In this document: positions 1 to 64,000 of the stretch, one piece after another
Position numbering within the stretch: position 1 is the first letter of the stretch
Layout: every line of letters starts with the position of its first letter
NCBI RefSeq assembly: GCF_018860915.1
Contig: NZ_JAHKQD010000048.1
Span: 62,001 to 126,000, forward strand
Direction: 5' to 3'
Source: Colwellia sp. C2M11
GTDB taxonomy: Bacteria; Pseudomonadota; Gammaproteobacteria; Enterobacterales; Alteromonadaceae
DNA length: 64,000 nucleotides
The notes under the pieces: generated by a model
Databases searched by the model: none
What the model was told of the DNA's origin: nothing
Seen by the model: only the letters and a program-made list of their open reading frames with translations
Translations under genes and position numbers: made by a program

Positions 1-1
1 T

Positions 2-466
2 GGCGGTATGTTTTTAAACAATCAACTTACTGACTTCTCTTTTCAACATCATGATAAAGACGGCAATGCCATTGTAAATGCGGTTGCGCCAAACAAGCGA
101 CCTCGTTCGTCAATGTCGCCATCAATTGTGTTAGATAAAGAAGGTGAATTCTTAATGGCAACAGGCTCTCCAGGTGGTAACAACATTATCGCCTATACCG
201 TTAAAACCTTAGTAGGTGTGTTTGAATGGGGTTTAGATCCACAAGCTGCTGTTGACTTACCCAATATGGTTGCCCGAGGCAAAACCGTTCGTTTAGAAAA
301 AGATGCTGCTCCAGAGTCATTAATTTCAGCAATGAAAGACATGGGCTTTGATGTTGATTCATCACGAGGAGAAAATTCAGGATTAAGTGTGATTATGCGC
401 AAGCCTGATGGCACACTCGAAGGTGCAGCAGACAAGCGACGAGAAGGCGTAATAGGAACACTTTAA
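2..466 (+). CDS. ggt: Gamma-glutamyltransferase, C-terminal fragment (cut by window edge)
   Basis: This is the 3' end of a gamma-glutamyltranspeptidase gene. The enzyme cleaves the gamma-glutamyl bond of glutathione in the periplasm and transfers the group to water or amino acids. The frame is already open at the first bases (two glycine codons before the first ATG), so the start lies outside the window. The visible ~154 residues carry small-subunit hallmarks: NKRPRSSMSPSIV, then the glycine-rich ATGSPGGNNII loop that forms the oxyanion and gamma-glutamyl binding region, and the usual C-terminal end with GAADKRREG. The catalytic threonine, which begins the small subunit, lies upstream and cannot be checked. 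A strong intrinsic terminator follows the stop. Confidence 0.9.
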   Translation, partial: GGMFLNNQLTDFSFQHHDKDGNAIVNAVAPNKRPRSSMSPSIVLDKEGEFLMATGSPGGNNIIAYTVKTLVGVFEWGLDPQAAVDLPNMVARGKTVRLEKDAAPESLISAMKDMGFDVDSSRGENSGLSVIMRKPDGTLEGAADKRREGVIGTL

Positions 467-532
467 AGCTGCTTTCCTTAACTAACTTCGATTAACTAAC
501 TTAGAAACTGAATATATATGCACTCTCATTGC

Positions 533-560
533 AAAGCCTGATTCTTTATCAGGCTTTTTC
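533..560 (+). terminator. Rho-independent terminator of ggt
   Basis: A 10-bp perfect stem (AAAGCCTGAT / ATCAGGCTTT) with loop TCTTT is followed by a T-rich tail. It lies 66 bases after the ggt stop and also sits between ggt and the convergent hemN. Confidence 0.9.
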
Positions 561-608
561 TTTCAGTTTTATACAAGTATTAACTTTAAAACATGATACT
601 TGGCTAAG

Positions 609-1979
609 TTAAATAACCCGAGAAAAACGTTGTTGGTTAATATGCTTTTTCATATAGGCATCAAAGCTCATACAAATATTACGGATAAGTAATCGAGCTT
701 TTTGCTCAACTTTAATTTCTTTCACATTATTTTCAACTAAACCGTCTTCAATAAATGATGTTAATAACGGTAAATCTTCAGCAAAATAGTCATCAAAGTT
801 GATATTATATTTTTCACTAATCTTTACTTTGCTAACATAAAGGTTACACATTAACTCTCGAATAACTTCACCACGTAAAATATCATCGTCAGTTAAACTA
901 ACGCCACGCTCAAGTGCATGTTGTTGGCTTTCAATCGCGTTATAATAGCTTTTTAAGTCTTTAGTATTTTGACCAAACGAACGTCCAATATTGCTGATCG
1001 ATGACACGCCAAGCCCCAGTAAATCACAACCGCCTTTGGTAGTATAACCTTGAAAATTACGATGCAAAGTACCATCACGTTGAGCAACAGAAAGCTCATC
1101 GTTCGATTTAGCGAAATGATCCATACCAATAAAATCGTAGCCATAACTACAAAGTGTTTCTATTGATAACTTCATTAAGGCAAATTTTAGTTTTACATCA
1201 GGCAGCCATTCATCACGTAACTTACGCTGTGCAGCAAAGCGACTTGGTAAATGGGCATAGCTGAACAATGAAATACGATCAACGTTCCACTCGTGCACTT
1301 TGTCTAAAGTATTTTTGAAGTTTTCTAAGGTTTGATGCGGTAAACCATAAATTAAATCGACATTAACAGACTGAAAACCTACCGCTTTTGCATGACCAAT
1401 AAATTCACCAATAAACTCGGTTGACTGCACACGGTTTATTGCTTTTTGTACTTTTAAATCTAAATCTTGTACACCTAAGCTTAACCGGTTGAATCCTAAT
1501 GAAAATAAGTGTTCGGCTAAATCCATCTGAATTTCGCGAGGATCAATCTCAATACTCATTTCAAGGTCATCAGAAAATTCGAATTTTTCTTTTAATAACG
1601 CTACTAAGGTTGTAATTTGTTTATGTGTTAAAAAGCTTGGTGTACCACCACCCCAGTGTAGCTGTTTAACTTTATACTCAGTAAATAATGGGGCTTGTAG
1701 GGCAATTTCTTGCGCTAAATAATCAAGGTATATATCAGCTTTATCACGGTGGCGAGTAATTACTTTATTGCAACCACAGTAATAACAAAGGGTATGACAA
1801 AAAGGAATGTGCACATATAGCGATAATTCACGGTTAGGTGAATCTTTTACCGCTTGAATAAAGTCATCATGCTTGAACTCATCATTAAACTCTAACGCAG
1901 TAGGATATGAAGTATATCTAGGGCCGCTGGTGTTATATTTACTGAGTAATTGATGATCGAAAAATTGACTTGCTTGCAT
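609..1979 (-). CDS. hemN: Oxygen-independent coproporphyrinogen III oxidase
   Basis: A radical SAM enzyme that oxidatively decarboxylates coproporphyrinogen III to protoporphyrinogen IX in heme synthesis without oxygen. The 456-residue length is normal for HemN. The [4Fe-4S]-binding CX3CX2C motif is at C61, C65 and C68 (HIPFCHTLCYYCGC), and the C residue following it is also typical of true HemN rather than HemW. Further HemN features are LHWGGGTPSFL, the SIEIDPRE segment and GVQDLD, with a C-terminal HemN domain rich in aromatic and basic residues. YihI and the DUF2489 gene lie immediately upstream on the same strand, as in related genera. I looked for an FNR site upstream and found no convincing one. 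Confidence 0.95.
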   Translation of the reverse strand: MQASQFFDHQLLSKYNTSGPRYTSYPTALEFNDEFKHDDFIQAVKDSPNRELSLYVHIPFCHTLCYYCGCNKVITRHRDKADIYLDYLAQEIALQAPLFTEYKVKQLHWGGGTPSFLTHKQITTLVALLKEKFEFSDDLEMSIEIDPREIQMDLAEHLFSLGFNRLSLGVQDLDLKVQKAINRVQSTEFIGEFIGHAKAVGFQSVNVDLIYGLPHQTLENFKNTLDKVHEWNVDRISLFSYAHLPSRFAAQRKLRDEWLPDVKLKFALMKLSIETLCSYGYDFIGMDHFAKSNDELSVAQRDGTLHRNFQGYTTKGGCDLLGLGVSSISNIGRSFGQNTKDLKSYYNAIESQQHALERGVSLTDDDILRGEVIRELMCNLYVSKVKISEKYNINFDDYFAEDLPLLTSFIEDGLVENNVKEIKVEQKARLLIRNICMSFDAYMKKHINQQRFSRVI

Positions 1980-2135
1980 GATGTTACCCGTAATTTATCT
2001 AAGCTAAAGCGATTAATAACGCGTATTATACTTAGATTAATTTCGAGTTTATTGATTCAACACAAGCAATGATCGAAATGTGTAAGTTATTTAAACTTGC
2101 TTCTTATGTTAAATAACCCACATTAATGTCTGTAG

Positions 2136-2645
2136 TTACGTAACTGAATTTGAAGCCTTTAAGGCACTGATTCTTTCTGTGACATACTGTTTCAATAAGC
2201 CAAGATCTGTCACAATATCATCATGTAATTTTGCTTCACTAGTCATACGTTGATAATCTTCTTTCATCCGCTGTTTTTTATCGAGTTTTTTTCTATCACC
2301 AAGAATTGAAAGATGCTTTATTTCTTCATATTGTTGAAATATCGCAGGAAATTGTTGGGATAATTCACTGCTCAATTTTAAAGAATCAAGTAATACTGAC
2401 AAACGCCAACATCCCTCACTAAAATCACACTGCTCTTCTTGCATAGCACGTACAATGATTTGCACACTAGCAAGTATTTTATCATCATGCTTAGCTAAGG
2501 CTTGCTGACGCAGTAGTTCATTTTGCTGTTGGGCGCGTTTTTGTACACTCAATTGTTTCAACAATTTACCTGCATAAAATGCTAAGCTTAAAACGATAAT
2601 TACCGCAACAACAACGGCAATAAACCAGTATGGATTCATATTCAT
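2136..2645 (-). CDS. DUF2489 membrane-anchored protein
   Basis: A 169-residue protein of unknown function that I assign to the DUF2489 family by its composition and its position between yihI and hemN. One hydrophobic segment (about residues 7-27, PYWFIAVVVAVIIVLSLAFYA) anchors it in the inner membrane. The rest is predicted cytosolic, helical and glutamine/lysine-rich, with the conserved region QCDFSEGCWRLSVLLD and a C-terminal DIVTDLGLLKQYV segment. The stop of yihI is only 17 bases upstream of its start, so the two are probably cotranscribed. An ATG with a nearby AAGG supports the chosen start. No catalytic motif is visible. Confidence 0.75.
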   Translation of the reverse strand: MNMNPYWFIAVVVAVIIVLSLAFYAGKLLKQLSVQKRAQQQNELLRQQALAKHDDKILASVQIIVRAMQEEQCDFSEGCWRLSVLLDSLKLSSELSQQFPAIFQQYEEIKHLSILGDRKKLDKKQRMKEDYQRMTSEAKLHDDIVTDLGLLKQYVTERISALKASNSVT

Positions 2646-2662
2646 TAACCTTAGCTATTATG

Positions 2663-3250
2663 TTATTTAGTTGAATCAGGTAAAGTGGAATTGTCTAACT
2701 TATCCCATAAATCTTCTTCAGAGCTAATGCTCGTGTTGATGATTTCGTCTTCTTCATCATCTAATTCAGCGCTTATTTCTTCATGACGTTCCATCATGTT
2801 GTTAAAGTAGTTAACTTCTTCGTGCGTTAAATCGATACCATCTTCTTGTTTAGCCAAAATAACTTGTAACTGCTCATCTTCTTCAATATTAGCTAATTCT
2901 TGCGCTAAACTAAGCTCCACATCAGTATCATCATTTACAGAACGTAATGCGGCAATAGGATCTTGTTTCGGTTTACTGGTTTTTACTTTAGCTTTAACTA
3001 GCTCATTTTTAGCTGGCTTTACAGGAGCGCCTAAATCGATAGCTTTTTTACTGCCAATACGAGGATCTTTATTCAGATTAGCCTTTTGCTCTAAATTATT
3101 ATCTAGCTGTGCTTCTTGTTGGCGGTTACCCGGCTTTTTACCTGTTTTTTTACGCACTCTTTTTTCAATATTAGATAATTCAACTTTACTTAATTTGGCT
3201 TTCGCTGTTGGCGCGCCACCTGGTTTTCTAGATTTTTTTGTACGAGACAT
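2663..3250 (-). CDS. yihI: Der GTPase-activating protein YihI
   Basis: YihI stimulates GTP hydrolysis by the ribosome-assembly GTPase Der and so tunes 50S subunit maturation. The 195-residue product has the family's two-part layout: a very basic, disordered N-terminus (SRTKKSRKPGGAP, then RVRKKTGKKPGNRQQ) and an acidic helical C-terminal domain (QELANIEEDEQLQVILAKQEDGIDLTHEEVNYFNNMM) that contains the Der-contacting region. The C-terminal tail is almost entirely acidic. It is the first gene of the yihI-DUF2489 pair and sits upstream of hemN, a neighbourhood also seen in enteric bacteria. Confidence 0.9.
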   Translation of the reverse strand: MSRTKKSRKPGGAPTAKAKLSKVELSNIEKRVRKKTGKKPGNRQQEAQLDNNLEQKANLNKDPRIGSKKAIDLGAPVKPAKNELVKAKVKTSKPKQDPIAALRSVNDDTDVELSLAQELANIEEDEQLQVILAKQEDGIDLTHEEVNYFNNMMERHEEISAELDDEEDEIINTSISSEEDLWDKLDNSTLPDSTK

Positions 3251-3377
3251 GAATATGATACTTTTTTAACGATTAATTGCGCTATTTTACGCCATTAACC
3301 GTTAAAAAGTAATGGATAGTTTCTAGTTTTGGATAACCGTATGAATGGTTTTGAATAATGTGCTTTTCTAACTGCTT

Positions 3378-3905
3378 TTATTCATGCAACCAAGCGGCAT
3401 GTCGTGGTGCTTTTTTGGTTTTCGACCACTCTTCAACCATATCATAACCCACACGATTCAATTCTTTATATTGCTCTGGCGTACCTGTGTTAGCAGCTAA
3501 CTCTAAACGATGCCCGTTAGGATCAAAAAAATAAATTGACTTAAACACCCCATGATTGACTGGCCCTAAAACATCGACACCTTTACTTTCCAATGTTTTT
3601 TTTGCTGAAATGAGTGCTTCAACACTTTCAATACGTAAGGCTAAATGTTGTACCCAAGCCGGTGTATTTTCATCTCGTCCCATATCAGGCGAGTTGGGAA
3701 TTTCAAAAAAAGCGAGCACGTTTTCATTGCCAGCATCTAAAAAGATATGCATGTAGGGATCAGGCGCTTTAGTCGAAGGAACTTCATCTTCAGCAATTGC
3801 TAACACTAAATCCATGTTCAACTTATCTTTATACCAATCGGTTGTTTCTTTGGCATCTTTACAACGATAAGCGACGTGGTGAATTTTTTCAATATTTATC
3901 ATCAT
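3378..3905 (-). CDS. VOC (glyoxalase/dioxygenase) superfamily protein
   Basis: A single-polypeptide two-module vicinal-oxygen-chelate fold of 175 residues. Module 1 opens with EKIHHVAYRCKDAKETTDWYKDKL and module 2 with VQHLALRIESVEALISAKKTL. Likely metal ligands are the histidine of HHVAY, the histidine of QHLAL and the glutamate of HRLELA near the C-terminus, after the typical IYFFDPNGHRLEL strand. The family covers glyoxalase I, extradiol dioxygenases and fosfomycin-resistance enzymes; the substrate cannot be told from sequence. It stands alone between yihI and purU. The second codon is also ATG, so the true start could be one codon later. Confidence 0.8.
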   Translation of the reverse strand: MMINIEKIHHVAYRCKDAKETTDWYKDKLNMDLVLAIAEDEVPSTKAPDPYMHIFLDAGNENVLAFFEIPNSPDMGRDENTPAWVQHLALRIESVEALISAKKTLESKGVDVLGPVNHGVFKSIYFFDPNGHRLELAANTGTPEQYKELNRVGYDMVEEWSKTKKAPRHAAWLHE

Positions 3906-4107
3906 TAGGGCTTCTTAAACTTAGCTAAAGTATGATCTAATTTTAATCACACCTTAGTTAAGTTCGCTAATTTTAGCCCTATTTAAGTACTTATGAAACG
4001 TCAGCAATTCACTACGCTTGATTGTATAGAAATTATTACAACGCTAAGTTATGTTCGATTTGAATATCTAGACTCGAATAGCTAAATTCCATAGCTAAGT
4101 TTTAGAG

Positions 4108-4968
4108 CTAGGCAAGTATTACTGTTTTATCACCATTCAAACAGACGCGTTGCTCAGCATGGATCCTTACCGCATGACTTAAGGCTGTTGCTTCTAAATC
4201 ATGGCCCATATGAACCATCTGTTCGATAGTGAAAGTATGATTAATTGGTTTCACTTCTTGCGCAATAATAGGTCCTTCGTCTAAATTAGCTGTTACATAA
4301 TGCGCTGTTGCACCAATAACTTTTACACCACGCTTATGTGCTTGATGATATGGGCGAGCCCCTTTAAAGCTTGGTAAAAAAGAATGATGAATATTAATAG
4401 CACGACCCGCTAATTCTCGACATAAATCATCAGATAAAATTTGCATGTAACGTGCAAGTACCAGTAAATCCGCATCACATTTATTCATTAACGAGAGTAT
4501 TTCGGCTTCTTGCTCTACTTTTGTCTCTTTCGTAATTGGTAAATAATGGAAAGGAACACCATGCCATTTAGCAAGTGGCTGGCAATCTTGGTGATTAGAA
4601 ATGACGGCAACAATATTAATGGGTAAAACACCTGATTTCCATTTAGTTAATAATGATACTAAACAGTGATCATCCTTTGAAACAGCAATAACGACGTTAG
4701 GTACATCGTTTTTATTACGAAGCTTATATTCCATATTAAGTGGTTTAGCTAACTCATCTACAGCTTCTATAAACTCATTTGCTGATACCGTTAAATTTCG
4801 ATCATCGAAGGCGATACGCGAAAAAAATGTTTCTGTATAAGGGTCACTATATTGCGAAGTTTCAGTAATAAAAGCGCCATGCTCAAATAAACTTTGTGAA
4901 ACTTTTGCTAAAACGCCTGTATTATCCGGACATTGCCAAGTAAGAATATAATGATTAGGTGTGGTCAT
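4108..4968 (-). CDS. purU: Formyltetrahydrofolate deformylase
   Basis: PurU hydrolyses 10-formyl-tetrahydrofolate to formate and tetrahydrofolate, balancing one-carbon pools and supplying formate for PurT. The 286-residue protein has an N-terminal ACT domain (about 7-85, YILTWQCPDNTGVLAKVSQSL) and a formyltransferase-fold domain (about 90-280). The catalytic region is clear: AINIHHSFLPSFKGARPYHQA carries the conserved Asn-His pair, followed by GATAHYVTANLDEGPIIAQ with the conserved Asp. Glycine or methionine often regulate this enzyme through the ACT domain. It is monocistronic, with unrelated neighbours on both sides. Confidence 0.95.
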   Translation of the reverse strand: MTTPNHYILTWQCPDNTGVLAKVSQSLFEHGAFITETSQYSDPYTETFFSRIAFDDRNLTVSANEFIEAVDELAKPLNMEYKLRNKNDVPNVVIAVSKDDHCLVSLLTKWKSGVLPINIVAVISNHQDCQPLAKWHGVPFHYLPITKETKVEQEAEILSLMNKCDADLLVLARYMQILSDDLCRELAGRAINIHHSFLPSFKGARPYHQAHKRGVKVIGATAHYVTANLDEGPIIAQEVKPINHTFTIEQMVHMGHDLEATALSHAVRIHAEQRVCLNGDKTVILA

Positions 4969-5356
4969 GATGATATTTTGCTACTGAAATAAAAAGAAGC
5001 GATATAATTGGCTATTTTGATGAATTATTCCAGTATTTTCATAGTCTTTTTGGCTATATCTTTTATTCTTGTGCTCCTTCACTAGATAAATGATGTCTTT
5101 TCAAAATATAAAGCTGCGCAATTCTCTCTCTTGCCCAAGGAGTTTTACGTCAAAACTTTAAACTAGATTGAATATACTTGCTAACTAACAATAATTAATA
5201 TTATAACAAAAATACATCAAAAAAAGGCACCACACTTTTAAACAAGTTAAAAGATATGATGCCTTTAGTTGACTGAATAAACAGAAATAACAAGCTAGGA
5301 GTTATTTAACGCTTATTGCTCAAACTATAGAGCTTAGTATTGCAAACAATGAATGC
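4969..5356. other. Gene-free stretch between purU and the peroxiredoxin gene
   Basis: These 388 bases contain the purU promoter region (right of the purU start on the minus strand) and the terminator of the upstream peroxiredoxin-glutaredoxin gene. I see no small ORF with a ribosome binding site, no riboswitch-like fold and no repeat besides the terminator. Confidence 0.6.
5223..5266 (-). terminator. Long-stem terminator after the peroxiredoxin-glutaredoxin gene
   Basis: On the minus strand a 12-bp outer stem (AAAGGCATCATA pairing with TGTGGTGCCTTT, two G-T pairs) encloses a second 7-bp stem (CTTTTAA / TTAAAAG), and is followed by seven Ts. It lies about 90 bases past the stop codon of the gene at 5357. 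Confidence 0.8.
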
Positions 5357-6103
5357 TTAAGAGAAATACTTCTCTAAATCATCTGCACCGCCAATATGTT
5401 TTCCGTCAATGAAAACTTGTGGCACAGTGTCAGCATTAGTGATTGCTCGCATAGCTGAAATACTAATTTCATCGCCTAAGGTTAATTCATCAAAAGCTAA
5501 ACCTTGTTTAGCTAATAATGTTTTAGCTCTAGCACAGTGTGGACAACCTGGTTTTGTAAACAAACTAACTTTCGTTGTTTGAACTGCTTCAGGGTTAATG
5601 TAAGCAAGCATAGTGTCAGCATCAGAAACTTCAAACGGGTCGCCTGGTAAATCAGGTTCAATAAACATTTTTTCAATAACACCGTCTTTAACTAGCATAG
5701 AATAGCGCCAGCTACGATTACCGAAACCAATAGCATTTTTAGCAACAAGTAGACCCATACCATCAGTAAAGTCACCATTGCCATCGGGGATAAAACTAAC
5801 ATTTTCAGCATCTTGATCTGCAGCCCAAGCGTTCATCACAAAGGTATCATTGACTGATACACAAATAATTTCATCTACGCCATTTTGCGCAAATTTACTT
5901 GCTAGCTCATTGTAACGCGGTAAATGCGTTGACGAACAAGTTGGTGTAAAAGCGCCAGGTAATGAAAAAACAACAACGGTTTTTCCAGCAAAAATTTCTT
6001 GGGTATCGCGTTCACTCCAACTGCCATTAACGAACATTGGAAATGTTACTGAAGGAACTTTTTGACCTTCTTTATTTTCGAAATTTGCATTTTGAGCAGA
6101 CAT
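5357..6103 (-). CDS. Peroxiredoxin-5/glutaredoxin fusion (hybrid Prx, PGdx type)
   Basis: A 248-residue thiol peroxidase that reduces hydrogen peroxide and alkyl hydroperoxides using glutathione through its own glutaredoxin domain. Residues about 1-165 are a Prx5-type domain with the peroxidatic cysteine C56 in PGAFTPTCSSTHLP. Residues about 176-248 are a glutaredoxin domain with the CPHC active site (C187 and C190 in KPGCPHC), the TVPQVFIDG cis-proline loop and GGADDL glutathione-binding turn. The fusion is known from Haemophilus PGdx and other gammaproteobacteria. No oxyR lies next to it here. It is divergent from the small gene at 6450. Confidence 0.92.
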   Translation of the reverse strand: MSAQNANFENKEGQKVPSVTFPMFVNGSWSERDTQEIFAGKTVVVFSLPGAFTPTCSSTHLPRYNELASKFAQNGVDEIICVSVNDTFVMNAWAADQDAENVSFIPDGNGDFTDGMGLLVAKNAIGFGNRSWRYSMLVKDGVIEKMFIEPDLPGDPFEVSDADTMLAYINPEAVQTTKVSLFTKPGCPHCARAKTLLAKQGLAFDELTLGDEISISAMRAITNADTVPQVFIDGKHIGGADDLEKYFS

Positions 6104-6449
6104 TTGTATTCCTTATTTGATACTAATTTATTTAAATTTACATGTTGGCATTTAATGAAGCTATTATTTAGTAAAAAGCATAATAATTAAAGTGATTTAA
6201 ATAGATACTCTTAATCTAAAAAACAAATACACGATAATTATACTAATAACTATTGTAATAACACTCTGTATATTTACAAGGCTGATCGACCAGAGAATAT
6301 CATTTGATATGTAACAGAAAAAATATTCAAGAGGAACAAGCTAAATTCTCTATTAACTTGCAATAGCAATAAAATATGCTTACTTGGCAAATAGCGATAA
6401 AGTTGCTATCAATAGTGCACAATAATATTAGCGTAAAGTAGACACTATA
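6104..6449. other. Divergent intergenic region
   Basis: These 346 very AT-rich bases separate two divergent genes and must hold both promoters. I could not pick out a convincing operator, small ORF or structured RNA in it. Confidence 0.5.
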
Positions 6450-6845
6450 ATGCAATTACCGGAAGACGGAGTTTATACTATTGAGCGGCAAAGTAATATT
6501 TTACTTATTGATATACAAGGCGCTTTTAATGACACTGTTTCTGAACAGTATCACCAAGATATAAAAATTATTACCGAAAAAATGAGTGATGAGCCTTGGG
6601 CTTCTTTAATTTCTTTTCAAGATAACAGCCTTTTTACCCCAGAAGCAGAACAAAAATTGGTTGAAACAACAGAATATCGTGTTGATAACGGCATGATTGC
6701 AATTGCTGCTGTTATTATTAATAGTGCACATGCTGATATTTTACAAATGCAATTACAACGCGTATATCAAAGCTGTTCTATTCAATTTAATTTTTTTAGT
6801 GATATAAAGCCTGCTCGAAATTGGCTAAATAGTTTTATAAACTAA
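6450..6845 (+). CDS. Small hypothetical protein, possibly STAS-like
   Basis: A 131-residue soluble protein with no signal peptide or membrane segment. The pattern of short strands and helices (YTIERQSNILLIDIQGAFNDTVSEQYHQDI, then PWASLISFQD, then AIAAVIINSAHADILQMQLQRVY) resembles the STAS/SpoIIAA-like fold found in small regulatory and lipid-binding proteins. No conserved catalytic residue stands out, and I do not recognise a named family. The codon use matches its neighbours. It is followed after 79 bases by sfsA and may share its transcript. The fold assignment is inference. Confidence 0.6.
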   Translation: MQLPEDGVYTIERQSNILLIDIQGAFNDTVSEQYHQDIKIITEKMSDEPWASLISFQDNSLFTPEAEQKLVETTEYRVDNGMIAIAAVIINSAHADILQMQLQRVYQSCSIQFNFFSDIKPARNWLNSFIN

Positions 6846-6924
6846 AGACTTCACCTTTGTTAACAGCACTTTTTATCGTAAGCTTTATACTAAGTTGATT
6901 CCATTTATTAGATAACGTTTACCT

Positions 6925-7656
6925 ATGCAATTATCCTTACAACCTGCTACCTTAATTCAGCGCTACAAGCGTTTCCTTGCTGATGTGACATTAGCAGATA
7001 ACTCACCTATTACAATGCATGTTGCCAATACTGGTGCGATGACTGGTTGTGCTGAACCTGAAGATACGGTTTGGTATAGCACATCTACTAATCCTAAACG
7101 TAAATATCCCCACAGTTGGGAGCTAACACAAACTAAAAAAAATCACTTTATCTGTGTGAATACGATTCGAGCAAATGAACTAGCAGAAGAAGCAATTCTC
7201 AATGGTACGATTACAGAATTACAAGGCTTTACAAAGTTAGAAAGAGAAGTGAAATACGGGGAAGAAAATAGTCGTATAGATATTTTATTAAGTAATCCTA
7301 ATAACGCTAATATTACTGGCACTATAAAAGCGAAAACCTATATTGAAGTAAAAAGTGTTACTCTACTTGATGGCGATCAAGGCTACTTTCCCGATGCCGT
7401 TACAGCTCGAGGACAAAAACATTTAAGAGAGCTAATGAGTATTGTAAAAAGTGGTCATCGAGCCGTATTATTATTTACCGTATTACACACAGGCATCACA
7501 AGTTTTAAAGTTGCCGCACATATTGACCAAAAATATGCTGACTTACTACAAGAAGCGATTGAATCAGGAGTTGAAGTATTGATCTATAAAGCAAAAATAG
7601 ACTCTGAAAACATATCATTATCTGAACAACTTTTTTATAATCAAGCATTCGAATAA
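6925..7656 (+). CDS. sfsA: SfsA DNA-binding/sugar fermentation stimulation protein homologue
   Basis: SfsA of Escherichia coli stimulates maltose utilisation genes together with CRP; the fold combines an OB-like N-terminal domain with a nuclease-like domain. The 243-residue length fits the family. Recognisable segments are [11 protein letters not shown] near the start, [21 protein letters not shown], the family signature [10 protein letters not shown] followed by [16 protein letters not shown], and the C-terminal [16 protein letters not shown]. The acidic E-x-K and D residues match the restriction-endonuclease-like core. Its cellular role remains poorly defined. A terminator-like inverted repeat separates it from the convergent response-regulator gene. 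Confidence 0.92.
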
Positions 7657-7696
7657 TTACGTATTTTTATGAGCAATAAAATACTGTTAAGTTTGT

Positions 7697-7754
7697 AAAT
7701 AGCCCTTTTACAGAACACTTAACAATATAAGATCAATAAACTTTAGGGCTATTT
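7697..7754. terminator. Inverted repeat between convergent sfsA and the LuxR-type regulator
   Basis: AAATAGCCCT (7697-7706) pairs with AGGGCTATTT (7745-7754), with T-rich sequence after the right arm. The right arm overlaps the last codons of the minus-strand gene. The loop is long (38 bases), with a smaller GTTAAGT / ACTTAAC pair overlapping it, so termination strength is uncertain. Confidence 0.5.
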
Positions 7755-8402
7755 GTTTTTTTCAATCAAGCCATGGTTAACGGCGTATCGTACTAATTCT
7801 GCTAGCGTTTCGACTTTTAATTTCGTTTTTATATTTCGACGATGCGCATCAACGGTTCTAAAGCTAATATCTAGCTTACGGGCGACTTCTTTGCTTGATA
7901 AGCCACTCGCCACATGTGAAAGAATAACTTGCTCACGTGTGGTTAACCTTTCATTATCAGCTTGCATTGGATTTTCAATTAACATTTTTGAGATAGAGCT
8001 ACTAAAATGAGTATTACCTTTAGCTACCGCTTTGATCGCAAAGTAAACTTCTTCAGACGAGGTATCTTTGAGCACATAACCACTAGCGCCAGCATCAATA
8101 GCACTTCGAACAAATTCTGGTCTATCATGCATACTAAAAATAAGTACACGCGTCTCTGGAAGTTGCTCTGATATGATCTCAGTCGCATCGATTCCGTTCA
8201 TTTTCGGCATACTTACGTCCATGATAATAACATCAGGCTTTAACTCTTTTGCTTTACTTAAAGCCTCAGCTCCGTCATCTGTTGCCCCCACAATTTCAAT
8301 ATCATCATAAAATGCTAAACATGCCGTTAAACCACCTTGTACCATAGGGTGATCATCAACAAGCATGACAGAAATTTTTGACTTATTATTATTATCTATC
8401 AT
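7749..8402 (-). CDS. NarL/FixJ-family response regulator (LuxR-type HTH)
   Basis: A 217-residue transcription factor. The receiver domain (about 9-130) has the acidic pair in VDDHP, phosphoacceptor D62 in VIIMDVSMPKMNG, the T/S in ILIFSMHD and the lysine in YVLKDTSSEEV. The C-terminal LuxR-type helix-turn-helix (about 150-212) reads LTTREQVILSHVASGLSSKEVARKLDISFRTVDAHRRNI. Its start overlaps the end of the sensor kinase gene by 11 bases, so kinase and regulator are translated from one message. Divergent transcription from the TRAP operon suggests that the operon is its target, as for other DctSR-like pairs; this is inference. Confidence 0.93.
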   Translation of the reverse strand: MIDNNNKSKISVMLVDDHPMVQGGLTACLAFYDDIEIVGATDDGAEALSKAKELKPDVIIMDVSMPKMNGIDATEIISEQLPETRVLIFSMHDRPEFVRSAIDAGASGYVLKDTSSEEVYFAIKAVAKGNTHFSSSISKMLIENPMQADNERLTTREQVILSHVASGLSSKEVARKLDISFRTVDAHRRNIKTKLKVETLAELVRYAVNHGLIEKNK

Positions 8403-9795
8403 CGTCTTTCGTTCTTATTGTTGCTGCGTTGAAATGATTTACAAAACTAGCCATTGGTATTTTGACGGTAATAAGTGTACCTTTTTTCGATGATTTTATG
8501 TCAAACTCACCTTTATGATATTGAACTCTCTCAGCTAAATTTCTTAAGCCAATGCCTTCATAGGAAGTATTATTATTTTCAATATCAAAGCCTTTACCGT
8601 CATCTTTTATTGTTAATATTAGCCAGTCATCCTGTATTGATAAACTTATAATAACACTTTTGGCCTCTGCGTGTTTTTGAATATTCGTTAAGGTTTCTTG
8701 CACCACTCTGAAAAGGGTGGTGTTGATAAAGTCAGGTAATAATTTTCTTAATGTAGGTTTGAATACTTGAATCGCTACACCAGTCCGTTTAGAAAAATCT
8801 TGCGCGATAGACTCGATGGCAACAGATAAGCCTAATTCGTCAAGTACTTGCGGGTGCATATGATGAGAAATTCTGCGTACTTCTTGAATAGCGAAAGCGA
8901 GATTTTTTTCCGCATGCGTAAGCGGCTCTGGTTTTTCTTGTTTATTTTTAAGTAGCGTCAACCGAGTTGCTTCTAAAGAATATTTTATGGAAACCAATAT
9001 TTGAATAATACCGTCGTGTAACTCTCTCGATATATGACGATTTTCTTCTTCTTGAACATCAATAACTCTTTGGCCTAATTCATTTATTTTTTCTTCAGCC
9101 CTTTTCTTATGACTAAGGTTGACCGCAATACCAAAAAGAAAAATAAAGAAGATAGAGGATAGTGCGACCACTAAAATAATTTTTTTGGTTCTGTTGATAT
9201 GTCGGCTAATTTCATTTTTAGTTTCATTGAGTTGTTTATATACGTCATCTAAATAAACGCCTGTTCCTATCATCCAATCCCAACGCTCTATCATGGTTGA
9301 ATAACCCATTTTTTCTGAAGGTTGACCTTCCGATGGTTTTGACCAGTTGTAGCGATAAAAGTCGCCACCTTTTTGCGCATTTTTTATTAATACTTGAATG
9401 ATCATTTCACCGTTGTCATCTCTTAAATCCCACCAGCTTTGACCAACTCGATTAGGCTGTTTGGGATGAACGACACTATTGCCATTGGTATCATAAATAA
9501 AGAAGTATCCATCGTCTCCGTTATAGAGCATATTTTCAACAATATCCGCCACTACGCCTTTTACTTTATCGTCATTATTTTTGTCTATAGGGTACATATG
9601 CTCTACAGAAGTAAGCGCAATAGAAGTGTAATTTTTTAGCTCTTGCTCTTTTTGTTTTATTAAAAAGATTTCAAGCTCTTTTACTGTTTTCACCGAAAGC
9701 TCTCGATACTCATTAGAAACCAAATAATAAGTAATGATTGAGGTCAAAATCACCTGAAAAATAGCAATATATAAAAGTCGTAGTGGTAGTGTCAT
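8392..9795 (-). CDS. Cache-domain sensor histidine kinase (HisKA_3 type)
   Basis: A 467-residue membrane sensor and partner of the overlapping regulator. TM1 is about residues 7-27 and TM2 about 206-227. Between them lies a single Cache (sCache_2-like) periplasmic domain with the typical GYFFIYDTNGNSVVHP and WDWMIGTGVYLDDV segments, a fold that often binds small organic acids. The cytosolic part is a HisKA_3 dimerisation domain with phosphorylated H260 in ISRELHDGIIQ and a HATPase with TLTNIQKHAEAK, DDGKGFD and GIGLRNLAERV. The neighbouring TRAP transporter makes a carboxylic acid, perhaps the transported one, the likely ligand. That is inference from context. Confidence 0.92.
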   Translation of the reverse strand: MTLPLRLLYIAIFQVILTSIITYYLVSNEYRELSVKTVKELEIFLIKQKEQELKNYTSIALTSVEHMYPIDKNNDDKVKGVVADIVENMLYNGDDGYFFIYDTNGNSVVHPKQPNRVGQSWWDLRDDNGEMIIQVLIKNAQKGGDFYRYNWSKPSEGQPSEKMGYSTMIERWDWMIGTGVYLDDVYKQLNETKNEISRHINRTKKIILVVALSSIFFIFLFGIAVNLSHKKRAEEKINELGQRVIDVQEEENRHISRELHDGIIQILVSIKYSLEATRLTLLKNKQEKPEPLTHAEKNLAFAIQEVRRISHHMHPQVLDELGLSVAIESIAQDFSKRTGVAIQVFKPTLRKLLPDFINTTLFRVVQETLTNIQKHAEAKSVIISLSIQDDWLILTIKDDGKGFDIENNNTSYEGIGLRNLAERVQYHKGEFDIKSSKKGTLITVKIPMASFVNHFNAATIRTKDDDR

Positions 9796-10076
9796 GATTT
9801 ACCTTTGTTATTTAATCAAGGAATCTTCTTGTTGATTATTATAAAAGAATGCAAATAACCATTTGTATTCGGCCGGTCAACTATCATCACAAATATTAGA
9901 AGACTTTACTATCAACTGATACTGAACACGTACTATTACCTACGTATTAATACCTAGTATAGATCGTATAACTAGGTAGGTAAGTAAGTGTTTATACGAA
10001 TAGTTAACATGCCCCATTTTTGCGAGAATATACGAACTTTAATAAGCGTATTAAACGCAAAATGGGGAAGATTACA
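9796..10076. promoter_or_regulatory. Divergent control region with a 28-bp imperfect palindrome
   Basis: This region separates the sensor kinase from the TRAP operon. At 9951-9978 TACCTAG and CTAGGTA arms flank TATA-GATCG-TATA, giving a 28-bp near-palindrome about 100 bases upstream of the binding-protein start. It is a good candidate operator for the LuxR-type regulator, but no known consensus is matched exactly. Confidence 0.45.
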
Positions 10077-11150
10077 ATGTCAAAATCAATGATTATAAAA
10101 GCGTTGTTAGTTGCATCAGTTGCATTTTCTGGACTGGTAAATGCTGCTGGCGATGAGAAAGTTAGATGGCGATTAGCTGAAACATGGGGGCCTAATTTCC
10201 CTATCTTCGGTGATGCACCAAAAAATATGGCGAAGTTAGTAAAAGAATTATCTAACGGTCGTTTCACTATTCGAATCGATTCTGCTAATAAGCATAAAGC
10301 TGCTTTTGGTATATTCGATTTTGTTAAAAATGGCCAATACCAAATGGGTCATTCAGCATCATATTATTGGAAAGGTAAAGACTTTAACACTATGTTTTTT
10401 ACCACGGTTCCTTTTGGTATGACAACGGCTGAACAATACGCCTGGTTCTACCATGGTGGCGGTATGGAGCTAATGAAGTCGGTTTACGACAAATACGGCA
10501 TTATGTCGTTCCCTGGTGGTAACACAGGTAACCAAATGGGTGGTTGGTTCCGCAAAGAAATCAACACTGTTGAAGATCTTCAAGGTTTGAAAATGCGTAT
10601 TCCAGGTTTTGCTGGTGAAGTATTAGCTAAGTTAGGTGCTAAACCTACTAATATTCCATCAGGTGAGCTATACACAGCGTTAGAACGTAATACCATTGAC
10701 GCGTTAGAATGGGTTGGACCTTCATTAGATTTACGTATGGGCTTCCATAAAATAGCACCATACTATTACACTGGCTGGCATGAGCCTGCAACTGAACTTC
10801 AGTTTATGGTAAACCAAAAAGCTTATGATAAATTACCTGAAGATTTACAAAAAATATTAGTTGCAGCAATGAAGTTAGCGGCATACGACATGTATACCCA
10901 ATCAACGCATGAAAGTGGTAAAAACTTAGCAACAATCCAAAAAGATTTCCCTAATGTGAAAATGCGTACATTCCCTAAACCAGTAATGGATGCAATCCAA
11001 GTTGCTAACAGTGAATTACTTGCTGAATTTGCAAGTAAAGATCCAAAAACTCAAGAAATTTTAGACTCAATCAAAAGCTACCAAGAACAAGTACGTGCTT
11101 GGACAAACTTCTCTGACCGTGCCTACTTAGACAGCTTTAGCGCTAAGTAG
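10077..11150 (+). CDS. dctP: TRAP transporter substrate-binding protein (TakP/FcbT1-like)
   Basis: The periplasmic receptor of a tripartite ATP-independent (sodium-driven) transporter. I start it at the ATG at 10077, which has GGGGAAG six bases upstream, rather than at an earlier TTG or ATG in frame. That gives 357 residues with a signal peptide ending at about VNA-AGDEK. The family motif TGNQMGGWFRKEI and the LQGLKMRIPGFAGEVLAKLGA segment, with its conserved arginine that salt-bridges the ligand carboxylate, place it near the TakP/COG4663 group, whose studied members bind 2-oxo acids. Exact ligand unknown. The operon continues with dctQ, dctM and a porin. Confidence 0.9.
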   Translation: MSKSMIIKALLVASVAFSGLVNAAGDEKVRWRLAETWGPNFPIFGDAPKNMAKLVKELSNGRFTIRIDSANKHKAAFGIFDFVKNGQYQMGHSASYYWKGKDFNTMFFTTVPFGMTTAEQYAWFYHGGGMELMKSVYDKYGIMSFPGGNTGNQMGGWFRKEINTVEDLQGLKMRIPGFAGEVLAKLGAKPTNIPSGELYTALERNTIDALEWVGPSLDLRMGFHKIAPYYYTGWHEPATELQFMVNQKAYDKLPEDLQKILVAAMKLAAYDMYTQSTHESGKNLATIQKDFPNVKMRTFPKPVMDAIQVANSELLAEFASKDPKTQEILDSIKSYQEQVRAWTNFSDRAYLDSFSAK

Positions 11151-11166
11151 AACGTCCCTCTAATCT

Positions 11167-11199
11167 ATAGTTACTTACTTTGCTTAAGTAAGTAACTAT
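11167..11199 (+). promoter_or_regulatory. Intercistronic hairpin between dctP and dctQ
   Basis: A perfect 14-bp stem (arms 11167-11180 and 11186-11199, core AGTTACTTACTT / AAGTAAGTAACT) closes a five-base TGCTT loop and ends one base before the dctQ Shine-Dalgarno GGAGG. No T-tract follows. Such hairpins commonly stabilise the upstream message or damp translation of the permease, giving more binding protein than membrane subunits. Confidence 0.8.
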
Positions 11200-11212
11200 G
11201 GAGGTTATTATT

Positions 11213-11731
11213 ATGAAAACCTTATTAAATATCCTTGAAAAATTTATCAACGCTGTTGGCTCGCTCTGCAGTGTATTAATGATCTTGATGATTCTGAACG
11301 TCTTTTACGATGTGGTAATGCGTTACTTCTTTAATGATGTCAGTATTGCAATGCAAGAGCTTGAATGGCACCTTTATGCGGCTATGTTTATGTTCGGTAT
11401 TGGCTATACATTGAAAGAAGATGGCCATGTCAGAGTTGATGTTATTTACGATCAACTGTCTAAAAAATCACAAGCTATCATTAATATCGCCGGCTCTTTA
11501 TTATTTGCCTTACCATTTACATTATTAATTTTACATTTCAGCTGGGACTATGCACTAGAAGCCTACACTATGGCTGAAGGCAGTGCAGATCCGGGTGGAT
11601 TACCTCATCGCTGGATTATCCGTAGTGTTATTCCTGTTTCATCTATTTATTTACTCGTTTGTCTTTTATATGTAGTGCTCACTCAAATTAAAAGCCTTTC
11701 AACTCTTGTTCCAGAAAAAGGAGAGAAATAA
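11213..11731 (+). CDS. dctQ: TRAP transporter small permease (DctQ)
   Basis: The four-helix small membrane subunit of the TRAP transporter, which holds the large permease and helps receive the binding protein. I choose the ATG at 11213, because GGAGG lies eight bases upstream, over an in-frame ATG five codons earlier. The 172-residue product has four hydrophobic segments (starting LCSVLMILMILNVF, AAMFMFGIGYTL, ALPFTLLILHF and SSIYLLVCLLYVV) and the family signature FNDVSIAMQELEWHLYAAMFM plus HVRVDVIYDQLS. Its stop overlaps the dctM start by one base, which points to translational coupling. Confidence 0.92.
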   Translation: MKTLLNILEKFINAVGSLCSVLMILMILNVFYDVVMRYFFNDVSIAMQELEWHLYAAMFMFGIGYTLKEDGHVRVDVIYDQLSKKSQAIINIAGSLLFALPFTLLILHFSWDYALEAYTMAEGSADPGGLPHRWIIRSVIPVSSIYLLVCLLYVVLTQIKSLSTLVPEKGEK

Positions 11732-13011
11732 TGACGGGTTTAATTTTATTTGTCGTCGCTTTACTATTTTTATTCTTTGGCTATTCAGTTGCTTTTACAT
11801 TTGCTGGCGTATCAGTATTGGTGGGTGTACTTGCCTTAGGCTTAGATCTTTTTTCATTTATGCCATACCGCATTATGAGTGTAATGGAGAATACCACCTT
11901 AATGGCAATTCCTATGTTCGTTTTCATGGGGATCGTTTTGCAAAAAACGGGCTTAGCTGAACGTTTACTAGAATCTTCAGCGAAGCTGTTTGGTAGTATT
12001 GCTGGTGGTGTTGCTATTTCAACTATTATTGTTGGTGCTTTATTAGCGGCTTCTACCGGTGTTGTTGGCGCGAGTGTTGTGGCAATGGGGGTTATATCTT
12101 TACCAGTAATGCTTAAGAATAAATATCATGAACCTACTGCGGCTGGTGTTATTTGCGCCTCAGGTACTTTGGGTCAAATTATTCCACCTTCAATTATTTT
12201 AATTATTCTTGGCGATGTGATGGGTGTTCCTGTTGGCGACTTATTTAAAGCTGCTGTACTTCCAGGTATGTTACTCATTGTTGTTTACACCATTTATATT
12301 TTAGTTTTAGGTAAAGTTAAACCTGAATATTGTCCTCCTATGGAGATCACTGAAAGTAAAGCTGAACTTTTAGTGCAAGCGACAAAAGATATTATTCCAC
12401 CATTATTACTTATCGTAACGGTTTTAGGATCTATTTTTTCAGGTATTGCAACGCCAACAGAGTCTTCTGCTATTGGTGCTTTAGGCGCAGTTGTTTTGGC
12501 TGTTTTCTATCGTAGTTTTTCTTTCAAGAAATTAAACGATGTATCTAAAGAAACAGTAAAAGTAACATCGATGATCTTCGCTGTACTAATTGGTGCAACT
12601 GCATTTTCTATGGTATTTAGCTACTCGGGTAGTGAATATATTGTTGAAGAGTTCTTCTTAGACTTACCTGGCGATAAGTGGACATTTTTATTGATGTCTA
12701 TGTTAGCGATATTAATTTTAGGTTTCTTTATCGATTTTATTGAAATAGCGTTTTTAGTTGTACCTATTTTGGTACCTGTCGCTATGGTGTTAGAAATAGA
12801 TTTGGTGTGGTTTGCCATTTTAATTTCAATGAATTTACAGACATCCTTTTTAACACCACCATTTGGCTTTAGCCTTTTCTATCTAAAAGGTGTAGCGCCG
12901 CCCTCACTTAAAACAACAACAATATATAAAGGTGTAATTCCTTTTATCCTAATGCAGATAATGGTTCTAGCACTGGTCTTATTTTTGCCTGAATACTTTA
13001 TCTTCACATAA
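11731..13011 (+). CDS. dctM: TRAP transporter large permease (DctM)
   Basis: The large, about 12-helix membrane subunit that carries out sodium-coupled transport of the substrate handed over by the binding protein. At 426 residues it is full length. Family marks include GLDLFSFMPYRIM, TTLMAIPMFVFMGIVLQKTGLAERLL, the glycine-rich TGVVGASVVAMGVISLPVMLK region, CASGTLGQIIPPSI (first sodium/substrate hairpin) and IATPTESSAIGALGA, with the matching second hairpin NLQTSFLTPPFG. It starts on the last base of dctQ. A porin gene follows 43 bases after the stop, so the outer-membrane step probably belongs to the same operon. Confidence 0.95.
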   Translation: MTGLILFVVALLFLFFGYSVAFTFAGVSVLVGVLALGLDLFSFMPYRIMSVMENTTLMAIPMFVFMGIVLQKTGLAERLLESSAKLFGSIAGGVAISTIIVGALLAASTGVVGASVVAMGVISLPVMLKNKYHEPTAAGVICASGTLGQIIPPSIILIILGDVMGVPVGDLFKAAVLPGMLLIVVYTIYILVLGKVKPEYCPPMEITESKAELLVQATKDIIPPLLLIVTVLGSIFSGIATPTESSAIGALGAVVLAVFYRSFSFKKLNDVSKETVKVTSMIFAVLIGATAFSMVFSYSGSEYIVEEFFLDLPGDKWTFLLMSMLAILILGFFIDFIEIAFLVVPILVPVAMVLEIDLVWFAILISMNLQTSFLTPPFGFSLFYLKGVAPPSLKTTTIYKGVIPFILMQIMVLALVLFLPEYFIFT

Positions 13012-13054
13012 GAAAAACATAATAAAAAACATAAAAAAAATTGGGGATATGATA

Positions 13055-14086
13055 ATGAAAAAAACAGCACTCTTTTTAGCAATTGGCAGTTCTTTATTGG
13101 TGACAAATTCAGCTATAGCTGATGTATCAGTTTACGGACGAATTACTTACAATATGCTAAAAGATGATACCTCGAAGGATGTATATTTTGGTCGTCATGA
13201 ATTTGCAGAATCAAATTTTGGCCTTAAAGGCACATTTGATTACGGTAATGTAAAGTTTGGTGCTCAGTTAGAGGTTGGTTTAGATGAAGGCGTTTCTAAT
13301 GTCCTTCACACTGAGGGAAATTCACGTACACGTATCCAAGAACTATCTATAGCCGGTGATTTTGGTAAAGTAAAATTAGGTACAGGTGCGGGGATTACTT
13401 GGATTATTTCTGATGTTGATCAATCAGGTACTTGGTGGTCAGATCCATTAGGGATGAGTCAGCGTTTTGGTGCAAGTCGTCGCGGTCCAGCGGCTGAGAG
13501 TCAAACACCACTTGTACAAGCTCAGTCTATTTTTAATGAGCGTATTATTTATGAATCACCAACCTTTTTAGACGGTGCTAAATTCTACGCCCAAATGAGT
13601 GAAGCGAGCGGCTACGAGGTGGCAATTAAATATGTCGCTAATGGCTGGCGAGTAAATATTTGGAATGTGGATTACGGTGATGTTGATCGTGATGATGACC
13701 CACAAGCAAATATAGATGAAAATGCTACAGCAGGCTTCTTAGGCGCAACAGAAGGCCGAGGTATACTTGCTGGTTATAAACATTCATCTGGTGTTAACTT
13801 TACTGCTACTTATGGCACAGCGGATCAGGTTGATGACAGTACAAGAGAGTATCTCAACTGGAAATTAGGCTACACCAAAGATAAACATGCCGTCAGTATT
13901 AGTATGGGTAATTACAGCTCTGAAGATGCTGCAGGCGTATCTGGTGCTGACCATACTCGTACAACATTAGCGTATAACTTTAAACCCTTAGCTGGTGTAC
14001 AATTATGGGCACAAGCAACAAAAGGCGATACTGATGATCAAGAATCTTTTAACGCTTTAGTTTTAGGTGGTTTAGTTAAGTTTTAA
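13055..14086 (+). CDS. Gram-negative trimeric-type porin
   Basis: An outer-membrane beta-barrel of 343 residues from the ATG at 13055, preceded by GGGG eight bases upstream; another ATG two codons earlier is less well placed. The signal peptide KKTALFLAIGSSLLVTNSAIA-DVSVYGRI leads into the first strand, and the C-terminus LNALVLGGLVKF ends on the aromatic residue recognised by the BAM complex. Alternating strands such as GNVKFGAQLEVGLDEG, GDFGKVKLGTGAG and ISISMGNYSSEDA are typical of general bacterial porins. Its place right after dctM suggests that it passes the TRAP substrate across the outer membrane, which is inference. Confidence 0.88.
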   Translation: MKKTALFLAIGSSLLVTNSAIADVSVYGRITYNMLKDDTSKDVYFGRHEFAESNFGLKGTFDYGNVKFGAQLEVGLDEGVSNVLHTEGNSRTRIQELSIAGDFGKVKLGTGAGITWIISDVDQSGTWWSDPLGMSQRFGASRRGPAAESQTPLVQAQSIFNERIIYESPTFLDGAKFYAQMSEASGYEVAIKYVANGWRVNIWNVDYGDVDRDDDPQANIDENATAGFLGATEGRGILAGYKHSSGVNFTATYGTADQVDDSTREYLNWKLGYTKDKHAVSISMGNYSSEDAAGVSGADHTRTTLAYNFKPLAGVQLWAQATKGDTDDQESFNALVLGGLVKF

Positions 14087-14098
14087 TCATTATTAATT

Positions 14099-14132
14099 AA
14101 AGGGTAGCATGGTATTTTACCTGCTATCCTTT
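14099..14132 (+). terminator. Hairpin after the porin gene
   Basis: AAAGGGTAGCA (14099-14109) pairs with TGCTATCCTTT (14122-14132), with an inner GGTA-TTT-TACC stem. The tail is short in T, so it may attenuate rather than fully stop transcription into the small gene at 14155. Confidence 0.6.
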
Positions 14133-14154
14133 ACTCGTTATTTGGAGAAAAACG

Positions 14155-14490
14155 ATGAAACATACGCTAGGTATCGCTATTACATTATTAACTATAAGTT
14201 CTGCTACATTAGCTGATAATGAAATGGAAAAAGAGCCAGGACTATTTACCGGTAAAAAAGGAGCATTTACCATACTAAAAACTGATAACCTTACCGCTGA
14301 AGCACAGCCTCAAAAGCACGCTGAACAACAAGGCAACACTTCTGTAGAAGATATCATCCCTACTGCACCGGCATTATCAAAGAAAGCTGAGTTCGCTTTA
14401 TTCAAAAAATGGAAAGAACATAAAGAAAATAATACTGCACAATACCAAGAATTTTTATTGTGGTTAGAATATAAAGAAATTAGCCACTAA
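14155..14490 (+). CDS. Small secreted hypothetical protein
   Basis: A 111-residue protein that I do not recognise. A clear signal peptide (MKHTLGIAITLLTISSATLA-DNEM) with GGAG seven bases before the ATG supports both the gene and its start. The mature part is charged, with a lysine/glutamate-rich C-terminal helix (KKAEFALFKKWKEHKENNTAQYQEFLLWLEYKEI) that looks amphipathic. It follows the porin and TRAP genes after a weak hairpin and could be a periplasmic accessory of that uptake system. Nothing in the sequence fixes its role. Confidence 0.7.
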   Translation: MKHTLGIAITLLTISSATLADNEMEKEPGLFTGKKGAFTILKTDNLTAEAQPQKHAEQQGNTSVEDIIPTAPALSKKAEFALFKKWKEHKENNTAQYQEFLLWLEYKEISH

Positions 14491-14540
14491 TTATTATAGT
14501 GGCTACTCTTCATATAACTCATAGTAACGAGGTTTAGCGC

Positions 14541-16634
14541 TTAAAATGGGCCAGTAGTTAATTCCGGCGTTTGCCAAAAACTTTTCCAAATATTATTACC
14601 ATGCAAATAATAAATATCATCACCATGGAATATTGCTCGGTCATCCCAACCAGAAATATATGTTGGCTCTAATGCCATAAGAGCATTCACACTGCCCTTA
14701 TCAACTAATAAGGCATCGGTATCATCACCTGTAACCTCAATAAGTTGTAACGCATTATCTCTAGTCCAAATATCTATCTCATTACCTGTTTCAAGATTCA
14801 CTACCGTTTCTGTCAACCATTTTTCAACGGGTAAACCAAAACGATGTGTGCCATTTGGCATTTTTAAGTAAGTCAGTGCATGATAATTATATTCAACAGG
14901 CGTATAACCATCCTTATAAACAATCGAATTAATCTCAAGAGGATTATTCATATTACTAACATCGAATAAACTAATTTTAGCTCCTTCAATAATAGGGATA
15001 CTTTCTGCACTATCAATCGCGATAGCATCAATGAACACCATTCTATTAGGATCAACATTCTGCCCGATACCCACTAACAAGTTATCAGAGATCGGATGTA
15101 AATAAGAAGAGTAACCTGGAATTTCGAGCGCACCTGCTATCTTTAATTGTTCTGTGTCACTAAGATCAAGTACATATAGTGGATCAGTATCTAAAAAGGT
15201 AACAACAAAGGCTTTGTTTTCAAAAAAACGAACAGCTTTGATATCTTCTTGTACGATACCCTCATTATTTACTTTACCTATCTTATTTGGGTAGGTGTCA
15301 TTCGGAAGTTGCGCAACAAGCTTTAACTGGTTGCCTGATGGACTAAGAATATTTAGGCGATGCTCATAACCAACACTTTGATTACCTTTAGTGGTAACAA
15401 CCCTTAAATTATTGTCTTTTTCACTAAACCTAAGGTTTGATAACCCCCAATTAAAACGACCATCTAATGTACCAGAGGCAACATAATCAATATCCTGTTT
15501 CGCAATTGAAAATTTATGAATAATAGATGTTTCTGTCGTTTGGTTATTTTCATATTGATAATCCGTGCCATATAAATAGACAGACGTAGGCGTAGCATAA
15601 AGCCCTGATACTTGCGTGTTGATGCAAACTGAAGAGATGCTATCAGGTTGAGTTAAATCAACGGTTGTTAAGGTTACAATACCATTAAAACCGTCTTTAT
15701 CGGTTGAGTTTGCTGGTAAATAACAATTTTCTGGTTCAACTAAGTTACTGGTATTACCTTCTGAATCTGTTAACTGTGGGAGAAAATCACTAATATTAGA
15801 CGCAAATACATGTTGATAATTTTCCAGTTTTTCAGCGTCAGTTGTTGCATAAGGAAGTCCTGAAACATAAGGTGAGAAACTACTCACAATATACAACACA
15901 TTATCGACACGTCGACTATCAATGATAGAACCATCCATAGTATAAGAAGTTGTTATATTAGGTGCTGCTTGATTGCTAACATCTAATAACGACAAATTGA
16001 AATTTTGTTCTGTAGGAAAGAACATATCAATAGCAATAGTTGAAGTTAGCATGCTATTAGCAATAGAGTAATCATAAATATTCGACAATACAGCCAGTGT
16101 ATTTTCTCTCAAATATAAGCTATTAATCGATGAAGCGGCTTTGCTTACCACAGTGTTGGACATTTCCCTAAGGCCACCTTCTTCATTGCGTTGCACAATG
16201 CGTATTGATGTTTTTGATGTCTCTTGAGTCGCTCCTTGCTGTTGATAAGAGTCATCATTGGCAATATACATATATTCGCCGTCATATTTTAAGCGGTCAC
16301 CTTCAGCTACCCCAGCTTCTTGGTTGATCGTCAATGAATAATTACTTTGTTGACCGCCTTCATTACTTATCGATTCAGTAGCGTTGGCAGTATCAGCATT
16401 AATGGGCTCTAAAAAACCAGTTTTTTGAGTACTATTAAGATAAACCCCATTTTTTAAATGGTGCTCAAAATCTGTTGGATTTGCAGCTTTCAAAGGAGTT
16501 AACGCTATAGACATATCATTAAGCGAAGGAACTACTTGAATATTTTCTTCAACAGGTGCTTCTGTTTTTTCATCGCTACCACAACCGACTAACAGAAAAA
16601 AATAACCGAGAAGTATTAGCTTTTTATCCAACAT
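14541..16634 (-). CDS. Beta-propeller domain lipoprotein (Beta_propel/PF09826-like)
   Basis: A large predicted lipoprotein. I start it at the ATG at 16634 (697 residues), because GGAG sits six bases upstream; two in-frame ATGs lie a few codons earlier. The signal peptide ends in the lipobox LLVGC, so the cysteine is lipidated. The body resembles the secreted C-terminal beta-propeller-domain family: NQEAGVAEGDRLKYDGEYMYIAND near the start, then repeated blade-like segments (DSRRVDNVLYIVSSFSPYV, AVRFFENKAFVVTFLDTDPLYVLDL) and a C-terminal AIFHGDDIYYLHGNNIW. Function unknown in the family. It is divergent from the MipA operon and may share its control region. Confidence 0.75.
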   Translation of the reverse strand: MLDKKLILLGYFFLLVGCGSDEKTEAPVEENIQVVPSLNDMSIALTPLKAANPTDFEHHLKNGVYLNSTQKTGFLEPINADTANATESISNEGGQQSNYSLTINQEAGVAEGDRLKYDGEYMYIANDDSYQQQGATQETSKTSIRIVQRNEEGGLREMSNTVVSKAASSINSLYLRENTLAVLSNIYDYSIANSMLTSTIAIDMFFPTEQNFNLSLLDVSNQAAPNITTSYTMDGSIIDSRRVDNVLYIVSSFSPYVSGLPYATTDAEKLENYQHVFASNISDFLPQLTDSEGNTSNLVEPENCYLPANSTDKDGFNGIVTLTTVDLTQPDSISSVCINTQVSGLYATPTSVYLYGTDYQYENNQTTETSIIHKFSIAKQDIDYVASGTLDGRFNWGLSNLRFSEKDNNLRVVTTKGNQSVGYEHRLNILSPSGNQLKLVAQLPNDTYPNKIGKVNNEGIVQEDIKAVRFFENKAFVVTFLDTDPLYVLDLSDTEQLKIAGALEIPGYSSYLHPISDNLLVGIGQNVDPNRMVFIDAIAIDSAESIPIIEGAKISLFDVSNMNNPLEINSIVYKDGYTPVEYNYHALTYLKMPNGTHRFGLPVEKWLTETVVNLETGNEIDIWTRDNALQLIEVTGDDTDALLVDKGSVNALMALEPTYISGWDDRAIFHGDDIYYLHGNNIWKSFWQTPELTTGPF

Positions 16635-16947
16635 TTTGTTCTCCATGTAATTCATATATAATTTATACTAATGAACATTATATAACGTAATTAATACTTA
16701 CTGGATTTTTTATATTGTTATTAAATGCAACCAAATGTAATTGGATGTAATTGAAGCTAGCAATAGTGTCAAACCGTGGTAAATTATACAGTAATGTCGC
16801 TCAAGATACCTCTTTCATAAATCATGAATAAAAACGTATCTTTTATTACTGGTTATACCCCTTAAACTTATATTTGGATCGATTTATTCAAATGTTTACC
16901 AGGGCTAGCTTGAGTGGATATACTCTAAACCAAAGGTAGCTTATTAC
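16635..16947. promoter_or_regulatory. Divergent region with three 10-bp direct repeats
   Basis: Three head-to-tail half-sites with a 10-base period occur at 16725 (ATGCAACCA), 16735 (ATGTAATTG) and 16745 (ATGTAATTG). Tandem sites with a period of one helical turn are typical of OmpR-family regulators, and such a regulator is encoded in the operon downstream. The repeats could serve both the MipA operon and the divergent beta-propeller gene. Confidence 0.55.
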
Positions 16948-17832
16948 TTGAAATATTTTTTTTTACTCTTATTACTCTTTAGCCAATATTGCCGAGCTGA
17001 TTGTAATCAAGAATCTGACCAGTGTGCAATTGTTGGAGAATGGAATTTTGCAGTTTCAGTAGGCGCTGGTGTCTATACTAATCCTCTAAATGGTGGTGAT
17101 AATACTCCTTTAATCCTTATTCCTGAAATCAGTTACTATGGTGAGAAAATATTTTTTGAAAATAACACCTTAGGTTATACCTTATTTAATGGTCAACAGT
17201 TGGTTGTCAGTACAATTATCCAACTAAACCATGAAAAAGCTTACTTTACCCGCTGGCATCCTCAAAATATTTTTTTAGACAGTAGTGCTCCAAGTAATAT
17301 TGTTGATAAGGATGAAGTAGACAATGCTGAGGGCAACAATGACAATGACAGTATTGTACCAGAAATTACTATTGACGATGTTTCAAGTAAACGCTGGGCT
17401 GTAGATAGTGGCATTCAGTTAAATTGGTTTATTGATTCAAGCACTGATGTTGAAGTGCAAATTCTCCACGATATAAATAATGTCTATAACGGGTTTAATG
17501 GCCAATTTCAATTAAATCGGATGCTAAAATTTGAGCAGTTACCCAATACAAGAATGTCATATAGCTTTGGTACGAATGTTAACAGTAAAAACTTAGTCGA
17601 TTATTTCTATGGCGTACCACCAGCAAAAGCACAAAATAAAACCCAAGCCTATCAAGGGAAATTAAGTATTAACCCTTACTTCCGCTTAGCGCTAGTACAT
17701 CAAATATCTGCAGATTGGAGCGCAAAATTTAATGTTAAACGTGTATTTTTAGATAGTAATATGACTGATAGTCCTTTAGTAAAAGATAATCATATTAATA
17801 CTATTTTTGCAGGAGTCACCTATGACTTCTAG
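16948..17832 (+). CDS. MipA/OmpV family outer-membrane protein
   Basis: An outer-membrane beta-barrel of 294 residues starting at a TTG, with GGTAG upstream and a signal peptide (KYFFLLLLLFSQYCRA-DC). MipA/OmpV features are the opening WNFAVSVGAGVYTNPLNGGDNTPLILIPEISYYGEKIFFENNTLGY split over two strands and the C-terminal INTIFAGVTYDF ending in phenylalanine. Relatives scaffold peptidoglycan enzymes or act as osmosensitive or peptide-sensing barrels. An acidic insert (VDKDEVDNAEGNNDNDS) at about residue 118 looks like a surface loop. Its last 11 bases overlap the DUF3019 gene, and the operon continues into a two-component system. Confidence 0.85.
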   Translation: MKYFFLLLLLFSQYCRADCNQESDQCAIVGEWNFAVSVGAGVYTNPLNGGDNTPLILIPEISYYGEKIFFENNTLGYTLFNGQQLVVSTIIQLNHEKAYFTRWHPQNIFLDSSAPSNIVDKDEVDNAEGNNDNDSIVPEITIDDVSSKRWAVDSGIQLNWFIDSSTDVEVQILHDINNVYNGFNGQFQLNRMLKFEQLPNTRMSYSFGTNVNSKNLVDYFYGVPPAKAQNKTQAYQGKLSINPYFRLALVHQISADWSAKFNVKRVFLDSNMTDSPLVKDNHINTIFAGVTYDF

Positions 17833-18211
17833 CAATGTTAAAAATATTCTTGGTTTTCTGATATTAAGTAGTTTGTCACAATCAGTAGCCGCATATTCAG
17901 ACACAAAATTAGTCATTAAACCTACGGTTTGTATGGTAAAAAAGCTTGGCGATACCTGTAAAATGACAGTAAAAGTAGCCTGGCAAAGCGAGCAGTTAAT
18001 CGATGCTTGCCTGTTTCAAAATGATTTACGTTTAACTTGTTGGCAAAATGCTCGTGATATTAATACAGATATCGAAATTTATCTTGATCAAAATATGCAA
18101 TTTACCTTAAAAAACGATCAACAAATATTTGCCAACCAAAACGTAAAAATTAATACGGCAATACCGAATAAATATCGTCGTCGGTTACGTGCAAATTGGA
18201 GCTTTTTCTAA
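17822..18211 (+). CDS. DUF3019 periplasmic protein
   Basis: A 129-residue secreted protein that I assign to DUF3019. The start at 17822 has AGGAG seven bases upstream and lies inside the end of the MipA gene. A signal peptide (about 1-25, ILGFLILSSLSQSVAA) precedes a compact domain with four cysteines (VCMVKKLGDTCKMTV, DACLFQNDLRLTCWQN), probably two disulfides, and a strongly basic C-terminus (NKYRRRLRANW). The position between an OmpV-like barrel and a sensor kinase suggests a periplasmic signal modulator, which is inference. Its stop overlaps the next start by one base. Confidence 0.78.
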   Translation: MTSSNVKNILGFLILSSLSQSVAAYSDTKLVIKPTVCMVKKLGDTCKMTVKVAWQSEQLIDACLFQNDLRLTCWQNARDINTDIEIYLDQNMQFTLKNDQQIFANQNVKINTAIPNKYRRRLRANWSFF

Positions 18212-18942
18212 TGGGACATATATTACTTGTCGAAGATGATTTACGTTTAGCTAATCTTATTGCTAAATTCTTGAAACAAAATGGTTTTCAAGTATCGATG
18301 CTTCATCAAGGAGATAATGTTGTCAATTTTCTACAAAAACACTCTCCAGATTTGATTATTTTAGATGTCATGCTACCCAAAGAAGATGGTTTTTCTGTTT
18401 GCCGTAAAATTCGTAATAGCTATGCTCAGCCAATAATATTTCTAACTGCAAAAGACAGCGATTTTGATCATGTACTGGGTTTAGAAATAGGTGCCGACGA
18501 TTACATCATCAAACCTGTTGAACCTCATGTGCTTCTAGCCAGAATAAACATGCTGATGCGTCGTAAAAAACACAGTGAAAAAATGTCAGTAGACAATTTA
18601 ACCTTTGGCCAATTGAGTATATTTAAAACATCGCGACAAGTAACATTATCATCTGAGCCAATTGAGTTGACTAGCCACGAATTTGAACTACTTTGGTTAT
18701 TGGCAATTAATGCGGGGGAACCACAAAGTAGAGAGTATATTCATAAGCAAATGATCGGTCGAGAATATGATGGTTTAGATAGAAGTGTTGATGTTAGAGT
18801 CTCGCGCTTAAGAAAAAAGCTAGGTGATTGCACTAAAAATCCATATCGTATTATTACTGTTTGGGGTAAAGGTTACTTGTTTAGTAGTAGTGCTTGGGAA
18901 GAAAACCATGCTTCTAACATACAACCCAATGATAACCACTAG
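18211..18942 (+). CDS. OmpR-family response regulator (RstA/CarR-like)
   Basis: A 243-residue DNA-binding response regulator, starting at the ATG on the last base of the upstream gene, with GGAG nine bases ahead. The receiver domain has LVEDDLRLA, phosphoacceptor D52 in LIILDVMLPKEDG, T79 in FLTAKD and K101 in YIIKPVEPH. The winged-helix effector domain (about 135-232) shows ELTSHEFELLWLLAINAGEPQS and the recognition-helix region DVRVSRLRKKLGD. The kinase at 18958 is its partner. RstA and the Vibrio CarR/VprA regulators of envelope and lipid A modification are the nearest groups that I recognise. I expect it to bind the repeats at 16725-16753. Confidence 0.92.
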   Translation: MGHILLVEDDLRLANLIAKFLKQNGFQVSMLHQGDNVVNFLQKHSPDLIILDVMLPKEDGFSVCRKIRNSYAQPIIFLTAKDSDFDHVLGLEIGADDYIIKPVEPHVLLARINMLMRRKKHSEKMSVDNLTFGQLSIFKTSRQVTLSSEPIELTSHEFELLWLLAINAGEPQSREYIHKQMIGREYDGLDRSVDVRVSRLRKKLGDCTKNPYRIITVWGKGYLFSSSAWEENHASNIQPNDNH

Positions 18943-18957
18943 GCTGGTAGCATAATT

Positions 18958-20253
18958 TTGAATCGCCTTTTCATCAATTTATACCTAGTTATAATCATCG
19001 GTTTATTATCAATTAATTGGCTATCTGAGCAACTTTGGTTGCACTTTGTTGATGCAGAAACTCCCGCTAATCAACAATGGCATCACCTTGAAAAAGTGGC
19101 AAAATTTTTACCTTTATTACATCAAGAAAAGTCGCAATCAACTGATTCAACAATCAAACTCCTTAGCACAGCACTTGAAGTACCAATAGTAGTAGCCCCC
19201 ATGAGTGACTTTTCTTGGCTCAGTGAACAAGAAGAAAAATTATTATCAGGAAATATAGTATTAAATTATGATGAACAAGATAACGTTATTCTCTATGTTA
19301 AAATTTTAGATAGCCCAACTGTTTACCAACTAGGACCATTCACTAGAAATAACCAGCTAGAAACTCATAATCAACACTTCAAGTGGATTTTCTTATGTAT
19401 TTCTTACTTATTACTCGCCGGTGTTATTGCCTTATGGACTAGACCTTTATGGCGAGACTTAAATCAACTGACCGATATGGCTGGAGATATTGCCAATGGT
19501 AAGCTGGATGTCGATGTATCGACAAATCACCACTCTCCAATCAAGCAAATTGTCATCACCTTTAAAGATATGGCTCATCGAATTATTCGTCTATTATCGG
19601 ATCAAAAGCAATTGGTTAATGCAGTTTCTCATGAATTACGTACCCCCTTATCAAGACTTAAATTCTCTCTTGCTATGCTTGAAGGGGCAAACGAAGCGCA
19701 GCGTAAAGATATGGCACAAGATGTTAGTGAGATAGAAGCACTGATTGATGAAATGTTAAGTTACGCCCGTTTAGAAAATATTAATCAAGATATTAAAAAG
19801 TCACCGGTGGAATTAACAGCGTTAATAACTCATCAAGTCTACAAGTTGCATAGGCTTGATGATTTGCAAATAAAATGGCAAACACCTAAACCCTGTTATT
19901 ACCATTGTAATGAACACCTGCTTGAACGTGCACTACAAAACTTATCAACCAACGCACTACGTTATGCGAAAAGTACGATTGAAATAAGCTTATTAGTATC
20001 CAAACATCACATAGAAATAATCGTTGAGGATGACGGACCAGGAATTGTTAAAGAAGATAGAAGCAAAATATTTAAACCTTTCTTTCGATTAGAATCGCAC
20101 CGCAATCGCAGTGAAAACCAAACAAAAGGGGGCTATGGTTTAGGCCTTGCAATTGTTCAAAGAATTTGTGAATGGCATAAAGCAAGCTGTACGCTAAGTG
20201 ATTCGACGTTAGGTGGATGTAAATTTGTAATCACTTTACCTAAAGTAACCTGA
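18958..20253 (+). CDS. Sensor histidine kinase (RstB/CarS-like)
   Basis: The membrane sensor paired with the regulator just upstream, 431 residues from a TTG start. TM1 is about 4-20 and TM2 about 143-162, with a ~120-residue periplasmic sensor between. A HAMP linker follows, then the HisKA domain with H225 in NAVSHELRTPLSRLKFSLAM and a HATPase domain with LQNLSTNALRYAKS (N box), VEDDGPGI (G1) and GGYGLGLAIVQRICEWH (G2). All catalytic boxes are intact. The periplasmic part has no domain that I can name. The gene ends the mipA operon and is followed by a long inverted repeat. Confidence 0.92.
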   Translation: MNRLFINLYLVIIIGLLSINWLSEQLWLHFVDAETPANQQWHHLEKVAKFLPLLHQEKSQSTDSTIKLLSTALEVPIVVAPMSDFSWLSEQEEKLLSGNIVLNYDEQDNVILYVKILDSPTVYQLGPFTRNNQLETHNQHFKWIFLCISYLLLAGVIALWTRPLWRDLNQLTDMAGDIANGKLDVDVSTNHHSPIKQIVITFKDMAHRIIRLLSDQKQLVNAVSHELRTPLSRLKFSLAMLEGANEAQRKDMAQDVSEIEALIDEMLSYARLENINQDIKKSPVELTALITHQVYKLHRLDDLQIKWQTPKPCYYHCNEHLLERALQNLSTNALRYAKSTIEISLLVSKHHIEIIVEDDGPGIVKEDRSKIFKPFFRLESHRNRSENQTKGGYGLGLAIVQRICEWHKASCTLSDSTLGGCKFVITLPKVT

Positions 20254-20298
20254 GCTCGGTTTAATAAATTAAAAACATCTTAAACCGAGTTCAGGTTA
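20246..20298 (+). terminator. Large inverted repeat after the sensor kinase
   Basis: TAACCTGAGCTCGGTTTAA (20246-20264) is repeated inverted at 20280-20298 with one mismatch, a 19-bp stem around a 15-base loop. The left arm overlaps the stop region of the kinase gene. There is no T-run. The same arm recurs at 24372, so this may be a dispersed repeat recruited as a transcript end. Confidence 0.6.
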
Positions 20299-20372
20299 AA
20301 GTAACTTAATAACGACATCGATTACCACCTGGATTTAGAGCATTAGAACACCTAAACTATGCTGGCAAAAAA

Positions 20373-20403
20373 AAAGCATAGCCGGTTACCCAGACTATGC
20401 TTT
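20373..20403 (-). terminator. Terminator of the TonB-dependent receptor gene
   Basis: AAAGCATAG and CTATGCTTT form a 9-bp stem. Read on the minus strand it is followed by nine Ts, 55 bases beyond the receptor stop. On the plus strand the tail is TATTTTC, so it may also stop readthrough from the kinase operon. Confidence 0.9.
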
Positions 20404-20457
20404 ATTTTCTAACACTAAAAATTTTAATATTAATACTTTATAGTTCAGGTCACTTAC

Positions 20458-22530
20458 TTAAAACTTGTAACTTATGCCAACTTCTAATGAGCGCTCTGGA
20501 CCAACATAAATACCTTGGCGTAAACCAGTAATGTAACGTTTATCTGTCAAGTTCTTTACAGCGCCAAATAAACGTATATTATTAGCTAAATTATATTGTG
20601 CCGTTAGATCTAACAACGTATAAGATGGCATTAAACCACCCCAAATTCCGCCTGCCGCATCTGTTGGGATCTCTTCAATATTACTCGCATCACCATATTG
20701 TTCGCCTCGATGATGAACAGTTAAGGCTGTGCTTAAGCTTTCATATTGGTAGTTCAATATAAGATTAGCGACTATTTTTGGCGCATACGGTAATCGATTA
20801 CCTTGGTTTTCACCACTTTTAAACTCTGAAGTAGGAACCCAAGTAGCGTTAGTATCAATACTGAAACCACCACCCAGGTTATAGCCTAGCATGAACTCCA
20901 TACCTAAATGCTCAGTTTCACCACCGTTAGACTGTGATAAGTTTGGATCGCTGTTACCCGTCACTACCTGATTACTGAAATCCATAGCAAAGGCAGCAAC
21001 CTCATAATTGATATCGCCCTTATTACCACGAAGCCCTAATTCATAATTAGTTGAACGTTCGCCATCTAAATCTTGATCGGTAAGGCCATCAAGTGCCACA
21101 CCATTAGAAGCAGGTGAAAATGCACGATATACGCCACCATAAACCTGTGCTGAGTCGCTTAGGTTATAGGTTACCCCAACACCTGGTAAAACTTCAGTAT
21201 TGGTCGTTTTAGCCGTGCTATTATCTTCAGTTAATATCAGACGCTTTTGCTCGTATGATTCAACTCGTAAGCCTGGGGTAATCGCAAAACGTTCACTTAA
21301 TTCAATACGTGTTTGTGCATGTGCAGCATAACTGTCTGCAGAATCAATTCTATGTCGATCATTAACACCTGTGCGATCAGCAGCGCGTGTAGCTCGGATG
21401 CGCGTATCATTTGATTCTTCTTGCATAAAGCGTAAGCCGAACTCACTATCTGCTGTCAGACCAAATAACTGATGATCGAGTGTTAAGCGAGTTTCTATAC
21501 CCACACGTTCGAATGAACGGTTATTACCCGTTAACGTGTCTTGATAAACCCATCGTCCAGCATCGTTTGAAGCATCAGTATCAACATCATAACGCCAATA
21601 ATCACGGCTTACTTCACTCCAATACACTAACGTTTTCAAAGTAGCTTGCTCAGAAATAGCTAACTCATGGTTAATATCAAACGCGGTACGATCTGTTAAA
21701 AATTTATCATCTGCTCCTGGGTTGTAATCAGCACCAGCTAAATAATCATCCTTTAACAAACCACGATAAGAAATATCAGCATCATTTTCATAACGTGAAA
21801 TTTTAAGACCAATTTTTTGACCATTAGCTAAAATAACACCAGCCTTAGCCATAACATCAGTCATTTCATAGCCTTTATCCATAAAACCATCACTGGTAGC
21901 ATGTGTTGCCACAACACCAGCAAAAGCATCACCTGATTCGTTCTTGCCACCAGCTTCTAAGCTGATTTCTTGCATATTAAACGAACCAGCTCGACCTGTC
22001 AGCATGACACCATCATCAGGTGTTTTTGTTTGATAGTTTACTACACCACCAATAGTTGATGGACCATAGCGAAGTGACGATGAGCCTTTCAATACTTCAA
22101 CTTGCTCTATGCGTTGAATACGAGGATTGAAGTAACGCTCATTACCAATAAATAAGCCAGGTGCTACAGGAACACCATCTTCTAACATAAGAGATTTAGA
22201 TTCACTCGCAGATAAGCCACGAATACCAAAGTTGGCCACAATTGAGGTTTCTTCTTCACTTTTAGTGTTAATACCCGGAATACGACGTAAAATATCTTCA
22301 GTAGATAGTGGTTGAATTTTCTCAATTTGTTGACGATTTACCACTACAACAGATCCGGTATGATCTAATATTACCGAATTGGCATTACCTACCACATCAA
22401 TAACTTCCATTGCTGGCATAATTGTTTGGCTTTCGTTTTCTTCACCACCACCTTGCTGTTCAGCAACTGTATTTAATGATACTAAAGCTAATGTAATTGC
22501 TAGCGATAGCGATGACTTTGTGGTCCGCAT
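20458..22530 (-). CDS. TonB-dependent receptor, FecA-like siderophore receptor
   Basis: A 690-residue outer-membrane gated channel, most likely for a ferric siderophore. The signal peptide (SLSLAITLALVSLNTVAEQ) leads to the plug domain (about 45-165): STEDILRRIPGINTKSEEETSIVANFGIRGLS, split around a strand, and RYGPSTIGGVVNYQTKTP. The remainder is a 22-strand barrel ending in GISYKF with terminal phenylalanine. The plug sequence is closest to the FecA/ferric-citrate type, but the N-terminal signalling extension of FecA is absent, and no fecIR-like genes are near. A Fur-box-like site precedes it, so iron repression is likely. Exact siderophore not determinable. Confidence 0.92.
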   Translation of the reverse strand: MRTTKSSLSLAITLALVSLNTVAEQQGGGEENESQTIMPAMEVIDVVGNANSVILDHTGSVVVVNRQQIEKIQPLSTEDILRRIPGINTKSEEETSIVANFGIRGLSASESKSLMLEDGVPVAPGLFIGNERYFNPRIQRIEQVEVLKGSSSLRYGPSTIGGVVNYQTKTPDDGVMLTGRAGSFNMQEISLEAGGKNESGDAFAGVVATHATSDGFMDKGYEMTDVMAKAGVILANGQKIGLKISRYENDADISYRGLLKDDYLAGADYNPGADDKFLTDRTAFDINHELAISEQATLKTLVYWSEVSRDYWRYDVDTDASNDAGRWVYQDTLTGNNRSFERVGIETRLTLDHQLFGLTADSEFGLRFMQEESNDTRIRATRAADRTGVNDRHRIDSADSYAAHAQTRIELSERFAITPGLRVESYEQKRLILTEDNSTAKTTNTEVLPGVGVTYNLSDSAQVYGGVYRAFSPASNGVALDGLTDQDLDGERSTNYELGLRGNKGDINYEVAAFAMDFSNQVVTGNSDPNLSQSNGGETEHLGMEFMLGYNLGGGFSIDTNATWVPTSEFKSGENQGNRLPYAPKIVANLILNYQYESLSTALTVHHRGEQYGDASNIEEIPTDAAGGIWGGLMPSYTLLDLTAQYNLANNIRLFGAVKNLTDKRYITGLRQGIYVGPERSLEVGISYKF

Positions 22531-22595
22531 AATGAATATCCCCTAAAAATTTAAATATACTTGTAATAAATGAGCGCAATTAGAGCATAAAACAA

Positions 22596-22614
22596 AATGC
22601 GAATCAATATCATT
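22596..22614 (-). promoter_or_regulatory. Fur box upstream of the TonB-dependent receptor
   Basis: On the minus strand AATGATATTGATTCGCATT matches the 19-bp Fur consensus form AATGATAATGATTCTCATT with two differences. It lies about 65 bases upstream of the receptor start, a normal promoter-overlapping position. Confidence 0.8.
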
Positions 22615-22737
22615 GGCCTTGACTTTAGCTATAAATAAGTAAGTAGATAAGTACGATGAAACAACACTAATGCTGGCAAGGAATAACAAGCTAGCTAATT
22701 ACATTACAATTTTTAAAAATTTAAAAAGACAAAAAAA

Positions 22738-22764
22738 AACCTGTCAGTATTTCACTGACAGGTT
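22738..22764 (-). terminator. Rho-independent terminator of purA
   Basis: An 11-bp perfect stem (AACCTGTCAGT / ACTGACAGGTT) with a five-base loop is followed on the minus strand by nine Ts, about 43 bases past the purA stop. Confidence 0.93.
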
Positions 22765-22806
22765 TTAACCCTAAGGTTTATGCGATTAAAGTAATAAGTT
22801 TCGTGA

Positions 22807-24108
<1,302 letters not shown>

Positions 24109-24371
24109 CTATTTCATAAGAAAATTAGGCGGGGATTCTAACAAAAATCAAATTGTAGTCCAAGAACAAATAACTGTTTATTTAATAAATATAAAAATAG
24201 CCTTTGATGTTAAGGGCTTATCTTTATTCTTTTTTAACTAATATTATGAACTATTGTGATAAACATAGCTTAAAAATCGTAAATATAAAAAACGCTAACA
24301 TCATATTGCGGCTGTTTATCAATGTGTCTCGCTATTTTAGCCGCAACATTTTATACATTTGATAATAAATC

Positions 24372-24395
24372 AAGTAACCTGAGCTCGGCTTAATA
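24372..24395. repeat. Dispersed repeat arm, copy 2
   Basis: AAGTAACCTGAGCTCGG followed by CTTAATA matches 20243-20266 at all but one base. Unlike that copy, no inverted partner is found nearby. Confidence 0.6.
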
Positions 24396-24461
24396 TATTC
24401 TTCTCTAACAACTACTTTTACTTGGTCTATCCTTTGCTCATACTTTCGTTCTGGATATAAA

Positions 24462-24485
24462 AAAGCCAGCAAAAATGCTGGCTTT
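24462..24485 (-). terminator. Rho-independent terminator of hflKC
   Basis: A 9-bp stem AAAGCCAGC / GCTGGCTTT with a six-base loop; on the minus strand the right side continues as TTTTTTATA. It lies 37 bases past the hflC stop. Confidence 0.92.
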
Positions 24486-24521
24486 ATAGATAAACAAACT
24501 CAAAGTAATTTTACTCTCAGA

Positions 24522-25403
24522 TTATTTGTTTGAACCGTCTTTTAAATAGTGGAAAAAGTCACTATCAGGTTTAACAACCATGATATCACTTTTGCTATTA
24601 AAGCTATTCTCATAAGCTTCTAAACTACGATAAAAACGATAGAACTCAGCATCTTTACCATAAGCAGATGCATATATTTTAGATGCTTCTGCATCACCCT
24701 CACCACGTGTAGTTGAAGCATTCTTTTTCGCTTCAGCTAACATAAGAGTAACTTTAGCATCAATCGTGGCACGAATTATTTCCGACTGCTCTTGACCTTG
24801 TGATCTATGTTCTTTTGCTACAGCAGTACGTTCAGCACGCATACGATCATAAATAGAGTTGCTAACCTCAGTAGGTAAATTAATAGCTTTAATACGTACA
24901 TCTACCACTTCAATACCAAGATCTTCACGGCTACTTTCTGCACTTTCTAATGCTTGTTGCATTATTGCATCACGATCACCTGACACGATTTCTTTAATCG
25001 TTCTATTACCAAATTCAGTACGAAGACCATTATTTACTTTCTGCTTTAGTAAGGCACGAGCATTTTCAACTGAACCTGATGTACGTAGGTAATAAGTAGA
25101 AAAATCAATAATGCGCCACTTAACAAAAGAGTCAACCATTAAATCTTTTTTCTCTGATGTTACGAAACGATCTGGCGCTTCATCTAACGTCTGAATACGT
25201 GCATCTAGCTTACGTACCGATTCAATAAATGGAATTTTAAAATGTAAACCTGGTTCAAATACCAACATTTGATCCGATACCGAATCACGTTTAATTTTTG
25301 AAAACTGGAACACAATACCACGTTGACCTTCATAGATAACAAACATAGAAGACACAACTAAGATAAATACTAATGCGACAATAGCAATAATAAAGTTTTT
25401 CAT
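24522..25403 (-). CDS. hflC: HflC, FtsH protease modulator (SPFH protein)
   Basis: HflC assembles with HflK into a large membrane cage around the FtsH AAA protease and limits its access to membrane substrates. The 293-residue protein has one N-terminal membrane segment (about 3-23, FIIAIVALVFILVVSSMFVIY) followed by a periplasmic SPFH/Band-7 domain (EGQRGIVFQFSKIKRD through VDVRIKAINLPTEVSNSIYDRM) and a long helical region (AKEHRSQGQEQSEIIRATIDAK...). It starts four bases after hflK ends. A terminator follows, making it the last gene of the hfq-side operon. Confidence 0.97.
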   Translation of the reverse strand: MKNFIIAIVALVFILVVSSMFVIYEGQRGIVFQFSKIKRDSVSDQMLVFEPGLHFKIPFIESVRKLDARIQTLDEAPDRFVTSEKKDLMVDSFVKWRIIDFSTYYLRTSGSVENARALLKQKVNNGLRTEFGNRTIKEIVSGDRDAIMQQALESAESSREDLGIEVVDVRIKAINLPTEVSNSIYDRMRAERTAVAKEHRSQGQEQSEIIRATIDAKVTLMLAEAKKNASTTRGEGDAEASKIYASAYGKDAEFYRFYRSLEAYENSFNSKSDIMVVKPDSDFFHYLKDGSNK

Positions 25404-25406
25404 AAT

Positions 25407-26567
25407 CTAGTTACTCCCATTATTGAATCTATCACTTCGACCAGAAGTTGATGGTGAAGAGTTCACACTTGGCTGCTCTTGTGGCTGTGAGTATGGTTGA
25501 GGCGTTGTGCGCTGAGTAGTAGATTGCTGCTGCATAATTTTATCAAGTGGTAAATACATCATATTATTTCCACCATCAACATCAACCATTACCTTACTGG
25601 TATTACTATAAACTTTTTCCATCGTTGCAATATATAAACGCTGGCGAGTCACTTCTGGTGCTGCTTGATACTCAGGCAGAATTTTTTCAAAACGAGCAAC
25701 TTCACCTTCTGCATCTAATACAATTTGTCCTTTATAGGCAAGCGCTTCTTGTTCCATACGTTTCACACGACCACGAGCACGAGGTTCAATGCCACGCGCA
25801 TAAGCTTCAGCTTCACGTAAAAAACGTACTTCATCTTCTTGTGCAGCAATAGCATCATCGAATGCATCTTTCACTTCATTAGGCGGACGAGCATCTTTAA
25901 AGTTAACATCAACAATAATCAAACCTAAATTAAAAGGTTCTATAATTTCTTCAAGCTCTTTCCACACAGATTGGCGAATAATTTCTCGACCACTAGTTAG
26001 AATGTCATCCATTTTTGCATGGCCAACAACGTAGCGTAACGCACTATCAAGCGATTGATTCAAACTATCGTCAGCATTAGTAACACTAAATACATAATTA
26101 CGTGCATCCATCACACGGTATTGAATTTGCATTTCAACTTGAACAACATTTTCATCTTGCGTTAGCATAAAACCTGATGACTGCATTTCACGCGTACTTT
26201 GCATATCGATAGGGATAATACGGTCAACAAAAGTCCACTTCCAGTTAATCCCTGGATCAACTGTGCCAGCATACTGGCCAAAACGCAGTACTATGCCTTT
26301 TTCTGCTTCTTTGATCGTATAAAAACCACTAAATGCGTAAACAACTATTGCAATAATAAGTACTAAACTTATACCAATAGTAGACATGCTTTTACCTGAG
26401 GGTGATGACCCTCCTGAAGAATTTCCGCCACCTTTGCCTCCAAAGATGCCACTGACTTTTTTACCTAAATCATTAAGTAACTCATCTAAGTCTGGTGGGC
26501 CTTGGTTCTTACCACCTTTATTTTTCCAGGGGTCTTTATCATTATTCCCCGGTTCATTCCAAGCCAT
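25407..26567 (-). CDS. hflK: HflK, FtsH protease modulator (SPFH protein)
   Basis: The partner of HflC in the FtsH-regulating cage. I start at the ATG at 26567 (386 residues), with GGAG seven bases upstream and the typical opening MAWNEPGNNDKDPW, not at the longer in-frame start. A glycine-rich cytosolic segment with the PPDLDELL motif precedes the membrane helix (IGISLVLIIAIVVYAFSGFYTI). The SPFH domain follows (EAEKGIVLRFGQYAGTVDPG), then the coiled region with REAEAYARGIEPRARG. The C-terminus is a glutamine/proline/serine-rich tail. It lies between hflX and hflC on one strand. Confidence 0.97.
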   Translation of the reverse strand: MAWNEPGNNDKDPWKNKGGKNQGPPDLDELLNDLGKKVSGIFGGKGGGNSSGGSSPSGKSMSTIGISLVLIIAIVVYAFSGFYTIKEAEKGIVLRFGQYAGTVDPGINWKWTFVDRIIPIDMQSTREMQSSGFMLTQDENVVQVEMQIQYRVMDARNYVFSVTNADDSLNQSLDSALRYVVGHAKMDDILTSGREIIRQSVWKELEEIIEPFNLGLIIVDVNFKDARPPNEVKDAFDDAIAAQEDEVRFLREAEAYARGIEPRARGRVKRMEQEALAYKGQIVLDAEGEVARFEKILPEYQAAPEVTRQRLYIATMEKVYSNTSKVMVDVDGGNNMMYLPLDKIMQQQSTTQRTTPQPYSQPQEQPSVNSSPSTSGRSDRFNNGSN

Positions 26568-26716
26568 GTATTTCTCCGCTAGGTTAGTAATTATTAAAAT
26601 ATTTATTGATGATTCTATCAAATAAATTCAAGTTTATGATAAAACGATCGCTTTTATAAGACTCAATATGAGTATTAACACATTAATTTACAATATATGC
26701 CCTATTGAAGTTGAAA

Positions 26717-28015
26717 TTAGGGTTTTAATTGGACATATTGTTCAATGTCATTGCCTTCTTGTTTGACTAGTCGATTCCATTCTCGTTTAGGTAGTTTTAA
26801 ATTAAGATGACAGTTACCTTCATCATCATAATGCTCATTTTGAATACTGTTTAATCGATATAATATTCCACGAAGTTTTCCCGCTGTTGGCGGAATAACT
26901 AACATAGTTTCAACTATTTGACTTCCTAGACGTTCAGTCAGTGCGGTAAAAAATAAATCAATACCAATATTAGCTTGAGCTGATAGCCAAACTCTTATGG
27001 GCCGCCCTTGATAATCTCGGTCTATTCTAGGAGCAACATCATCTAAATTATCAATTTTATTACAAATAATTAACTGTGGAACTTCATCTGCTTCAATTTC
27101 AGATAAAACATGCTCCACCTGTTCAATATTTTCACTTCGCCTATCATCTGAAATATCCACCACATGAATTAATAGCTCAGCTTCACGGGTTTCTGTTAAT
27201 GTCGCTTTAAATGCAGCAACTAAATCATGAGGTAAATGACGAATAAAACCAACGGTATCAGCTAAAATTACACCACCAATACCCTCAAGCTCAATTCGTC
27301 GCAAGGTTGGGTCAAGTGTTGCAAAAAGTTGATCAGCGGCATAAACATCTGATGCCGTTAATAGATTAAATAGCGTAGACTTTCCTGCATTAGTGTAGCC
27401 AACTAACGATATTGTTGGCAATTCAGCACGCGTTCTTGAACGTCTGCCTTGTTGTCTTTGTCGTTCAACCTTTTCTAAACGTTTACCAATCATCACCATA
27501 CGTTCACTTAATAAACGTCTATCGGTTTCTAATTGCGTTTCGCCTGGTCCACGTAAACCTACACCACCCTTTTGACGCTCTAAGTGAGTCCAGCCACGAA
27601 TTAATCGACTACTCATATGTCGTAATTGTGCTAATTCAACTTGTAACTTACCTTCGTGTGTACGCGCTCGCTGCGCAAAAATATCAAGAATAAGTGAAGT
27701 TCTATCTACTACACGGCACTGGCATAAAGCTTCAATGTTTTTTTCTTGGGAAGGCGATAAACTATGATTAAATAGCACAACATTAGCGTCAAACAAACGA
27801 ACAGCTTCTGCTATTTCTTCGGCTTTTCCTGAGCCAACAAAAAATTTAGGGTGTGGAGTACTACGTTTACCAGAAATAACGGTTAACGCGCTTACGCCTG
27901 CAGAAGAAACTAACATTTTAAATTCAGTTAAATCTTCACGGGTACTTTCATCTGGGAAGTCGAGGTGGACAAGCACTGCTTGTTCACCTGCTTGATAACG
28001 GTCAAACAACTGCAT
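26717..28015 (-). CDS. hflX: HflX, ribosome-associated GTPase
   Basis: HflX is a GTPase that splits stalled or heat-damaged 70S ribosomes. The 432-residue product has the N-terminal ribosome-binding domain with the glycine-rich segment (LERQKGGVGLRGPGETQLE), a coiled linker (KRLEKVERQRQQGRRSR) and a TrmE-Era-Era-like G domain. G1 is GYTNAGKST, G2/G3 LFATLDPTLR and ADTVGF, and G4 NKID. The short C-terminal domain follows. It sits between hfq and hflK, the conserved order. About 150 bases separate it from each neighbour, so internal promoters are possible. Confidence 0.97.
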   Translation of the reverse strand: MQLFDRYQAGEQAVLVHLDFPDESTREDLTEFKMLVSSAGVSALTVISGKRSTPHPKFFVGSGKAEEIAEAVRLFDANVVLFNHSLSPSQEKNIEALCQCRVVDRTSLILDIFAQRARTHEGKLQVELAQLRHMSSRLIRGWTHLERQKGGVGLRGPGETQLETDRRLLSERMVMIGKRLEKVERQRQQGRRSRTRAELPTISLVGYTNAGKSTLFNLLTASDVYAADQLFATLDPTLRRIELEGIGGVILADTVGFIRHLPHDLVAAFKATLTETREAELLIHVVDISDDRRSENIEQVEHVLSEIEADEVPQLIICNKIDNLDDVAPRIDRDYQGRPIRVWLSAQANIGIDLFFTALTERLGSQIVETMLVIPPTAGKLRGILYRLNSIQNEHYDDEGNCHLNLKLPKREWNRLVKQEGNDIEQYVQLKP

Positions 28016-28153
28016 TAAACCTTAGAAATAATGACTGTCGAGACAGGATAAAAAAATTCTCTAAAAAGTCACATTCAAATAACGCGAATACCAACCTATG
28101 CGTAAAAGATAAGTTGTTCTGAGTAAAATTTAGCACCAAAATATAAGTAACTT

Positions 28154-28399
28154 TTACTCTTCTGACTCTGACTGATTAGCCGCCGGTGCTGTGTTTACTG
28201 CACGTGCTGGTACTACGGTTGAAATAGCATGTTTATATACCATTTGACTAACGGTATTCTTTAATAGAATCACAAATTGATCAAATGATTCTACTTGCCC
28301 TTGTAGTTTAATACCGTTGACTAAATAGATTGCAACTGGAATACGATCACGACGTAACGCATTCAAAAATGGGTCTTGTAAAGATTGACCTTTTGCCAT
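28154..28399 (-). CDS. hfq: RNA chaperone Hfq
   Basis: The hexameric Sm-like RNA chaperone that pairs small RNAs with mRNAs. I start at the ATG at 28399 (81 residues), with AAGGAG seven bases upstream; the longer in-frame start has no such support. The Sm1 motif ([24 protein letters not shown]) and Sm2 motif ([10 protein letters not shown]) are intact, as are Q8-D9 and the rim arginines RRDR. The C-terminal tail after PARAV is short and acidic (NQSESEE), shorter than the enteric form, a state common in marine gammaproteobacteria. It is downstream of miaA, separated by 321 bases. Confidence 0.97.
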
Positions 28400-28720
28400 T
28401 TTATGGCTCCTTTTTCTTATTATTAAATAAAAGTTATTAACCAAAATTATTTTTGATTAATGATAATTTTTGCTATTCCCCAATACATAACCAGTTAATT
28501 ATACATCAATATTTTAATATTGCTTAATGATTACCAGTATATTTATCTTTATTGAGAATATTATTGTAACTATTTACGTAGTGAAAACTGTCGCTAAACA
28601 GACAAAATATAGCTTTAACTAACCAATTATTGCTAAATAATGTGATACAACAACTGTTTTCACCTTTATTTAACCTAATAAAAATGTCATTAAATTTTCA
28701 TGTTTATTAGGTTTTTTATA
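28400..28720. other. miaA-hfq intergenic region
   Basis: These 321 AT-rich bases presumably carry the hfq promoters. Besides the hairpin at 28672-28713, I see no ORF with a ribosome binding site and no sequence repeat. Confidence 0.55.
28672..28713 (+). terminator. Hairpin with a T-run on the plus strand, just after miaA
   Basis: AACCTAATAAA pairs with TTTATTAGGTT over 11 bp. The T-run (TTTTTT in all) follows on the plus strand, while on the minus strand, the direction of miaA and hfq, the sequence after the stem is AAATAAA. It could end a plus-strand transcript, or act as a processing hairpin in the minus-strand message. Confidence 0.5.
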
Positions 28721-29665
28721 TCAATCACATTTACCAACGGCAGCTAACACTTTTGACAAATTCATTTCATCATCTGTTGTTAACCACTGCAATTCAGGCC
28801 AACTTCTAAGCCAGGTTAATTGGCGCTTAGCCAATTGCCTTGTAGCACACACACCTTTGAAAATCATTTCTTCATGACCATATTCACCGTTCAAATATTG
28901 CCACATTTGACGATAACCAACACAACGGATTGAAGGTAAATTTTCATGTAAATCATTGCGTTTTTTTAACTCAATAACTTCCTTTTCAAATCCTTGCTCT
29001 ATCATTTGTTGATATCGCAACTCAATTCGTTCATGCAAAGTACTGCGCTCTTTCGGTGTGATGGCGAATTGTAATATATCGCCATCGAGCTTATTACCTT
29101 TAATTTGTGTCAATTGTGTCAAAGTATTACCTGTTAAGCGAAATACTTCTAATGCACGAATTAATCGTTGAGGATCATTTGGATGAATTCTTTGTGCCGA
29201 AACGGAATCAACTTGCGCTAATTGCGCATGCATTGCTTCCCACCCATGCTCTACAGCTTCCCTTTCTATCTGTTGACGCACTTCACTACTTGCCGCAGGT
29301 AGTGGTGAAATCCCTTCAATGAGACTCTTAAAATACATCATAGTTCCCCCAACTAACAAAGGAATTCGATTATTAGCTCTGATACTCGCTATTTCAGCTA
29401 ATGCGTCATGACAGAAATCAGCAGCAGAGTAGCTTTGCGCTGCATCACGAAGGTTAATTAAACGATGAGGGTATTTCGATAATTCATCCGCGCTAGGTTT
29501 AGCTGTGCCAATATCCATATCTCGATAGATTAAGGCTGAATCAACGCTAATAATATCGCAAGGCAAAGCATCAGACAAAGCCATAGCTAATGCGGTTTTA
29601 CCCGATGCTGTTGGCCCCATTAAACAAATAACAGGTGGTTGCTTGGCTACATTTTTTGTCGACAC
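28721..29665 (-). CDS. miaA: tRNA dimethylallyltransferase
   Basis: MiaA transfers the dimethylallyl group to adenosine 37 of tRNAs reading codons that start with U, the first step to ms2i6A. The 314-residue protein starts with the P-loop [14 protein letters not shown] (about residue 17), followed by [22 protein letters not shown] (substrate-binding Asp and Ser), [31 protein letters not shown], and the C-terminal [17 protein letters not shown]. All are standard. It is preceded by mutL with 38 bases between them and followed by hfq, the classic cluster order. Confidence 0.98.
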
Positions 29666-29703
29666 TAAATTGGAATCTCATGTTAACTATACTGGTAACT
29701 TAA

Positions 29704-31623
29704 CTAATGTGTTACGTCCAACTCAGTAATAGATATTAATTGCTTAACTTGAGATGTAAGGTCTAGCGGGACAGATTTCAAGAGTACGGCATCTATTTTT
29801 TGTGTTGATAGTGTTTTTTTTGCTTCTAGCCATAAAGCTTGGGCTTGTTCTTCACTATAGTGTTGAGCAACCATCACACTAGCTAGCGCAGCAATGATAC
29901 TTTTATCACGCTCTTTTGGTTGTTTGTCACCGTGGTCAAATGATAATAATTTTTCAATAATTTTGATAAAACTTGTACTTACATCTTGTTCTCGCAATAA
30001 AGCTGGAAACTGTCGTATCTGTAATCGCCCTTTACTACCTTTATCGTTTACAGTCACAACAATGCCCGCTAACGCTAATTCAGACTGATAGTGTTGTATT
30101 GCTCTCATTTGCTGCTCTGATAGTTTTATCACAACAGGCAATAATAAAGGTTGACTAATTAACCCTTTATTAGGTTTTGTTTCACTTAACTGCCAATGTA
30201 AGAGAATTTTATTTTTGTGTAATTGGTACGCTAAGGTGGCTAATGAAAGTAAGCGTAAACTGCTGTCTTGTTTGAAAATACCATATTGCCCTTGCTCAAT
30301 AGCAATAAAGAACGTTTCAGCATGGTGTTGGACTTTTAAAGCAGTAATCGGGTTAGAAAGTTCTCCCTCTGCAACCTTGTTTGTAGGTTCACTTTCATTA
30401 TGTACTATTGGAGTCATCAGTTTTTGATAATTTTCTACCGCAGACTTAGTTATTCTTGGACTAGCAGTATAATTATTGGTTGTCGCAGAACGCGGACTAT
30501 ATGCTTTTTCATTTATTTGAGCTAATGGTTTTATATAATCAGGACGATCATATTGCACACTTTCATGTATCGGTTCAACTTGATTCTCTACTGGCAGGTG
30601 CTCTTCCTGAAAATCTAACAGCTGATTATTTTCCATTAATGCTTTATGACACACAGAGTAAATAAAGTCATGAACATAGCGACTTTGATGAAAACGCACT
30701 TCATGTTTAGCTGGATGTACATTCACATCAACTTCACGGTGATCAAGAGTTAGAAACAACACAAATGCAGGATAAGTATCTGGTGGTAATAAGTCGGCAT
30801 AGGCTTGACGAATCGCATGATTAATTAACTTGTCACGCATCATTCGGCCATTAACATAGCTATAGCAAAGATCATTTTGATTACGTGCAAAGCTTGGTTT
30901 TGCTAACCAGCCAGAAAACAACATATCATCATGCTGACAGTGAACTTCTACCGCATGTTCAACAAACTTTTGACCACATACCATAGCAACACGCTTGGCA
31001 CTTTGTGCTTTAGTCATTGCAGCGCGATATTGACGAATTATTTTTCCGTTATGTGTTAAAGAAAAACTAACGTCAAAACACGCCAATGCAATACGCCTTA
31101 TCACTTCATCAATATGATTAAATTCTGTTTTTTCAGTACGTAAAAACTTACGCCTTGCAGGTGTATTAAAAAATAAATCTAATACTTCGATAGTTGTACC
31201 ATCGGGATGTGCGGCAGGCTGTATACTCACAGCCATATCACGACCTTCAGCACTCGCTTGCCATGCTGTTGCTTGGGCTTTAGGCTTAGACGTTAAAGTT
31301 AATCTTGCCACTGAACTGATACTTGCTAATGCTTCACCACGAAAACCGAGACTGTTTATCGCCTCTAAATCACTTAGATCTTTTATCTTACTTGTTGCAT
31401 GACGACTTAATGCTAATGTTAATTCGTCTTTGGCAATGCCAGCACCATTATCACTAATACGAATACGTTTAACACCACCTTTATCAACCTCAATATTTAT
31501 ATTGGTTGCGCCTGCATCTAAGCTATTTTCAACAAGCTCTTTAATAACTGAAGCAGGTCGTTCTACGACCTCTCCGGCCGCTATTTGGTTCGCTAATCGT
31601 GCTGGAAGTATCGCTATTGTCAT
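29704..31623 (-). CDS. mutL: DNA mismatch repair protein MutL
   Basis: MutL links MutS mismatch recognition to strand incision. The 639-residue protein has the GHKL ATPase domain in the first ~330 residues: RLANQIAAGEVVERPASVIKELVENSLDAGAT divided around motif I, ISDNGAGIAKDEL (motif II), and GFRGEALASISSVA (motif III). A long glutamine/asparagine-rich linker leads to the C-terminal dimerisation domain. The endonuclease motif DQHA(X)2E(X)4E found in species without MutH is absent, so a separate MutH is expected. Gene order amiB-mutL-miaA is conserved. Confidence 0.97.
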   Translation of the reverse strand: MTIAILPARLANQIAAGEVVERPASVIKELVENSLDAGATNINIEVDKGGVKRIRISDNGAGIAKDELTLALSRHATSKIKDLSDLEAINSLGFRGEALASISSVARLTLTSKPKAQATAWQASAEGRDMAVSIQPAAHPDGTTIEVLDLFFNTPARRKFLRTEKTEFNHIDEVIRRIALACFDVSFSLTHNGKIIRQYRAAMTKAQSAKRVAMVCGQKFVEHAVEVHCQHDDMLFSGWLAKPSFARNQNDLCYSYVNGRMMRDKLINHAIRQAYADLLPPDTYPAFVLFLTLDHREVDVNVHPAKHEVRFHQSRYVHDFIYSVCHKALMENNQLLDFQEEHLPVENQVEPIHESVQYDRPDYIKPLAQINEKAYSPRSATTNNYTASPRITKSAVENYQKLMTPIVHNESEPTNKVAEGELSNPITALKVQHHAETFFIAIEQGQYGIFKQDSSLRLLSLATLAYQLHKNKILLHWQLSETKPNKGLISQPLLLPVVIKLSEQQMRAIQHYQSELALAGIVVTVNDKGSKGRLQIRQFPALLREQDVSTSFIKIIEKLLSFDHGDKQPKERDKSIIAALASVMVAQHYSEEQAQALWLEAKKTLSTQKIDAVLLKSVPLDLTSQVKQLISITELDVTH

Positions 31624-31664
31624 GATTATTCTTATTTTTTAGGTTTTAAATTTACAATACAGTG

Positions 31665-33002
31665 CTAACCTGCACGGGGAATTTTTAAAGTCTGACCAAT
31701 ACGAAGTACATTAGATTTTAAGTTATTGACCGCTTTAATTCTGGCCACAGATATCTTATAACGTTGCGCGAGTACCGACAAAGACTCACCACTACGTACT
31801 TTATGCTTTCGCATGGTCGTAGCTGCTATTAAGGTACCTTGAGGAGCATTGCTCGTAAAATAACTATCAACCGCTTTAAAAATGGCATTCGCAAGTTTTG
31901 TTTGATGAGTTCTACTATTAAGATTTTTTTCTTCGGTTGGGTTAGAAATGAAGCCTGTCTCTATCAATACAGAGGGAATATCAGATGATTTCAAAACGGC
32001 TAAACTCAAACCTTCAGGTTCTTTTTTATGGAGTTTAGTTACTTGTTTTAATTCCTTAATAACATGCAATGCAAATTCATAACTACTGGCCATAGTGTAT
32101 TCTTTTTTCATATCAGCAAGCGTAAAAGCTAAGTTTTTATCTTTTGTTAATTTAATGGTATCGCCTGCTCCACCTAATAATTCTGACTCATCTTGCCTAT
32201 TTGCAATCCAACGAGTAAATTCAGAATTAGCCCGTCTAGATGATTGTACTAATACTGAAGCACCACTCGGTTTAGATGATACAAAAGCATCAGCATGGAT
32301 AGAAATAAGTAAATCCGCTTTGTTTTCTCTCGCTAGCTCTGTTTTTCGACTATGTGTTACATAGTAATCGCCGGTTCTGATCATCGCCGCTTTAAAGCCA
32401 TCTCGTTGATCAATCATCTTAGCGAGCTTTTTAGCAATTGATAGCGTTATCCTTTTTTCATATGTACCCTTAGCACCAATAGAACCAGGATCTTCACCAC
32501 CATGCCCAGCGACAATCGCAATAACTATATCTCGTTTACCATTAGAACTGTTATTTTCAGTAATAGGCGTTGATTTATTTTTATCATGTAAGTCAATAAC
32601 TAACCGGTCTCCATACTGTCCTGCAGGTGCCAAAGGAAAAACAGTTAATGGGTACTTTTTTGATAGTTCTAATACTAGTCGAGTACTGCCTGTTGATTTG
32701 GCAGTACTGGTACGAAATACCTGAATTCGTGGATCATTTTCAGCTAATTTTGTGAGCGCAACATTATTTTTGGTGTTTTTAAAATCAATAACTAAGCGGT
32801 CCGGTTTACTTAAAGTAAAATATTTATAATCAGGTTTACTTTTCAGATCGAAAACAATACGCGTATTTTCTGGTGCCGGCCAAACACGAATACCATCAAT
32901 ACTATTAGTGCTTGCTAAGGCATTATTTGTACATAAGAGTACTACAGCTAATAAAAGCCAAAATACAATAGACGCTATGGAGGGTAATAAACGCATAACC
33001 AA
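31665..33002 (-). CDS. amiB: N-acetylmuramoyl-L-alanine amidase AmiB
   Basis: A periplasmic zinc amidase that cuts the peptide from peptidoglycan at the septum, activated by EnvC-type LytM proteins. The 445 residues comprise a signal peptide (about 1-30), an AMIN domain (SIDGIRVWPAPENTRIVFDL, septal targeting), an Amidase_3 catalytic domain (about 165-380) with the zinc ligands in VAGHGGEDPG (His), KRIT (Glu of the strand region) and ISIHADAF (His), plus catalytic Glu in VLIETGFISN, and a single LysM at the end (HKVRSGESLSVLAQRYKISVARIK region). It lies between tsaE and mutL. Confidence 0.96.
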   Translation of the reverse strand: MVMRLLPSIASIVFWLLLAVVLLCTNNALASTNSIDGIRVWPAPENTRIVFDLKSKPDYKYFTLSKPDRLVIDFKNTKNNVALTKLAENDPRIQVFRTSTAKSTGSTRLVLELSKKYPLTVFPLAPAGQYGDRLVIDLHDKNKSTPITENNSSNGKRDIVIAIVAGHGGEDPGSIGAKGTYEKRITLSIAKKLAKMIDQRDGFKAAMIRTGDYYVTHSRKTELARENKADLLISIHADAFVSSKPSGASVLVQSSRRANSEFTRWIANRQDESELLGGAGDTIKLTKDKNLAFTLADMKKEYTMASSYEFALHVIKELKQVTKLHKKEPEGLSLAVLKSSDIPSVLIETGFISNPTEEKNLNSRTHQTKLANAIFKAVDSYFTSNAPQGTLIAATTMRKHKVRSGESLSVLAQRYKISVARIKAVNNLKSNVLRIGQTLKIPRAG

Positions 33003-33094
33003 CCTTAAAAATTTTTAATTACTAATCTTAAGTGATATAAATGCTCAAGATATTCTCACAAAACCTATCAGAAACTGCTTTAGCAATCATCACA

Positions 33095-33592
33095 TTAACC
33101 ATATGTTAATGCCAATTGCTGTAAAACATCCTCACCTCGTTTAGAGCAAGCTTGTAAATCGATCACTCGTTGCTCATTTTGATAAACCATATTAATGATT
33201 ATATCCTCATTAGCCAAGAGGCCAGCGCCTTTTTCTGGCCATTCAATAAAGCAACAACAATTATCAGCGAAATAATCGCGAATCCCCATATATTCTAATT
33301 CTTCAGGATCTCCTAGACGATATAGGTCAAAATGATAAACTTGCCACGGCGGTAATTCATACGGTTCAACTAAGGTGTAAGTTGGGCTTTTAACGTTGCC
33401 TTTATGCCCCATTCCACGTACAAAACCACGTGTAAGTGTTGTTTTTCCAGCCCCCAAGTCACCATTTAAAAAAACCACCAGTGATTGTTGGGCTTGTTGT
33501 TGTTCATTTTGCCACTGTAATACTTTAGCTAAGCTATCGCCCATAGCAATTGTCGCGGCTTCATCGGGTAAAAGGTACTCTAACTTTTTCAT
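33095..33592 (-). CDS. tsaE: tRNA threonylcarbamoyladenosine synthesis ATPase TsaE
   Basis: TsaE is the ATPase that resets the TsaBD complex during formation of t6A37 in tRNA. At 165 residues it is a normal single-domain P-loop protein: Walker A GDLGAGKTTLTRGFVRGMG, switch-like SPTYTLVEPYE, Walker B-type VYHFDLYRLGDPEELEYMG, and FIEWPEKG near the end. It starts the tsaE-amiB-mutL-miaA run. In enteric bacteria nnr precedes tsaE; here no nnr lies between it and queG. Confidence 0.97.
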   Translation of the reverse strand: MKKLEYLLPDEAATIAMGDSLAKVLQWQNEQQQAQQSLVVFLNGDLGAGKTTLTRGFVRGMGHKGNVKSPTYTLVEPYELPPWQVYHFDLYRLGDPEELEYMGIRDYFADNCCCFIEWPEKGAGLLANEDIIINMVYQNEQRVIDLQACSKRGEDVLQQLALTYG

Positions 33593-33953
33593 TTTTTCTC
33601 AAAATTTTCTATTAATCGTTAGGTTAGCTATTCTATGCCTAGAAAGCTTACAATAGTATGAATAGGTGATATTACATTAATCATAGTAACTGATAATAAT
33701 ATCATCTGATGCGCCATGAATATAGACAGGCTCGGAGGTAACTATAAAATATTTATGCTCTTATAAAAGTAAATATTATTTGGTTATTTAGCCGATGGAA
33801 TAAAGTCACCAACCACAAAAATACTAACCGGTAAAGTGAAGTATTCTGACACTTATATTTTGCTCGAGATTGTTGTGGTAAACTCATCAATCATTTACAC
33901 CTAGCAGCTATACTAAACCATACTTTATTTGTATTGGTTATTTTATTTAAAAA
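33593..33953. other. Divergent tsaE/queG intergenic region
   Basis: These 361 bases hold both promoters. The nnr (yjeF) gene that enteric bacteria carry here is missing, and I find no remnant of it. No repeat or structured element was recognised. Confidence 0.6.
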
Positions 33954-35144
33954 ATGACAAAAACAATCCCAGATACTCATGCTATCAACTATTCCCAATT
34001 GGCTGAAAAAATCCAGTGTTGGGGTAAGGAATTAGGCTTTTCTCAATTAGGTATTACTGATATTGACCTATCCCAACATGAAAGAAGCCTTGAAAAGTGG
34101 TTAGCAAATGGTTATCACGGCAATATGGAATATATGGCGCGTCATGGTTTAATGCGTGCACGTCCTGCAGAGTTGGTACCAGGAACGGTTAGAGTTATTA
34201 GTGTTCGATTAGACTATTTGCCTACTGACGCCAAGTGCGCTCGTATTTTGAAAGCGAAAGATCACGCTTATATTAGCCGCTACGCATTGGGGCGAGACTA
34301 TCATAAACTGATGCGAAAACGGCTACAGTCATTAGGCAAAAAAATTGCTGAACATTGTGAAGAGTTCAATTTTCGTCCATTTGTTGATTCAGCCCCCATA
34401 TTAGAACGTCCCCTTGCTGAAAAAGCGGGTTTAGGTTGGGTGGGTAAGCATACCTTATTACTCAATAAAGAAGCTGGCTCGTGGTTTTTTCTTGGTGAAC
34501 TGCTTATAGATATACCACTGCCAATAACATCAATTAAACCTAAAAACACAGAAAGATCGGTCAATGACTGTGGCAGTTGTGTTGCTTGTATAAAAATATG
34601 CCCAACCAAAGCTATCGTAGAACCTTATGTCGTTGATGCCAGACGCTGTATTTCTTATTTTACCATTGAATCTCCTGATCCTATTCCAATAGAATTGAGA
34701 CCATTAATGGGTAATCGAATTTATGGTTGTGACGATTGCCAACTTATTTGTCCTTGGAACAAATACGCAAAGCTGAGTTTAGAAGATGATTTTCAAGCGA
34801 GAAATCAACTGGATGAAATAACACTTTTAACGCTATTTTCTTGGAATGAAACTTACTTTTTAGATGTTTTTCAAGGTTCGCCGATACGACGAATAGGGTT
34901 TCAAAGCTGGCAACGTAATATTGCCGTAGCATTAGGTAATGCTCCTTGGGATGCTGAAATTGTTCAAGCATTGGAAGATAAGTTACCACTTGCTTCCGAA
35001 TTAGTTGCTGAGCATATTCATTGGGCTATAGCACAGCAAAACCTAAGTAAACCAAATAAAGACGTTATGAATAAAAGCCCGATTGAACGACTTAATGCTA
35101 GATTAATTCGTTCAGTAGAAAAAGGGCTTCCTAGAGATGCATAA
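33954..35144 (+). CDS. queG: Epoxyqueuosine reductase QueG
   Basis: A cobalamin-dependent iron-sulfur enzyme that reduces epoxyqueuosine to queuosine in tRNA, the last step of the pathway. The 396-residue protein has the reductase domain with RYALGRDYHKLMRKRL (cobalamin contact region), PFVDSAPILERPLAEKAGLGWVGKHT across two segments, and two [4Fe-4S] motifs: CGSCVACIKICPTKAI and CDDCQLICPWNK. A C-terminal HEAT-like tRNA-binding region follows (SWQRNIAVALGNAP). No good Shine-Dalgarno is visible before the ATG, but no better start exists. Confidence 0.96.
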   Translation: MTKTIPDTHAINYSQLAEKIQCWGKELGFSQLGITDIDLSQHERSLEKWLANGYHGNMEYMARHGLMRARPAELVPGTVRVISVRLDYLPTDAKCARILKAKDHAYISRYALGRDYHKLMRKRLQSLGKKIAEHCEEFNFRPFVDSAPILERPLAEKAGLGWVGKHTLLLNKEAGSWFFLGELLIDIPLPITSIKPKNTERSVNDCGSCVACIKICPTKAIVEPYVVDARRCISYFTIESPDPIPIELRPLMGNRIYGCDDCQLICPWNKYAKLSLEDDFQARNQLDEITLLTLFSWNETYFLDVFQGSPIRRIGFQSWQRNIAVALGNAPWDAEIVQALEDKLPLASELVAEHIHWAIAQQNLSKPNKDVMNKSPIERLNARLIRSVEKGLPRDA

Positions 35145-35218
35145 TCGTTCAACTATACAGGTTTAAAAATGTCCAAGGTAGATTACAATACCTAATGAAA
35201 TGACTGTTAGCTAAATAT

Positions 35219-38200
35219 TTAAAGCGTTTCTGCGTATTCGTCGATTTCAGTTAATACAACTCGAGTTTCTTTTAGTAAGGCATTAACCTTTTCTAGGCTA
35301 CTAGGTATTTCGACACCGCTTAATAATTTTGACCATTGTGTACATAATAATTGTAGCCGAGGTGCTGAGAGTATTGCAGCATTTAACGCTAATGCCGCAA
35401 TAGCAACGTGTGCTTGCGCTAACTCTTTTTCTTTTATCGCCTCAATTAACGCATCAAGCTGTTGGTGATTATCTTGGGTATACTCGTCAAGCATAAACAA
35501 TGCTAATTCAACAGTACCTTGATGCTGTAAATAGCGAGCAAAGTCAAAAACAGCAGCGTTATCTGTTAATAATTGCGTAACTTCAGTAATAACAACATCA
35601 TCAGAACCTTCTTCTGGCAAAGCCAATTTATCTTGATTGCTCGATTTATTTAGTGCAAGCTCTCCCTTTATATCTCTTTTTTTCTTTAGCCACGGTGCCA
35701 ATGCTTCAGCTAACTCTACCAATGTAATTTCATCGGTAAAATTCAATTGATTAATAAGCCATTGTGCGAAAGGTGCTCTATTTCCAACCTTAGGTAACAT
35801 ATCAGTTAAGGATAAAACCCCAATACTAATATTTGCTGTAGTTGCTCTTTCAATTAAAGCTGATTCAGGAAATTCCGTAACCAGTATGTTGTATACACCT
35901 GTTTTCCAAAGTATTGCTTGTTCATACTCATTAGCAACGATTTTCACATGAAAACCAAGCCAATGTAGTAATCGTTGTAAGTTTTGATAGGCTTGTGGCG
36001 ATTGCACAGCAAGTAATAACGGCAACTCGGCCGGTAATGCTTCATGAGAGACAAAAGACTCATAAGGAAATAATTGATTCGTTAAACGGTCGCCTTTTAG
36101 CAGCTTCAAGATATTTTCAACAAAACTATCTTTACAAAATATTTGCTCTGCTTGATTATAAAAGCCGAAGCGCTCATAGTTAAGTTCACTTGATTGAAGC
36201 ACCATCAACTTAGGTTTTACAGACTCAGGTAATAAGTTAATCTGTTGAATAATGAAATCAAGCTGAGTTACTGCTATATCACTTGTGACCACGACGACAT
36301 CAAATTTCTTGCGATTAAGCTTTTCTTCAATAAACTGACTTTTAAAACTATCAAACTGGGTGATTCGTTCAAGTTTGCCATGGGCAGATAAAACAATAGT
36401 TGCAATCAACTCAGCTAACACCACATTATTTGACAATACCATGATGTTAGTGCCGTTTAAGGTGATTTTTTTGCTAACATCTTCAGGCGCAGCAACGGCT
36501 AAAGGTAAATCAAAACTGAGTTGATAGCCATCATCAACAAGTTCCGCACTAATATTTTCACCATGCTGCTTAGTAAGTAGCAGATTAAAAGCATCAATTA
36601 ACGGTGAGTTTATGCGCGAAACAGATTCAGAATTTAATAACTGCATAATTAAGGTAGGCAGCGTTTTTAAAGGGCTTGTGTTGACAATAACCGACAAGTT
36701 TACTAATTGTTGTCCTTCATTCTTATCTTGTAATTGAGCCTGTAATAATAATTGGCTTGCTCTACAGTTCGTTAATACGATATCAATAAGTAAACTGATA
36801 AAATGCTGAAATACATTATCGTCAACTTTTACCTTACTGAGTAAGCGCTCATCACAACGTACGAACAATTTGTTGTCATATTTATGCTGTTCTTGTTGCT
36901 TGTTAAATAAAGCAGCATATATCTCATCAATTAAATTCACATCGGTCAATGTCAAACGTGATTTATCTGATTTCATTTCTAACGCTAGATGTAAACCTGA
37001 AAATTGCTGATATAAACACATTAATTGCGTTATTAAATGCCCCTTATTGGTAGTTAATGGGGTGGCATTTAATACATTAACATTTAGGCAATATTCTTGA
37101 TGTTGTTGTATGACTTGTACTATTAATTTCTTTAAAAATTGATAACGTTGCATTTCATCAAATATTTGCAAGGTTAAGCGTAATTTTTGCTGTTCTGCAT
37201 TTTGATGTAGCTCTTCAATAGTTTTTTCTTGTTGTGATAACACTTGTTCAATAGCTTGATATTTATTTAATAATACCTGCCATTCATCTTCATTATGCTG
37301 CGGCTCTTCATGACTTTCTAAATGACCTGAAGTTTTCTCTAAATGATCGATTATGACTTGCGTTTCAATGCAATTAGCAACAACACTTTTATTTGGTGCG
37401 TTATTGATGGTGTTGACAATGCTCTCAACACCTTGCTGCGCTGAAATCTTAATTTGCTTGTGTAATCGCCATAATAAAAAGAAAAAACAAAGTAGCGACA
37501 GAGCAATACTAGCCAACAAAATATTAACAATATTTTTTTCTGATAATTCTATAGTATAACTAGCCAAAAAAGCCTTTATAACGCTGATGTCACCGGTTTG
37601 AATATCATTCTTGTAAGGGGTTAATAATAGCCGCTTAACACCTTCTTGTTGCTCTTTTAAATTAGTTTGATAATCTTGAACTAAACGAATATAACTTTGC
37701 CATTTAGGTATTGATTTTTGTTCTGTTAATACTATTTTTTCCAACGTATCAAACTGCTGATTAACATCAAGAATGCCCTTTATTAACCCATCACTTATAA
37801 TTTGTTGATGCTGAGTAAACAATTGCCGCATCTGAAGACGTAATTCCTCAAAAACGGTTAGCGATGTATTGGTATTCAATGCTTTAAACCGCATTAAAAC
37901 ATCAATTAATAACGTTTTTAATTGTTGTAAATCATTCGATTTTTGAGCCAGTTGCACATATAGATTAGCTCGACTGTAAGTCACTCTATTTTTTGCTTGC
38001 TCAACTTCTAATTGTTCATTTAGTATTTTTTGGCTAGCAAATTGCTCATCGATAACTTGCTGGATAGAAAAAAGCACTAGTTGCAATTGAATAATGCTGC
38101 TTTGCCTTAGCTGCTGATTATAGGTATAGCTGTCTTGCACACGTGAAACAACATCTTCAGCAAGTAAGTTTTTATCTAGCCATTGCTGAAAAACTTGTTT

Positions 38201-38569
38201 ATTGTCGCTATGCGCTTGCAGTAAGTTACGATTTAATATAATTAATTCATCATGTAACTTAACCAAATTGCCAGTATTATCCGGTTGGAGTATATCTTCA
38301 ATTAATTGCTCGACTGCTTGCAACGCGTTAATTTGTTTTAACGCTTGTTTTATCGGTATTAATTGATTTTTGAGTGTCGCATTGTCCTGCACATTAGTTT
38401 GGTAAAATAAGGCAGAGGTTAAGCCTATCGTAATGATGATTAAAAAACATAATGCTACAAATTTAAACCTAAATTTTTGATAAAAAAGCTTTAATTTAAT
38501 TTTCTTATGGTGTTGCTTCTGCTCAGTGTTATTTTCAATATGCTCTGCAACGCCGTCAATATTACTCAT
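35219..38569 (-). CDS. Large hybrid-kinase-like membrane protein with degenerate catalytic sites
   Basis: 1116 residues laid out like a BarA-type hybrid sensor. TM1 is about 33-54, then a ~290-residue helical periplasmic region, TM2 about 349-367, a coiled coil (about 430-475), a HATPase-like region (about 550-690) and two receiver-like regions (about 700-830 and 850-960). An Hpt-like helical domain ends it (about 1000-1105). The signature residues are missing: no HE(L)RTP H-box, no NxxxN or DxGxG in the ATPase region, no clear phosphoacceptor Asp in either receiver (VVVVTSDIA and ILVTEFPES at the expected strands), and AHVAIAALALNAAIL where HxLKG should be. The reading frame is intact. It is probably a scaffold or pseudokinase; this reading is inference. 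Confidence 0.7.
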   Translation of the reverse strand: MSNIDGVAEHIENNTEQKQHHKKIKLKLFYQKFRFKFVALCFLIIITIGLTSALFYQTNVQDNATLKNQLIPIKQALKQINALQAVEQLIEDILQPDNTGNLVKLHDELIILNRNLLQAHSDNKQVFQQWLDKNLLAEDVVSRVQDSYTYNQQLRQSSIIQLQLVLFSIQQVIDEQFASQKILNEQLEVEQAKNRVTYSRANLYVQLAQKSNDLQQLKTLLIDVLMRFKALNTNTSLTVFEELRLQMRQLFTQHQQIISDGLIKGILDVNQQFDTLEKIVLTEQKSIPKWQSYIRLVQDYQTNLKEQQEGVKRLLLTPYKNDIQTGDISVIKAFLASYTIELSEKNIVNILLASIALSLLCFFFLLWRLHKQIKISAQQGVESIVNTINNAPNKSVVANCIETQVIIDHLEKTSGHLESHEEPQHNEDEWQVLLNKYQAIEQVLSQQEKTIEELHQNAEQQKLRLTLQIFDEMQRYQFLKKLIVQVIQQHQEYCLNVNVLNATPLTTNKGHLITQLMCLYQQFSGLHLALEMKSDKSRLTLTDVNLIDEIYAALFNKQQEQHKYDNKLFVRCDERLLSKVKVDDNVFQHFISLLIDIVLTNCRASQLLLQAQLQDKNEGQQLVNLSVIVNTSPLKTLPTLIMQLLNSESVSRINSPLIDAFNLLLTKQHGENISAELVDDGYQLSFDLPLAVAAPEDVSKKITLNGTNIMVLSNNVVLAELIATIVLSAHGKLERITQFDSFKSQFIEEKLNRKKFDVVVVTSDIAVTQLDFIIQQINLLPESVKPKLMVLQSSELNYERFGFYNQAEQIFCKDSFVENILKLLKGDRLTNQLFPYESFVSHEALPAELPLLLAVQSPQAYQNLQRLLHWLGFHVKIVANEYEQAILWKTGVYNILVTEFPESALIERATTANISIGVLSLTDMLPKVGNRAPFAQWLINQLNFTDEITLVELAEALAPWLKKKRDIKGELALNKSSNQDKLALPEEGSDDVVITEVTQLLTDNAAVFDFARYLQHQGTVELALFMLDEYTQDNHQQLDALIEAIKEKELAQAHVAIAALALNAAILSAPRLQLLCTQWSKLLSGVEIPSSLEKVNALLKETRVVLTEIDEYAETL

Positions 38570-38694
38570 AGTGTTTTTTTATTCTACATCCCTTAATGAC
38601 GTTAGTTTATACCAAACTACAATGATAATAATAGATTGATAAAGATTAAGTGAATATTTTTACTAATTTACAGACGAAATATAGTGAGAGCATA

Positions 38695-38717
38695 GCGCAC
38701 ATCAAGTTGATGTGCGC
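38695..38717. promoter_or_regulatory. Perfect 23-bp palindrome downstream of orn
   Basis: GCGCACATCAA (38695-38705) and TTGATGTGCGC (38707-38717) are exact inverted copies around a single G. There is no T-run on either strand. It lies between orn and the start of the large hybrid-kinase-like gene, both on the minus strand, so it could be an operator of the latter or a transcript 3' end. Confidence 0.6.
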
Positions 38718-38801
38718 ATTAAATAAACTGACTTTTACAATATTATCACTGGCACTTATATTCAATATTAAGTTAACGCCCAAAGAGTGACAAATGATTA
38801 G

Positions 38802-39347
38802 TTAAATTTTGAAAAAGTGCTCTTGGTAGACTTTTAACTCGGCGATCGACTCTCTAATGTCATCTAAAGCTAAATGAGCTCCCGTTTTTACTACTTTATC
38901 TAATACTTCAGGTTTCCAGCGACGAGCAAGCTCTTTCACTGTACTTACATCCAAATTACGATAATGAAAATATTCTTCAAATTCAATCATATACTTATTA
39001 ATAAAACGTCGATCTTGACCAATACTATTACCACACATTGGTGAAACACCTTTCGGCACATATTGTTGAACAAAGGCAATAGTTTGAGCGGTAGCTTCAG
39101 CTAGGCTAATCTTACTCTCACGGCATCGTTTAGTTAAACCTGACTGACCATGATGTTCAATACACCATTCACTCATATTGTCTAACACATCATCTGATTG
39201 ATGAATGGCAAAAACGGGGCCTTCAGCTAAAATATTTAACTGACTATCAGTAATAATAGTAGCAATTTCGAGCACTACATCAATTTCAGGCTCTAACCCA
39301 GTCATTTCTAAATCAAGCCAAATTAAATTGGTATTGTTACACGTCAT
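38802..39347 (-). CDS. orn: Oligoribonuclease
   Basis: Orn is the 3'-5' exonuclease that degrades RNA dinucleotides and the pGpG product of c-di-GMP breakdown. The 181-residue protein has the DEDDh layout: [10 protein letters not shown] (ExoI, D and E), the [15 protein letters not shown] region (ExoII, D) and [18 protein letters not shown] (ExoIII, H and D). The palm residues for dinucleotide selection (W in [26 protein letters not shown]) are also present. It is divergent from rsgA, the conserved arrangement, with under 100 bases between. Confidence 0.98.
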
Positions 39348-39439
39348 AAATATCCCTTAAAAATTGCACAAGCAATAGCTAGTAATTATCAGTATAATAG
39401 CGAACAAATAACTAGGATTAAACAAAATGATTAAGACTT

Positions 39440-40492
39440 GTGGCTAAGAAAAAATTAACTAATGGTCAGCAAAGACGCATTAAAGCTAATCACGACAAAA
39501 AATTGCACACGAAAGTAAACGCTAGTGGCGGTAAAGTTCAGTGGGAAGATGAAGAGCTAGGTGCTACTCAACAAGGTATTGTGATCAGTAGATTTGGTCA
39601 ACATGCGGATGTAGAGGGTGATGATGGTGCAATATACCGATGTAATTTACGCCGTTCTATCAAAACTTTAGTCTGTGGCGATAAAGTACTTTGGCGTTTA
39701 GGCAAAGAAACTCAACATAGCATTTGTGGCATTATTGAAGCCGTGCATGATCGTGAGACTGTATTAAGCAGACCTGATGTTTATGATGGCGTAAAACCTA
39801 TTGCAGCTAATATTAGCCAAATTTTAATTGTTTCTTCTGTATTGCCGGCATTTAACAGTGACATTATTGATCGCTACTTAGTTGCTGCTGAGCAAACGGG
39901 CATAACGCCAGTTATTGTCTTAAACAAAATAGATCTACTTAGCGAGCTAAGCCAAAACGAGCAAGATGAAATTGAACAACAATTACAAATCTATAGAGAA
40001 ATAGGCTATCAGATACTTTATGGTAGCAGTCAAACTAATGAAGGTATTAGCGAAATAAAAACTCAATTGAGCCAGCATATTAGTATTTTTGTTGGTCAAT
40101 CAGGTGTGGGAAAATCAACATTAGTGAATGCTTTAATGCCAGAGCTTGGCGTAGTTACTCAAGAGGTTTCACAAAACTCTGGGTTAGGGCAACATACAAC
40201 AACTGTCGCTCGATTATATCATTTTGAAGAAGGTGGTGACTTAATTGACTCCCCAGGGATTAGAGAGTTTGGCCTATGGCATTTAACGCCTGATCAAGTC
40301 TTTAACGGCTTTAAAGAGTTTGAGCAATTTCAAGGATTATGTAAATTCCGAGATTGCAAACATAAAAATGATCCTGGTTGTGCATTGACCTCAGCTGCCG
40401 AGGATAAAATTCACCCTAAACGACTTGCTAGCTTTACCCGTATTATCGCCAGCTTAGGTGACAACAAATTAACTTCACGGTTTAATGATTAA
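39440..40492 (+). CDS. rsgA: Small ribosomal subunit biogenesis GTPase RsgA
   Basis: A circularly permuted GTPase that matures the 30S subunit and displaces RbfA. It starts with GTG and has 350 residues. A basic N-terminus (AKKKLTNGQQRRIKANHDKK) precedes an OB fold (QGIVISRFGQHADVEG). The permuted G motifs appear in the order NKIDLL (G4), GQSGVGKSTLVN (G1) and DSPGIREFGLW (G3). The C-terminal zinc finger has the Cys/His ligands CKFRDCKHKNDPGCAL. Psd follows 40 bases downstream on the same strand, as in enteric bacteria. Confidence 0.97.
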   Translation: MAKKKLTNGQQRRIKANHDKKLHTKVNASGGKVQWEDEELGATQQGIVISRFGQHADVEGDDGAIYRCNLRRSIKTLVCGDKVLWRLGKETQHSICGIIEAVHDRETVLSRPDVYDGVKPIAANISQILIVSSVLPAFNSDIIDRYLVAAEQTGITPVIVLNKIDLLSELSQNEQDEIEQQLQIYREIGYQILYGSSQTNEGISEIKTQLSQHISIFVGQSGVGKSTLVNALMPELGVVTQEVSQNSGLGQHTTTVARLYHFEEGGDLIDSPGIREFGLWHLTPDQVFNGFKEFEQFQGLCKFRDCKHKNDPGCALTSAAEDKIHPKRLASFTRIIASLGDNKLTSRFND

Positions 40493-40532
40493 TTACCAAA
40501 TAAATTAAAACTAAGTAAATAAAGGAAAAAAA

Positions 40533-41441
40533 GTGTCTTCACAGAATCAATCTTCAACGACTAAGTTCAGCGATAAAATTAAGATTGCCTTGCAATATTC
40601 CATGCCTAAGCATGCTATTTCTCGTTTAGTGGGAAAATTAGCTGCTGCTAAAATGGGTTGGTTAACCACTAAACTCATTGATATGTTCATCAAGGCATAC
40701 AAGATCAACATGAATGAAGCAAAATTAAAAAATGCAAAAGATTTTGCCACCTTTAATGACTTTTTCACGCGCGAATTAGAAGAAGGTGCCCGTACTATTG
40801 ATTCAGACTCAAGTACTTTATGTTATCCCGTTGATGGCGCAATATCTCAGCAAGGAGATATTGTTGAAGGAAGATTAATTCAAGCCAAAGGCTTTAATTA
40901 CAGCCTTACCTCATTGTTAGGTGGTGATGCTAGAACGGCCGCTCCTTTTCAAAAAGGTAAGTTCTCTTGTATTTATTTAGCACCTAAAGACTACCATCGA
41001 ATTCACATGCCTATGGCGGCTACATTACGTGAAATGATTTATGTACCTGGTGAGTTATTTTCAGTGAATCCATTAACTGCGAATAACGTTCCTGATTTAT
41101 TCGCGCGCAATGAGCGTGTGGTAACAGTATTTGATACCGAGCATGGTTCTTTCGCTATGGTACTGGTAGGCGCAACTATTGTCGCAAGCATAGAAACAAC
41201 GTGGGCAGGCACTATTACACCACCAGCAGGAAAGGATATTTTCAGATGGCAATATCCAGCAAAAGGGATTGATGCAATTACCTTTGAAAAAGGTGATGAA
41301 ATGGGCCGTTTCAAGTTAGGCTCTACTGTTGTCAGTACCTTCGCCCCCAACATGGTTGAATTTGCCGCTAATGCTGGACCTGAAACCGTGACAAGATTAG
41401 GTGAGCATTATGCAGATTTAGTCGAAAAAAGTGATGCTTAA
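40533..41441 (+). CDS. psd: Phosphatidylserine decarboxylase proenzyme
   Basis: Psd makes phosphatidylethanolamine from phosphatidylserine at the inner membrane, using a pyruvoyl group formed by self-cleavage. It starts with GTG, preceded by AAAGGAAAAA, and has 302 residues. The cleavage motif LGST (in [13 protein letters not shown], about residue 268) is intact and will leave a short alpha chain with N-terminal pyruvate. The charge-relay residues in VDGAISQ (Asp) and DYHRIHMP (His) are present. It is the second gene of the rsgA-psd pair. mscM, the third enteric gene, is replaced here by blaI. Confidence 0.97.
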
Positions 41442-41491
41442 ATTAATGGTTGCTCATTAATTCCACAAAGTATAGGATTAACAACCAAGTT

Positions 41492-41509
41492 TTACGATTA
41501 TATTCGTAA
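41492..41509. promoter_or_regulatory. Candidate BlaI operator
   Basis: TTACGA and TCGTAA arms flank TTATAT, an 18-base palindrome about 70 bases upstream of blaI. BlaI-type repressors bind dyad TACA-TGTA sites; the match is only in kind, not in consensus. Confidence 0.35.
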
Positions 41510-41575
41510 CCACTTTTACAACTAAAATTCCAACCCTCTGGGCATAAAATAAAATTAATAATTGGGGCAAGAAAC

Positions 41576-41962
41576 ATGGCACGTGAAAAATCCGCAGTGA
41601 AGCCAACAGAAGCTGAGTTATCATTACTCAATATTCTTTGGCAAATGGGGCCTGCTACCGTCAGACAAATTCACGAAGAAGTAACTGAGACACATAAAAC
41701 TGGTTATACAACCGTACTAAAAATACTACAAATAATGCATGAAAAATCATTAGTAACTCGTGATGAAACAAATAGAGCACATGTTTATGCTGCCGCAAAT
41801 AGCGAAATGCATACACAATCATCGTTAATAAAAGACTTAATCAGCAAAGCTTTTGGCGGCTCAACCTCTAAATTAGTGATGCGCGCTATCGATGAATCAA
41901 CATCTGCAGAAGATATTAATGATATTCGTCAACTTCTAAATTCTTTAGAAAAAGAAACTTAA
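41576..41962 (+). CDS. blaI: BlaI/MecI/CopY-family transcriptional repressor
   Basis: A 128-residue dimeric winged-helix repressor, inactivated by proteolysis when its membrane partner is triggered. The DNA-binding domain (about 10-80) has KPTEAELSLLNILWQMGPATVRQIHEE and TGYTTVLKILQIMHEKSLVTRDETNRAHVYAA; the C-terminal third is the dimerisation/cleavage part with IRQLLNSLE. An ATG with GGGG upstream supports the start. The next gene, 22 bases on, encodes the M56 protease partner. No beta-lactamase is nearby, so the target genes are unknown; self-regulation of this pair is likely. Confidence 0.93.
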   Translation: MAREKSAVKPTEAELSLLNILWQMGPATVRQIHEEVTETHKTGYTTVLKILQIMHEKSLVTRDETNRAHVYAAANSEMHTQSSLIKDLISKAFGGSTSKLVMRAIDESTSAEDINDIRQLLNSLEKET

Positions 41963-41984
41963 CAGTAATAGCTTAACAATAAAA

Positions 41985-43973
41985 ATGTTAGATAACGTAT
42001 TTACTAGCCCATTGCTAACTAGTTTAGCACTCACCTTATTGCACTTTTTGTGGCAAGGGTTATTAGTGGCTATCGTACTAAAATCAGCATTACTTATTTT
42101 CAATAATAGTAAACCTCAATTGCGTTATGCCTTATCTGCATTTGCTATGTTGATTAATTTACTACTACCACTGATAACTTTTATTGTTATTTATCAAACA
42201 GAGGTTTCGTCAACTCACTTCTTTGTTAACTCTTTTGCGTTAAATGAATTTATACAAGAATTAGAACAACCTGATTCGCTATTTAATTATAAAGAGTTAA
42301 TAGAAACCCTTAATATATTATTGCCTTATTTATCAATTTTATGGCTGGCAACTGTGACCTTATTAGCAAGTAAGTTATTAATAGAAATATCTACTGTTAA
42401 TAAACTTCCGCTCCAAGGTACGGTAGAGCCAAGTGATAAGTTACAAAAGCGCTTTGATGAATTGGCAAAACAAATCAGTCTACGCATATTGCCACGACTA
42501 TTGATTTCATTAAAAGTTGATGTGCCAATGGCCATTGGCTGGCTTAAACCTGTTGTACTAATTCCTGCTTCAATGATCAGCGGTTTAAATAATGCACAAC
42601 TTGAAATGTTGATTTTGCATGAACTTGCCCATATTCGACGTCATGATTACCTCGTTAATTTTTTACAGACGTTGGTCGAGATATTATTGTTTTTCCACCC
42701 GGCGGTATCATGGGTTTCTAAACAAATGCGTAACGAACGTGAATATTGTAGCGATGATATTGCCGTACAACACTGCGGTGACGCAATAGCTTATGCACAC
42801 ACATTAGCAGATACCGCTTCTTTATGTACTAAAATTCACAATAATACGATACCTAATATGGCCATGGCAGCGTCAGGCGGTGATTTAAAACAACGTGTTA
42901 TTCGTTTAGTTGACCATCATTGCGCTCCCAATAATAACATCAGTAAATGGTTTGCTAGTGCTACCATTATTTTCTCGATAGTATTGCTGTCAAGCAAACA
43001 ATTACTGACTATGCCACTGCTGGACCTTTGGCCAGATGAAACACCGTGGAAACAAACAACCAAAAGTGAAGAAAATCAAAACACGCTCAACAATAACGTA
43101 ACACTGCTCTCACCTATTTTTAGTGAAAATCTACCTAGTATTACAACACCATCACCTAATAAACCTGCTGATAACACCTTTAAAACGGTATTAGGTAAAA
43201 AAGAGCTATCAACGAATAATATATTAACGACTTTAGTATCTGTGGATAGGCCAATAGAAAAAAAATCAGACATGGATATTATTAAACGTAATTCATTAGC
43301 TTTAAATAATTTACAGCCTAATTCCAATGAACCTATTCAGCTAAAGAATTCATCGCAAAATACTGCAACTGAACCTGAACAATTAAGTAAAAATAATGTA
43401 AACAATGATTCATTAATGGTGACAAAAGCATTTGAACGAACAACGTCTAACAGCGCTTATCAACAAGAGCTAATACAATTAAGAGATGACTCACATTTAT
43501 CGAATACATTTATTAGTAATCATGCCAGCAAAAAATCTCCGCACAATTCGGTGCTAAATAATGAGTTTACGACTAATGCCGATAAGAACGAGACATCAAA
43601 AGAGTCAAGCTTATTAAATCATGCTATCAGTAAAACAGCTGTTACTTCAGCTAGTGCTCATATAGAACCAGAAGATAAAGTTATAACTATTGCACCAATT
43701 AGACGTAATGCGAAAAAACTAAAATCTGTAAACCCTATTTATCCAAATATCGCCAAACGTAAAGGTATTGAGCTTGAAGTGGAAGTGAACTTTACTATCG
43801 ACATTAATGGTAAGGTTAAAAACCTTCAATTTATCAATCAACAAAAAGTCAGTTATTTTAAAAATTCAATTCGTTCAGCAATAAGACAATGGCGATTTCT
43901 ACCCGCTAAAGTTAACGGGAAGCCGGTAGAAAGCCAAATGTCTAAGGTGTTTGCGTTTAGTTTACATAGTTAG
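41985..43973 (+). CDS. M56 (BlaR1-like) metalloprotease with C-terminal TonB domain
   Basis: A membrane zinc protease of 662 residues, partner of the BlaI repressor. Four N-terminal hydrophobic segments surround the protease core; the zinc motif HELAH is at 212-216 (LILHELAHIRRHDY), with the third-ligand glutamate in NEREYCSDDIA near residue 251. A membrane helix (about 323-345) is followed by a 240-residue Asn/Ser-rich periplasmic stretch and a TonB_C domain (about 575-660, VNPIYPNIAKRKGIELEVEVNF). The penicillin-binding sensor of true BlaR1 is absent. The TonB-like end suggests contact with an outer-membrane component or the cell wall, which is inference. Confidence 0.88.
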   Translation: MLDNVFTSPLLTSLALTLLHFLWQGLLVAIVLKSALLIFNNSKPQLRYALSAFAMLINLLLPLITFIVIYQTEVSSTHFFVNSFALNEFIQELEQPDSLFNYKELIETLNILLPYLSILWLATVTLLASKLLIEISTVNKLPLQGTVEPSDKLQKRFDELAKQISLRILPRLLISLKVDVPMAIGWLKPVVLIPASMISGLNNAQLEMLILHELAHIRRHDYLVNFLQTLVEILLFFHPAVSWVSKQMRNEREYCSDDIAVQHCGDAIAYAHTLADTASLCTKIHNNTIPNMAMAASGGDLKQRVIRLVDHHCAPNNNISKWFASATIIFSIVLLSSKQLLTMPLLDLWPDETPWKQTTKSEENQNTLNNNVTLLSPIFSENLPSITTPSPNKPADNTFKTVLGKKELSTNNILTTLVSVDRPIEKKSDMDIIKRNSLALNNLQPNSNEPIQLKNSSQNTATEPEQLSKNNVNNDSLMVTKAFERTTSNSAYQQELIQLRDDSHLSNTFISNHASKKSPHNSVLNNEFTTNADKNETSKESSLLNHAISKTAVTSASAHIEPEDKVITIAPIRRNAKKLKSVNPIYPNIAKRKGIELEVEVNFTIDINGKVKNLQFINQQKVSYFKNSIRSAIRQWRFLPAKVNGKPVESQMSKVFAFSLHS

Positions 43974-44506
43974 CTTTCACTAACATCTTCACTTTTTGCC
44001 TTTTTATTTTTTCCTTTTCTTTGCATTTTGCTTTTTCTTTGCTCCATCTTACTCTCCCACTTTACTTGCTGCTCTGGCGTTAAGACATTAAACATTGCAT
44101 TTCTCGTTTTTGCTTTGGCTAATGCCATTTGCGCAAACGTTTCTTTATAAGAGTCATGTAAAGCGATATAGGTTTGTTCATCAAATTTTTCTGCTTGTAG
44201 CAATAGTTTTTCAGCTTCTTTGAATTGTTTTATTTCTGCTCGTAAAGAAACATCTTGCTCTTTAGCTGCAGTTTTAATCGCTTTCATCTGAGTTTTTTGT
44301 TCTTCAGAAAGGCCAAGATATTTACTCATTTTTTTCATCATATCTTTACCTCTATGATGACGTTCACTTTTTTGATAATGTTTATGTGATTTAGTCTCCA
44401 CATTATCTTCTGATGATACATTGGCGTTAGACATACCGGTAAAAGCTAATACGGCACAGACTGCAGAAATAGAAACAATAGTTTTCATTGGTTTAGTAAT
44501 ATTCAT
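43970..44506 (-). CDS. Spy/CpxP-like periplasmic LTxxQ protein
   Basis: A periplasmic chaperone-like protein. I start at the ATG at 44506 (178 residues), with TTTGGAG seven bases ahead, rather than at an in-frame TTG. The signal peptide (TIVSISAVCAVLAFTGMSNA) precedes a helical domain that carries two LTxxQ-type motifs: LGLSEEQKTQMKAI and NVLTPEQQVKWESKM. These are the marks of the CpxP/Spy family, which binds misfolded proteins and restrains CpxA. The C-terminus is very basic (KMQRKGKNKKAKSEDVSES). It is divergent from the cpxR-like gene across a region with four CpxR-type repeats. Its 3' end overlaps the M56 gene by four bases. Confidence 0.88.
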   Translation of the reverse strand: MNITKPMKTIVSISAVCAVLAFTGMSNANVSSEDNVETKSHKHYQKSERHHRGKDMMKKMSKYLGLSEEQKTQMKAIKTAAKEQDVSLRAEIKQFKEAEKLLLQAEKFDEQTYIALHDSYKETFAQMALAKAKTRNAMFNVLTPEQQVKWESKMEQRKSKMQRKGKNKKAKSEDVSES

Positions 44507-44560
44507 TGTTGGCTCCAAAGGTTAAATAAATTTCACGAAAGCTAGTATAAGTAATTCAAT

Positions 44561-44598
44561 GCAAAGAAACGCAAAGCCAATGTAAAGATTAAGTAAAG
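44561..44598. promoter_or_regulatory. Four tandem CpxR-type half-sites
   Basis: G(C/T)AAAG occurs at 44561, 44571, 44582 and 44593, a spacing of 10, 11 and 11 bases. The last pair, GTAAA-N6-GTAAA at 44582-44597, fits the known CpxR box. The array lies between the divergent spy/cpxP-like and cpxR-like genes, 55 bases from the one and 75 from the other, so it can serve both. Confidence 0.8.
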
Positions 44599-44672
44599 GT
44601 TACACAATGAAGTACAAGTTAATAATGATTAAGGTAAAATGATTGTACTTCTAACATAAGGTAAAAATTCTC

Positions 44673-45401
44673 TTGAATAAAAAGCACATATTATTAATTG
44701 ATGATGATCATGAGTTAGCAGAGCTTTTAGCCGATTATTTAGCTCAGCAGGACTTCCTTGTTCATTGTTGCTTTGACGGTCAGTCAGGACTTGAGCAGGC
44801 ATTCACGAATCAATACGATTTAATATTACTTGATGTAATGATGCCCAAACTTAATGGTTTTGAAGTATTGAAGGCGCTGGGTCAAGAGCATAAAACGCCA
44901 GTTTTAATGTTAACAGCTAAAGGCGATCATAACGATAAAGTTAGAGGCTTAGAATTAGGCGCTGATGATTACCTAGCAAAGCCCTTTCACCATCAAGAGT
45001 TATTAGCACGTATAAATGCCATCTTACGCCGGATTCAATTAGCGAGCCAACAAGGCCAGTCTCCCCTTGAAGCAGGTCACGAACAAGAAAAATCTATTTT
45101 AACCGTAAATGATATAGCACTAAACCATGCTATCCGAGCAGCTTCTTGCCATGATAACCCAATTGAACTCACAGGTACTGAATACCAAATATTAACCTTA
45201 TTATTGGAAAATCACGGCAAAATTATTTCTAAAGATACTATTTCAGAAAAAGTATTAAGCCGAAAGCTTAGTCCATTTGATCGTAGCATTGATGTACATA
45301 TTGGTAATATTCGTAGAAAATTTCTACCATTTTGTACCACTGAAAAAATAAAAACCGTCCGCGGTGCAGGGTATTTATTCTTAACAGGTGAAGATAGTTA
45401 A
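44673..45401 (+). CDS. cpxR: CpxR-like OmpR-family response regulator
   Basis: The envelope-stress response regulator that pairs with the kinase downstream. It has 242 residues from a TTG start with AAGGTAA upstream. The receiver has LIDDDHELAELL, phosphoacceptor D54 in LILLDVMMPKLNG, T81 in MLTAKG and K103 in YLAKPFHHQEL. The winged-helix domain shows ELTGTEYQILTLLLENHGKIISKD, LSRKLSPFDRSIDVHIGNIRRK and TVRGAGYLF, all close to CpxR. The kinase start is one base after its stop. Divergent from a CpxP/Spy-like gene, as in enteric bacteria. Confidence 0.9.
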   Translation: MNKKHILLIDDDHELAELLADYLAQQDFLVHCCFDGQSGLEQAFTNQYDLILLDVMMPKLNGFEVLKALGQEHKTPVLMLTAKGDHNDKVRGLELGADDYLAKPFHHQELLARINAILRRIQLASQQGQSPLEAGHEQEKSILTVNDIALNHAIRAASCHDNPIELTGTEYQILTLLLENHGKIISKDTISEKVLSRKLSPFDRSIDVHIGNIRRKFLPFCTTEKIKTVRGAGYLFLTGEDS

Positions 45402-45402
45402 C

Positions 45403-46836
45403 ATGTCCCTAATCAAAGCCTCCTCTAAAATAAAAACCTTATTATCTTCATTTACCATTAAACTATTTGTCTGGTTTTGGCTCATTGCAATTACATCTAT
45501 TATTAGCACACGCTGGATTTCACAGCAGCTATCCAATGATGTTATTCGTGAAGTAGTTAGTCATAAATCAAAACCTGATGAACTTTATCAGCTCAATAAA
45601 ATGGCAAAACGTATCAAGCGTAATAAAGCAGAAAATATTGAGCAATTCTTAACGCTACAAAAAAAAAGACTTGCTCTAACCCCATTTAATATTTGGTTAA
45701 AAAGTATCGATGGTAATTCAAGGATTGTTAGCGCTATCCCATTACCGAAAAATTTTCAACGCGTATTAACCGATTACCTTAGCGAGAATACTTTTACGCA
45801 ACCCACAACTAGCTTTTTTTCGCATACGGAAATAGTAGGCCCCGTACTAATCAATATTAATAATCAACCTTATCAACTATTTATTTCGCGTAAAGTTCAC
45901 AAACCAAACATTAGTCAAATTGTTCAATCACTTCCCTACTGGTTGCGTATTGTGACGCCAACCTTGATTAGCTTTTTACTTTGTTTGCTACTAGCACATT
46001 CATTTAGTAAGCCTATTCGATTAATTAAAAAAGCGACAACAAGATTAGGCCAAGGTGATTTTGATTCACGTGTTGAAGGCGTAGGTCAGCTTAGCGGCGA
46101 GTTAGAACAATTAGCTAATAGTTTTAATAAAATGGCAGAGCAATTACAGCAACACCAAAGCTCACAAAGACGCTTATTAGGTGATGTTTCACATGAACTA
46201 CGATCACCTATGACAAGGCTTCAGATGGCTCTGGGGTTAGCACAACAAGAATCAACAACGCCACAAGCACGTGAGCAATATTTACAACGTTGTCAACGAG
46301 AAATAGATAGATTAGATCACATGATTGAAAATGTATTAGTGCTATCTCGCTTAGAGAATACCTTGCAAAAAGCAGAGTATGAACAAGTTAACCTTTCAAC
46401 ACTAATACAAAATATCATAAACGATGAACAATTTATTGCGGATAAAAAGTCGATCAGTATTAACTATAATGCTCCCGCTAAAATAATGTTATTAGCTGAT
46501 CAAACCTTACTCACAAGTGCCATTAGTAACGTACTTAACAACGCGGTGAAATATAGCCCAGAGCAAAGTACTATTAACGTTCAATTATCGATAGAAAAGC
46601 AAAAAGTTATTTTAGTCGTTAGCGATAAGGGTAATGGTGTACCTGAAGAATCATTAACGCAGCTGTTCACACCATTTTATCGAGTTAATCTTGCCAGAGA
46701 TCGGGCGACAGGTGGAACAGGCTTAGGTTTAGCAATAGCGAAACAAGCCATTATCACACATCAAGGTGAAATTTTTGCTAAAAATAACGCAGATAATGGT
46801 TTATCTGTTATTATTGAACTTCCTTATTTTGAATAA
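45403..46836 (+). CDS. cpxA: CpxA-like sensor histidine kinase
   Basis: A 477-residue inner-membrane sensor; I use the ATG at 45403, right after the cpxR stop, with GGTGAAG upstream. TM1 is about 20-37 (IKLFVWFWLIAITSIIS) and TM2 about 183-202, with a ~145-residue periplasmic domain. A HAMP domain follows (SFSKPIRLIKKATTRLGQGDF), then HisKA with H264 in LGDVSHELRSPMTRLQMALGLA, closely matching CpxA, and a HATPase with NVLNNAVKYSP, VSDKGNGVP and GGTGLGLAIAKQ. All boxes are intact. The next gene, a DUF748 protein, starts 32 bases on and may belong to the operon. Confidence 0.9.
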   Translation: MSLIKASSKIKTLLSSFTIKLFVWFWLIAITSIISTRWISQQLSNDVIREVVSHKSKPDELYQLNKMAKRIKRNKAENIEQFLTLQKKRLALTPFNIWLKSIDGNSRIVSAIPLPKNFQRVLTDYLSENTFTQPTTSFFSHTEIVGPVLININNQPYQLFISRKVHKPNISQIVQSLPYWLRIVTPTLISFLLCLLLAHSFSKPIRLIKKATTRLGQGDFDSRVEGVGQLSGELEQLANSFNKMAEQLQQHQSSQRRLLGDVSHELRSPMTRLQMALGLAQQESTTPQAREQYLQRCQREIDRLDHMIENVLVLSRLENTLQKAEYEQVNLSTLIQNIINDEQFIADKKSISINYNAPAKIMLLADQTLLTSAISNVLNNAVKYSPEQSTINVQLSIEKQKVILVVSDKGNGVPEESLTQLFTPFYRVNLARDRATGGTGLGLAIAKQAIITHQGEIFAKNNADNGLSVIIELPYFE

Positions 46837-46868
46837 AAATATATTAACAAAGACGTATTTACTTATCT

Positions 46869-49283
46869 ATGAACACACCTGCTTCTACTCCAAAAAAATC
46901 ACTGTTTTCACATAAATCACTAAAAATAATCCCCGCAATTTTTATAAGTATCTATCTGATTATTTGGGGTATTTCATCTCCTGTTAGTAAGTATTTTATT
47001 GAACCTGTATTACAAGAACAGGGATTAACACTATCGTCTGAAGCGAGCATTTACTACAACCCCTTTTTAAGCCAATTAACGATTAAAGATTTTGCATTAT
47101 TTAGTAATGAAGAAAAAAAAGTATTTTCTTTAGATAAGTTAACCGTTCGCTTAACCTTATATCGTTTATTATTCGACGAGGTTGTCGTTAGTGAATTTGA
47201 ACTAAATGATGCTTATCTTAACGTTGTAAAAACGCCTTCTCAGCTAATCATTGCAGGTATTGATTTAAATAAAGAAAGTGATGCGACACCTGAAGAAAAA
47301 ACACCTGAAACTGTATCAGAGCCACTTCCATTTCAGCTAATATTGCCACGATTATCATTAAATACAGTCAATATTGAACTCAATAATAACGAGATTAATC
47401 ACCAGATAAACATCGATGAGCTATTAATTAGCCAAGTAAAAGCTGATCTTAAATCTCAAACGGCGCTCTTAAGTCTGCAAAGTGTTGTCGATGGCACAGC
47501 ACTGGAACTAACAGCTGATGCAGTGTTTGATAACGGACAAGGTGAAGTAAATAGTCAGTTATCACTCAACGGTTACCCAATTCAAAAAGTACAACCTTAC
47601 GTCGCCGAACTATCTGAATTAAGTGGTTTGCTTTCTTTTACAAGTCAGCAAAAGCTAACTATCGCGTCAGATATAGTTAAATTACATGTGAATAAAGCTG
47701 AACTTAGCAACACAGACCTTATTGTTGGTTATCAACAACAATTTGTTACCCTTAAAAACTTTGAAACAAATATCGATGATCTACTGCTGACACTCAGTGG
47801 CGATGAAATTACTGAGTTAAGTGGTATGAGCCAAGTAACGCTGAATGATGCAGAGGTGCATTATGAAAAAGCCAGTCAAAAATTAGCTTACATTAAGCAA
47901 TTAGCATTACAAGATATTAGCTTTTATTTAACTAACGGCGAGCCACAAGTAAAAATAGCAAATTTTATTGTTGACGAAATTTATGGGTCAAAAAATGAAG
48001 ATACTGTACATCCCCCTATCGTGACTTTAAAACAATTTAGTGTCAAAGATGTATTTGCTAATGCCAAACAACTCTCTATCGATACAATCATTTTAGATAG
48101 CTTACAAAGTAACCTAATTTTAAATGAAGAAAGTGCGTTAGCTAACTTAGTGTCATTACCTATAGCAAAAGATGGATCTGAAAAAGATGAAGCGCAAGAA
48201 GAAATGGTCGCCGTTGTTGAAGTTGCAGACCCAACACAAGACGCTCCCTTTATTATTTCATTAAACGAGTTTTCATTAATAAATGATAACCAGCTAACAC
48301 TGTTAGATCATAGTGTTGAACCTATGATGCAAAGTAAAGTGATTATAGACACACTAACACTAGGTGCATTAAGTAATGCAGTTAGCAAACAAGAAGAGCA
48401 AACACCATTCGAATTAAAAGGCCGCATTAATAAATATGCTCACTTTGATTTTAAGGGGTTCACCCTGCCCTTTTCTCAAACTCAAAAACATCATTTAGAA
48501 GGCTCTTTACAAGAACTTTCATTACCAGCAGTTTCTCGCTACATGAAAAAAGCAGTAAATATGGAACTAAAAAGTGGTCAACTCAATACTGATATTAATG
48601 TGACGCTAACAGGGGAAGAGCTTAATGGTAAGATCCTTATTCTATTACGAAGTTTAGAAACAGCGGTAGCAGGCAGTGATGAAGCAGGCTCTCTGATTGA
48701 GCAAGGCGCATTACCTTTTAATATGGCGCTTGGCATGCTTAAAGATGGTCATGGTGATGTAGAGCTTGATGTGCCGCTATCAGGTTCAACCTCAGATCCA
48801 AATTTTGGTATGAGTAGTATCGTCACTTTAATAACCCAAAAAGCTATTTGGATGGCTACAAAAGAGTACGTTATGACGACATTCGTCCCTTATGCAAATG
48901 TTGTTTCTGTTGCGATGAGCGTAGGTGAATTTGCCTTAAAATTACGTTTTGATGATTTAATATATCAAACCAAACAAATAGAACCAAATGAAGCACAACA
49001 GGCCTACTTACAAGGTTTTATCGCCTTAATGCAAGATAAAGAAAAAACCCGAGTAAATATTTGTGGTATTAGTGTCCCCGGCGATATTAATCTGAGTGCT
49101 GGCACCAAAATAACAGATGCAAAACATATTAATCAACTCAAAGAAATTGCCGAGCAACGAGAAGCCGCGTTTAAAGATTATATTATAGAGCATGGCGGCA
49201 TTGCTTCATCAAGGCTGTTATTATGTTCTCCTAAAATAGACAGTAGCGAAAACGCACAACCGCGTATAGAATTATCTGTTTAA
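46869..49283 (+). CDS. DUF748 (AsmA-like) envelope protein
   Basis: An 804-residue protein anchored by one N-terminal helix (about 18-36, IIPAIFISIYLIIWGISS), the rest periplasmic. The opening SPVSKYFIEPVLQEQGLTLSSEASIYYNPFLSQLTIKDFALF, split over two strands, and the repeated amphipathic strands afterwards mark the DUF748/AsmA-like group, long beta-groove proteins thought to help move phospholipid between membranes. The C-terminus has a short OmpA-like segment (VNICGISVPGD, then ASSRLLLCSPKID). Its place after the CpxRA-like pair suggests control by envelope stress. A terminator follows. Confidence 0.82.
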   Translation: MNTPASTPKKSLFSHKSLKIIPAIFISIYLIIWGISSPVSKYFIEPVLQEQGLTLSSEASIYYNPFLSQLTIKDFALFSNEEKKVFSLDKLTVRLTLYRLLFDEVVVSEFELNDAYLNVVKTPSQLIIAGIDLNKESDATPEEKTPETVSEPLPFQLILPRLSLNTVNIELNNNEINHQINIDELLISQVKADLKSQTALLSLQSVVDGTALELTADAVFDNGQGEVNSQLSLNGYPIQKVQPYVAELSELSGLLSFTSQQKLTIASDIVKLHVNKAELSNTDLIVGYQQQFVTLKNFETNIDDLLLTLSGDEITELSGMSQVTLNDAEVHYEKASQKLAYIKQLALQDISFYLTNGEPQVKIANFIVDEIYGSKNEDTVHPPIVTLKQFSVKDVFANAKQLSIDTIILDSLQSNLILNEESALANLVSLPIAKDGSEKDEAQEEMVAVVEVADPTQDAPFIISLNEFSLINDNQLTLLDHSVEPMMQSKVIIDTLTLGALSNAVSKQEEQTPFELKGRINKYAHFDFKGFTLPFSQTQKHHLEGSLQELSLPAVSRYMKKAVNMELKSGQLNTDINVTLTGEELNGKILILLRSLETAVAGSDEAGSLIEQGALPFNMALGMLKDGHGDVELDVPLSGSTSDPNFGMSSIVTLITQKAIWMATKEYVMTTFVPYANVVSVAMSVGEFALKLRFDDLIYQTKQIEPNEAQQAYLQGFIALMQDKEKTRVNICGISVPGDINLSAGTKITDAKHINQLKEIAEQREAAFKDYIIEHGGIASSRLLLCSPKIDSSENAQPRIELSV

Positions 49284-49311
49284 TCATTTCCTGTTTATTT
49301 TACTAAGCAAG

Positions 49312-49337
49312 CTTAGCTCTACATTAATAGAGCTAAG
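49312..49337 (+). terminator. Terminator after the DUF748 gene
   Basis: CTTAGCTCTA and TAGAGCTAAG form a 10-bp stem with loop CATTAA, followed by TTTCC, about 28 bases past the stop. The T-run is short. Confidence 0.7.
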
Positions 49338-49497
49338 TTTCCTCATTAACAATAGTATCAGCAATTATTATATTAACTTACCAGCAACCTTATATTGATT
49401 GATGATAGAAATACGCAGTTAAATACACTAAGATAATATTATTATATTTTAAACGCACTTTATTGTTAGCACATTCAGGTTTAGGGGATATATTTTA

Positions 49498-52400
49498 TTG
49501 TTTTTTAATAAATTTACATGTTTTATTATATTTCTTACTGGCATTATTTTACCTGCTTTCAGTAATGAACGTCCTTCACAACTAACTAACGAATACTCTG
49601 TTGAAATGTTAACAGCAGAAGATGGTTTTGTTGCGTCAGAAATCTACTCCATTATTCAAGATACTCAAGGGTTACTTTGGTTTGGTACCGGTGAAAATGG
49701 CGTTATGTGCTACGACGGCCGTAAAGTCACTCTTTTTGAGTCTGACGGTATTAGTACTACTGGTTTATCCCATAATTATGCTGGCAATCTGATGTTAGAC
49801 CGTGAAGGAAAGATATGGATCGGTACATGGGGAGGTGGCGCTAACCTGTATGATCCTACTACCGGAGAATTTAAATATTTTATTCATGATGCAAAACGTG
49901 CTGATTCTATTTCATCTAACCGCATACAAAGCTTGTATCACGATCAAGAAGGTACTATTTGGTTAGGCTCCTATGAACATGGCTTGAATAAATATCTTGG
50001 CGGTAATAGCTTTGAGCACGTTCAAAAAGTTGAAGGCACCGAATCAAGTTTATCTCATAATAGGATATGGGATATTGAAGATAACGATAGTGATAGCCTT
50101 TGGATAGCGACGAGCTTTGGCTTAAATTTATATAATAAGCGGAACCATACTTTTTCCCATTTCCTCCCAGACCCAGAAAATTTAACGCCTACAGGCGCAA
50201 ACGAAATTAGAAGCATTTTAAAAACGTCAAAAAATAAAATTTATGTTGGCACTCAAAAAGGGCCCTTTATATTTGATAAAGTAAATAGTACTTTTAGCTC
50301 ATTAGAAACGTTAATCGATCAAAATTTAGGTCAAGTCAATTCAATGATTGAAGACCATAAAGGTAATATTTGGTTTGTGACGAGTAAAGGCTTATTTCAT
50401 CAACGACACTCAAGTTCCCACATTGAAAAATTTGAGCTTGAATACAGTCATGGTTTAAGAATAGCTTTTGAAGATAGCTCCAGAACATTATGGGTTACTA
50501 ATGAGAATCACGGTATTTACAAAATAATACCAAAACGAAAATTTAAAAATATTAATAGTAATAATTTAACAGCTCCTAATGGCATCACTGCTGATCCTAA
50601 TGGCGATGTGTTAATTGCATCATCATTATCTGCCTTGTATAAATGGCACGTATCATCACAAAAGTTAGAAACATTATCACCAAATATTTTTAGTAATGAG
50701 AATAGCTATGAAGGAAATAGGTTATTCGATAAGCCTATTATGGTTTCAGATGGAGTAAACAGTATATGGCTTGGACAGGATGATGGCTTAGCTAAATTTA
50801 ACTTCATTACTAAACAAGTTCAATTAGTAAAATATCCTCCATCAGATCCACATTACAAACAGTTTCGAGAGATACGAGCACTTAACATTGATCGCCATGG
50901 CATTATTTGGATAGGAACATATAAAAACGGTATATATCACTATAATCCATCAACTAATAGTTTCACCCACTTAGATGACGCTTTGGGCCTATCTCACCCA
51001 GAAGTATTAAAAATATATAAAGACAATGAACAAAAGATCTGGGTTGGTACTGGTGATGGGTTAAACCTTTGGGATGAAGAGAATCAAAAGTTTACTATAT
51101 TTAAGCATGATATAAATAAAACAGGTAGTTTATTAGGGAAGATCGTCCAAGATATCTATCAATCACAAGATGGAAAATTGTGGATTGCCACACAAAAAGG
51201 GCTTAATTTATATACCTCTAAAACTAAAACGTTTAAACATTTTGGCAAGAAAAATGGGTTACCCACATCATTAATCCGTGCAATTACCGACGATAACAAT
51301 GGCAATTTGTGGCTAACAACTAACAAAGGAATTTCAAAATTAAATCCGCAAACCGAAGAGGTAACTAACTTTGATCGCTATAGTGGGTTATTAGGCCTAA
51401 ATTATTACCCTGGTAGTCTAGTAAAAGCTGCTAATGAAACTCTCTTTACCAGTAGTCAACGAGGTGTTGAATTTTTTAGTACCTCACCTATTGAAACAAA
51501 TGATCATGAATTTAATATTGTATTAACTGGTTTCAATAAAATGGGTAAGCCTGTCAAACTTGATACACCTCACGCTTATATCAGTGAAATACAACTATCT
51601 TATCTTGATTATTTTTTCTCTTTTGAATTTTCGGTATTAGACTTTGTTTCTCCCACTAAAAATATGTATGCCTATAAATTAGAAGGATACGATGAAAACT
51701 GGATTGACATGGGCAATAGGAATGTAGTTTCTTTTAACAATTTAGATGGTGGTACCTATAAATTATTGGTGAAAGCAACAAACAGTAGCGGTAAATGGGG
51801 CAAGAAAATATTGTCCATTGACCTCGTTGTATCTCCCCCTCCCTGGAAAACGTGGTGGGCTTATAGTCTATACGTATTAGTTTCTATTCTAACGATATTT
51901 ATCTTTATTTATTTTAGAACACGACTACAACAAAAAGAAATTGATAGACAGAAAAAGTTTGTTGTTGCACTTGAGGAGCAAGTCATGGAAAAAACTGCGT
52001 CATTGAATGCCCAAGCTAAAGACCTTATAGCAGTAAATAAGCAATTAGAAATACTTACCTATCAAGATGGCTTAACCGGTTTATATAATCGACGGTATTT
52101 TGATAAACGCTTAACTGAAGAGATAAGTAGACATCGCCGTCAAAAACAACCGCTTTCGCTTATTATTGCTGATATAGACCACTTTAAACTTTTTAATGAT
52201 TTTTATGGACATCAAAAAGGAGATGAGTGTCTTAAGCAAGTAGCTCAATGCATTATTGAAAATGTAGCCCGTATTACCGACGCCAATTGCCGTTATGGTG
52301 GCGAAGAATTTGCCATTATTCTACCAAATACCTCAATAGCCGAATCAACTCTTGTTGCGGAGCGCTTATGCTCGGCAGTAGAAAATCTGAAAATTGTCCA

Positions 52401-52560
52401 CGAAAAATCAATAACTAGCGCATTTATTACCTTAACATTAGGTGTTGTCACTGTATCTCAAGCACAAGAAACCTCGGTAGATTCAATCGTGTTAAGTGCT
52501 GATAAAGCACTTTATCTTGGTAAATCCAATGGCAGAAATAACGTAACACGCGCCGAATAA
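49498..52560 (+). CDS. Diguanylate cyclase with periplasmic two-component-regulator propeller
   Basis: A 1020-residue membrane sensor that makes c-di-GMP. It starts with TTG and a signal segment (FFNKFTCFIIFLTGIILPAFS). The periplasmic part (about 35-670) holds many Reg_prop repeats (ENGVMCYD, IWIGTWGGGANLYDP, GTIWLGSYEHGLNKY, KIWVGTGDGLNLWD), predicted as two seven-bladed propellers, then a Y_Y_Y domain (about 700-775). A membrane helix (WWAYSLYVLVSILTIFIFIYF), a coiled coil and a GGDEF domain complete it. The active site is GGEEF at 934-938, with an RxxD inhibitory site (RITD, 925-928) five residues before it, so product inhibition is expected. Monocistronic. Confidence 0.93.
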   Translation: MFFNKFTCFIIFLTGIILPAFSNERPSQLTNEYSVEMLTAEDGFVASEIYSIIQDTQGLLWFGTGENGVMCYDGRKVTLFESDGISTTGLSHNYAGNLMLDREGKIWIGTWGGGANLYDPTTGEFKYFIHDAKRADSISSNRIQSLYHDQEGTIWLGSYEHGLNKYLGGNSFEHVQKVEGTESSLSHNRIWDIEDNDSDSLWIATSFGLNLYNKRNHTFSHFLPDPENLTPTGANEIRSILKTSKNKIYVGTQKGPFIFDKVNSTFSSLETLIDQNLGQVNSMIEDHKGNIWFVTSKGLFHQRHSSSHIEKFELEYSHGLRIAFEDSSRTLWVTNENHGIYKIIPKRKFKNINSNNLTAPNGITADPNGDVLIASSLSALYKWHVSSQKLETLSPNIFSNENSYEGNRLFDKPIMVSDGVNSIWLGQDDGLAKFNFITKQVQLVKYPPSDPHYKQFREIRALNIDRHGIIWIGTYKNGIYHYNPSTNSFTHLDDALGLSHPEVLKIYKDNEQKIWVGTGDGLNLWDEENQKFTIFKHDINKTGSLLGKIVQDIYQSQDGKLWIATQKGLNLYTSKTKTFKHFGKKNGLPTSLIRAITDDNNGNLWLTTNKGISKLNPQTEEVTNFDRYSGLLGLNYYPGSLVKAANETLFTSSQRGVEFFSTSPIETNDHEFNIVLTGFNKMGKPVKLDTPHAYISEIQLSYLDYFFSFEFSVLDFVSPTKNMYAYKLEGYDENWIDMGNRNVVSFNNLDGGTYKLLVKATNSSGKWGKKILSIDLVVSPPPWKTWWAYSLYVLVSILTIFIFIYFRTRLQQKEIDRQKKFVVALEEQVMEKTASLNAQAKDLIAVNKQLEILTYQDGLTGLYNRRYFDKRLTEEISRHRRQKQPLSLIIADIDHFKLFNDFYGHQKGDECLKQVAQCIIENVARITDANCRYGGEEFAIILPNTSIAESTLVAERLCSAVENLKIVHEKSITSAFITLTLGVVTVSQAQETSVDSIVLSADKALYLGKSNGRNNVTRAE

Positions 52561-52608
52561 AATCATAAAAATTGGTTCTGTTATTTTACTTCCATTATTT
52601 CTGGTTTA

Positions 52609-52630
52609 TGCACATAGTTTGCACATTGTT
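52609..52630. promoter_or_regulatory. Tandem TGCAC repeat 1 (upstream of the BaeS-like gene)
   Basis: TGCACATAGTT (52609-52619) is followed directly by TGCACATTGTT (52620-52630), an 11-bp direct repeat, 86 bases before the kinase start. The same arrangement recurs at 55034 and 56288. Confidence 0.7.
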
Positions 52631-52716
52631 TAGTTATGCTTAAGCATTGTTGAAAAGTGTGAATATTGCGATATTACACTTGATTTATCCCGACTGGACT
52701 AGGATCGTATTTTCAA

Positions 52717-54192
52717 ATGAAAATTCAAAATAAATTATTTTTGATTTTATTTAGCTTTAGTTTTTTACTCGTCGCTTTATTAGTCTTCCTGATGCAATGG
52801 AGCATTGGTAAAGGCATGATTAACTATGTAAATACCAAAGAAATAGAAGCGCTAGAGCCCGTAGTAATCGAGCTAGCTAAAGAATATCAGATAAAAAATA
52901 ATTGGCTTAGCATGAAAGGACGTCATGGTAAATTTATCCGCTTAGTTTCCAAGCAACTTGCTGACAGTAACTTTACCTCAAAACAAAAAAGTCGCTCACC
53001 TGAACATTTATCTTTTCGTCGCCCGCCACCAATGCGTCCTGCAGAAGAACAAGGTCGGCCACCTAGAAATGACTTCCATGAGGAAAGAACACCACCACCC
53101 CGAGAAAATGAAGCATTTTATGCATTACTTGATCATAATAAAAACCTGGTGGTTGGTAAATATATTGAGGAAATTGAATACAGCAAAACAGAAGTAATCG
53201 TTGATGATACTATCGTAGGCTATTTTGCTGTTTCTAAACGTAATCAACTTACCCAAGGTTACGAAGTCGACTTTATTGAACAGCAACAATATTACTTATG
53301 GATTATAGCATTATTTGTTATGAGCCTAGTTGCCTTAGTAACACTACCATTAACGCGACATTTAGTTGAACCTCTAAAATTAATTACCCAAGGTATGCAT
53401 AAACTCACCCAAGGTGACTATCAGCAATCCATCAACTTAAACAGAGAAGATGAACTTGGCAGATTAAGTAGGGACTATAATGAATTAGCACATTCTTTGG
53501 CAGAGAATGAAACTACCCGAAAACGTTGGCTCGCTAATATTTCTCATGAATTGCGTACTCCTGTAGCTATTTTACGTGGTGAATTAGAAGCTATGTTAGA
53601 TGGAGTTAGACCACTAAATAAAAAAAATATTGCTTCAGCAAATGATGAAGTAAAACACCTTCAACGATTAATTGACGATTTAAATTTACTTACCAGTGCT
53701 GACATTGGAGGAATGCGCTATCGTAAGAAAAATGAAGAATTAACACAATTAATGCATAGTGTAATAGATACATATCATAGTTATTTGAATGACGCTGGTA
53801 TCAAACTTACTACTGACATTATCGATGAAAAAATTAATGTCTTCATCGATAAAACTCGCCTTTGTCAATCATTTGAGAATATCATTAATAATGCAATAAA
53901 ATACTCAACCGCTACATGCTTTAATATCTCTTTAAGCATTGAAAATACTAATCATAGCTCAAACGTATTGATAAAATTTGAAGATAATGGTGTCGGCGTA
54001 GACGATATTCATTTGAGCCATTTATTCGAGCATTTATACCGTGTTGAAGATTCTCGAAATAGAAAAACTGGCGGCTCTGGTTTGGGTCTGTCGATATGTC
54101 GGCATATTGTCATGGCACATCAAGGAGAAATTACCGCTGAAAACTCACCTCTTGGTGGTTTAGCCATTATTATTAAGTTACCTATAGTTTAA
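52717..54192 (+). CDS. BaeS-like sensor histidine kinase with proline-rich sensor
   Basis: A 491-residue membrane kinase. TM1 is about 6-26 and TM2 about 192-212. The periplasmic sensor holds an unusual proline/arginine-rich stretch at about residues 102-130 (RRPPPMRPAEEQGRPPR and then RTPPPRE). After the HAMP domain come HisKA with H277 in WLANISHELRTPVAILRGELEAM, close to BaeS, and a HATPase with FENIINNAIKYS, FEDNGVGVDD and GGSGLGLSICRHIV. All catalytic boxes are intact. The regulator gene follows 45 bases later. It heads the CotH/VTC locus and carries the TGCAC repeat in its promoter, so it is probably autoregulated. Confidence 0.92.
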   Translation: MKIQNKLFLILFSFSFLLVALLVFLMQWSIGKGMINYVNTKEIEALEPVVIELAKEYQIKNNWLSMKGRHGKFIRLVSKQLADSNFTSKQKSRSPEHLSFRRPPPMRPAEEQGRPPRNDFHEERTPPPRENEAFYALLDHNKNLVVGKYIEEIEYSKTEVIVDDTIVGYFAVSKRNQLTQGYEVDFIEQQQYYLWIIALFVMSLVALVTLPLTRHLVEPLKLITQGMHKLTQGDYQQSINLNREDELGRLSRDYNELAHSLAENETTRKRWLANISHELRTPVAILRGELEAMLDGVRPLNKKNIASANDEVKHLQRLIDDLNLLTSADIGGMRYRKKNEELTQLMHSVIDTYHSYLNDAGIKLTTDIIDEKINVFIDKTRLCQSFENIINNAIKYSTATCFNISLSIENTNHSSNVLIKFEDNGVGVDDIHLSHLFEHLYRVEDSRNRKTGGSGLGLSICRHIVMAHQGEITAENSPLGGLAIIIKLPIV

Positions 54193-54237
54193 TAATACAT
54201 AATTCACTCACACTTATTCCTGTTTGAGAGTACTAAA

Positions 54238-54903
54238 ATGTCAAATTCAATATTGATTGTAGAAGATGAAATTAAACTTGCAGAGTTGTTAGCTGATTAT
54301 TTCAAATTGACCGAATATGAGCCTCATTTGATTCATCATGGTGATGAGGTTATTACTTGGGTAAAAGAGCATCAACCTAGCGTGATTTTACTCGACATTA
54401 TGCTACCAGGTAAAAACGGCATAGATATATGCAAAGAAATTCGTCAATTTTCTAATATTCCTATTTTACTCGTCACCGCAAAAGTTGAGGAAATAGATCG
54501 ATTATTAGGGCTAGAATTAGGTGCAGATGACTATATATGCAAACCCTTTAGCCCGCGCGAAGTTGTTGCTCGAGTTAAAGCCGTTTTAAGAAGAACCCAA
54601 ACAATTCACTATAATACCGAAATACTCAAACTTGATGAACACCGTTTTACCGTTGAGTTCCACAATCAAGAAGTTGCCTTAACCTCGGTAGAGTTTCAAT
54701 TGTTAAAGCCTTTAGCAAACAAGCCTGAAAGAATTTTTACCCGTGAACAATTAATGCAAAACATGTATTCAGATCAACGTATTGTAAATAATCGCACTAT
54801 TGATAGTCACATCAAAAAATTGCGCAAAAAGCTCGCTGATATAAGTGAAGGAAAAGACTGGATTCAATCTGTTTACGGTACAGGTTATCGCTTAATGTTG
54901 TAG
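54238..54903 (+). CDS. BaeR-like OmpR-family response regulator
   Basis: A 221-residue regulator, partner of the kinase upstream. The receiver has IVEDEIKLAELLADYF, phosphoacceptor D53 in VILLDIMLPGKNG, T80 in LLVTAKVEE and K102 in YICKPFSPREVVARVKAVLRR. The winged helix shows ALTSVEFQLLKPLANKPERIFTREQLM broken at the loop, and the DNA-contact region NRTIDSHIKKLRKKL, ending in VYGTGYRLML. The domain content is that of BaeR. Tandem 11-bp TGCAC repeats upstream of the kinase, EF-hand and CotH genes are its likely sites, since OmpR-family dimers bind direct repeats; this is inference. Confidence 0.92.
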   Translation: MSNSILIVEDEIKLAELLADYFKLTEYEPHLIHHGDEVITWVKEHQPSVILLDIMLPGKNGIDICKEIRQFSNIPILLVTAKVEEIDRLLGLELGADDYICKPFSPREVVARVKAVLRRTQTIHYNTEILKLDEHRFTVEFHNQEVALTSVEFQLLKPLANKPERIFTREQLMQNMYSDQRIVNNRTIDSHIKKLRKKLADISEGKDWIQSVYGTGYRLML

Positions 54904-55033
54904 CTTACTTGAAATTATAAAGCTTTACAGTATTAATACCGTGCCTTAATTAACGGAACTTCTGCGTAATAAATACCCTTTTTATTTTGTTTTATTTATT
55001 AATGATAGCAATTCTAAAACTTCCTCTTTTCTT

Positions 55034-55055
55034 GCACATTATTTGCAATTTCTGT
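55034..55055. promoter_or_regulatory. Tandem TGCAC repeat 2 (upstream of the EF-hand gene)
   Basis: TGCACATTATT (55034-55044) is followed by TGCAATTTCTG (55045-55055), the second half-site imperfect. It lies 87 bases before the EF-hand start, nearly the same distance as for repeat 1. Confidence 0.65.
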
Positions 55056-55142
55056 TGTTAATATTACTTTGAAAAATAGCTTTGCATAGTAATTTTGAAC
55101 ATGGTTATTCACAGTATTAACCATGCAGCAACAGGAGATTTT

Positions 55143-55442
55143 ATGAATATATATATCAAGCAGGCAATAGTCGTTACATTATTAGTCTTAGCCTCAAACC
55201 AAGTATTAGCAAAAAACACTCAAAATGACGGAGATAGACCATCTCGCCCTACTTTTGAATCCATAGACAGTAATAGTGATGGTGATATCGATTTTGATGA
55301 GTTTTCATCTCAGGAACTGCCGCATGGTGACCATCAAACCGTATTCGATGAAATAGATACTGACAACAATGGCGTGATAAGTAATGAAGAATTTACTAAC
55401 CATAAGCCGCCAAGACCACAAAATCGTAAGGGTAACTCATAA
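55143..55442 (+). CDS. Secreted two-EF-hand protein
   Basis: A 99-residue predicted periplasmic calcium-binding protein. The ATG at 55143 has AGGAG seven bases upstream and opens a signal peptide (IKQAIVVTLLVLASNQVLA-KN); the longer in-frame start lacks these. Two canonical EF-hand loops follow: DSNSDGDIDFDEF and DTDNNGVISNEEF, each with acidic ligands at positions 1, 3, 5 and 12. The C-terminus is proline-rich and basic (HKPPRPQNRKGNS). Its stop overlaps the start of the next gene by one base. It may act as a calcium sensor for the kinase or the CotH protein, which is inference. Confidence 0.88.
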   Translation: MNIYIKQAIVVTLLVLASNQVLAKNTQNDGDRPSRPTFESIDSNSDGDIDFDEFSSQELPHGDHQTVFDEIDTDNNGVISNEEFTNHKPPRPQNRKGNS

Positions 55443-55903
55443 TGATTAATAACATCAGCTCTAGCATGCAAATGCCACAACAAAGAACAGAACAAAGTTT
55501 AACTGAAGATCAACAAAGCATTCTGAGCGAAACATTATCGCAATATGATGCAGAAAATTTGAGCGAATCAGATGCCCTTAACATTGTCGAAACCCTGTCA
55601 CAAGCTGGAATTCAGCCTAGTGGAGCAATGGAAAAAGCAATGTCTGATTTAGGTTTTGACGCAAAAAGTATTGGTGACATAGCCAACGTATCTGAAGACG
55701 GTAACAGACCACCGCCACCGCCGAAACAAAGTACGGAAGAAATTACTTCAATGGTTGATTACTTAGCAGAACTGATGGAAGAAAAGTTAGCAGCAAGTAG
55801 CAGTAACGAACTAAGCGATGAAGATAAGGAATCTATCTTAACGCAAGTTTACCAAAAATTTGATATTGAAGATGGTGAATCCATTATTAATACCACTGCA
55901 TAA
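55442..55903 (+). CDS. Hypothetical proline-containing protein coupled to the EF-hand gene
   Basis: A 153-residue acidic protein with no signal peptide or membrane helix, so cytosolic unless exported by another route. I do not recognise a family. The first half (LTEDQQSILSETLSQYDAENLSESDALNIVETLSQAGI) reads like two degenerate EF-hand-type helix pairs, without calcium loops. A PPPPPK stretch (about residue 91) links it to a second helical half ending in LTQVYQKFDIEDGESIINTTA. It starts on the last base of the EF-hand gene, which implies translational coupling and a shared role. Confidence 0.75.
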   Translation: MINNISSSMQMPQQRTEQSLTEDQQSILSETLSQYDAENLSESDALNIVETLSQAGIQPSGAMEKAMSDLGFDAKSIGDIANVSEDGNRPPPPPKQSTEEITSMVDYLAELMEEKLAASSSNELSDEDKESILTQVYQKFDIEDGESIINTTA

Positions 55904-55936
55904 AACTTACACTGACTTTAATATTTAGCTTGTTTA

Positions 55937-56196
55937 TACCCGTTACCATTCAAGATGCAGGTTTCAGTGGGAACTAAAAACAATTTAGGCAAGGCATTAA
56001 GTTTACGTCATGGTTATTCCCTTACTAAAGTTAATAACGCGGCATAAATTGTTTTTAGACCCATCGAAGAAGCGCTTGAGCAAAATCACTTCTTCGTTAG
56101 TGCTTTTTATAAGGGAGCGACCATTATTACAAAACACTGCCTTGAATTGATATCGCTCAAGCACTCTGAAATACGCATATTGATTGGTAACGGGTA
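55937..56196. mobile_element. MITE-like non-autonomous element (TA-flanked)
   Basis: Terminal inverted repeats at 55935-55958 and 56175-56198 match over 24 bases with two differences (outer TATACCCGTTACCA exact), and TTTCAG homology continues inward. Two inner inverted pairs are exact: TAAAAACAATTTA (55975) with TAAATTGTTTTTA (56045), and GCTTGAGC (56074) with GCTCAAGC (56155). No ORF fits a transposase. If the flanking TA is the target duplication, the element is 260 bp and would be mobilised by an IS630/Tc1-mariner-type transposase; the TA reading is uncertain, because TATA ends are ambiguous. Confidence 0.75.
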
Positions 56197-56287
56197 TATA
56201 TTCAGTGTTGTTCTGAAAAAAGCGTTGCTCTTATAAGGGTAACGCTTTTTTTAATTTTGTCATATTATTGTAACATTCCTCATTTGT

Positions 56288-56309
56288 TGCACATTGTTTG
56301 CACCGTCTC
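56288..56309. promoter_or_regulatory. Tandem TGCAC repeat 3 (upstream of the CotH gene)
   Basis: TGCACATTGTT (56288-56298), identical to the second half of repeat 1, is followed directly by TGCACCGTCTC (56299-56309). It lies 44 bases before the CotH start and just right of the MITE-like element. Confidence 0.7.
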
Positions 56310-56353
56310 TTAATAAAGTGTCCTTCTCGTATGACTTTTTAAGAAGCTAACAA

Positions 56354-58966
56354 ATGAAATATTCACCTCTCTTATCTTATACTTTATTACTCAGTAGCAG
56401 CTTGTTATTCGGCTGTGGTGATTCGAGTAGTGAAGATAGTTCTACTGAAAGTGACCCAACCGTCAATGATTCAACTGAAATCACACAACCCTCAACGTTT
56501 TCAAGCTTGATTATCAATGAAATTGTCGCCAGCGCTGCAGATGATGGTAACGATTGGATTGAGTTATATGCGCTTGAAGGCCCAGTAAATTTATCAAGTT
56601 ATAGCATAGTGGATGATAGTACAGAACACGCTGCTCAAGCATTACCTGATATTACATTAGCTCAAGGCGACTTTATTGTTATTCAAGCCATTGATGAAAA
56701 CGACACCCCACCTACCGATGGTTATTATGTAACATTTAAACTAGGTAGTGATGATGCTGTCACCTTATTTAAAGATGATGTGCAAGTAGATCAACTAGAT
56801 TGGGAAGAAGGCGATGCAATCGAAGGCACTAGTTATGGGCTATTCATTGATGGCTCAGGTAGTGAGCAAACGTTATCACCAACCCCTGGAGAGGCTAATA
56901 TAGAATACACTGCCACTGAAGTAGTTATTCGCGATGTAATACTTAACGAAGATGCACCACTACGTATTAATGAAATTGTCGCTAATGATAGTGACGGAGG
57001 TTATGACTGGTTTGAGCTTTATGCTACTGGAGATACTGCGGTTTATTTAGGTGACTACACCATAGCAGATGAAAATAATGAATTATTTTCTCTACCTAGT
57101 ATAACACTGAATCCAGGGGAGTTTTACCAAATATATGCGACAAGTGATGAGATAGAAAATAGCGAGACCATTAACTTAAAGCTAGGCTCAAGTGACCAAT
57201 TAAGCTTGTATCAAAGAGACGATCTTGTTGACCAACTAAAATGGAGTAAAGGACAAGCATTAATTAATTATAGTTATGGTCGCTTTCCTGATGGCAGTGA
57301 CGGAACCCAAACACTGAGACCTTCACCTAAAGCTTATAACAGCACAGCACTTCATGGCCCATTATTAATTAATGAAATAGTGGCAAGTGATATTGATGGC
57401 GGCAATGATTGGTTTGAATTATATAACAATGGCACTACCAATATTTCTCTTGCAAATTATCAAGTTATTGATGAAAGTGATGACATTGATCCCGTAACAC
57501 TACCTGACGTTGTTTTAGCGCCTAATGAATATATCGTTATCTACGCAACAGATGAAGATCCGAATGATTATTACGTTCCTTTTAAACTAGGTAAAACAGA
57601 CGAATTAAGTCTTATATTAAATGATGAAACCGTTGATTATATCGATTGGGACGACAGTGATGTTATTGCTGGCTTTAGTTATGGATTAAGCGATAGTTCC
57701 AATAGCAGCGAAACCAGCTGGGATAAAGACTTTTTAACACCAACACCTGGTAGAGAAAATGAACTAGCGACCGCTTTTAACTTAAGTGTTGTTAATGATT
57801 TATACATTAATATCAGTACCGAAAACTGGCAAGATATTTTAGAGAACCCGCTTGACGAAGAATACCATGAAACCAGCATCACCTTTAATGGTGTAACGTT
57901 AGACAGTGTTGCTATTCGAACTAAAGGTGGTTCCAGTTTAAGCAGCGTTGCACAATCAACCAGTGACCGATATAGCTTTAAACTTGATATTAATGAATAT
58001 GTTGACGGACAAAAATTCTTTGGTCTGAAGAAGTTTACCCTTCAAAACTCTTTTAACGATCCTTCTTATATGCGTGAAGTGATCGCCTACGAATTGCTAG
58101 ATGAAATGGGCGTAGCAACACCAAAAAATTCTTATGTTAACTTCTACGTCAACGGTGAACTATTTGGCTTATACCTTATGGTTGAAGCGATTGATGGTGA
58201 ATTTTTAGAGAATCACTTCACTAACTCGAATGGTGACCTATACAAGCCAGACGGTACAGGTAGCGATCTGCTCTGGATAAATGGTGACATTGATAGCTAC
58301 AGTGACATTAATTTACAAACCAACGAAGAAACCACTGATAACGGTGCCTTTATCAATTTTGTTGAACAAATGGATAATGGCTCTACTGACGTAATTGATA
58401 CTGATAGCTTACTTAGATATATGTCAGTTAGTGTTGCCTTATCAAACCTCGACAGTTATCACGGTACTTTAGCGCATAACTACTACATTTATGAACAAGA
58501 TGGCGTCTTTAGTTTCCTACCTTGGGATTTTAATGAGTCTTTTGGCACATTTTCTATGAACTGTAATGCCGATATGAGAGAGCTTTATATCGACGAGCCA
58601 ACCAGTGGTGCTCTGGCTGATAGACCTATGATTGCTAATGTATTCGCCGATGATGACAGCTTAGCTATTTACCATGAATATTTATGGCAATTAATCGACG
58701 GGCCTTTATCAAGTGGTACTTTCAGTGCACGTGTCACAGAAATTGCAGATTTAATTCGTGAACATGTAGCGAACGATCCAAGTGCTTTTTATGGTGAAGC
58801 TGCATTCGAGCAAAACCTTAATTCGACAGTGAGTAACTTTTTTGGCTTAACCGAGTTTGTCGACTACCGTGTAGAGAATATGACTAAGCAATTGCTAGGT
58901 GATCTTCCTTCAACCAATAATGGTAGTGGTTTTTGTAGTAGCTCAGTTGGTGGTCCACCGCGTTAA
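56354..58966 (+). CDS. Lipoprotein with three lamin-tail domains and a CotH kinase domain
   Basis: An 870-residue predicted surface or periplasmic lipoprotein (lipobox LLFGC, Cys21). Three lamin-tail domains follow, each opening with INEIVA and DWFELY/DWIELY (about 53-185, 204-330 and 337-460). The CotH domain (about 475-860) is an atypical protein kinase fold: RTKGGSS, the ATP-binding lysine in YSFKLDIN, the NLDSYHGTLAHNYYIY region near 698-712 with the catalytic Asp, and FLPWDFNESFG near 722 as the metal-binding motif. CotH of Bacillus phosphorylates spore-coat proteins. Substrate here unknown. The C-terminus ends GGPPR. Confidence 0.9.
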   Translation: MKYSPLLSYTLLLSSSLLFGCGDSSSEDSSTESDPTVNDSTEITQPSTFSSLIINEIVASAADDGNDWIELYALEGPVNLSSYSIVDDSTEHAAQALPDITLAQGDFIVIQAIDENDTPPTDGYYVTFKLGSDDAVTLFKDDVQVDQLDWEEGDAIEGTSYGLFIDGSGSEQTLSPTPGEANIEYTATEVVIRDVILNEDAPLRINEIVANDSDGGYDWFELYATGDTAVYLGDYTIADENNELFSLPSITLNPGEFYQIYATSDEIENSETINLKLGSSDQLSLYQRDDLVDQLKWSKGQALINYSYGRFPDGSDGTQTLRPSPKAYNSTALHGPLLINEIVASDIDGGNDWFELYNNGTTNISLANYQVIDESDDIDPVTLPDVVLAPNEYIVIYATDEDPNDYYVPFKLGKTDELSLILNDETVDYIDWDDSDVIAGFSYGLSDSSNSSETSWDKDFLTPTPGRENELATAFNLSVVNDLYINISTENWQDILENPLDEEYHETSITFNGVTLDSVAIRTKGGSSLSSVAQSTSDRYSFKLDINEYVDGQKFFGLKKFTLQNSFNDPSYMREVIAYELLDEMGVATPKNSYVNFYVNGELFGLYLMVEAIDGEFLENHFTNSNGDLYKPDGTGSDLLWINGDIDSYSDINLQTNEETTDNGAFINFVEQMDNGSTDVIDTDSLLRYMSVSVALSNLDSYHGTLAHNYYIYEQDGVFSFLPWDFNESFGTFSMNCNADMRELYIDEPTSGALADRPMIANVFADDDSLAIYHEYLWQLIDGPLSSGTFSARVTEIADLIREHVANDPSAFYGEAAFEQNLNSTVSNFFGLTEFVDYRVENMTKQLLGDLPSTNNGSGFCSSSVGGPPR

Positions 58967-59069
58967 GACTCAATAATAATTATAGTGACAGAAGCGAGCC
59001 CCCTCATATAACGCTCAATTCTGTCTCTGTATTCCCCGTCTATCACTATTAATTTTGAGCGAGAAACCA

Positions 59070-59984
59070 ATGGAAATTACGCAACCTAATTTTGATCATG
59101 GTAACAACAATGATTTTTTTCAAAGCCCTGATTTACATATAAAAAACAAAATAAATATTGATGAAGCGAGCGTATTAGCAGATACAAAAATTTCGCCCCA
59201 TCCATCATTAGAAGAAGCATTAAGTTTATTTAACAGTCATGGCCTTAATGACCTTGATGCGGCTAATTTAATGAATAGGGTGGATAGTAAATTTATTCTG
59301 CCATTAGCATTTTTACCTGATTTACTTATACAGTTAAAAAGCTCATATACCGTACTTGAAATAAACAGTAATCGAGTTTCTAGTTACCACAATCAGTATT
59401 TTGACACACCTAATATGTCACTGTACCACGATCACCATAATGGTAAATTAAACCGCTATAAAGTACGTCGTCGTCGTTATGTTGATACGAATACTGAATT
59501 TTTAGAAGTAAAACTAAAAAACAATAAAAAACGTACCATCAAAAGTCGAATTAAGCTTGCTGGTGAAGAAAATGAGTATGCTCGATGTGCGCAATTTATT
59601 GATAAAAAAATGCATATCAACGTTAATACCCTAGATATCAGCCAACAAGGTGGCTACAAGCGTATTGCATTGGCTAACGAAGCACAGGCAGAACGACTAA
59701 CGCTAGACTTTGATCTTTGGTACCAAGACCGCAGAGGAAATAACAACGTAAAACTTCCTGGTTTTTTTATTGCAGAGCTTAAACAAAATAAAAAGTCTAA
59801 ACGCTCACTTTTTTATCAACTAATGAGCACCAACAATATTTTTCCTACTTCTTTTAGTAAGTACTGTATTGGCTGCGCATTGCTATACAACACGTCAATA
59901 AAATCGAATCAATTTAAAGCCATTTTGTCACATATAGAAAAACTTAACCGCATTGAGCAAACTTCATTTTTAAAGAGTAATTAG
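59070..59984 (+). CDS. VTC-domain polyphosphate polymerase family protein
   Basis: A 304-residue cytosolic protein of the VTC domain family, whose yeast member Vtc4 makes polyphosphate from ATP in a basic tunnel. The tunnel-type residues are all visible: R70 and K74 (MNRVDSKFIL), YFDTPNMSLY, the RYKVRRRRY cluster at 129-137, E146 and K148 (FLEVKLK), KKRTIKSR (153-160), R209 (ERLTLDFDL), E236 and K238 (IAELKQ) and K264 (SFSKYC). A TTG five codons earlier is a possible alternative start. The DUF4956 gene begins one base after its stop. Activity is inferred from conserved residues. Confidence 0.88.
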   Translation: MEITQPNFDHGNNNDFFQSPDLHIKNKINIDEASVLADTKISPHPSLEEALSLFNSHGLNDLDAANLMNRVDSKFILPLAFLPDLLIQLKSSYTVLEINSNRVSSYHNQYFDTPNMSLYHDHHNGKLNRYKVRRRRYVDTNTEFLEVKLKNNKKRTIKSRIKLAGEENEYARCAQFIDKKMHINVNTLDISQQGGYKRIALANEAQAERLTLDFDLWYQDRRGNNNVKLPGFFIAELKQNKKSKRSLFYQLMSTNNIFPTSFSKYCIGCALLYNTSIKSNQFKAILSHIEKLNRIEQTSFLKSN

Positions 59985-59985
59985 T

Positions 59986-60603
59986 ATGACTGAATTAGAC
60001 ATCATTTTTATCACCCGTTTTTTCATAAACTTAGCGTCATTATTTCTATTATGTTACGCCTGTTATTATCGCGTTAACAAAAACTCAACCGTAGCAAGTT
60101 CCTTTGTTTTATTTGGTGTGGGTATTTTTGTGATCACTTACCTTCTACATGGCGTTGATATGTCTATGGAGTTTTCTTTCGGACTATTTGCTGTTTTCAC
60201 TATGCTCAGATACCGCACTGAATCTATTTCTATTAAAGAAATGACTTACTTGTTTTTAGTAACCGCGATTGCTTTATTAACATCGGTTGGTCAAATGAAC
60301 TTAATGGATTTAATGACACTTAACATTGTGATTTGTCTGCTCGCTTTTGTAATGGACTCCAAACTATTTAGCAAAGGTTATCTAACACAGAGTATTTGTT
60401 ATGAACGAATAGAAAACATAACGCCTGCAAATAGAAATATATTGATTAACGACTTAAGGGTAAGAACGGGCTTACAAGTTGAAACTGTAGAAATTGAACA
60501 TATCGACTTTCTACGTGATACCGCTCAATTAACGGTGAGTTATAGCCCGCAAGCCAGTAATTCGACTCATACAGCTTCACAAACTCTAATTAAAACAAGC
60601 TAG
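59986..60603 (+). CDS. DUF4956 integral membrane protein
   Basis: A 205-residue membrane protein with about five hydrophobic segments in the first 130 residues (FFINLASLFLLCYACYY, SFVLFGVGIFVITYLLHGV, FSFGLFAVFTML, MTYLFLVTAIALLTSV, LNIVICLLAFVM) and a cytosolic C-terminal domain. The loop LRYRTESISIKEMTYLF is the most conserved-looking part of DUF4956. In many genomes this family neighbours VTC-domain genes, so it may be the membrane partner that anchors polymerase or moves polyphosphate; no experiment known to me shows this. It is tightly packed between the VTC and porin genes. Confidence 0.85.
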   Translation: MTELDIIFITRFFINLASLFLLCYACYYRVNKNSTVASSFVLFGVGIFVITYLLHGVDMSMEFSFGLFAVFTMLRYRTESISIKEMTYLFLVTAIALLTSVGQMNLMDLMTLNIVICLLAFVMDSKLFSKGYLTQSICYERIENITPANRNILINDLRVRTGLQVETVEIEHIDFLRDTAQLTVSYSPQASNSTHTASQTLIKTS

Positions 60604-60613
60604 AGGTAATACT

Positions 60614-61699
60614 ATGAACCAGACTCCCTTACTTGCAAAATTAATAACATTTACATTATCTTGCTGTGTACTTAGTCCAATATTACAAGCAAAAAGTAAT
60701 AATGTTGATATCAGTGGTTACGTTATGATTGATCATAACGATTTTGACGATTCCTTTTTAGAAAATGAGGGCGAGCCAACAAGCGAAACAGCTATTCGTC
60801 GCGCTCGACTTAGCTTTAAAAATAAAATTGATGATAATTGGAAAACAAAACTACAACTAGGATTTTCGGATGACACAGCAGAAATTAAAGACGCGTATCT
60901 AAAATATAGTGGCTGGCAATGGGCGGATCTTACCTTAGGACAACAAAAAGAAGGCTTTGGCTTAGAAAAGTTAACCAGTTCACGCAACACCATGATGATG
61001 GAGCGCAGCTTAGTTACCGAAGCTCTTAGTCCTGGACGTTCTATCGGGGCCAATTTATCGGGTGATTTCTCATCGTTTACATGGCAACTTGGTTATTTTA
61101 GACCCGACGAAACTCAAAGTAGTTCAGCGATAACAGGCCGATTGACTTGGCTTCCTTGGCAACAAGAAAATAATCTGGTTCACCTCGGTGTCGCATTTAG
61201 TGAGCGCGATCTTGATGGTAGTGAATATCGTATTAATGAACCGCTTGAAGTCAATTTTTCTGATTCTTTATTTGAAGGTACAGATCTATTAGCTGAAGAT
61301 GTTTCCTTACAAGGAATAGAATTTTTATGGCAACAACATGGTTTTACGACAACGGCAGAATGGCAGAAAGCCCGAGTAACTGATGTTAATTCACAAGAGT
61401 ATGATTATGAAGGTGGCTACTTACAAGTAAGCTATCAATTGTCGGGTGATAACCGAGAATACAAAAAAGGTGAATTAGGCAATGTCATTACACCAGGTTG
61501 GGAGTTAACAAGCCGATATAGTCAATTGGAATTAGTTGAAGAAGCAGAGAAAGCACAAATTTATTCGGTCGGCGTAAACTATACCATGGACAAAAACCTG
61601 AAATTTATGGCTGACTATATAAAAACCAAGCAATTAAAAAACAGTAGTGAATTTGACGCAGGAAATGCTATTACTTTAAGAGCACAATATACTTTCTAA
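60614..61699 (+). CDS. OprO/OprP-like phosphate-selective porin
   Basis: A 361-residue outer-membrane beta-barrel. The signal peptide (about 1-26, LITFTLSCCVLSPILQA) precedes strand patterns of the Porin_O_P family: AIRRARLSFKNKIDDNWKTKLQLGFSD split around a turn, IKDAYLKYSGWQWADLTLGQQKEGFGLEKLTSS, MMMERSLVTEALSPGRSIGANLSG, and a C-terminal ALTLRAQYTF-like end with terminal phenylalanine. Relatives OprP and OprO of Pseudomonas import phosphate and pyrophosphate/polyphosphate. It starts ten bases after the DUF4956 gene, which ties the operon to phosphate compounds. Confidence 0.88.
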   Translation: MNQTPLLAKLITFTLSCCVLSPILQAKSNNVDISGYVMIDHNDFDDSFLENEGEPTSETAIRRARLSFKNKIDDNWKTKLQLGFSDDTAEIKDAYLKYSGWQWADLTLGQQKEGFGLEKLTSSRNTMMMERSLVTEALSPGRSIGANLSGDFSSFTWQLGYFRPDETQSSSAITGRLTWLPWQQENNLVHLGVAFSERDLDGSEYRINEPLEVNFSDSLFEGTDLLAEDVSLQGIEFLWQQHGFTTTAEWQKARVTDVNSQEYDYEGGYLQVSYQLSGDNREYKKGELGNVITPGWELTSRYSQLELVEEAEKAQIYSVGVNYTMDKNLKFMADYIKTKQLKNSSEFDAGNAITLRAQYTF

Positions 61700-61722
61700 T
61701 TTCAAGTTTATTGAATAAGTAG

Positions 61723-61754
61723 CGTTTTAACTAGTATTACCACTAGTTAAAACG
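61723..61754. terminator. Bidirectional hairpin between the porin and the helicase gene
   Basis: A perfect 13-bp stem (CGTTTTAACTAGT / ACTAGTTAAAACG) with loop ATTACC lies midway between the two convergent genes. Inner Ts fall within the stem; the tail is weak on both strands. Confidence 0.7.
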
Positions 61755-61799
61755 ACTTCAAGCAAGTTAGCTAGGCTACTGACTAAGTTTATCGCTATT

Positions 61800-64000
61800 C
61801 TAGCTTAGTGGCGCAAGTAATGAACTTAAAATATCATCAGTTAAGCTTAGTTTGTTATCACTTACTTCTTCTGATAATAGTGCTTTAGCTAACTCTGCTT
61901 TATTTTGTTGTATTTTCTGAATCTTCTCTTCTATCGAATTTTCAATAATATACTTGTAAACAAAAACCGGCTTATTTTGTCCAATACGATAAGCCCTATC
62001 CGTCGCTTGATTTTCTACTGCAGGATTCCACCAGGGATCAAAGTGTATCACTGTATCAGCCGCTGTTAGGTTTAAGCCAACACCGCCCGCACGTAAACTA
62101 ATTAAAAATACTGGAACTTCGCCTGCTTGAAATTTATCAACAACTTCTTGCCTATTTTTGGTTGATCCTGTTAATTTAACATAACCTATATTCGCTTTTA
62201 CTAACTCATCTTCAATCAGCGCAAGCATACTGGTAAACTGAGAAAATATAAGTATTTTACGACCTTCAGCAATTTGTTCAGGTAGTGTTTCCATTAAGTA
62301 ATCAAGCTTAGCAGATTGATTAACTTTTTCAGCTCCCTTAAGTGATAATAACTTAGGATGATTACAAACCTGTCTTAACTTTAATAACGCGTCTAGCACT
62401 TCAATTTGACTGCGTTTTAAACCTTTATCAGCAATAATATCTTTTAAACGGCTATCCATTGCTAAACGAACAGACTCATACAATTCAGCTTGTTTACCCT
62501 CAATACGTAACGTTTGAATAATTTCCGTTTTCTTGGGTAGCTCAGTCGCTATTTTGTCTTTCGTTCTGCGTAAAATGAATGGTTTAATACGTTGATTTAA
62601 TAGCTGTTTACGCTCTTGCTCTCCGTGCTTCTCAATTGGGGTTCTAAATAACTTAGTAAATTGCTTTTGTCCGCCTAAAAAACCAGGTAGTAAAAAATTA
62701 AATTGTGCCCAAAATTCGCCTAAATGATTTTCCATAGGCGTACCCGTTAAACATAATTTATGCTTGGCCTTAAGCAGCATAAACGATTGATATAATTTAG
62801 TTTTAGTGTTTTTTATATAATGTGCTTCATCAAGAATCAAGTAATAAAATTGTTGCTCGCAATAATGTTCTAAATCTTTAGTTATCAAGGCATAACTGGT
62901 GATAATTACATCAACCTGTTGTTCAATGCCACCATCTCCTTCAAGACAACCAAAATGCTGTTTACGTTTTGTACCATGTAATATCTGATAAGAAAGTTCT
63001 GGAGTAAATTTTTCTATTTCATTTGCCCAGTTAAAAATAACACTCGTCGGTGCCACAATTAATACAGGTTTAGTCATTCGACCTTGCTGTTTTTCAATTA
63101 GCAAATGCGCCAAAGTTTGAATGGTCTTACCTAGCCCCATATCATCAGCCAAAATACCATTTAATTGATATTCTCGCAAAAACTGCAGCCAATTTAATCC
63201 TTGCTGCTGATAAGCTCTTAATGTTGCATTTAAGCCTTCTGGTACAGTAACCGAATCCACTTGTTGAAAGTTTTTTAATTTATCAGCCAGTGCTCTTAAT
63301 TTAGTTGTACCAGTTGCGACCATGCCTTGGTCATCCAGCATGGATAATGTTTGATGACTTTGAAAGCGTGACAACTCCATAGTCCCGTCTTTATTTAACG
63401 CATTAGGCATAAACAATTCAATAAATTGTTTTAAAATTGGCTGAACACTTTCATAGCGTAAGGCAACAAATTCGCCATTTTCTAAATCAACATAAATAGG
63501 TGAATTAGGTTCAATAAGTAATTCTTTATCCTTAACTCCCTCTTCATTATCAATACTTTCTTCGTTAAAAAGTGCTGATCTAGGCAATTGTTCAATAGCG
63601 CTAATCAAAATAGGGAATGCTGGCATTTTTTTACCATCAATAGTCAAATTTAACCCTAATGAGAAAAAATCATGATCGCCCGTTTCAATTACTTCGGCAT
63701 CAAATACGCTATCAGTGCTTAATGCTTTATAATGAAAATCATCAGTAAAACTTATATGCCAGCCTAATTCTTTCAGCAAAGGTAATTTTTGATCTAGAAA
63801 GCGATGCCAAAAATAACGGCCTTGCATTAGCATTAAAAATTCCGCTGGTTTTTCTTTCTTTAAAAACCCCTGATGGGTATACGCTTTACGCTTAGGCTGC
63901 ACTGAAAAATGCAAGGTGTCGAGTTTATCGACTACCGATTGTTCAAAGGCTAAATCTCGATACAGCTTAGTATTGTTAACAGTATCACTAACAGTGGCAT
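61800..64000 (-). CDS. SNF2-family helicase, N-terminus cut by window edge
   Basis: A bacterial SNF2/RapA-like ATP-dependent DNA translocase. The frame stays open from the stop at 61800 to the window edge; an internal TTG near 63914 is unlikely to be the start, since 28 more codons precede it. Motif I is DDMGLGKTIQTLAHLL, Ia VLIVAPTSVIFNW, II LDEAHYIKN, III LCLTGTPMENHLGEFWAQF and V/VI AGGVGLNLTAADTVIHFD and QATDRAYRIGQ. About 240 residues before motif I are present; the family usually has an N-terminal SWIM zinc finger that would lie outside. Role in DNA or transcription-complex remodelling. Confidence 0.92.
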   Translation of the reverse strand, partial: ATVSDTVNNTKLYRDLAFEQSVVDKLDTLHFSVQPKRKAYTHQGFLKKEKPAEFLMLMQGRYFWHRFLDQKLPLLKELGWHISFTDDFHYKALSTDSVFDAEVIETGDHDFFSLGLNLTIDGKKMPAFPILISAIEQLPRSALFNEESIDNEEGVKDKELLIEPNSPIYVDLENGEFVALRYESVQPILKQFIELFMPNALNKDGTMELSRFQSHQTLSMLDDQGMVATGTTKLRALADKLKNFQQVDSVTVPEGLNATLRAYQQQGLNWLQFLREYQLNGILADDMGLGKTIQTLAHLLIEKQQGRMTKPVLIVAPTSVIFNWANEIEKFTPELSYQILHGTKRKQHFGCLEGDGGIEQQVDVIITSYALITKDLEHYCEQQFYYLILDEAHYIKNTKTKLYQSFMLLKAKHKLCLTGTPMENHLGEFWAQFNFLLPGFLGGQKQFTKLFRTPIEKHGEQERKQLLNQRIKPFILRRTKDKIATELPKKTEIIQTLRIEGKQAELYESVRLAMDSRLKDIIADKGLKRSQIEVLDALLKLRQVCNHPKLLSLKGAEKVNQSAKLDYLMETLPEQIAEGRKILIFSQFTSMLALIEDELVKANIGYVKLTGSTKNRQEVVDKFQAGEVPVFLISLRAGGVGLNLTAADTVIHFDPWWNPAVENQATDRAYRIGQNKPVFVYKYIIENSIEEKIQKIQQNKAELAKALLSEEVSDNKLSLTDDILSSLLAPLS

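What the first reader, a model, noticed from the sequence alone, without database searches (positions are those of the whole stretch)
52717..61699. Candidate signalling and polyphosphate locus: BaeSR-like pair, EF-hand protein, CotH kinase, VTC polymerase, DUF4956 and OprO/P-like porin
Seen: intact kinase and regulator, a two-EF-hand secreted protein, a lipoprotein with CotH kinase and three lamin-tail domains, a VTC-domain protein with the full set of basic tunnel residues, a DUF4956 membrane protein and a phosphate-type porin, all on one strand. Known: CotH is an atypical protein kinase, VTC proteins make polyphosphate, and OprO/OprP import phosphate or polyphosphate. Inference: a sensory system that couples a calcium or envelope signal to surface protein phosphorylation and polyphosphate synthesis or export. 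I know of no described function for this set as a unit.
Basis: partly seen in the sequence, partly recalled or inferred. Interest (0 to 1): 0.8.

Follow-up and report, generated by a model that had tools for sequence, protein, structure and literature searches.

The report
Regulated polyphosphate and surface-kinase gene cassette
A bacterium, probably marine, carries a widely conserved gene cassette that probably makes polyphosphate at its inner membrane beside a surface protein kinase, and a neighbouring sensor system appears to switch the cassette on through a shared DNA site.

Summary
In detail: all named genes are intact and carry the named domains. They form two modules.

Module A (histidine kinase, response regulator, EF-hand protein, 153-aa protein) also occurs without module B, including in a same-genus genome. 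Module B is CotH lipoprotein, VTC polymerase, DUF4956 membrane protein and Porin_O_P barrel. VTC (over cut-off) and DUF4956 occur in the same 17 of 295 genomes of the order, linked in all 17. 16 of these also have CotH, against 13 of the other 278. A barrel follows DUF4956 in 66 of 81 loci: Porin_O_P in 41, DUF2490-type in 25. This suggests a cytosol-to-surface assembly. VTC keeps all 11 mapped Vtc4 tunnel residues.

New result: a direct repeat (TTGCACATTNT-TTGCAC) precedes the kinase operon, the EF-hand gene and the CotH operon. Its only exact match in the held genome precedes CotH; the four one-mismatch sites precede EF-hand and three lipoprotein genes, two of them YHYH. The site stands before CotH/VTC also in relatives whose regulator lies on another contig. 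Sensor control of the VTC operon is thus supported computationally. Polyphosphate synthesis, export, calcium sensing and kinase activity are inferred. CotH-VTC-DUF4956 sets are already reported beside Gram-positive pel loci.

The parts
52608..52629 (+). predicted RR box upstream of HK-RR operon (direct repeat, 11-bp period)
   Evidence: third-best site of the 64-kb window with a PWM trained on other genomes, score 18.6, little above the Markov maximum 17.8; 2 mismatches to the core
52717..54192 (+). BaeS-like sensor histidine kinase (module A), Pro/Arg-rich variable periplasmic insert
   Evidence: BaeS models 364.5 and 358.6 bits against cut-offs 500 and 603; alignment of 9 orthologues
54238..54903 (+). 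BaeR-like OmpR/PhoB-type response regulator (module A)
   Evidence: 317.1 bits against cut-off 380; 87% and 81% identical in L019 and L124
55032..55053 (+). predicted RR box upstream of EF-hand/P153 genes
   Evidence: best site of the window, score 28.8; 1 mismatch to the core
55095..55442 (+). secreted protein with two EF-hands (likely ATG start 55143)
   Evidence: orthologues in L019, L124, L125
55442..55903 (+). P153, 153-aa protein of no named family, overlapping the EF-hand gene by one base
   Evidence: relatives in 15 of 295 genomes of the order
56214..56253 (+). terminator-like hairpin between modules A and B
   Evidence: -22.1 kcal/mol, z -6.9; hairpins at the same place in L019 and L124
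56287..56308 (+). predicted RR box of the CotH-VTC-DUF4956-porin operon, 67 bp before the CotH start
   Evidence: score 23.7; only exact match to TTGCACATTNTTTGCAC in the 4.17 Mb held
56354..58966 (+). lipoprotein with three lamin-tail domains and a CotH kinase domain
59055..59984 (+). VTC-domain (triphosphate-tunnel) polyphosphate polymerase
59986..60603 (+). DUF4956 inner-membrane protein, about five hydrophobic segments and a soluble C-terminal domain
60614..61699 (+). Porin_O_P outer-membrane barrel

Best explanation
Two modules share one regulator. Module B (CotH lipoprotein, VTC, DUF4956, outer-membrane barrel) is an envelope-spanning polyphosphate module: cytosolic VTC polymerises phosphate from ATP, DUF4956 is its near-obligate inner-membrane partner and probable exit path, an outer-membrane barrel completes the route, and the CotH lipoprotein kinase acts at the cell surface or periplasm on proteins of the same pathway. 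Module A (BaeSR-like kinase and regulator, EF-hand protein, P153) is a separate envelope-sensing system whose regulator binds the direct repeat TTGCACATTNT-TTGCAC 67 bp before CotH. It thereby switches module B on together with its own operon, the EF-hand operon and a few surface lipoproteins (two with a YHYH domain). Shown here by sequence: gene content, linkage, conservation of tunnel residues, the repeat and its distribution. Inferred: binding by this regulator, polyphosphate synthesis, export through DUF4956 and the barrel, and CotH activity.
For: Linkage: VTC (over cut-off) and DUF4956 in the same 17 of 295 genomes (hypergeometric 6e-28); of 364 genomes 8 have DUF4956 and 7 of those 8 are all the genomes with VTC over cut-off, with equal copy numbers; the same 3 of 14 control genomes hold both. 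CotH in 16 of 17 against 13 of 278 (Fisher 1e-17). In 81 loci (window plus 80) VTC lies directly upstream of DUF4956 in 76, CotH within 6 kb in 42, Porin_O_P directly downstream in 41 and a DUF2490-type barrel in 25 (Pfam of two barrels). VTC residues equivalent to Vtc4 K200, R264, R266, E279, K281, K294, R361, D377, E426, K428, K458 are identical; R264A/R266A/E426N was used to inactivate Vtc4 (PMC9911596, passages). Regulation: a PWM trained only on other genomes ranks the EF-, CotH- and HK-upstream sites 1-3 in 64 kb. In 4.17 Mb, 5 sites with 0-1 mismatch, all intergenic before genes, against 0 in each of three simulated genomes. Boxes stand before CotH or VTC where the regulator gene is on another contig (G296, G297, G298, G300-G303).
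Against: No expression or biochemical data. The porin keeps only part of the OprP phosphate site (K121 and K313 yes; K323 is T, D94 is K; residue roles recalled). CotH is not adjacent to VTC in, for example, L020, L024, L025, L027, L028, L030. The window's genome also has PPK1, so VTC is not its only possible polyphosphate source. Box and regulator do not match perfectly: G255 and G139 have a regulator at 60% and 79% identity but no clear box at the operon start examined (G139's CotH is on another contig and its upstream was not examined), G044 has a box with only a 51% identical regulator, and Thioploca L033 scores 13.6 with no regulator searched. With genomes whose regulator was properly searched the association is 10 of 12 against 1 of 4, Fisher 0.063. 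G223, G139 and G044 gave no site at 0-1 mismatch.
Confidence: 0.5

Rival explanations
1. The cassette is an accessory to exopolysaccharide or surface-matrix production, and polyphosphate is incidental: VTC and DUF4956 modify or energise matrix assembly, with CotH phosphorylating matrix proteins or synthases, as proposed for the kinase of the Gram-positive pel-linked set.
For: CotH, polyphosphate polymerase and DUF4956 genes lie beside pelDEADAFG in streptococci, clostridia and bifidobacteria (PMC7112168, passages). VTC and CotH genes lie with a glycosyltransferase in C. perfringens NELoc-2 (PMC2879425, passages). CotH here carries lamin-tail domains and a lipobox-like motif.
Against: I noticed no polysaccharide synthase among the gene products scanned around the window cassette, and none stood out among the neighbour clusters of the 80 loci, of which I read only 20 representatives; no dedicated search was made. 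A Porin_O_P or DUF2490-type barrel is the commoner neighbour (66 of 81).
Confidence: 0.2
2. The cassette serves phosphate capture and storage: the porin imports phosphate or polyphosphate and VTC stores it inside the cell; DUF4956 is a VTC scaffold, not a channel.
For: Porin_O_P family, OprP the top structural hit at 1.4e-18 with two of three (recalled) phosphate-binding lysines kept.
Against: The operon's best candidate box is the same repeat as that of the BaeSR-like module; I did not scan for a Pho box. In 25 loci the porin is replaced by a DUF2490-type barrel. CotH has no obvious place in simple storage.
Confidence: 0.15
3. The two modules are neighbours by chance and the shared repeat is a general promoter feature, not a binding site of this regulator.
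For: Modules occur separately; the repeat overlaps a plausible -35 element, TTGCAC; box and regulator presence agree only at Fisher 0.063.
Against: Only 5 sites of 0-1 mismatch in 4.17 Mb, all before secreted, surface or membrane gene sets. In 11 same-family genomes without the module, 2 sites, both inside ORFs. None of 14 Marinobacter cassettes reaches the 99.9% null score, and the one Marinobacter genome searched (G305) has no regulator match at 1e-60.
Confidence: 0.12

Closest known systems
CotH-PPP-DUF4956(-DUF4832) accessory genes of Gram-positive pel loci (PMC7112168)
   Same: same three protein families as a contiguous gene set (listing and passages seen)
   Different: no pel genes noticed here; an outer-membrane barrel and a candidate two-component regulator box instead; CotH here has lamin-tail domains
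Yeast VTC complex (Vtc1/Vtc3/Vtc4), PMC9911596
   Same: VTC/TTM catalytic domain with all mapped tunnel residues; a membrane protein gene linked to it, as synthesis is coupled to translocation in yeast (passages)
   Different: no SPX match in the Pfam scan; catalytic and membrane parts on separate genes; DUF4956 found no VTC structure by profile search
BaeSR/CpxAR envelope-stress two-component systems
   Same: domain layout; best NCBIfam models are BaeS and BaeR
   Different: scores below the BaeS and BaeR equivalog cut-offs; EF-hand and P153 partners; the repeat TTGCACATTNT-TTGCAC differs from the BaeR site I recall
Bacillus CotH spore-coat kinase (5jd9, 5jda; PMC7821199)
   Same: CotH family, 8.2e-16; residues equivalent to D228 and D251 present (mapped by spacing)
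   Different: lipobox-bearing protein with three lamin-tail domains in a Gram-negative

Membership tests
VTC polyphosphate polymerase | VTC domain over Pfam cut-off | tested here: met
   87.0 bits against cut-off 23
VTC polyphosphate polymerase | basic tunnel residues and metal-binding Glu of Vtc4 | tested here: met
   11 of 11 mapped residues identical; K79, R138, K153, K163, R203, D218, E241, K243 invariant in 52 sequences
VTC polyphosphate polymerase | makes polyphosphate from ATP | not testable with these tools
   needs enzyme assay
Eukaryotic VTC complex | SPX regulatory domain | tested here: not met
   no SPX match at E 0.1 in any of the nine proteins scanned
Eukaryotic VTC complex | polyphosphate passed through a membrane channel | not testable with these tools
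   structure prediction off; hydropathy only
CotH kinase | CotH domain and catalytic Asp pair | tested here: met
   207.2 bits against 23.8; D700, D725 (Bacillus numbering mapped by 23-residue spacing)
BaeSR | NCBIfam equivalog cut-offs for BaeS and BaeR | tested here: not met
   364.5 against 500, 358.6 against 603, 317.1 against 380 bits
Phosphate-selective porin OprP/OprO | Porin_O_P family over cut-off | tested here: met
   160.1 bits against 20.9
Phosphate-selective porin OprP/OprO | central residues K121, K313, K323 and D94 (recalled) all kept | tested here: not met
   K, K, T, K at the aligned places, so 2 of 4 kept; the K121 equivalent is R in 24 and K in 15 of 41 porins

The most novel reading that the evidence does not exclude
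A bacterial polyphosphate secretion machine: VTC polymerase in the cytosol, DUF4956 as the inner-membrane polyphosphate channel, an outer-membrane barrel (Porin_O_P or DUF2490) as exit, delivering polyphosphate to the cell surface where the CotH lipoprotein works, possibly with polyphosphate rather than ATP as its phosphate donor; all placed under an EF-hand-associated envelope sensor.
Probability: 0.27. Interest if true: 0.87.

Novelty: new variant of a known kind. Interest (0 to 1): 0.62.

Why it matters
I found no assigned pathway for bacterial VTC-DUF4956 pairs (searches; open-licence papers only). The strict VTC-DUF4956 linkage names DUF4956 as the likely membrane partner. The recurrent outer-membrane barrel points to an envelope-spanning route. 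The regulator box gives a concrete predicted regulon and a first handle on when the cassette is used. If polyphosphate is exported, it could give secreted kinases such as CotH a phosphate source outside the cytosol, a question that becomes testable with single-gene deletions.

Tried and rejected
VTC-DUF4956 fusions: two long 'fused' ORFs (L035, L085) were read and rejected as frame-overlap artefacts of GC-rich DNA.

First neighbourhood counts (VTC in 72, CotH in 43 of 81 loci) were replaced because my overlap filter hid true genes; one search repeats them without the filter and recounts them (VTC 76, CotH within 6 kb 42, porin 41, DUF2490-type barrel 25, none with both). The batch box scan took the VTC instead of the CotH start for L021-L023, L026, L029, L031, L032 and L063; searches give the CotH starts. 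The first random-segment null contained true sites and was replaced.

Box against regulator: one search gave 10 of 12 against 1 of 6 (Fisher 0.013), but two of the six (G079, G159) had their regulator searched only at 1e-90, a limit that misses the 61-62% regulators found. I dropped both; 10 of 12 against 1 of 4 gives 0.063.

Structure of DUF4956 and VTC: structure prediction is off. I recall a resemblance of DUF4956 to MgtC but did not test it. YHYH function: the paper listing gave nothing useful. Searches for BaeR/CotH/EF-hand and prokaryotic VTC (passages of PMC7332688) gave nothing on this set. DUF4956 is named in a B. thetaiotaomicron table beside DUF2490 (PMC10434189, passage) and in a B. 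adolescentis list (PMC6848847, passages); I draw no claim from them.
Full report
OBSERVATION. One more gene, a 153-aa protein (P153, 55442-55903), overlaps the end of the EF-hand gene by one base and belongs to the same set. A hairpin with a T run at 56214-56253 (-22.1 kcal/mol, z -6.9) separates HK-RR-EF-P153 from CotH-VTC-DUF4956-porin. Hairpins sit at the same place in Colwellia maritima (L019) and in L124. One base lies between VTC and DUF4956, ten between DUF4956 and the porin.

LINKAGE. In 295 genomes of the order, DUF4956 is in 17. VTC over its cut-off is in the same 17 (an 18th, G080, is below the cut-off), each within 4 kb of the DUF4956 gene by the listed coordinates. CotH is in 29, including 16 of those 17; in the exception, G058, the VTC match starts 751 bases from a contig end. 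In 364 genomes of the phylum, DUF4956 is in 8 and VTC over cut-off in 7, all 7 among the 8, with equal copy numbers; G533 has only a weak DUF4956 (1e-9) and no VTC. Among 14 named control genomes the same three (a Bacteroides, Corynebacterium glutamicum, Methanosarcina acetivorans) hold both VTC and DUF4956. Of the window's family, no other genome in the order sample had DUF4956 or VTC, so the cassette is patchy; transfer or loss was not tested.

NEIGHBOURHOODS. One genome scan returned 80 loci, the best of 573 relatives and so biased to near relatives. With the window that makes 81. VTC lies directly upstream of DUF4956 in 76; of the 5 without, 3 have under 1 kb of upstream DNA. CotH lies within 6 kb in 42, Porin_O_P directly downstream in 41 and a DUF2490-type barrel in 25, none with both (Pfam of two barrel members). 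The order CotH-VTC-DUF4956-porin holds in 33 (counted). Some Shewanella, Psychrosphaera and Pseudoalteromonas loci lack the adjacent CotH. In a genus of another family (g15) the order is DUF4956, a CotH-domain protein, VTC: seven genomes by the coordinates, five of them read, where a protein of about 726 aa of unknown family follows. Barrels of two different Pfam families in the same slot are the strongest anatomical hint of an envelope-spanning assembly; that reading is inference.

PROTEINS. The VTC profile finds yeast Vtc4 (6.4e-6). Positions equivalent to K200, R264, R266, E279, K281, K294, R361, D377, E426, K428 and K458 are K79, R138, R140, E151, K153, K163, R203, D218, E241, K243 and K269 in the window protein; 8 of these 11 are invariant in 52 sequences and the other 3 nearly so. 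R264A/R266A/E426N is the catalytically impaired Vtc4 of PMC9911596, which also reports that basic residues lining the membrane channel are needed for vacuolar polyphosphate (passages). DUF4956 shows about five hydrophobic stretches and a soluble C-terminus. R77, K84 and E85 are found in all 61 sequences counted (4 divergent rows of 65 left out), R75 in 60, and R11 in the first hydrophobic stretch in 56. Its best PDB matches by sequence are insignificant (1.8 and 8.3). CotH matches Bacillus CotH (8.2e-16); D700 and D725 align with two Asp whose 23-residue spacing fits D228 and D251, the residues of the inactive mutants in PMC7821199 (passages; mapping inferred). The porin aligns best with OprP (1.4e-18) but keeps 2 of 4 checked phosphate-site residues (residue list recalled).

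TWO MODULES. P153 marks module A. It is in 15 of 295 genomes, 4 of which also have DUF4956 (Fisher 0.007). In the same-genus genome G194 and in G120, G125, G151 and G227 the HK, RR and P153 genes (with the EF-hand gene in all but G120, where I saw none) stand in genomes without VTC or DUF4956. The full eight-gene row recurs in L019 (where CotH reads as two ORFs) and in L124, a genome of the genus of Shewanella ulleungensis (inferred by matching G159 to L027), with regulators 87% and 81% identical.

REGULATOR BOX. Upstream regions show a direct repeat, TTGCACATTNT-TTGCAC, with an 11-base period as expected for OmpR/PhoB-type regulators (established knowledge). A matrix was built from six sites of other genomes (five before EF-hand genes, one before P153 in G120), none with a VTC cassette beside it in the sequence at hand (the G139 contig ends just after P153). 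It ranks the window's EF-, CotH- and HK-upstream sites first, second and third in 64 kb, both strands (28.8, 23.7, 18.6). The next sites score 16.4 (overlapping the CotH site), 16.0 and 15.1; twelve one-strand Markov sequences of 64 kb reached 17.8 at most, so the HK site is only just above noise. In the held genome the exact core occurs once, before CotH. Four more sites have one mismatch. All five are intergenic and lie before the CotH operon, EF-P153, a PKD lipoprotein followed by a weak EF-hand protein, a YHYH lipoprotein and a PKD-YHYH lipoprotein. Of seven two-mismatch sites one is the HK site and six are inside ORFs. At up to 3 mismatches the real and reversed patterns are about equally common (62 and 57), so only the near-exact sites carry signal. 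Three simulated genomes had none at 0-1 mismatch.

FOOTPRINTING. In 24 chosen genomes 18 sites have 0-1 mismatch, against 5 for the reversed pattern. 13 are intergenic: 6 before EF or P153, 3 before CotH, 1 before VTC, 2 before YHYH-type lipoproteins, 1 before a DUF4397 lipoprotein. 5 fall inside ORFs, one of them (L199) in the over-long start of a PKD-type lipoprotein. The 11 same-family genomes without the module gave 2 sites, both inside ORFs. G223, G139 and G044 gave none at this strictness. In G297, G298 and G303 the regulator (81-83% identical) is on another contig than the cassette, yet the box stands before CotH or VTC (scores 18.4, 14.0, 24.1). In four Pseudoalteromonas genomes (G296, G300, G301, G302) the regulator is 61-62% identical, again on another contig, and the box scores 20.0-22.6. 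Counting operons scored against the 99.9% null (12.7; 5000 random segments), 10 of 12 with a regulator of at least 60% identity have the box, and 1 of 4 whose search at 1e-60 gave less (Fisher 0.063). The exceptions are G255 and G139 (regulator, no box) and G044 (box, 51% regulator); Thioploca L033 scores 13.6 and was not searched. The rows are related and were chosen by me, so this is support, not proof.

OTHER. PPK1 is present in 10 of 22 cassette genomes searched, the own one included; PPK2 was not searched. So VTC is not a plain substitute for PPK1.

KNOWN. PMC7112168 reports CotH, a polyphosphate polymerase, DUF4956 and DUF4832 genes beside pel loci of Gram-positives (passages); PMC2879425 lists VTC and CotH genes in a C. 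perfringens locus (passages). DUF4956 is named in 3 papers of the library. I found no paper on the Gram-negative cassette with a barrel or on its regulation; most subscription papers are outside this library.

VERDICT. My estimates: regulator controls the operon 0.8 (lowered from 0.85 when the box table was corrected); VTC makes polyphosphate 0.75; polyphosphate leaves the cytosol 0.4.

Noticed in passing
window 43970-46836: A second two-component pair (RR 44673-45401, HK 45388-46836) beside a divergent LTXXQ (CpxP/Spy-type) gene, i.e. a Cpx-like system about 6 kb upstream of module A; similar LTXXQ and RR genes lie near module A in G194 (L142).
   Followed up: partly
window 49498-52560: Protein with Reg_prop propeller, Y_Y_Y and GGDEF domains (a candidate sensor diguanylate cyclase) directly upstream of module A.
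   Followed up: partly
G000 C22:49132, C33:137496, C12:152624 (L155, L156, L153): Three lipoprotein operons share the candidate regulator box; two carry YHYH domains. Similar lipoproteins with the YHYH signature are also boxed in Pseudoalteromonas (L196) and Psychrosphaera (L197).
   Followed up: partly
L019 4282-6970: The CotH gene of Colwellia maritima reads as two ORFs (300 and 603 aa), so it is interrupted or mis-assembled there.
   Followed up: no
L116 8813-11425, L117 3361-5700: Alternative CotH proteins with a different C-terminal part (Beta_helix match in L117 only) sit beside DUF4956 and VTC in other families; in L116 a 726-aa protein of no Pfam family follows.
   Followed up: partly
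window 55442-55903: P153 is an unnamed family with a poly-proline stretch; the HK periplasmic insert and the EF-hand protein are also Pro-rich.
   Followed up: no
L066-L098 (mostly Bacteroidetes loci): Small secreted or lipoprotein genes (about 126-140 aa, two kinds) precede VTC in many loci without CotH upstream, perhaps filling the CotH slot.
   Followed up: no
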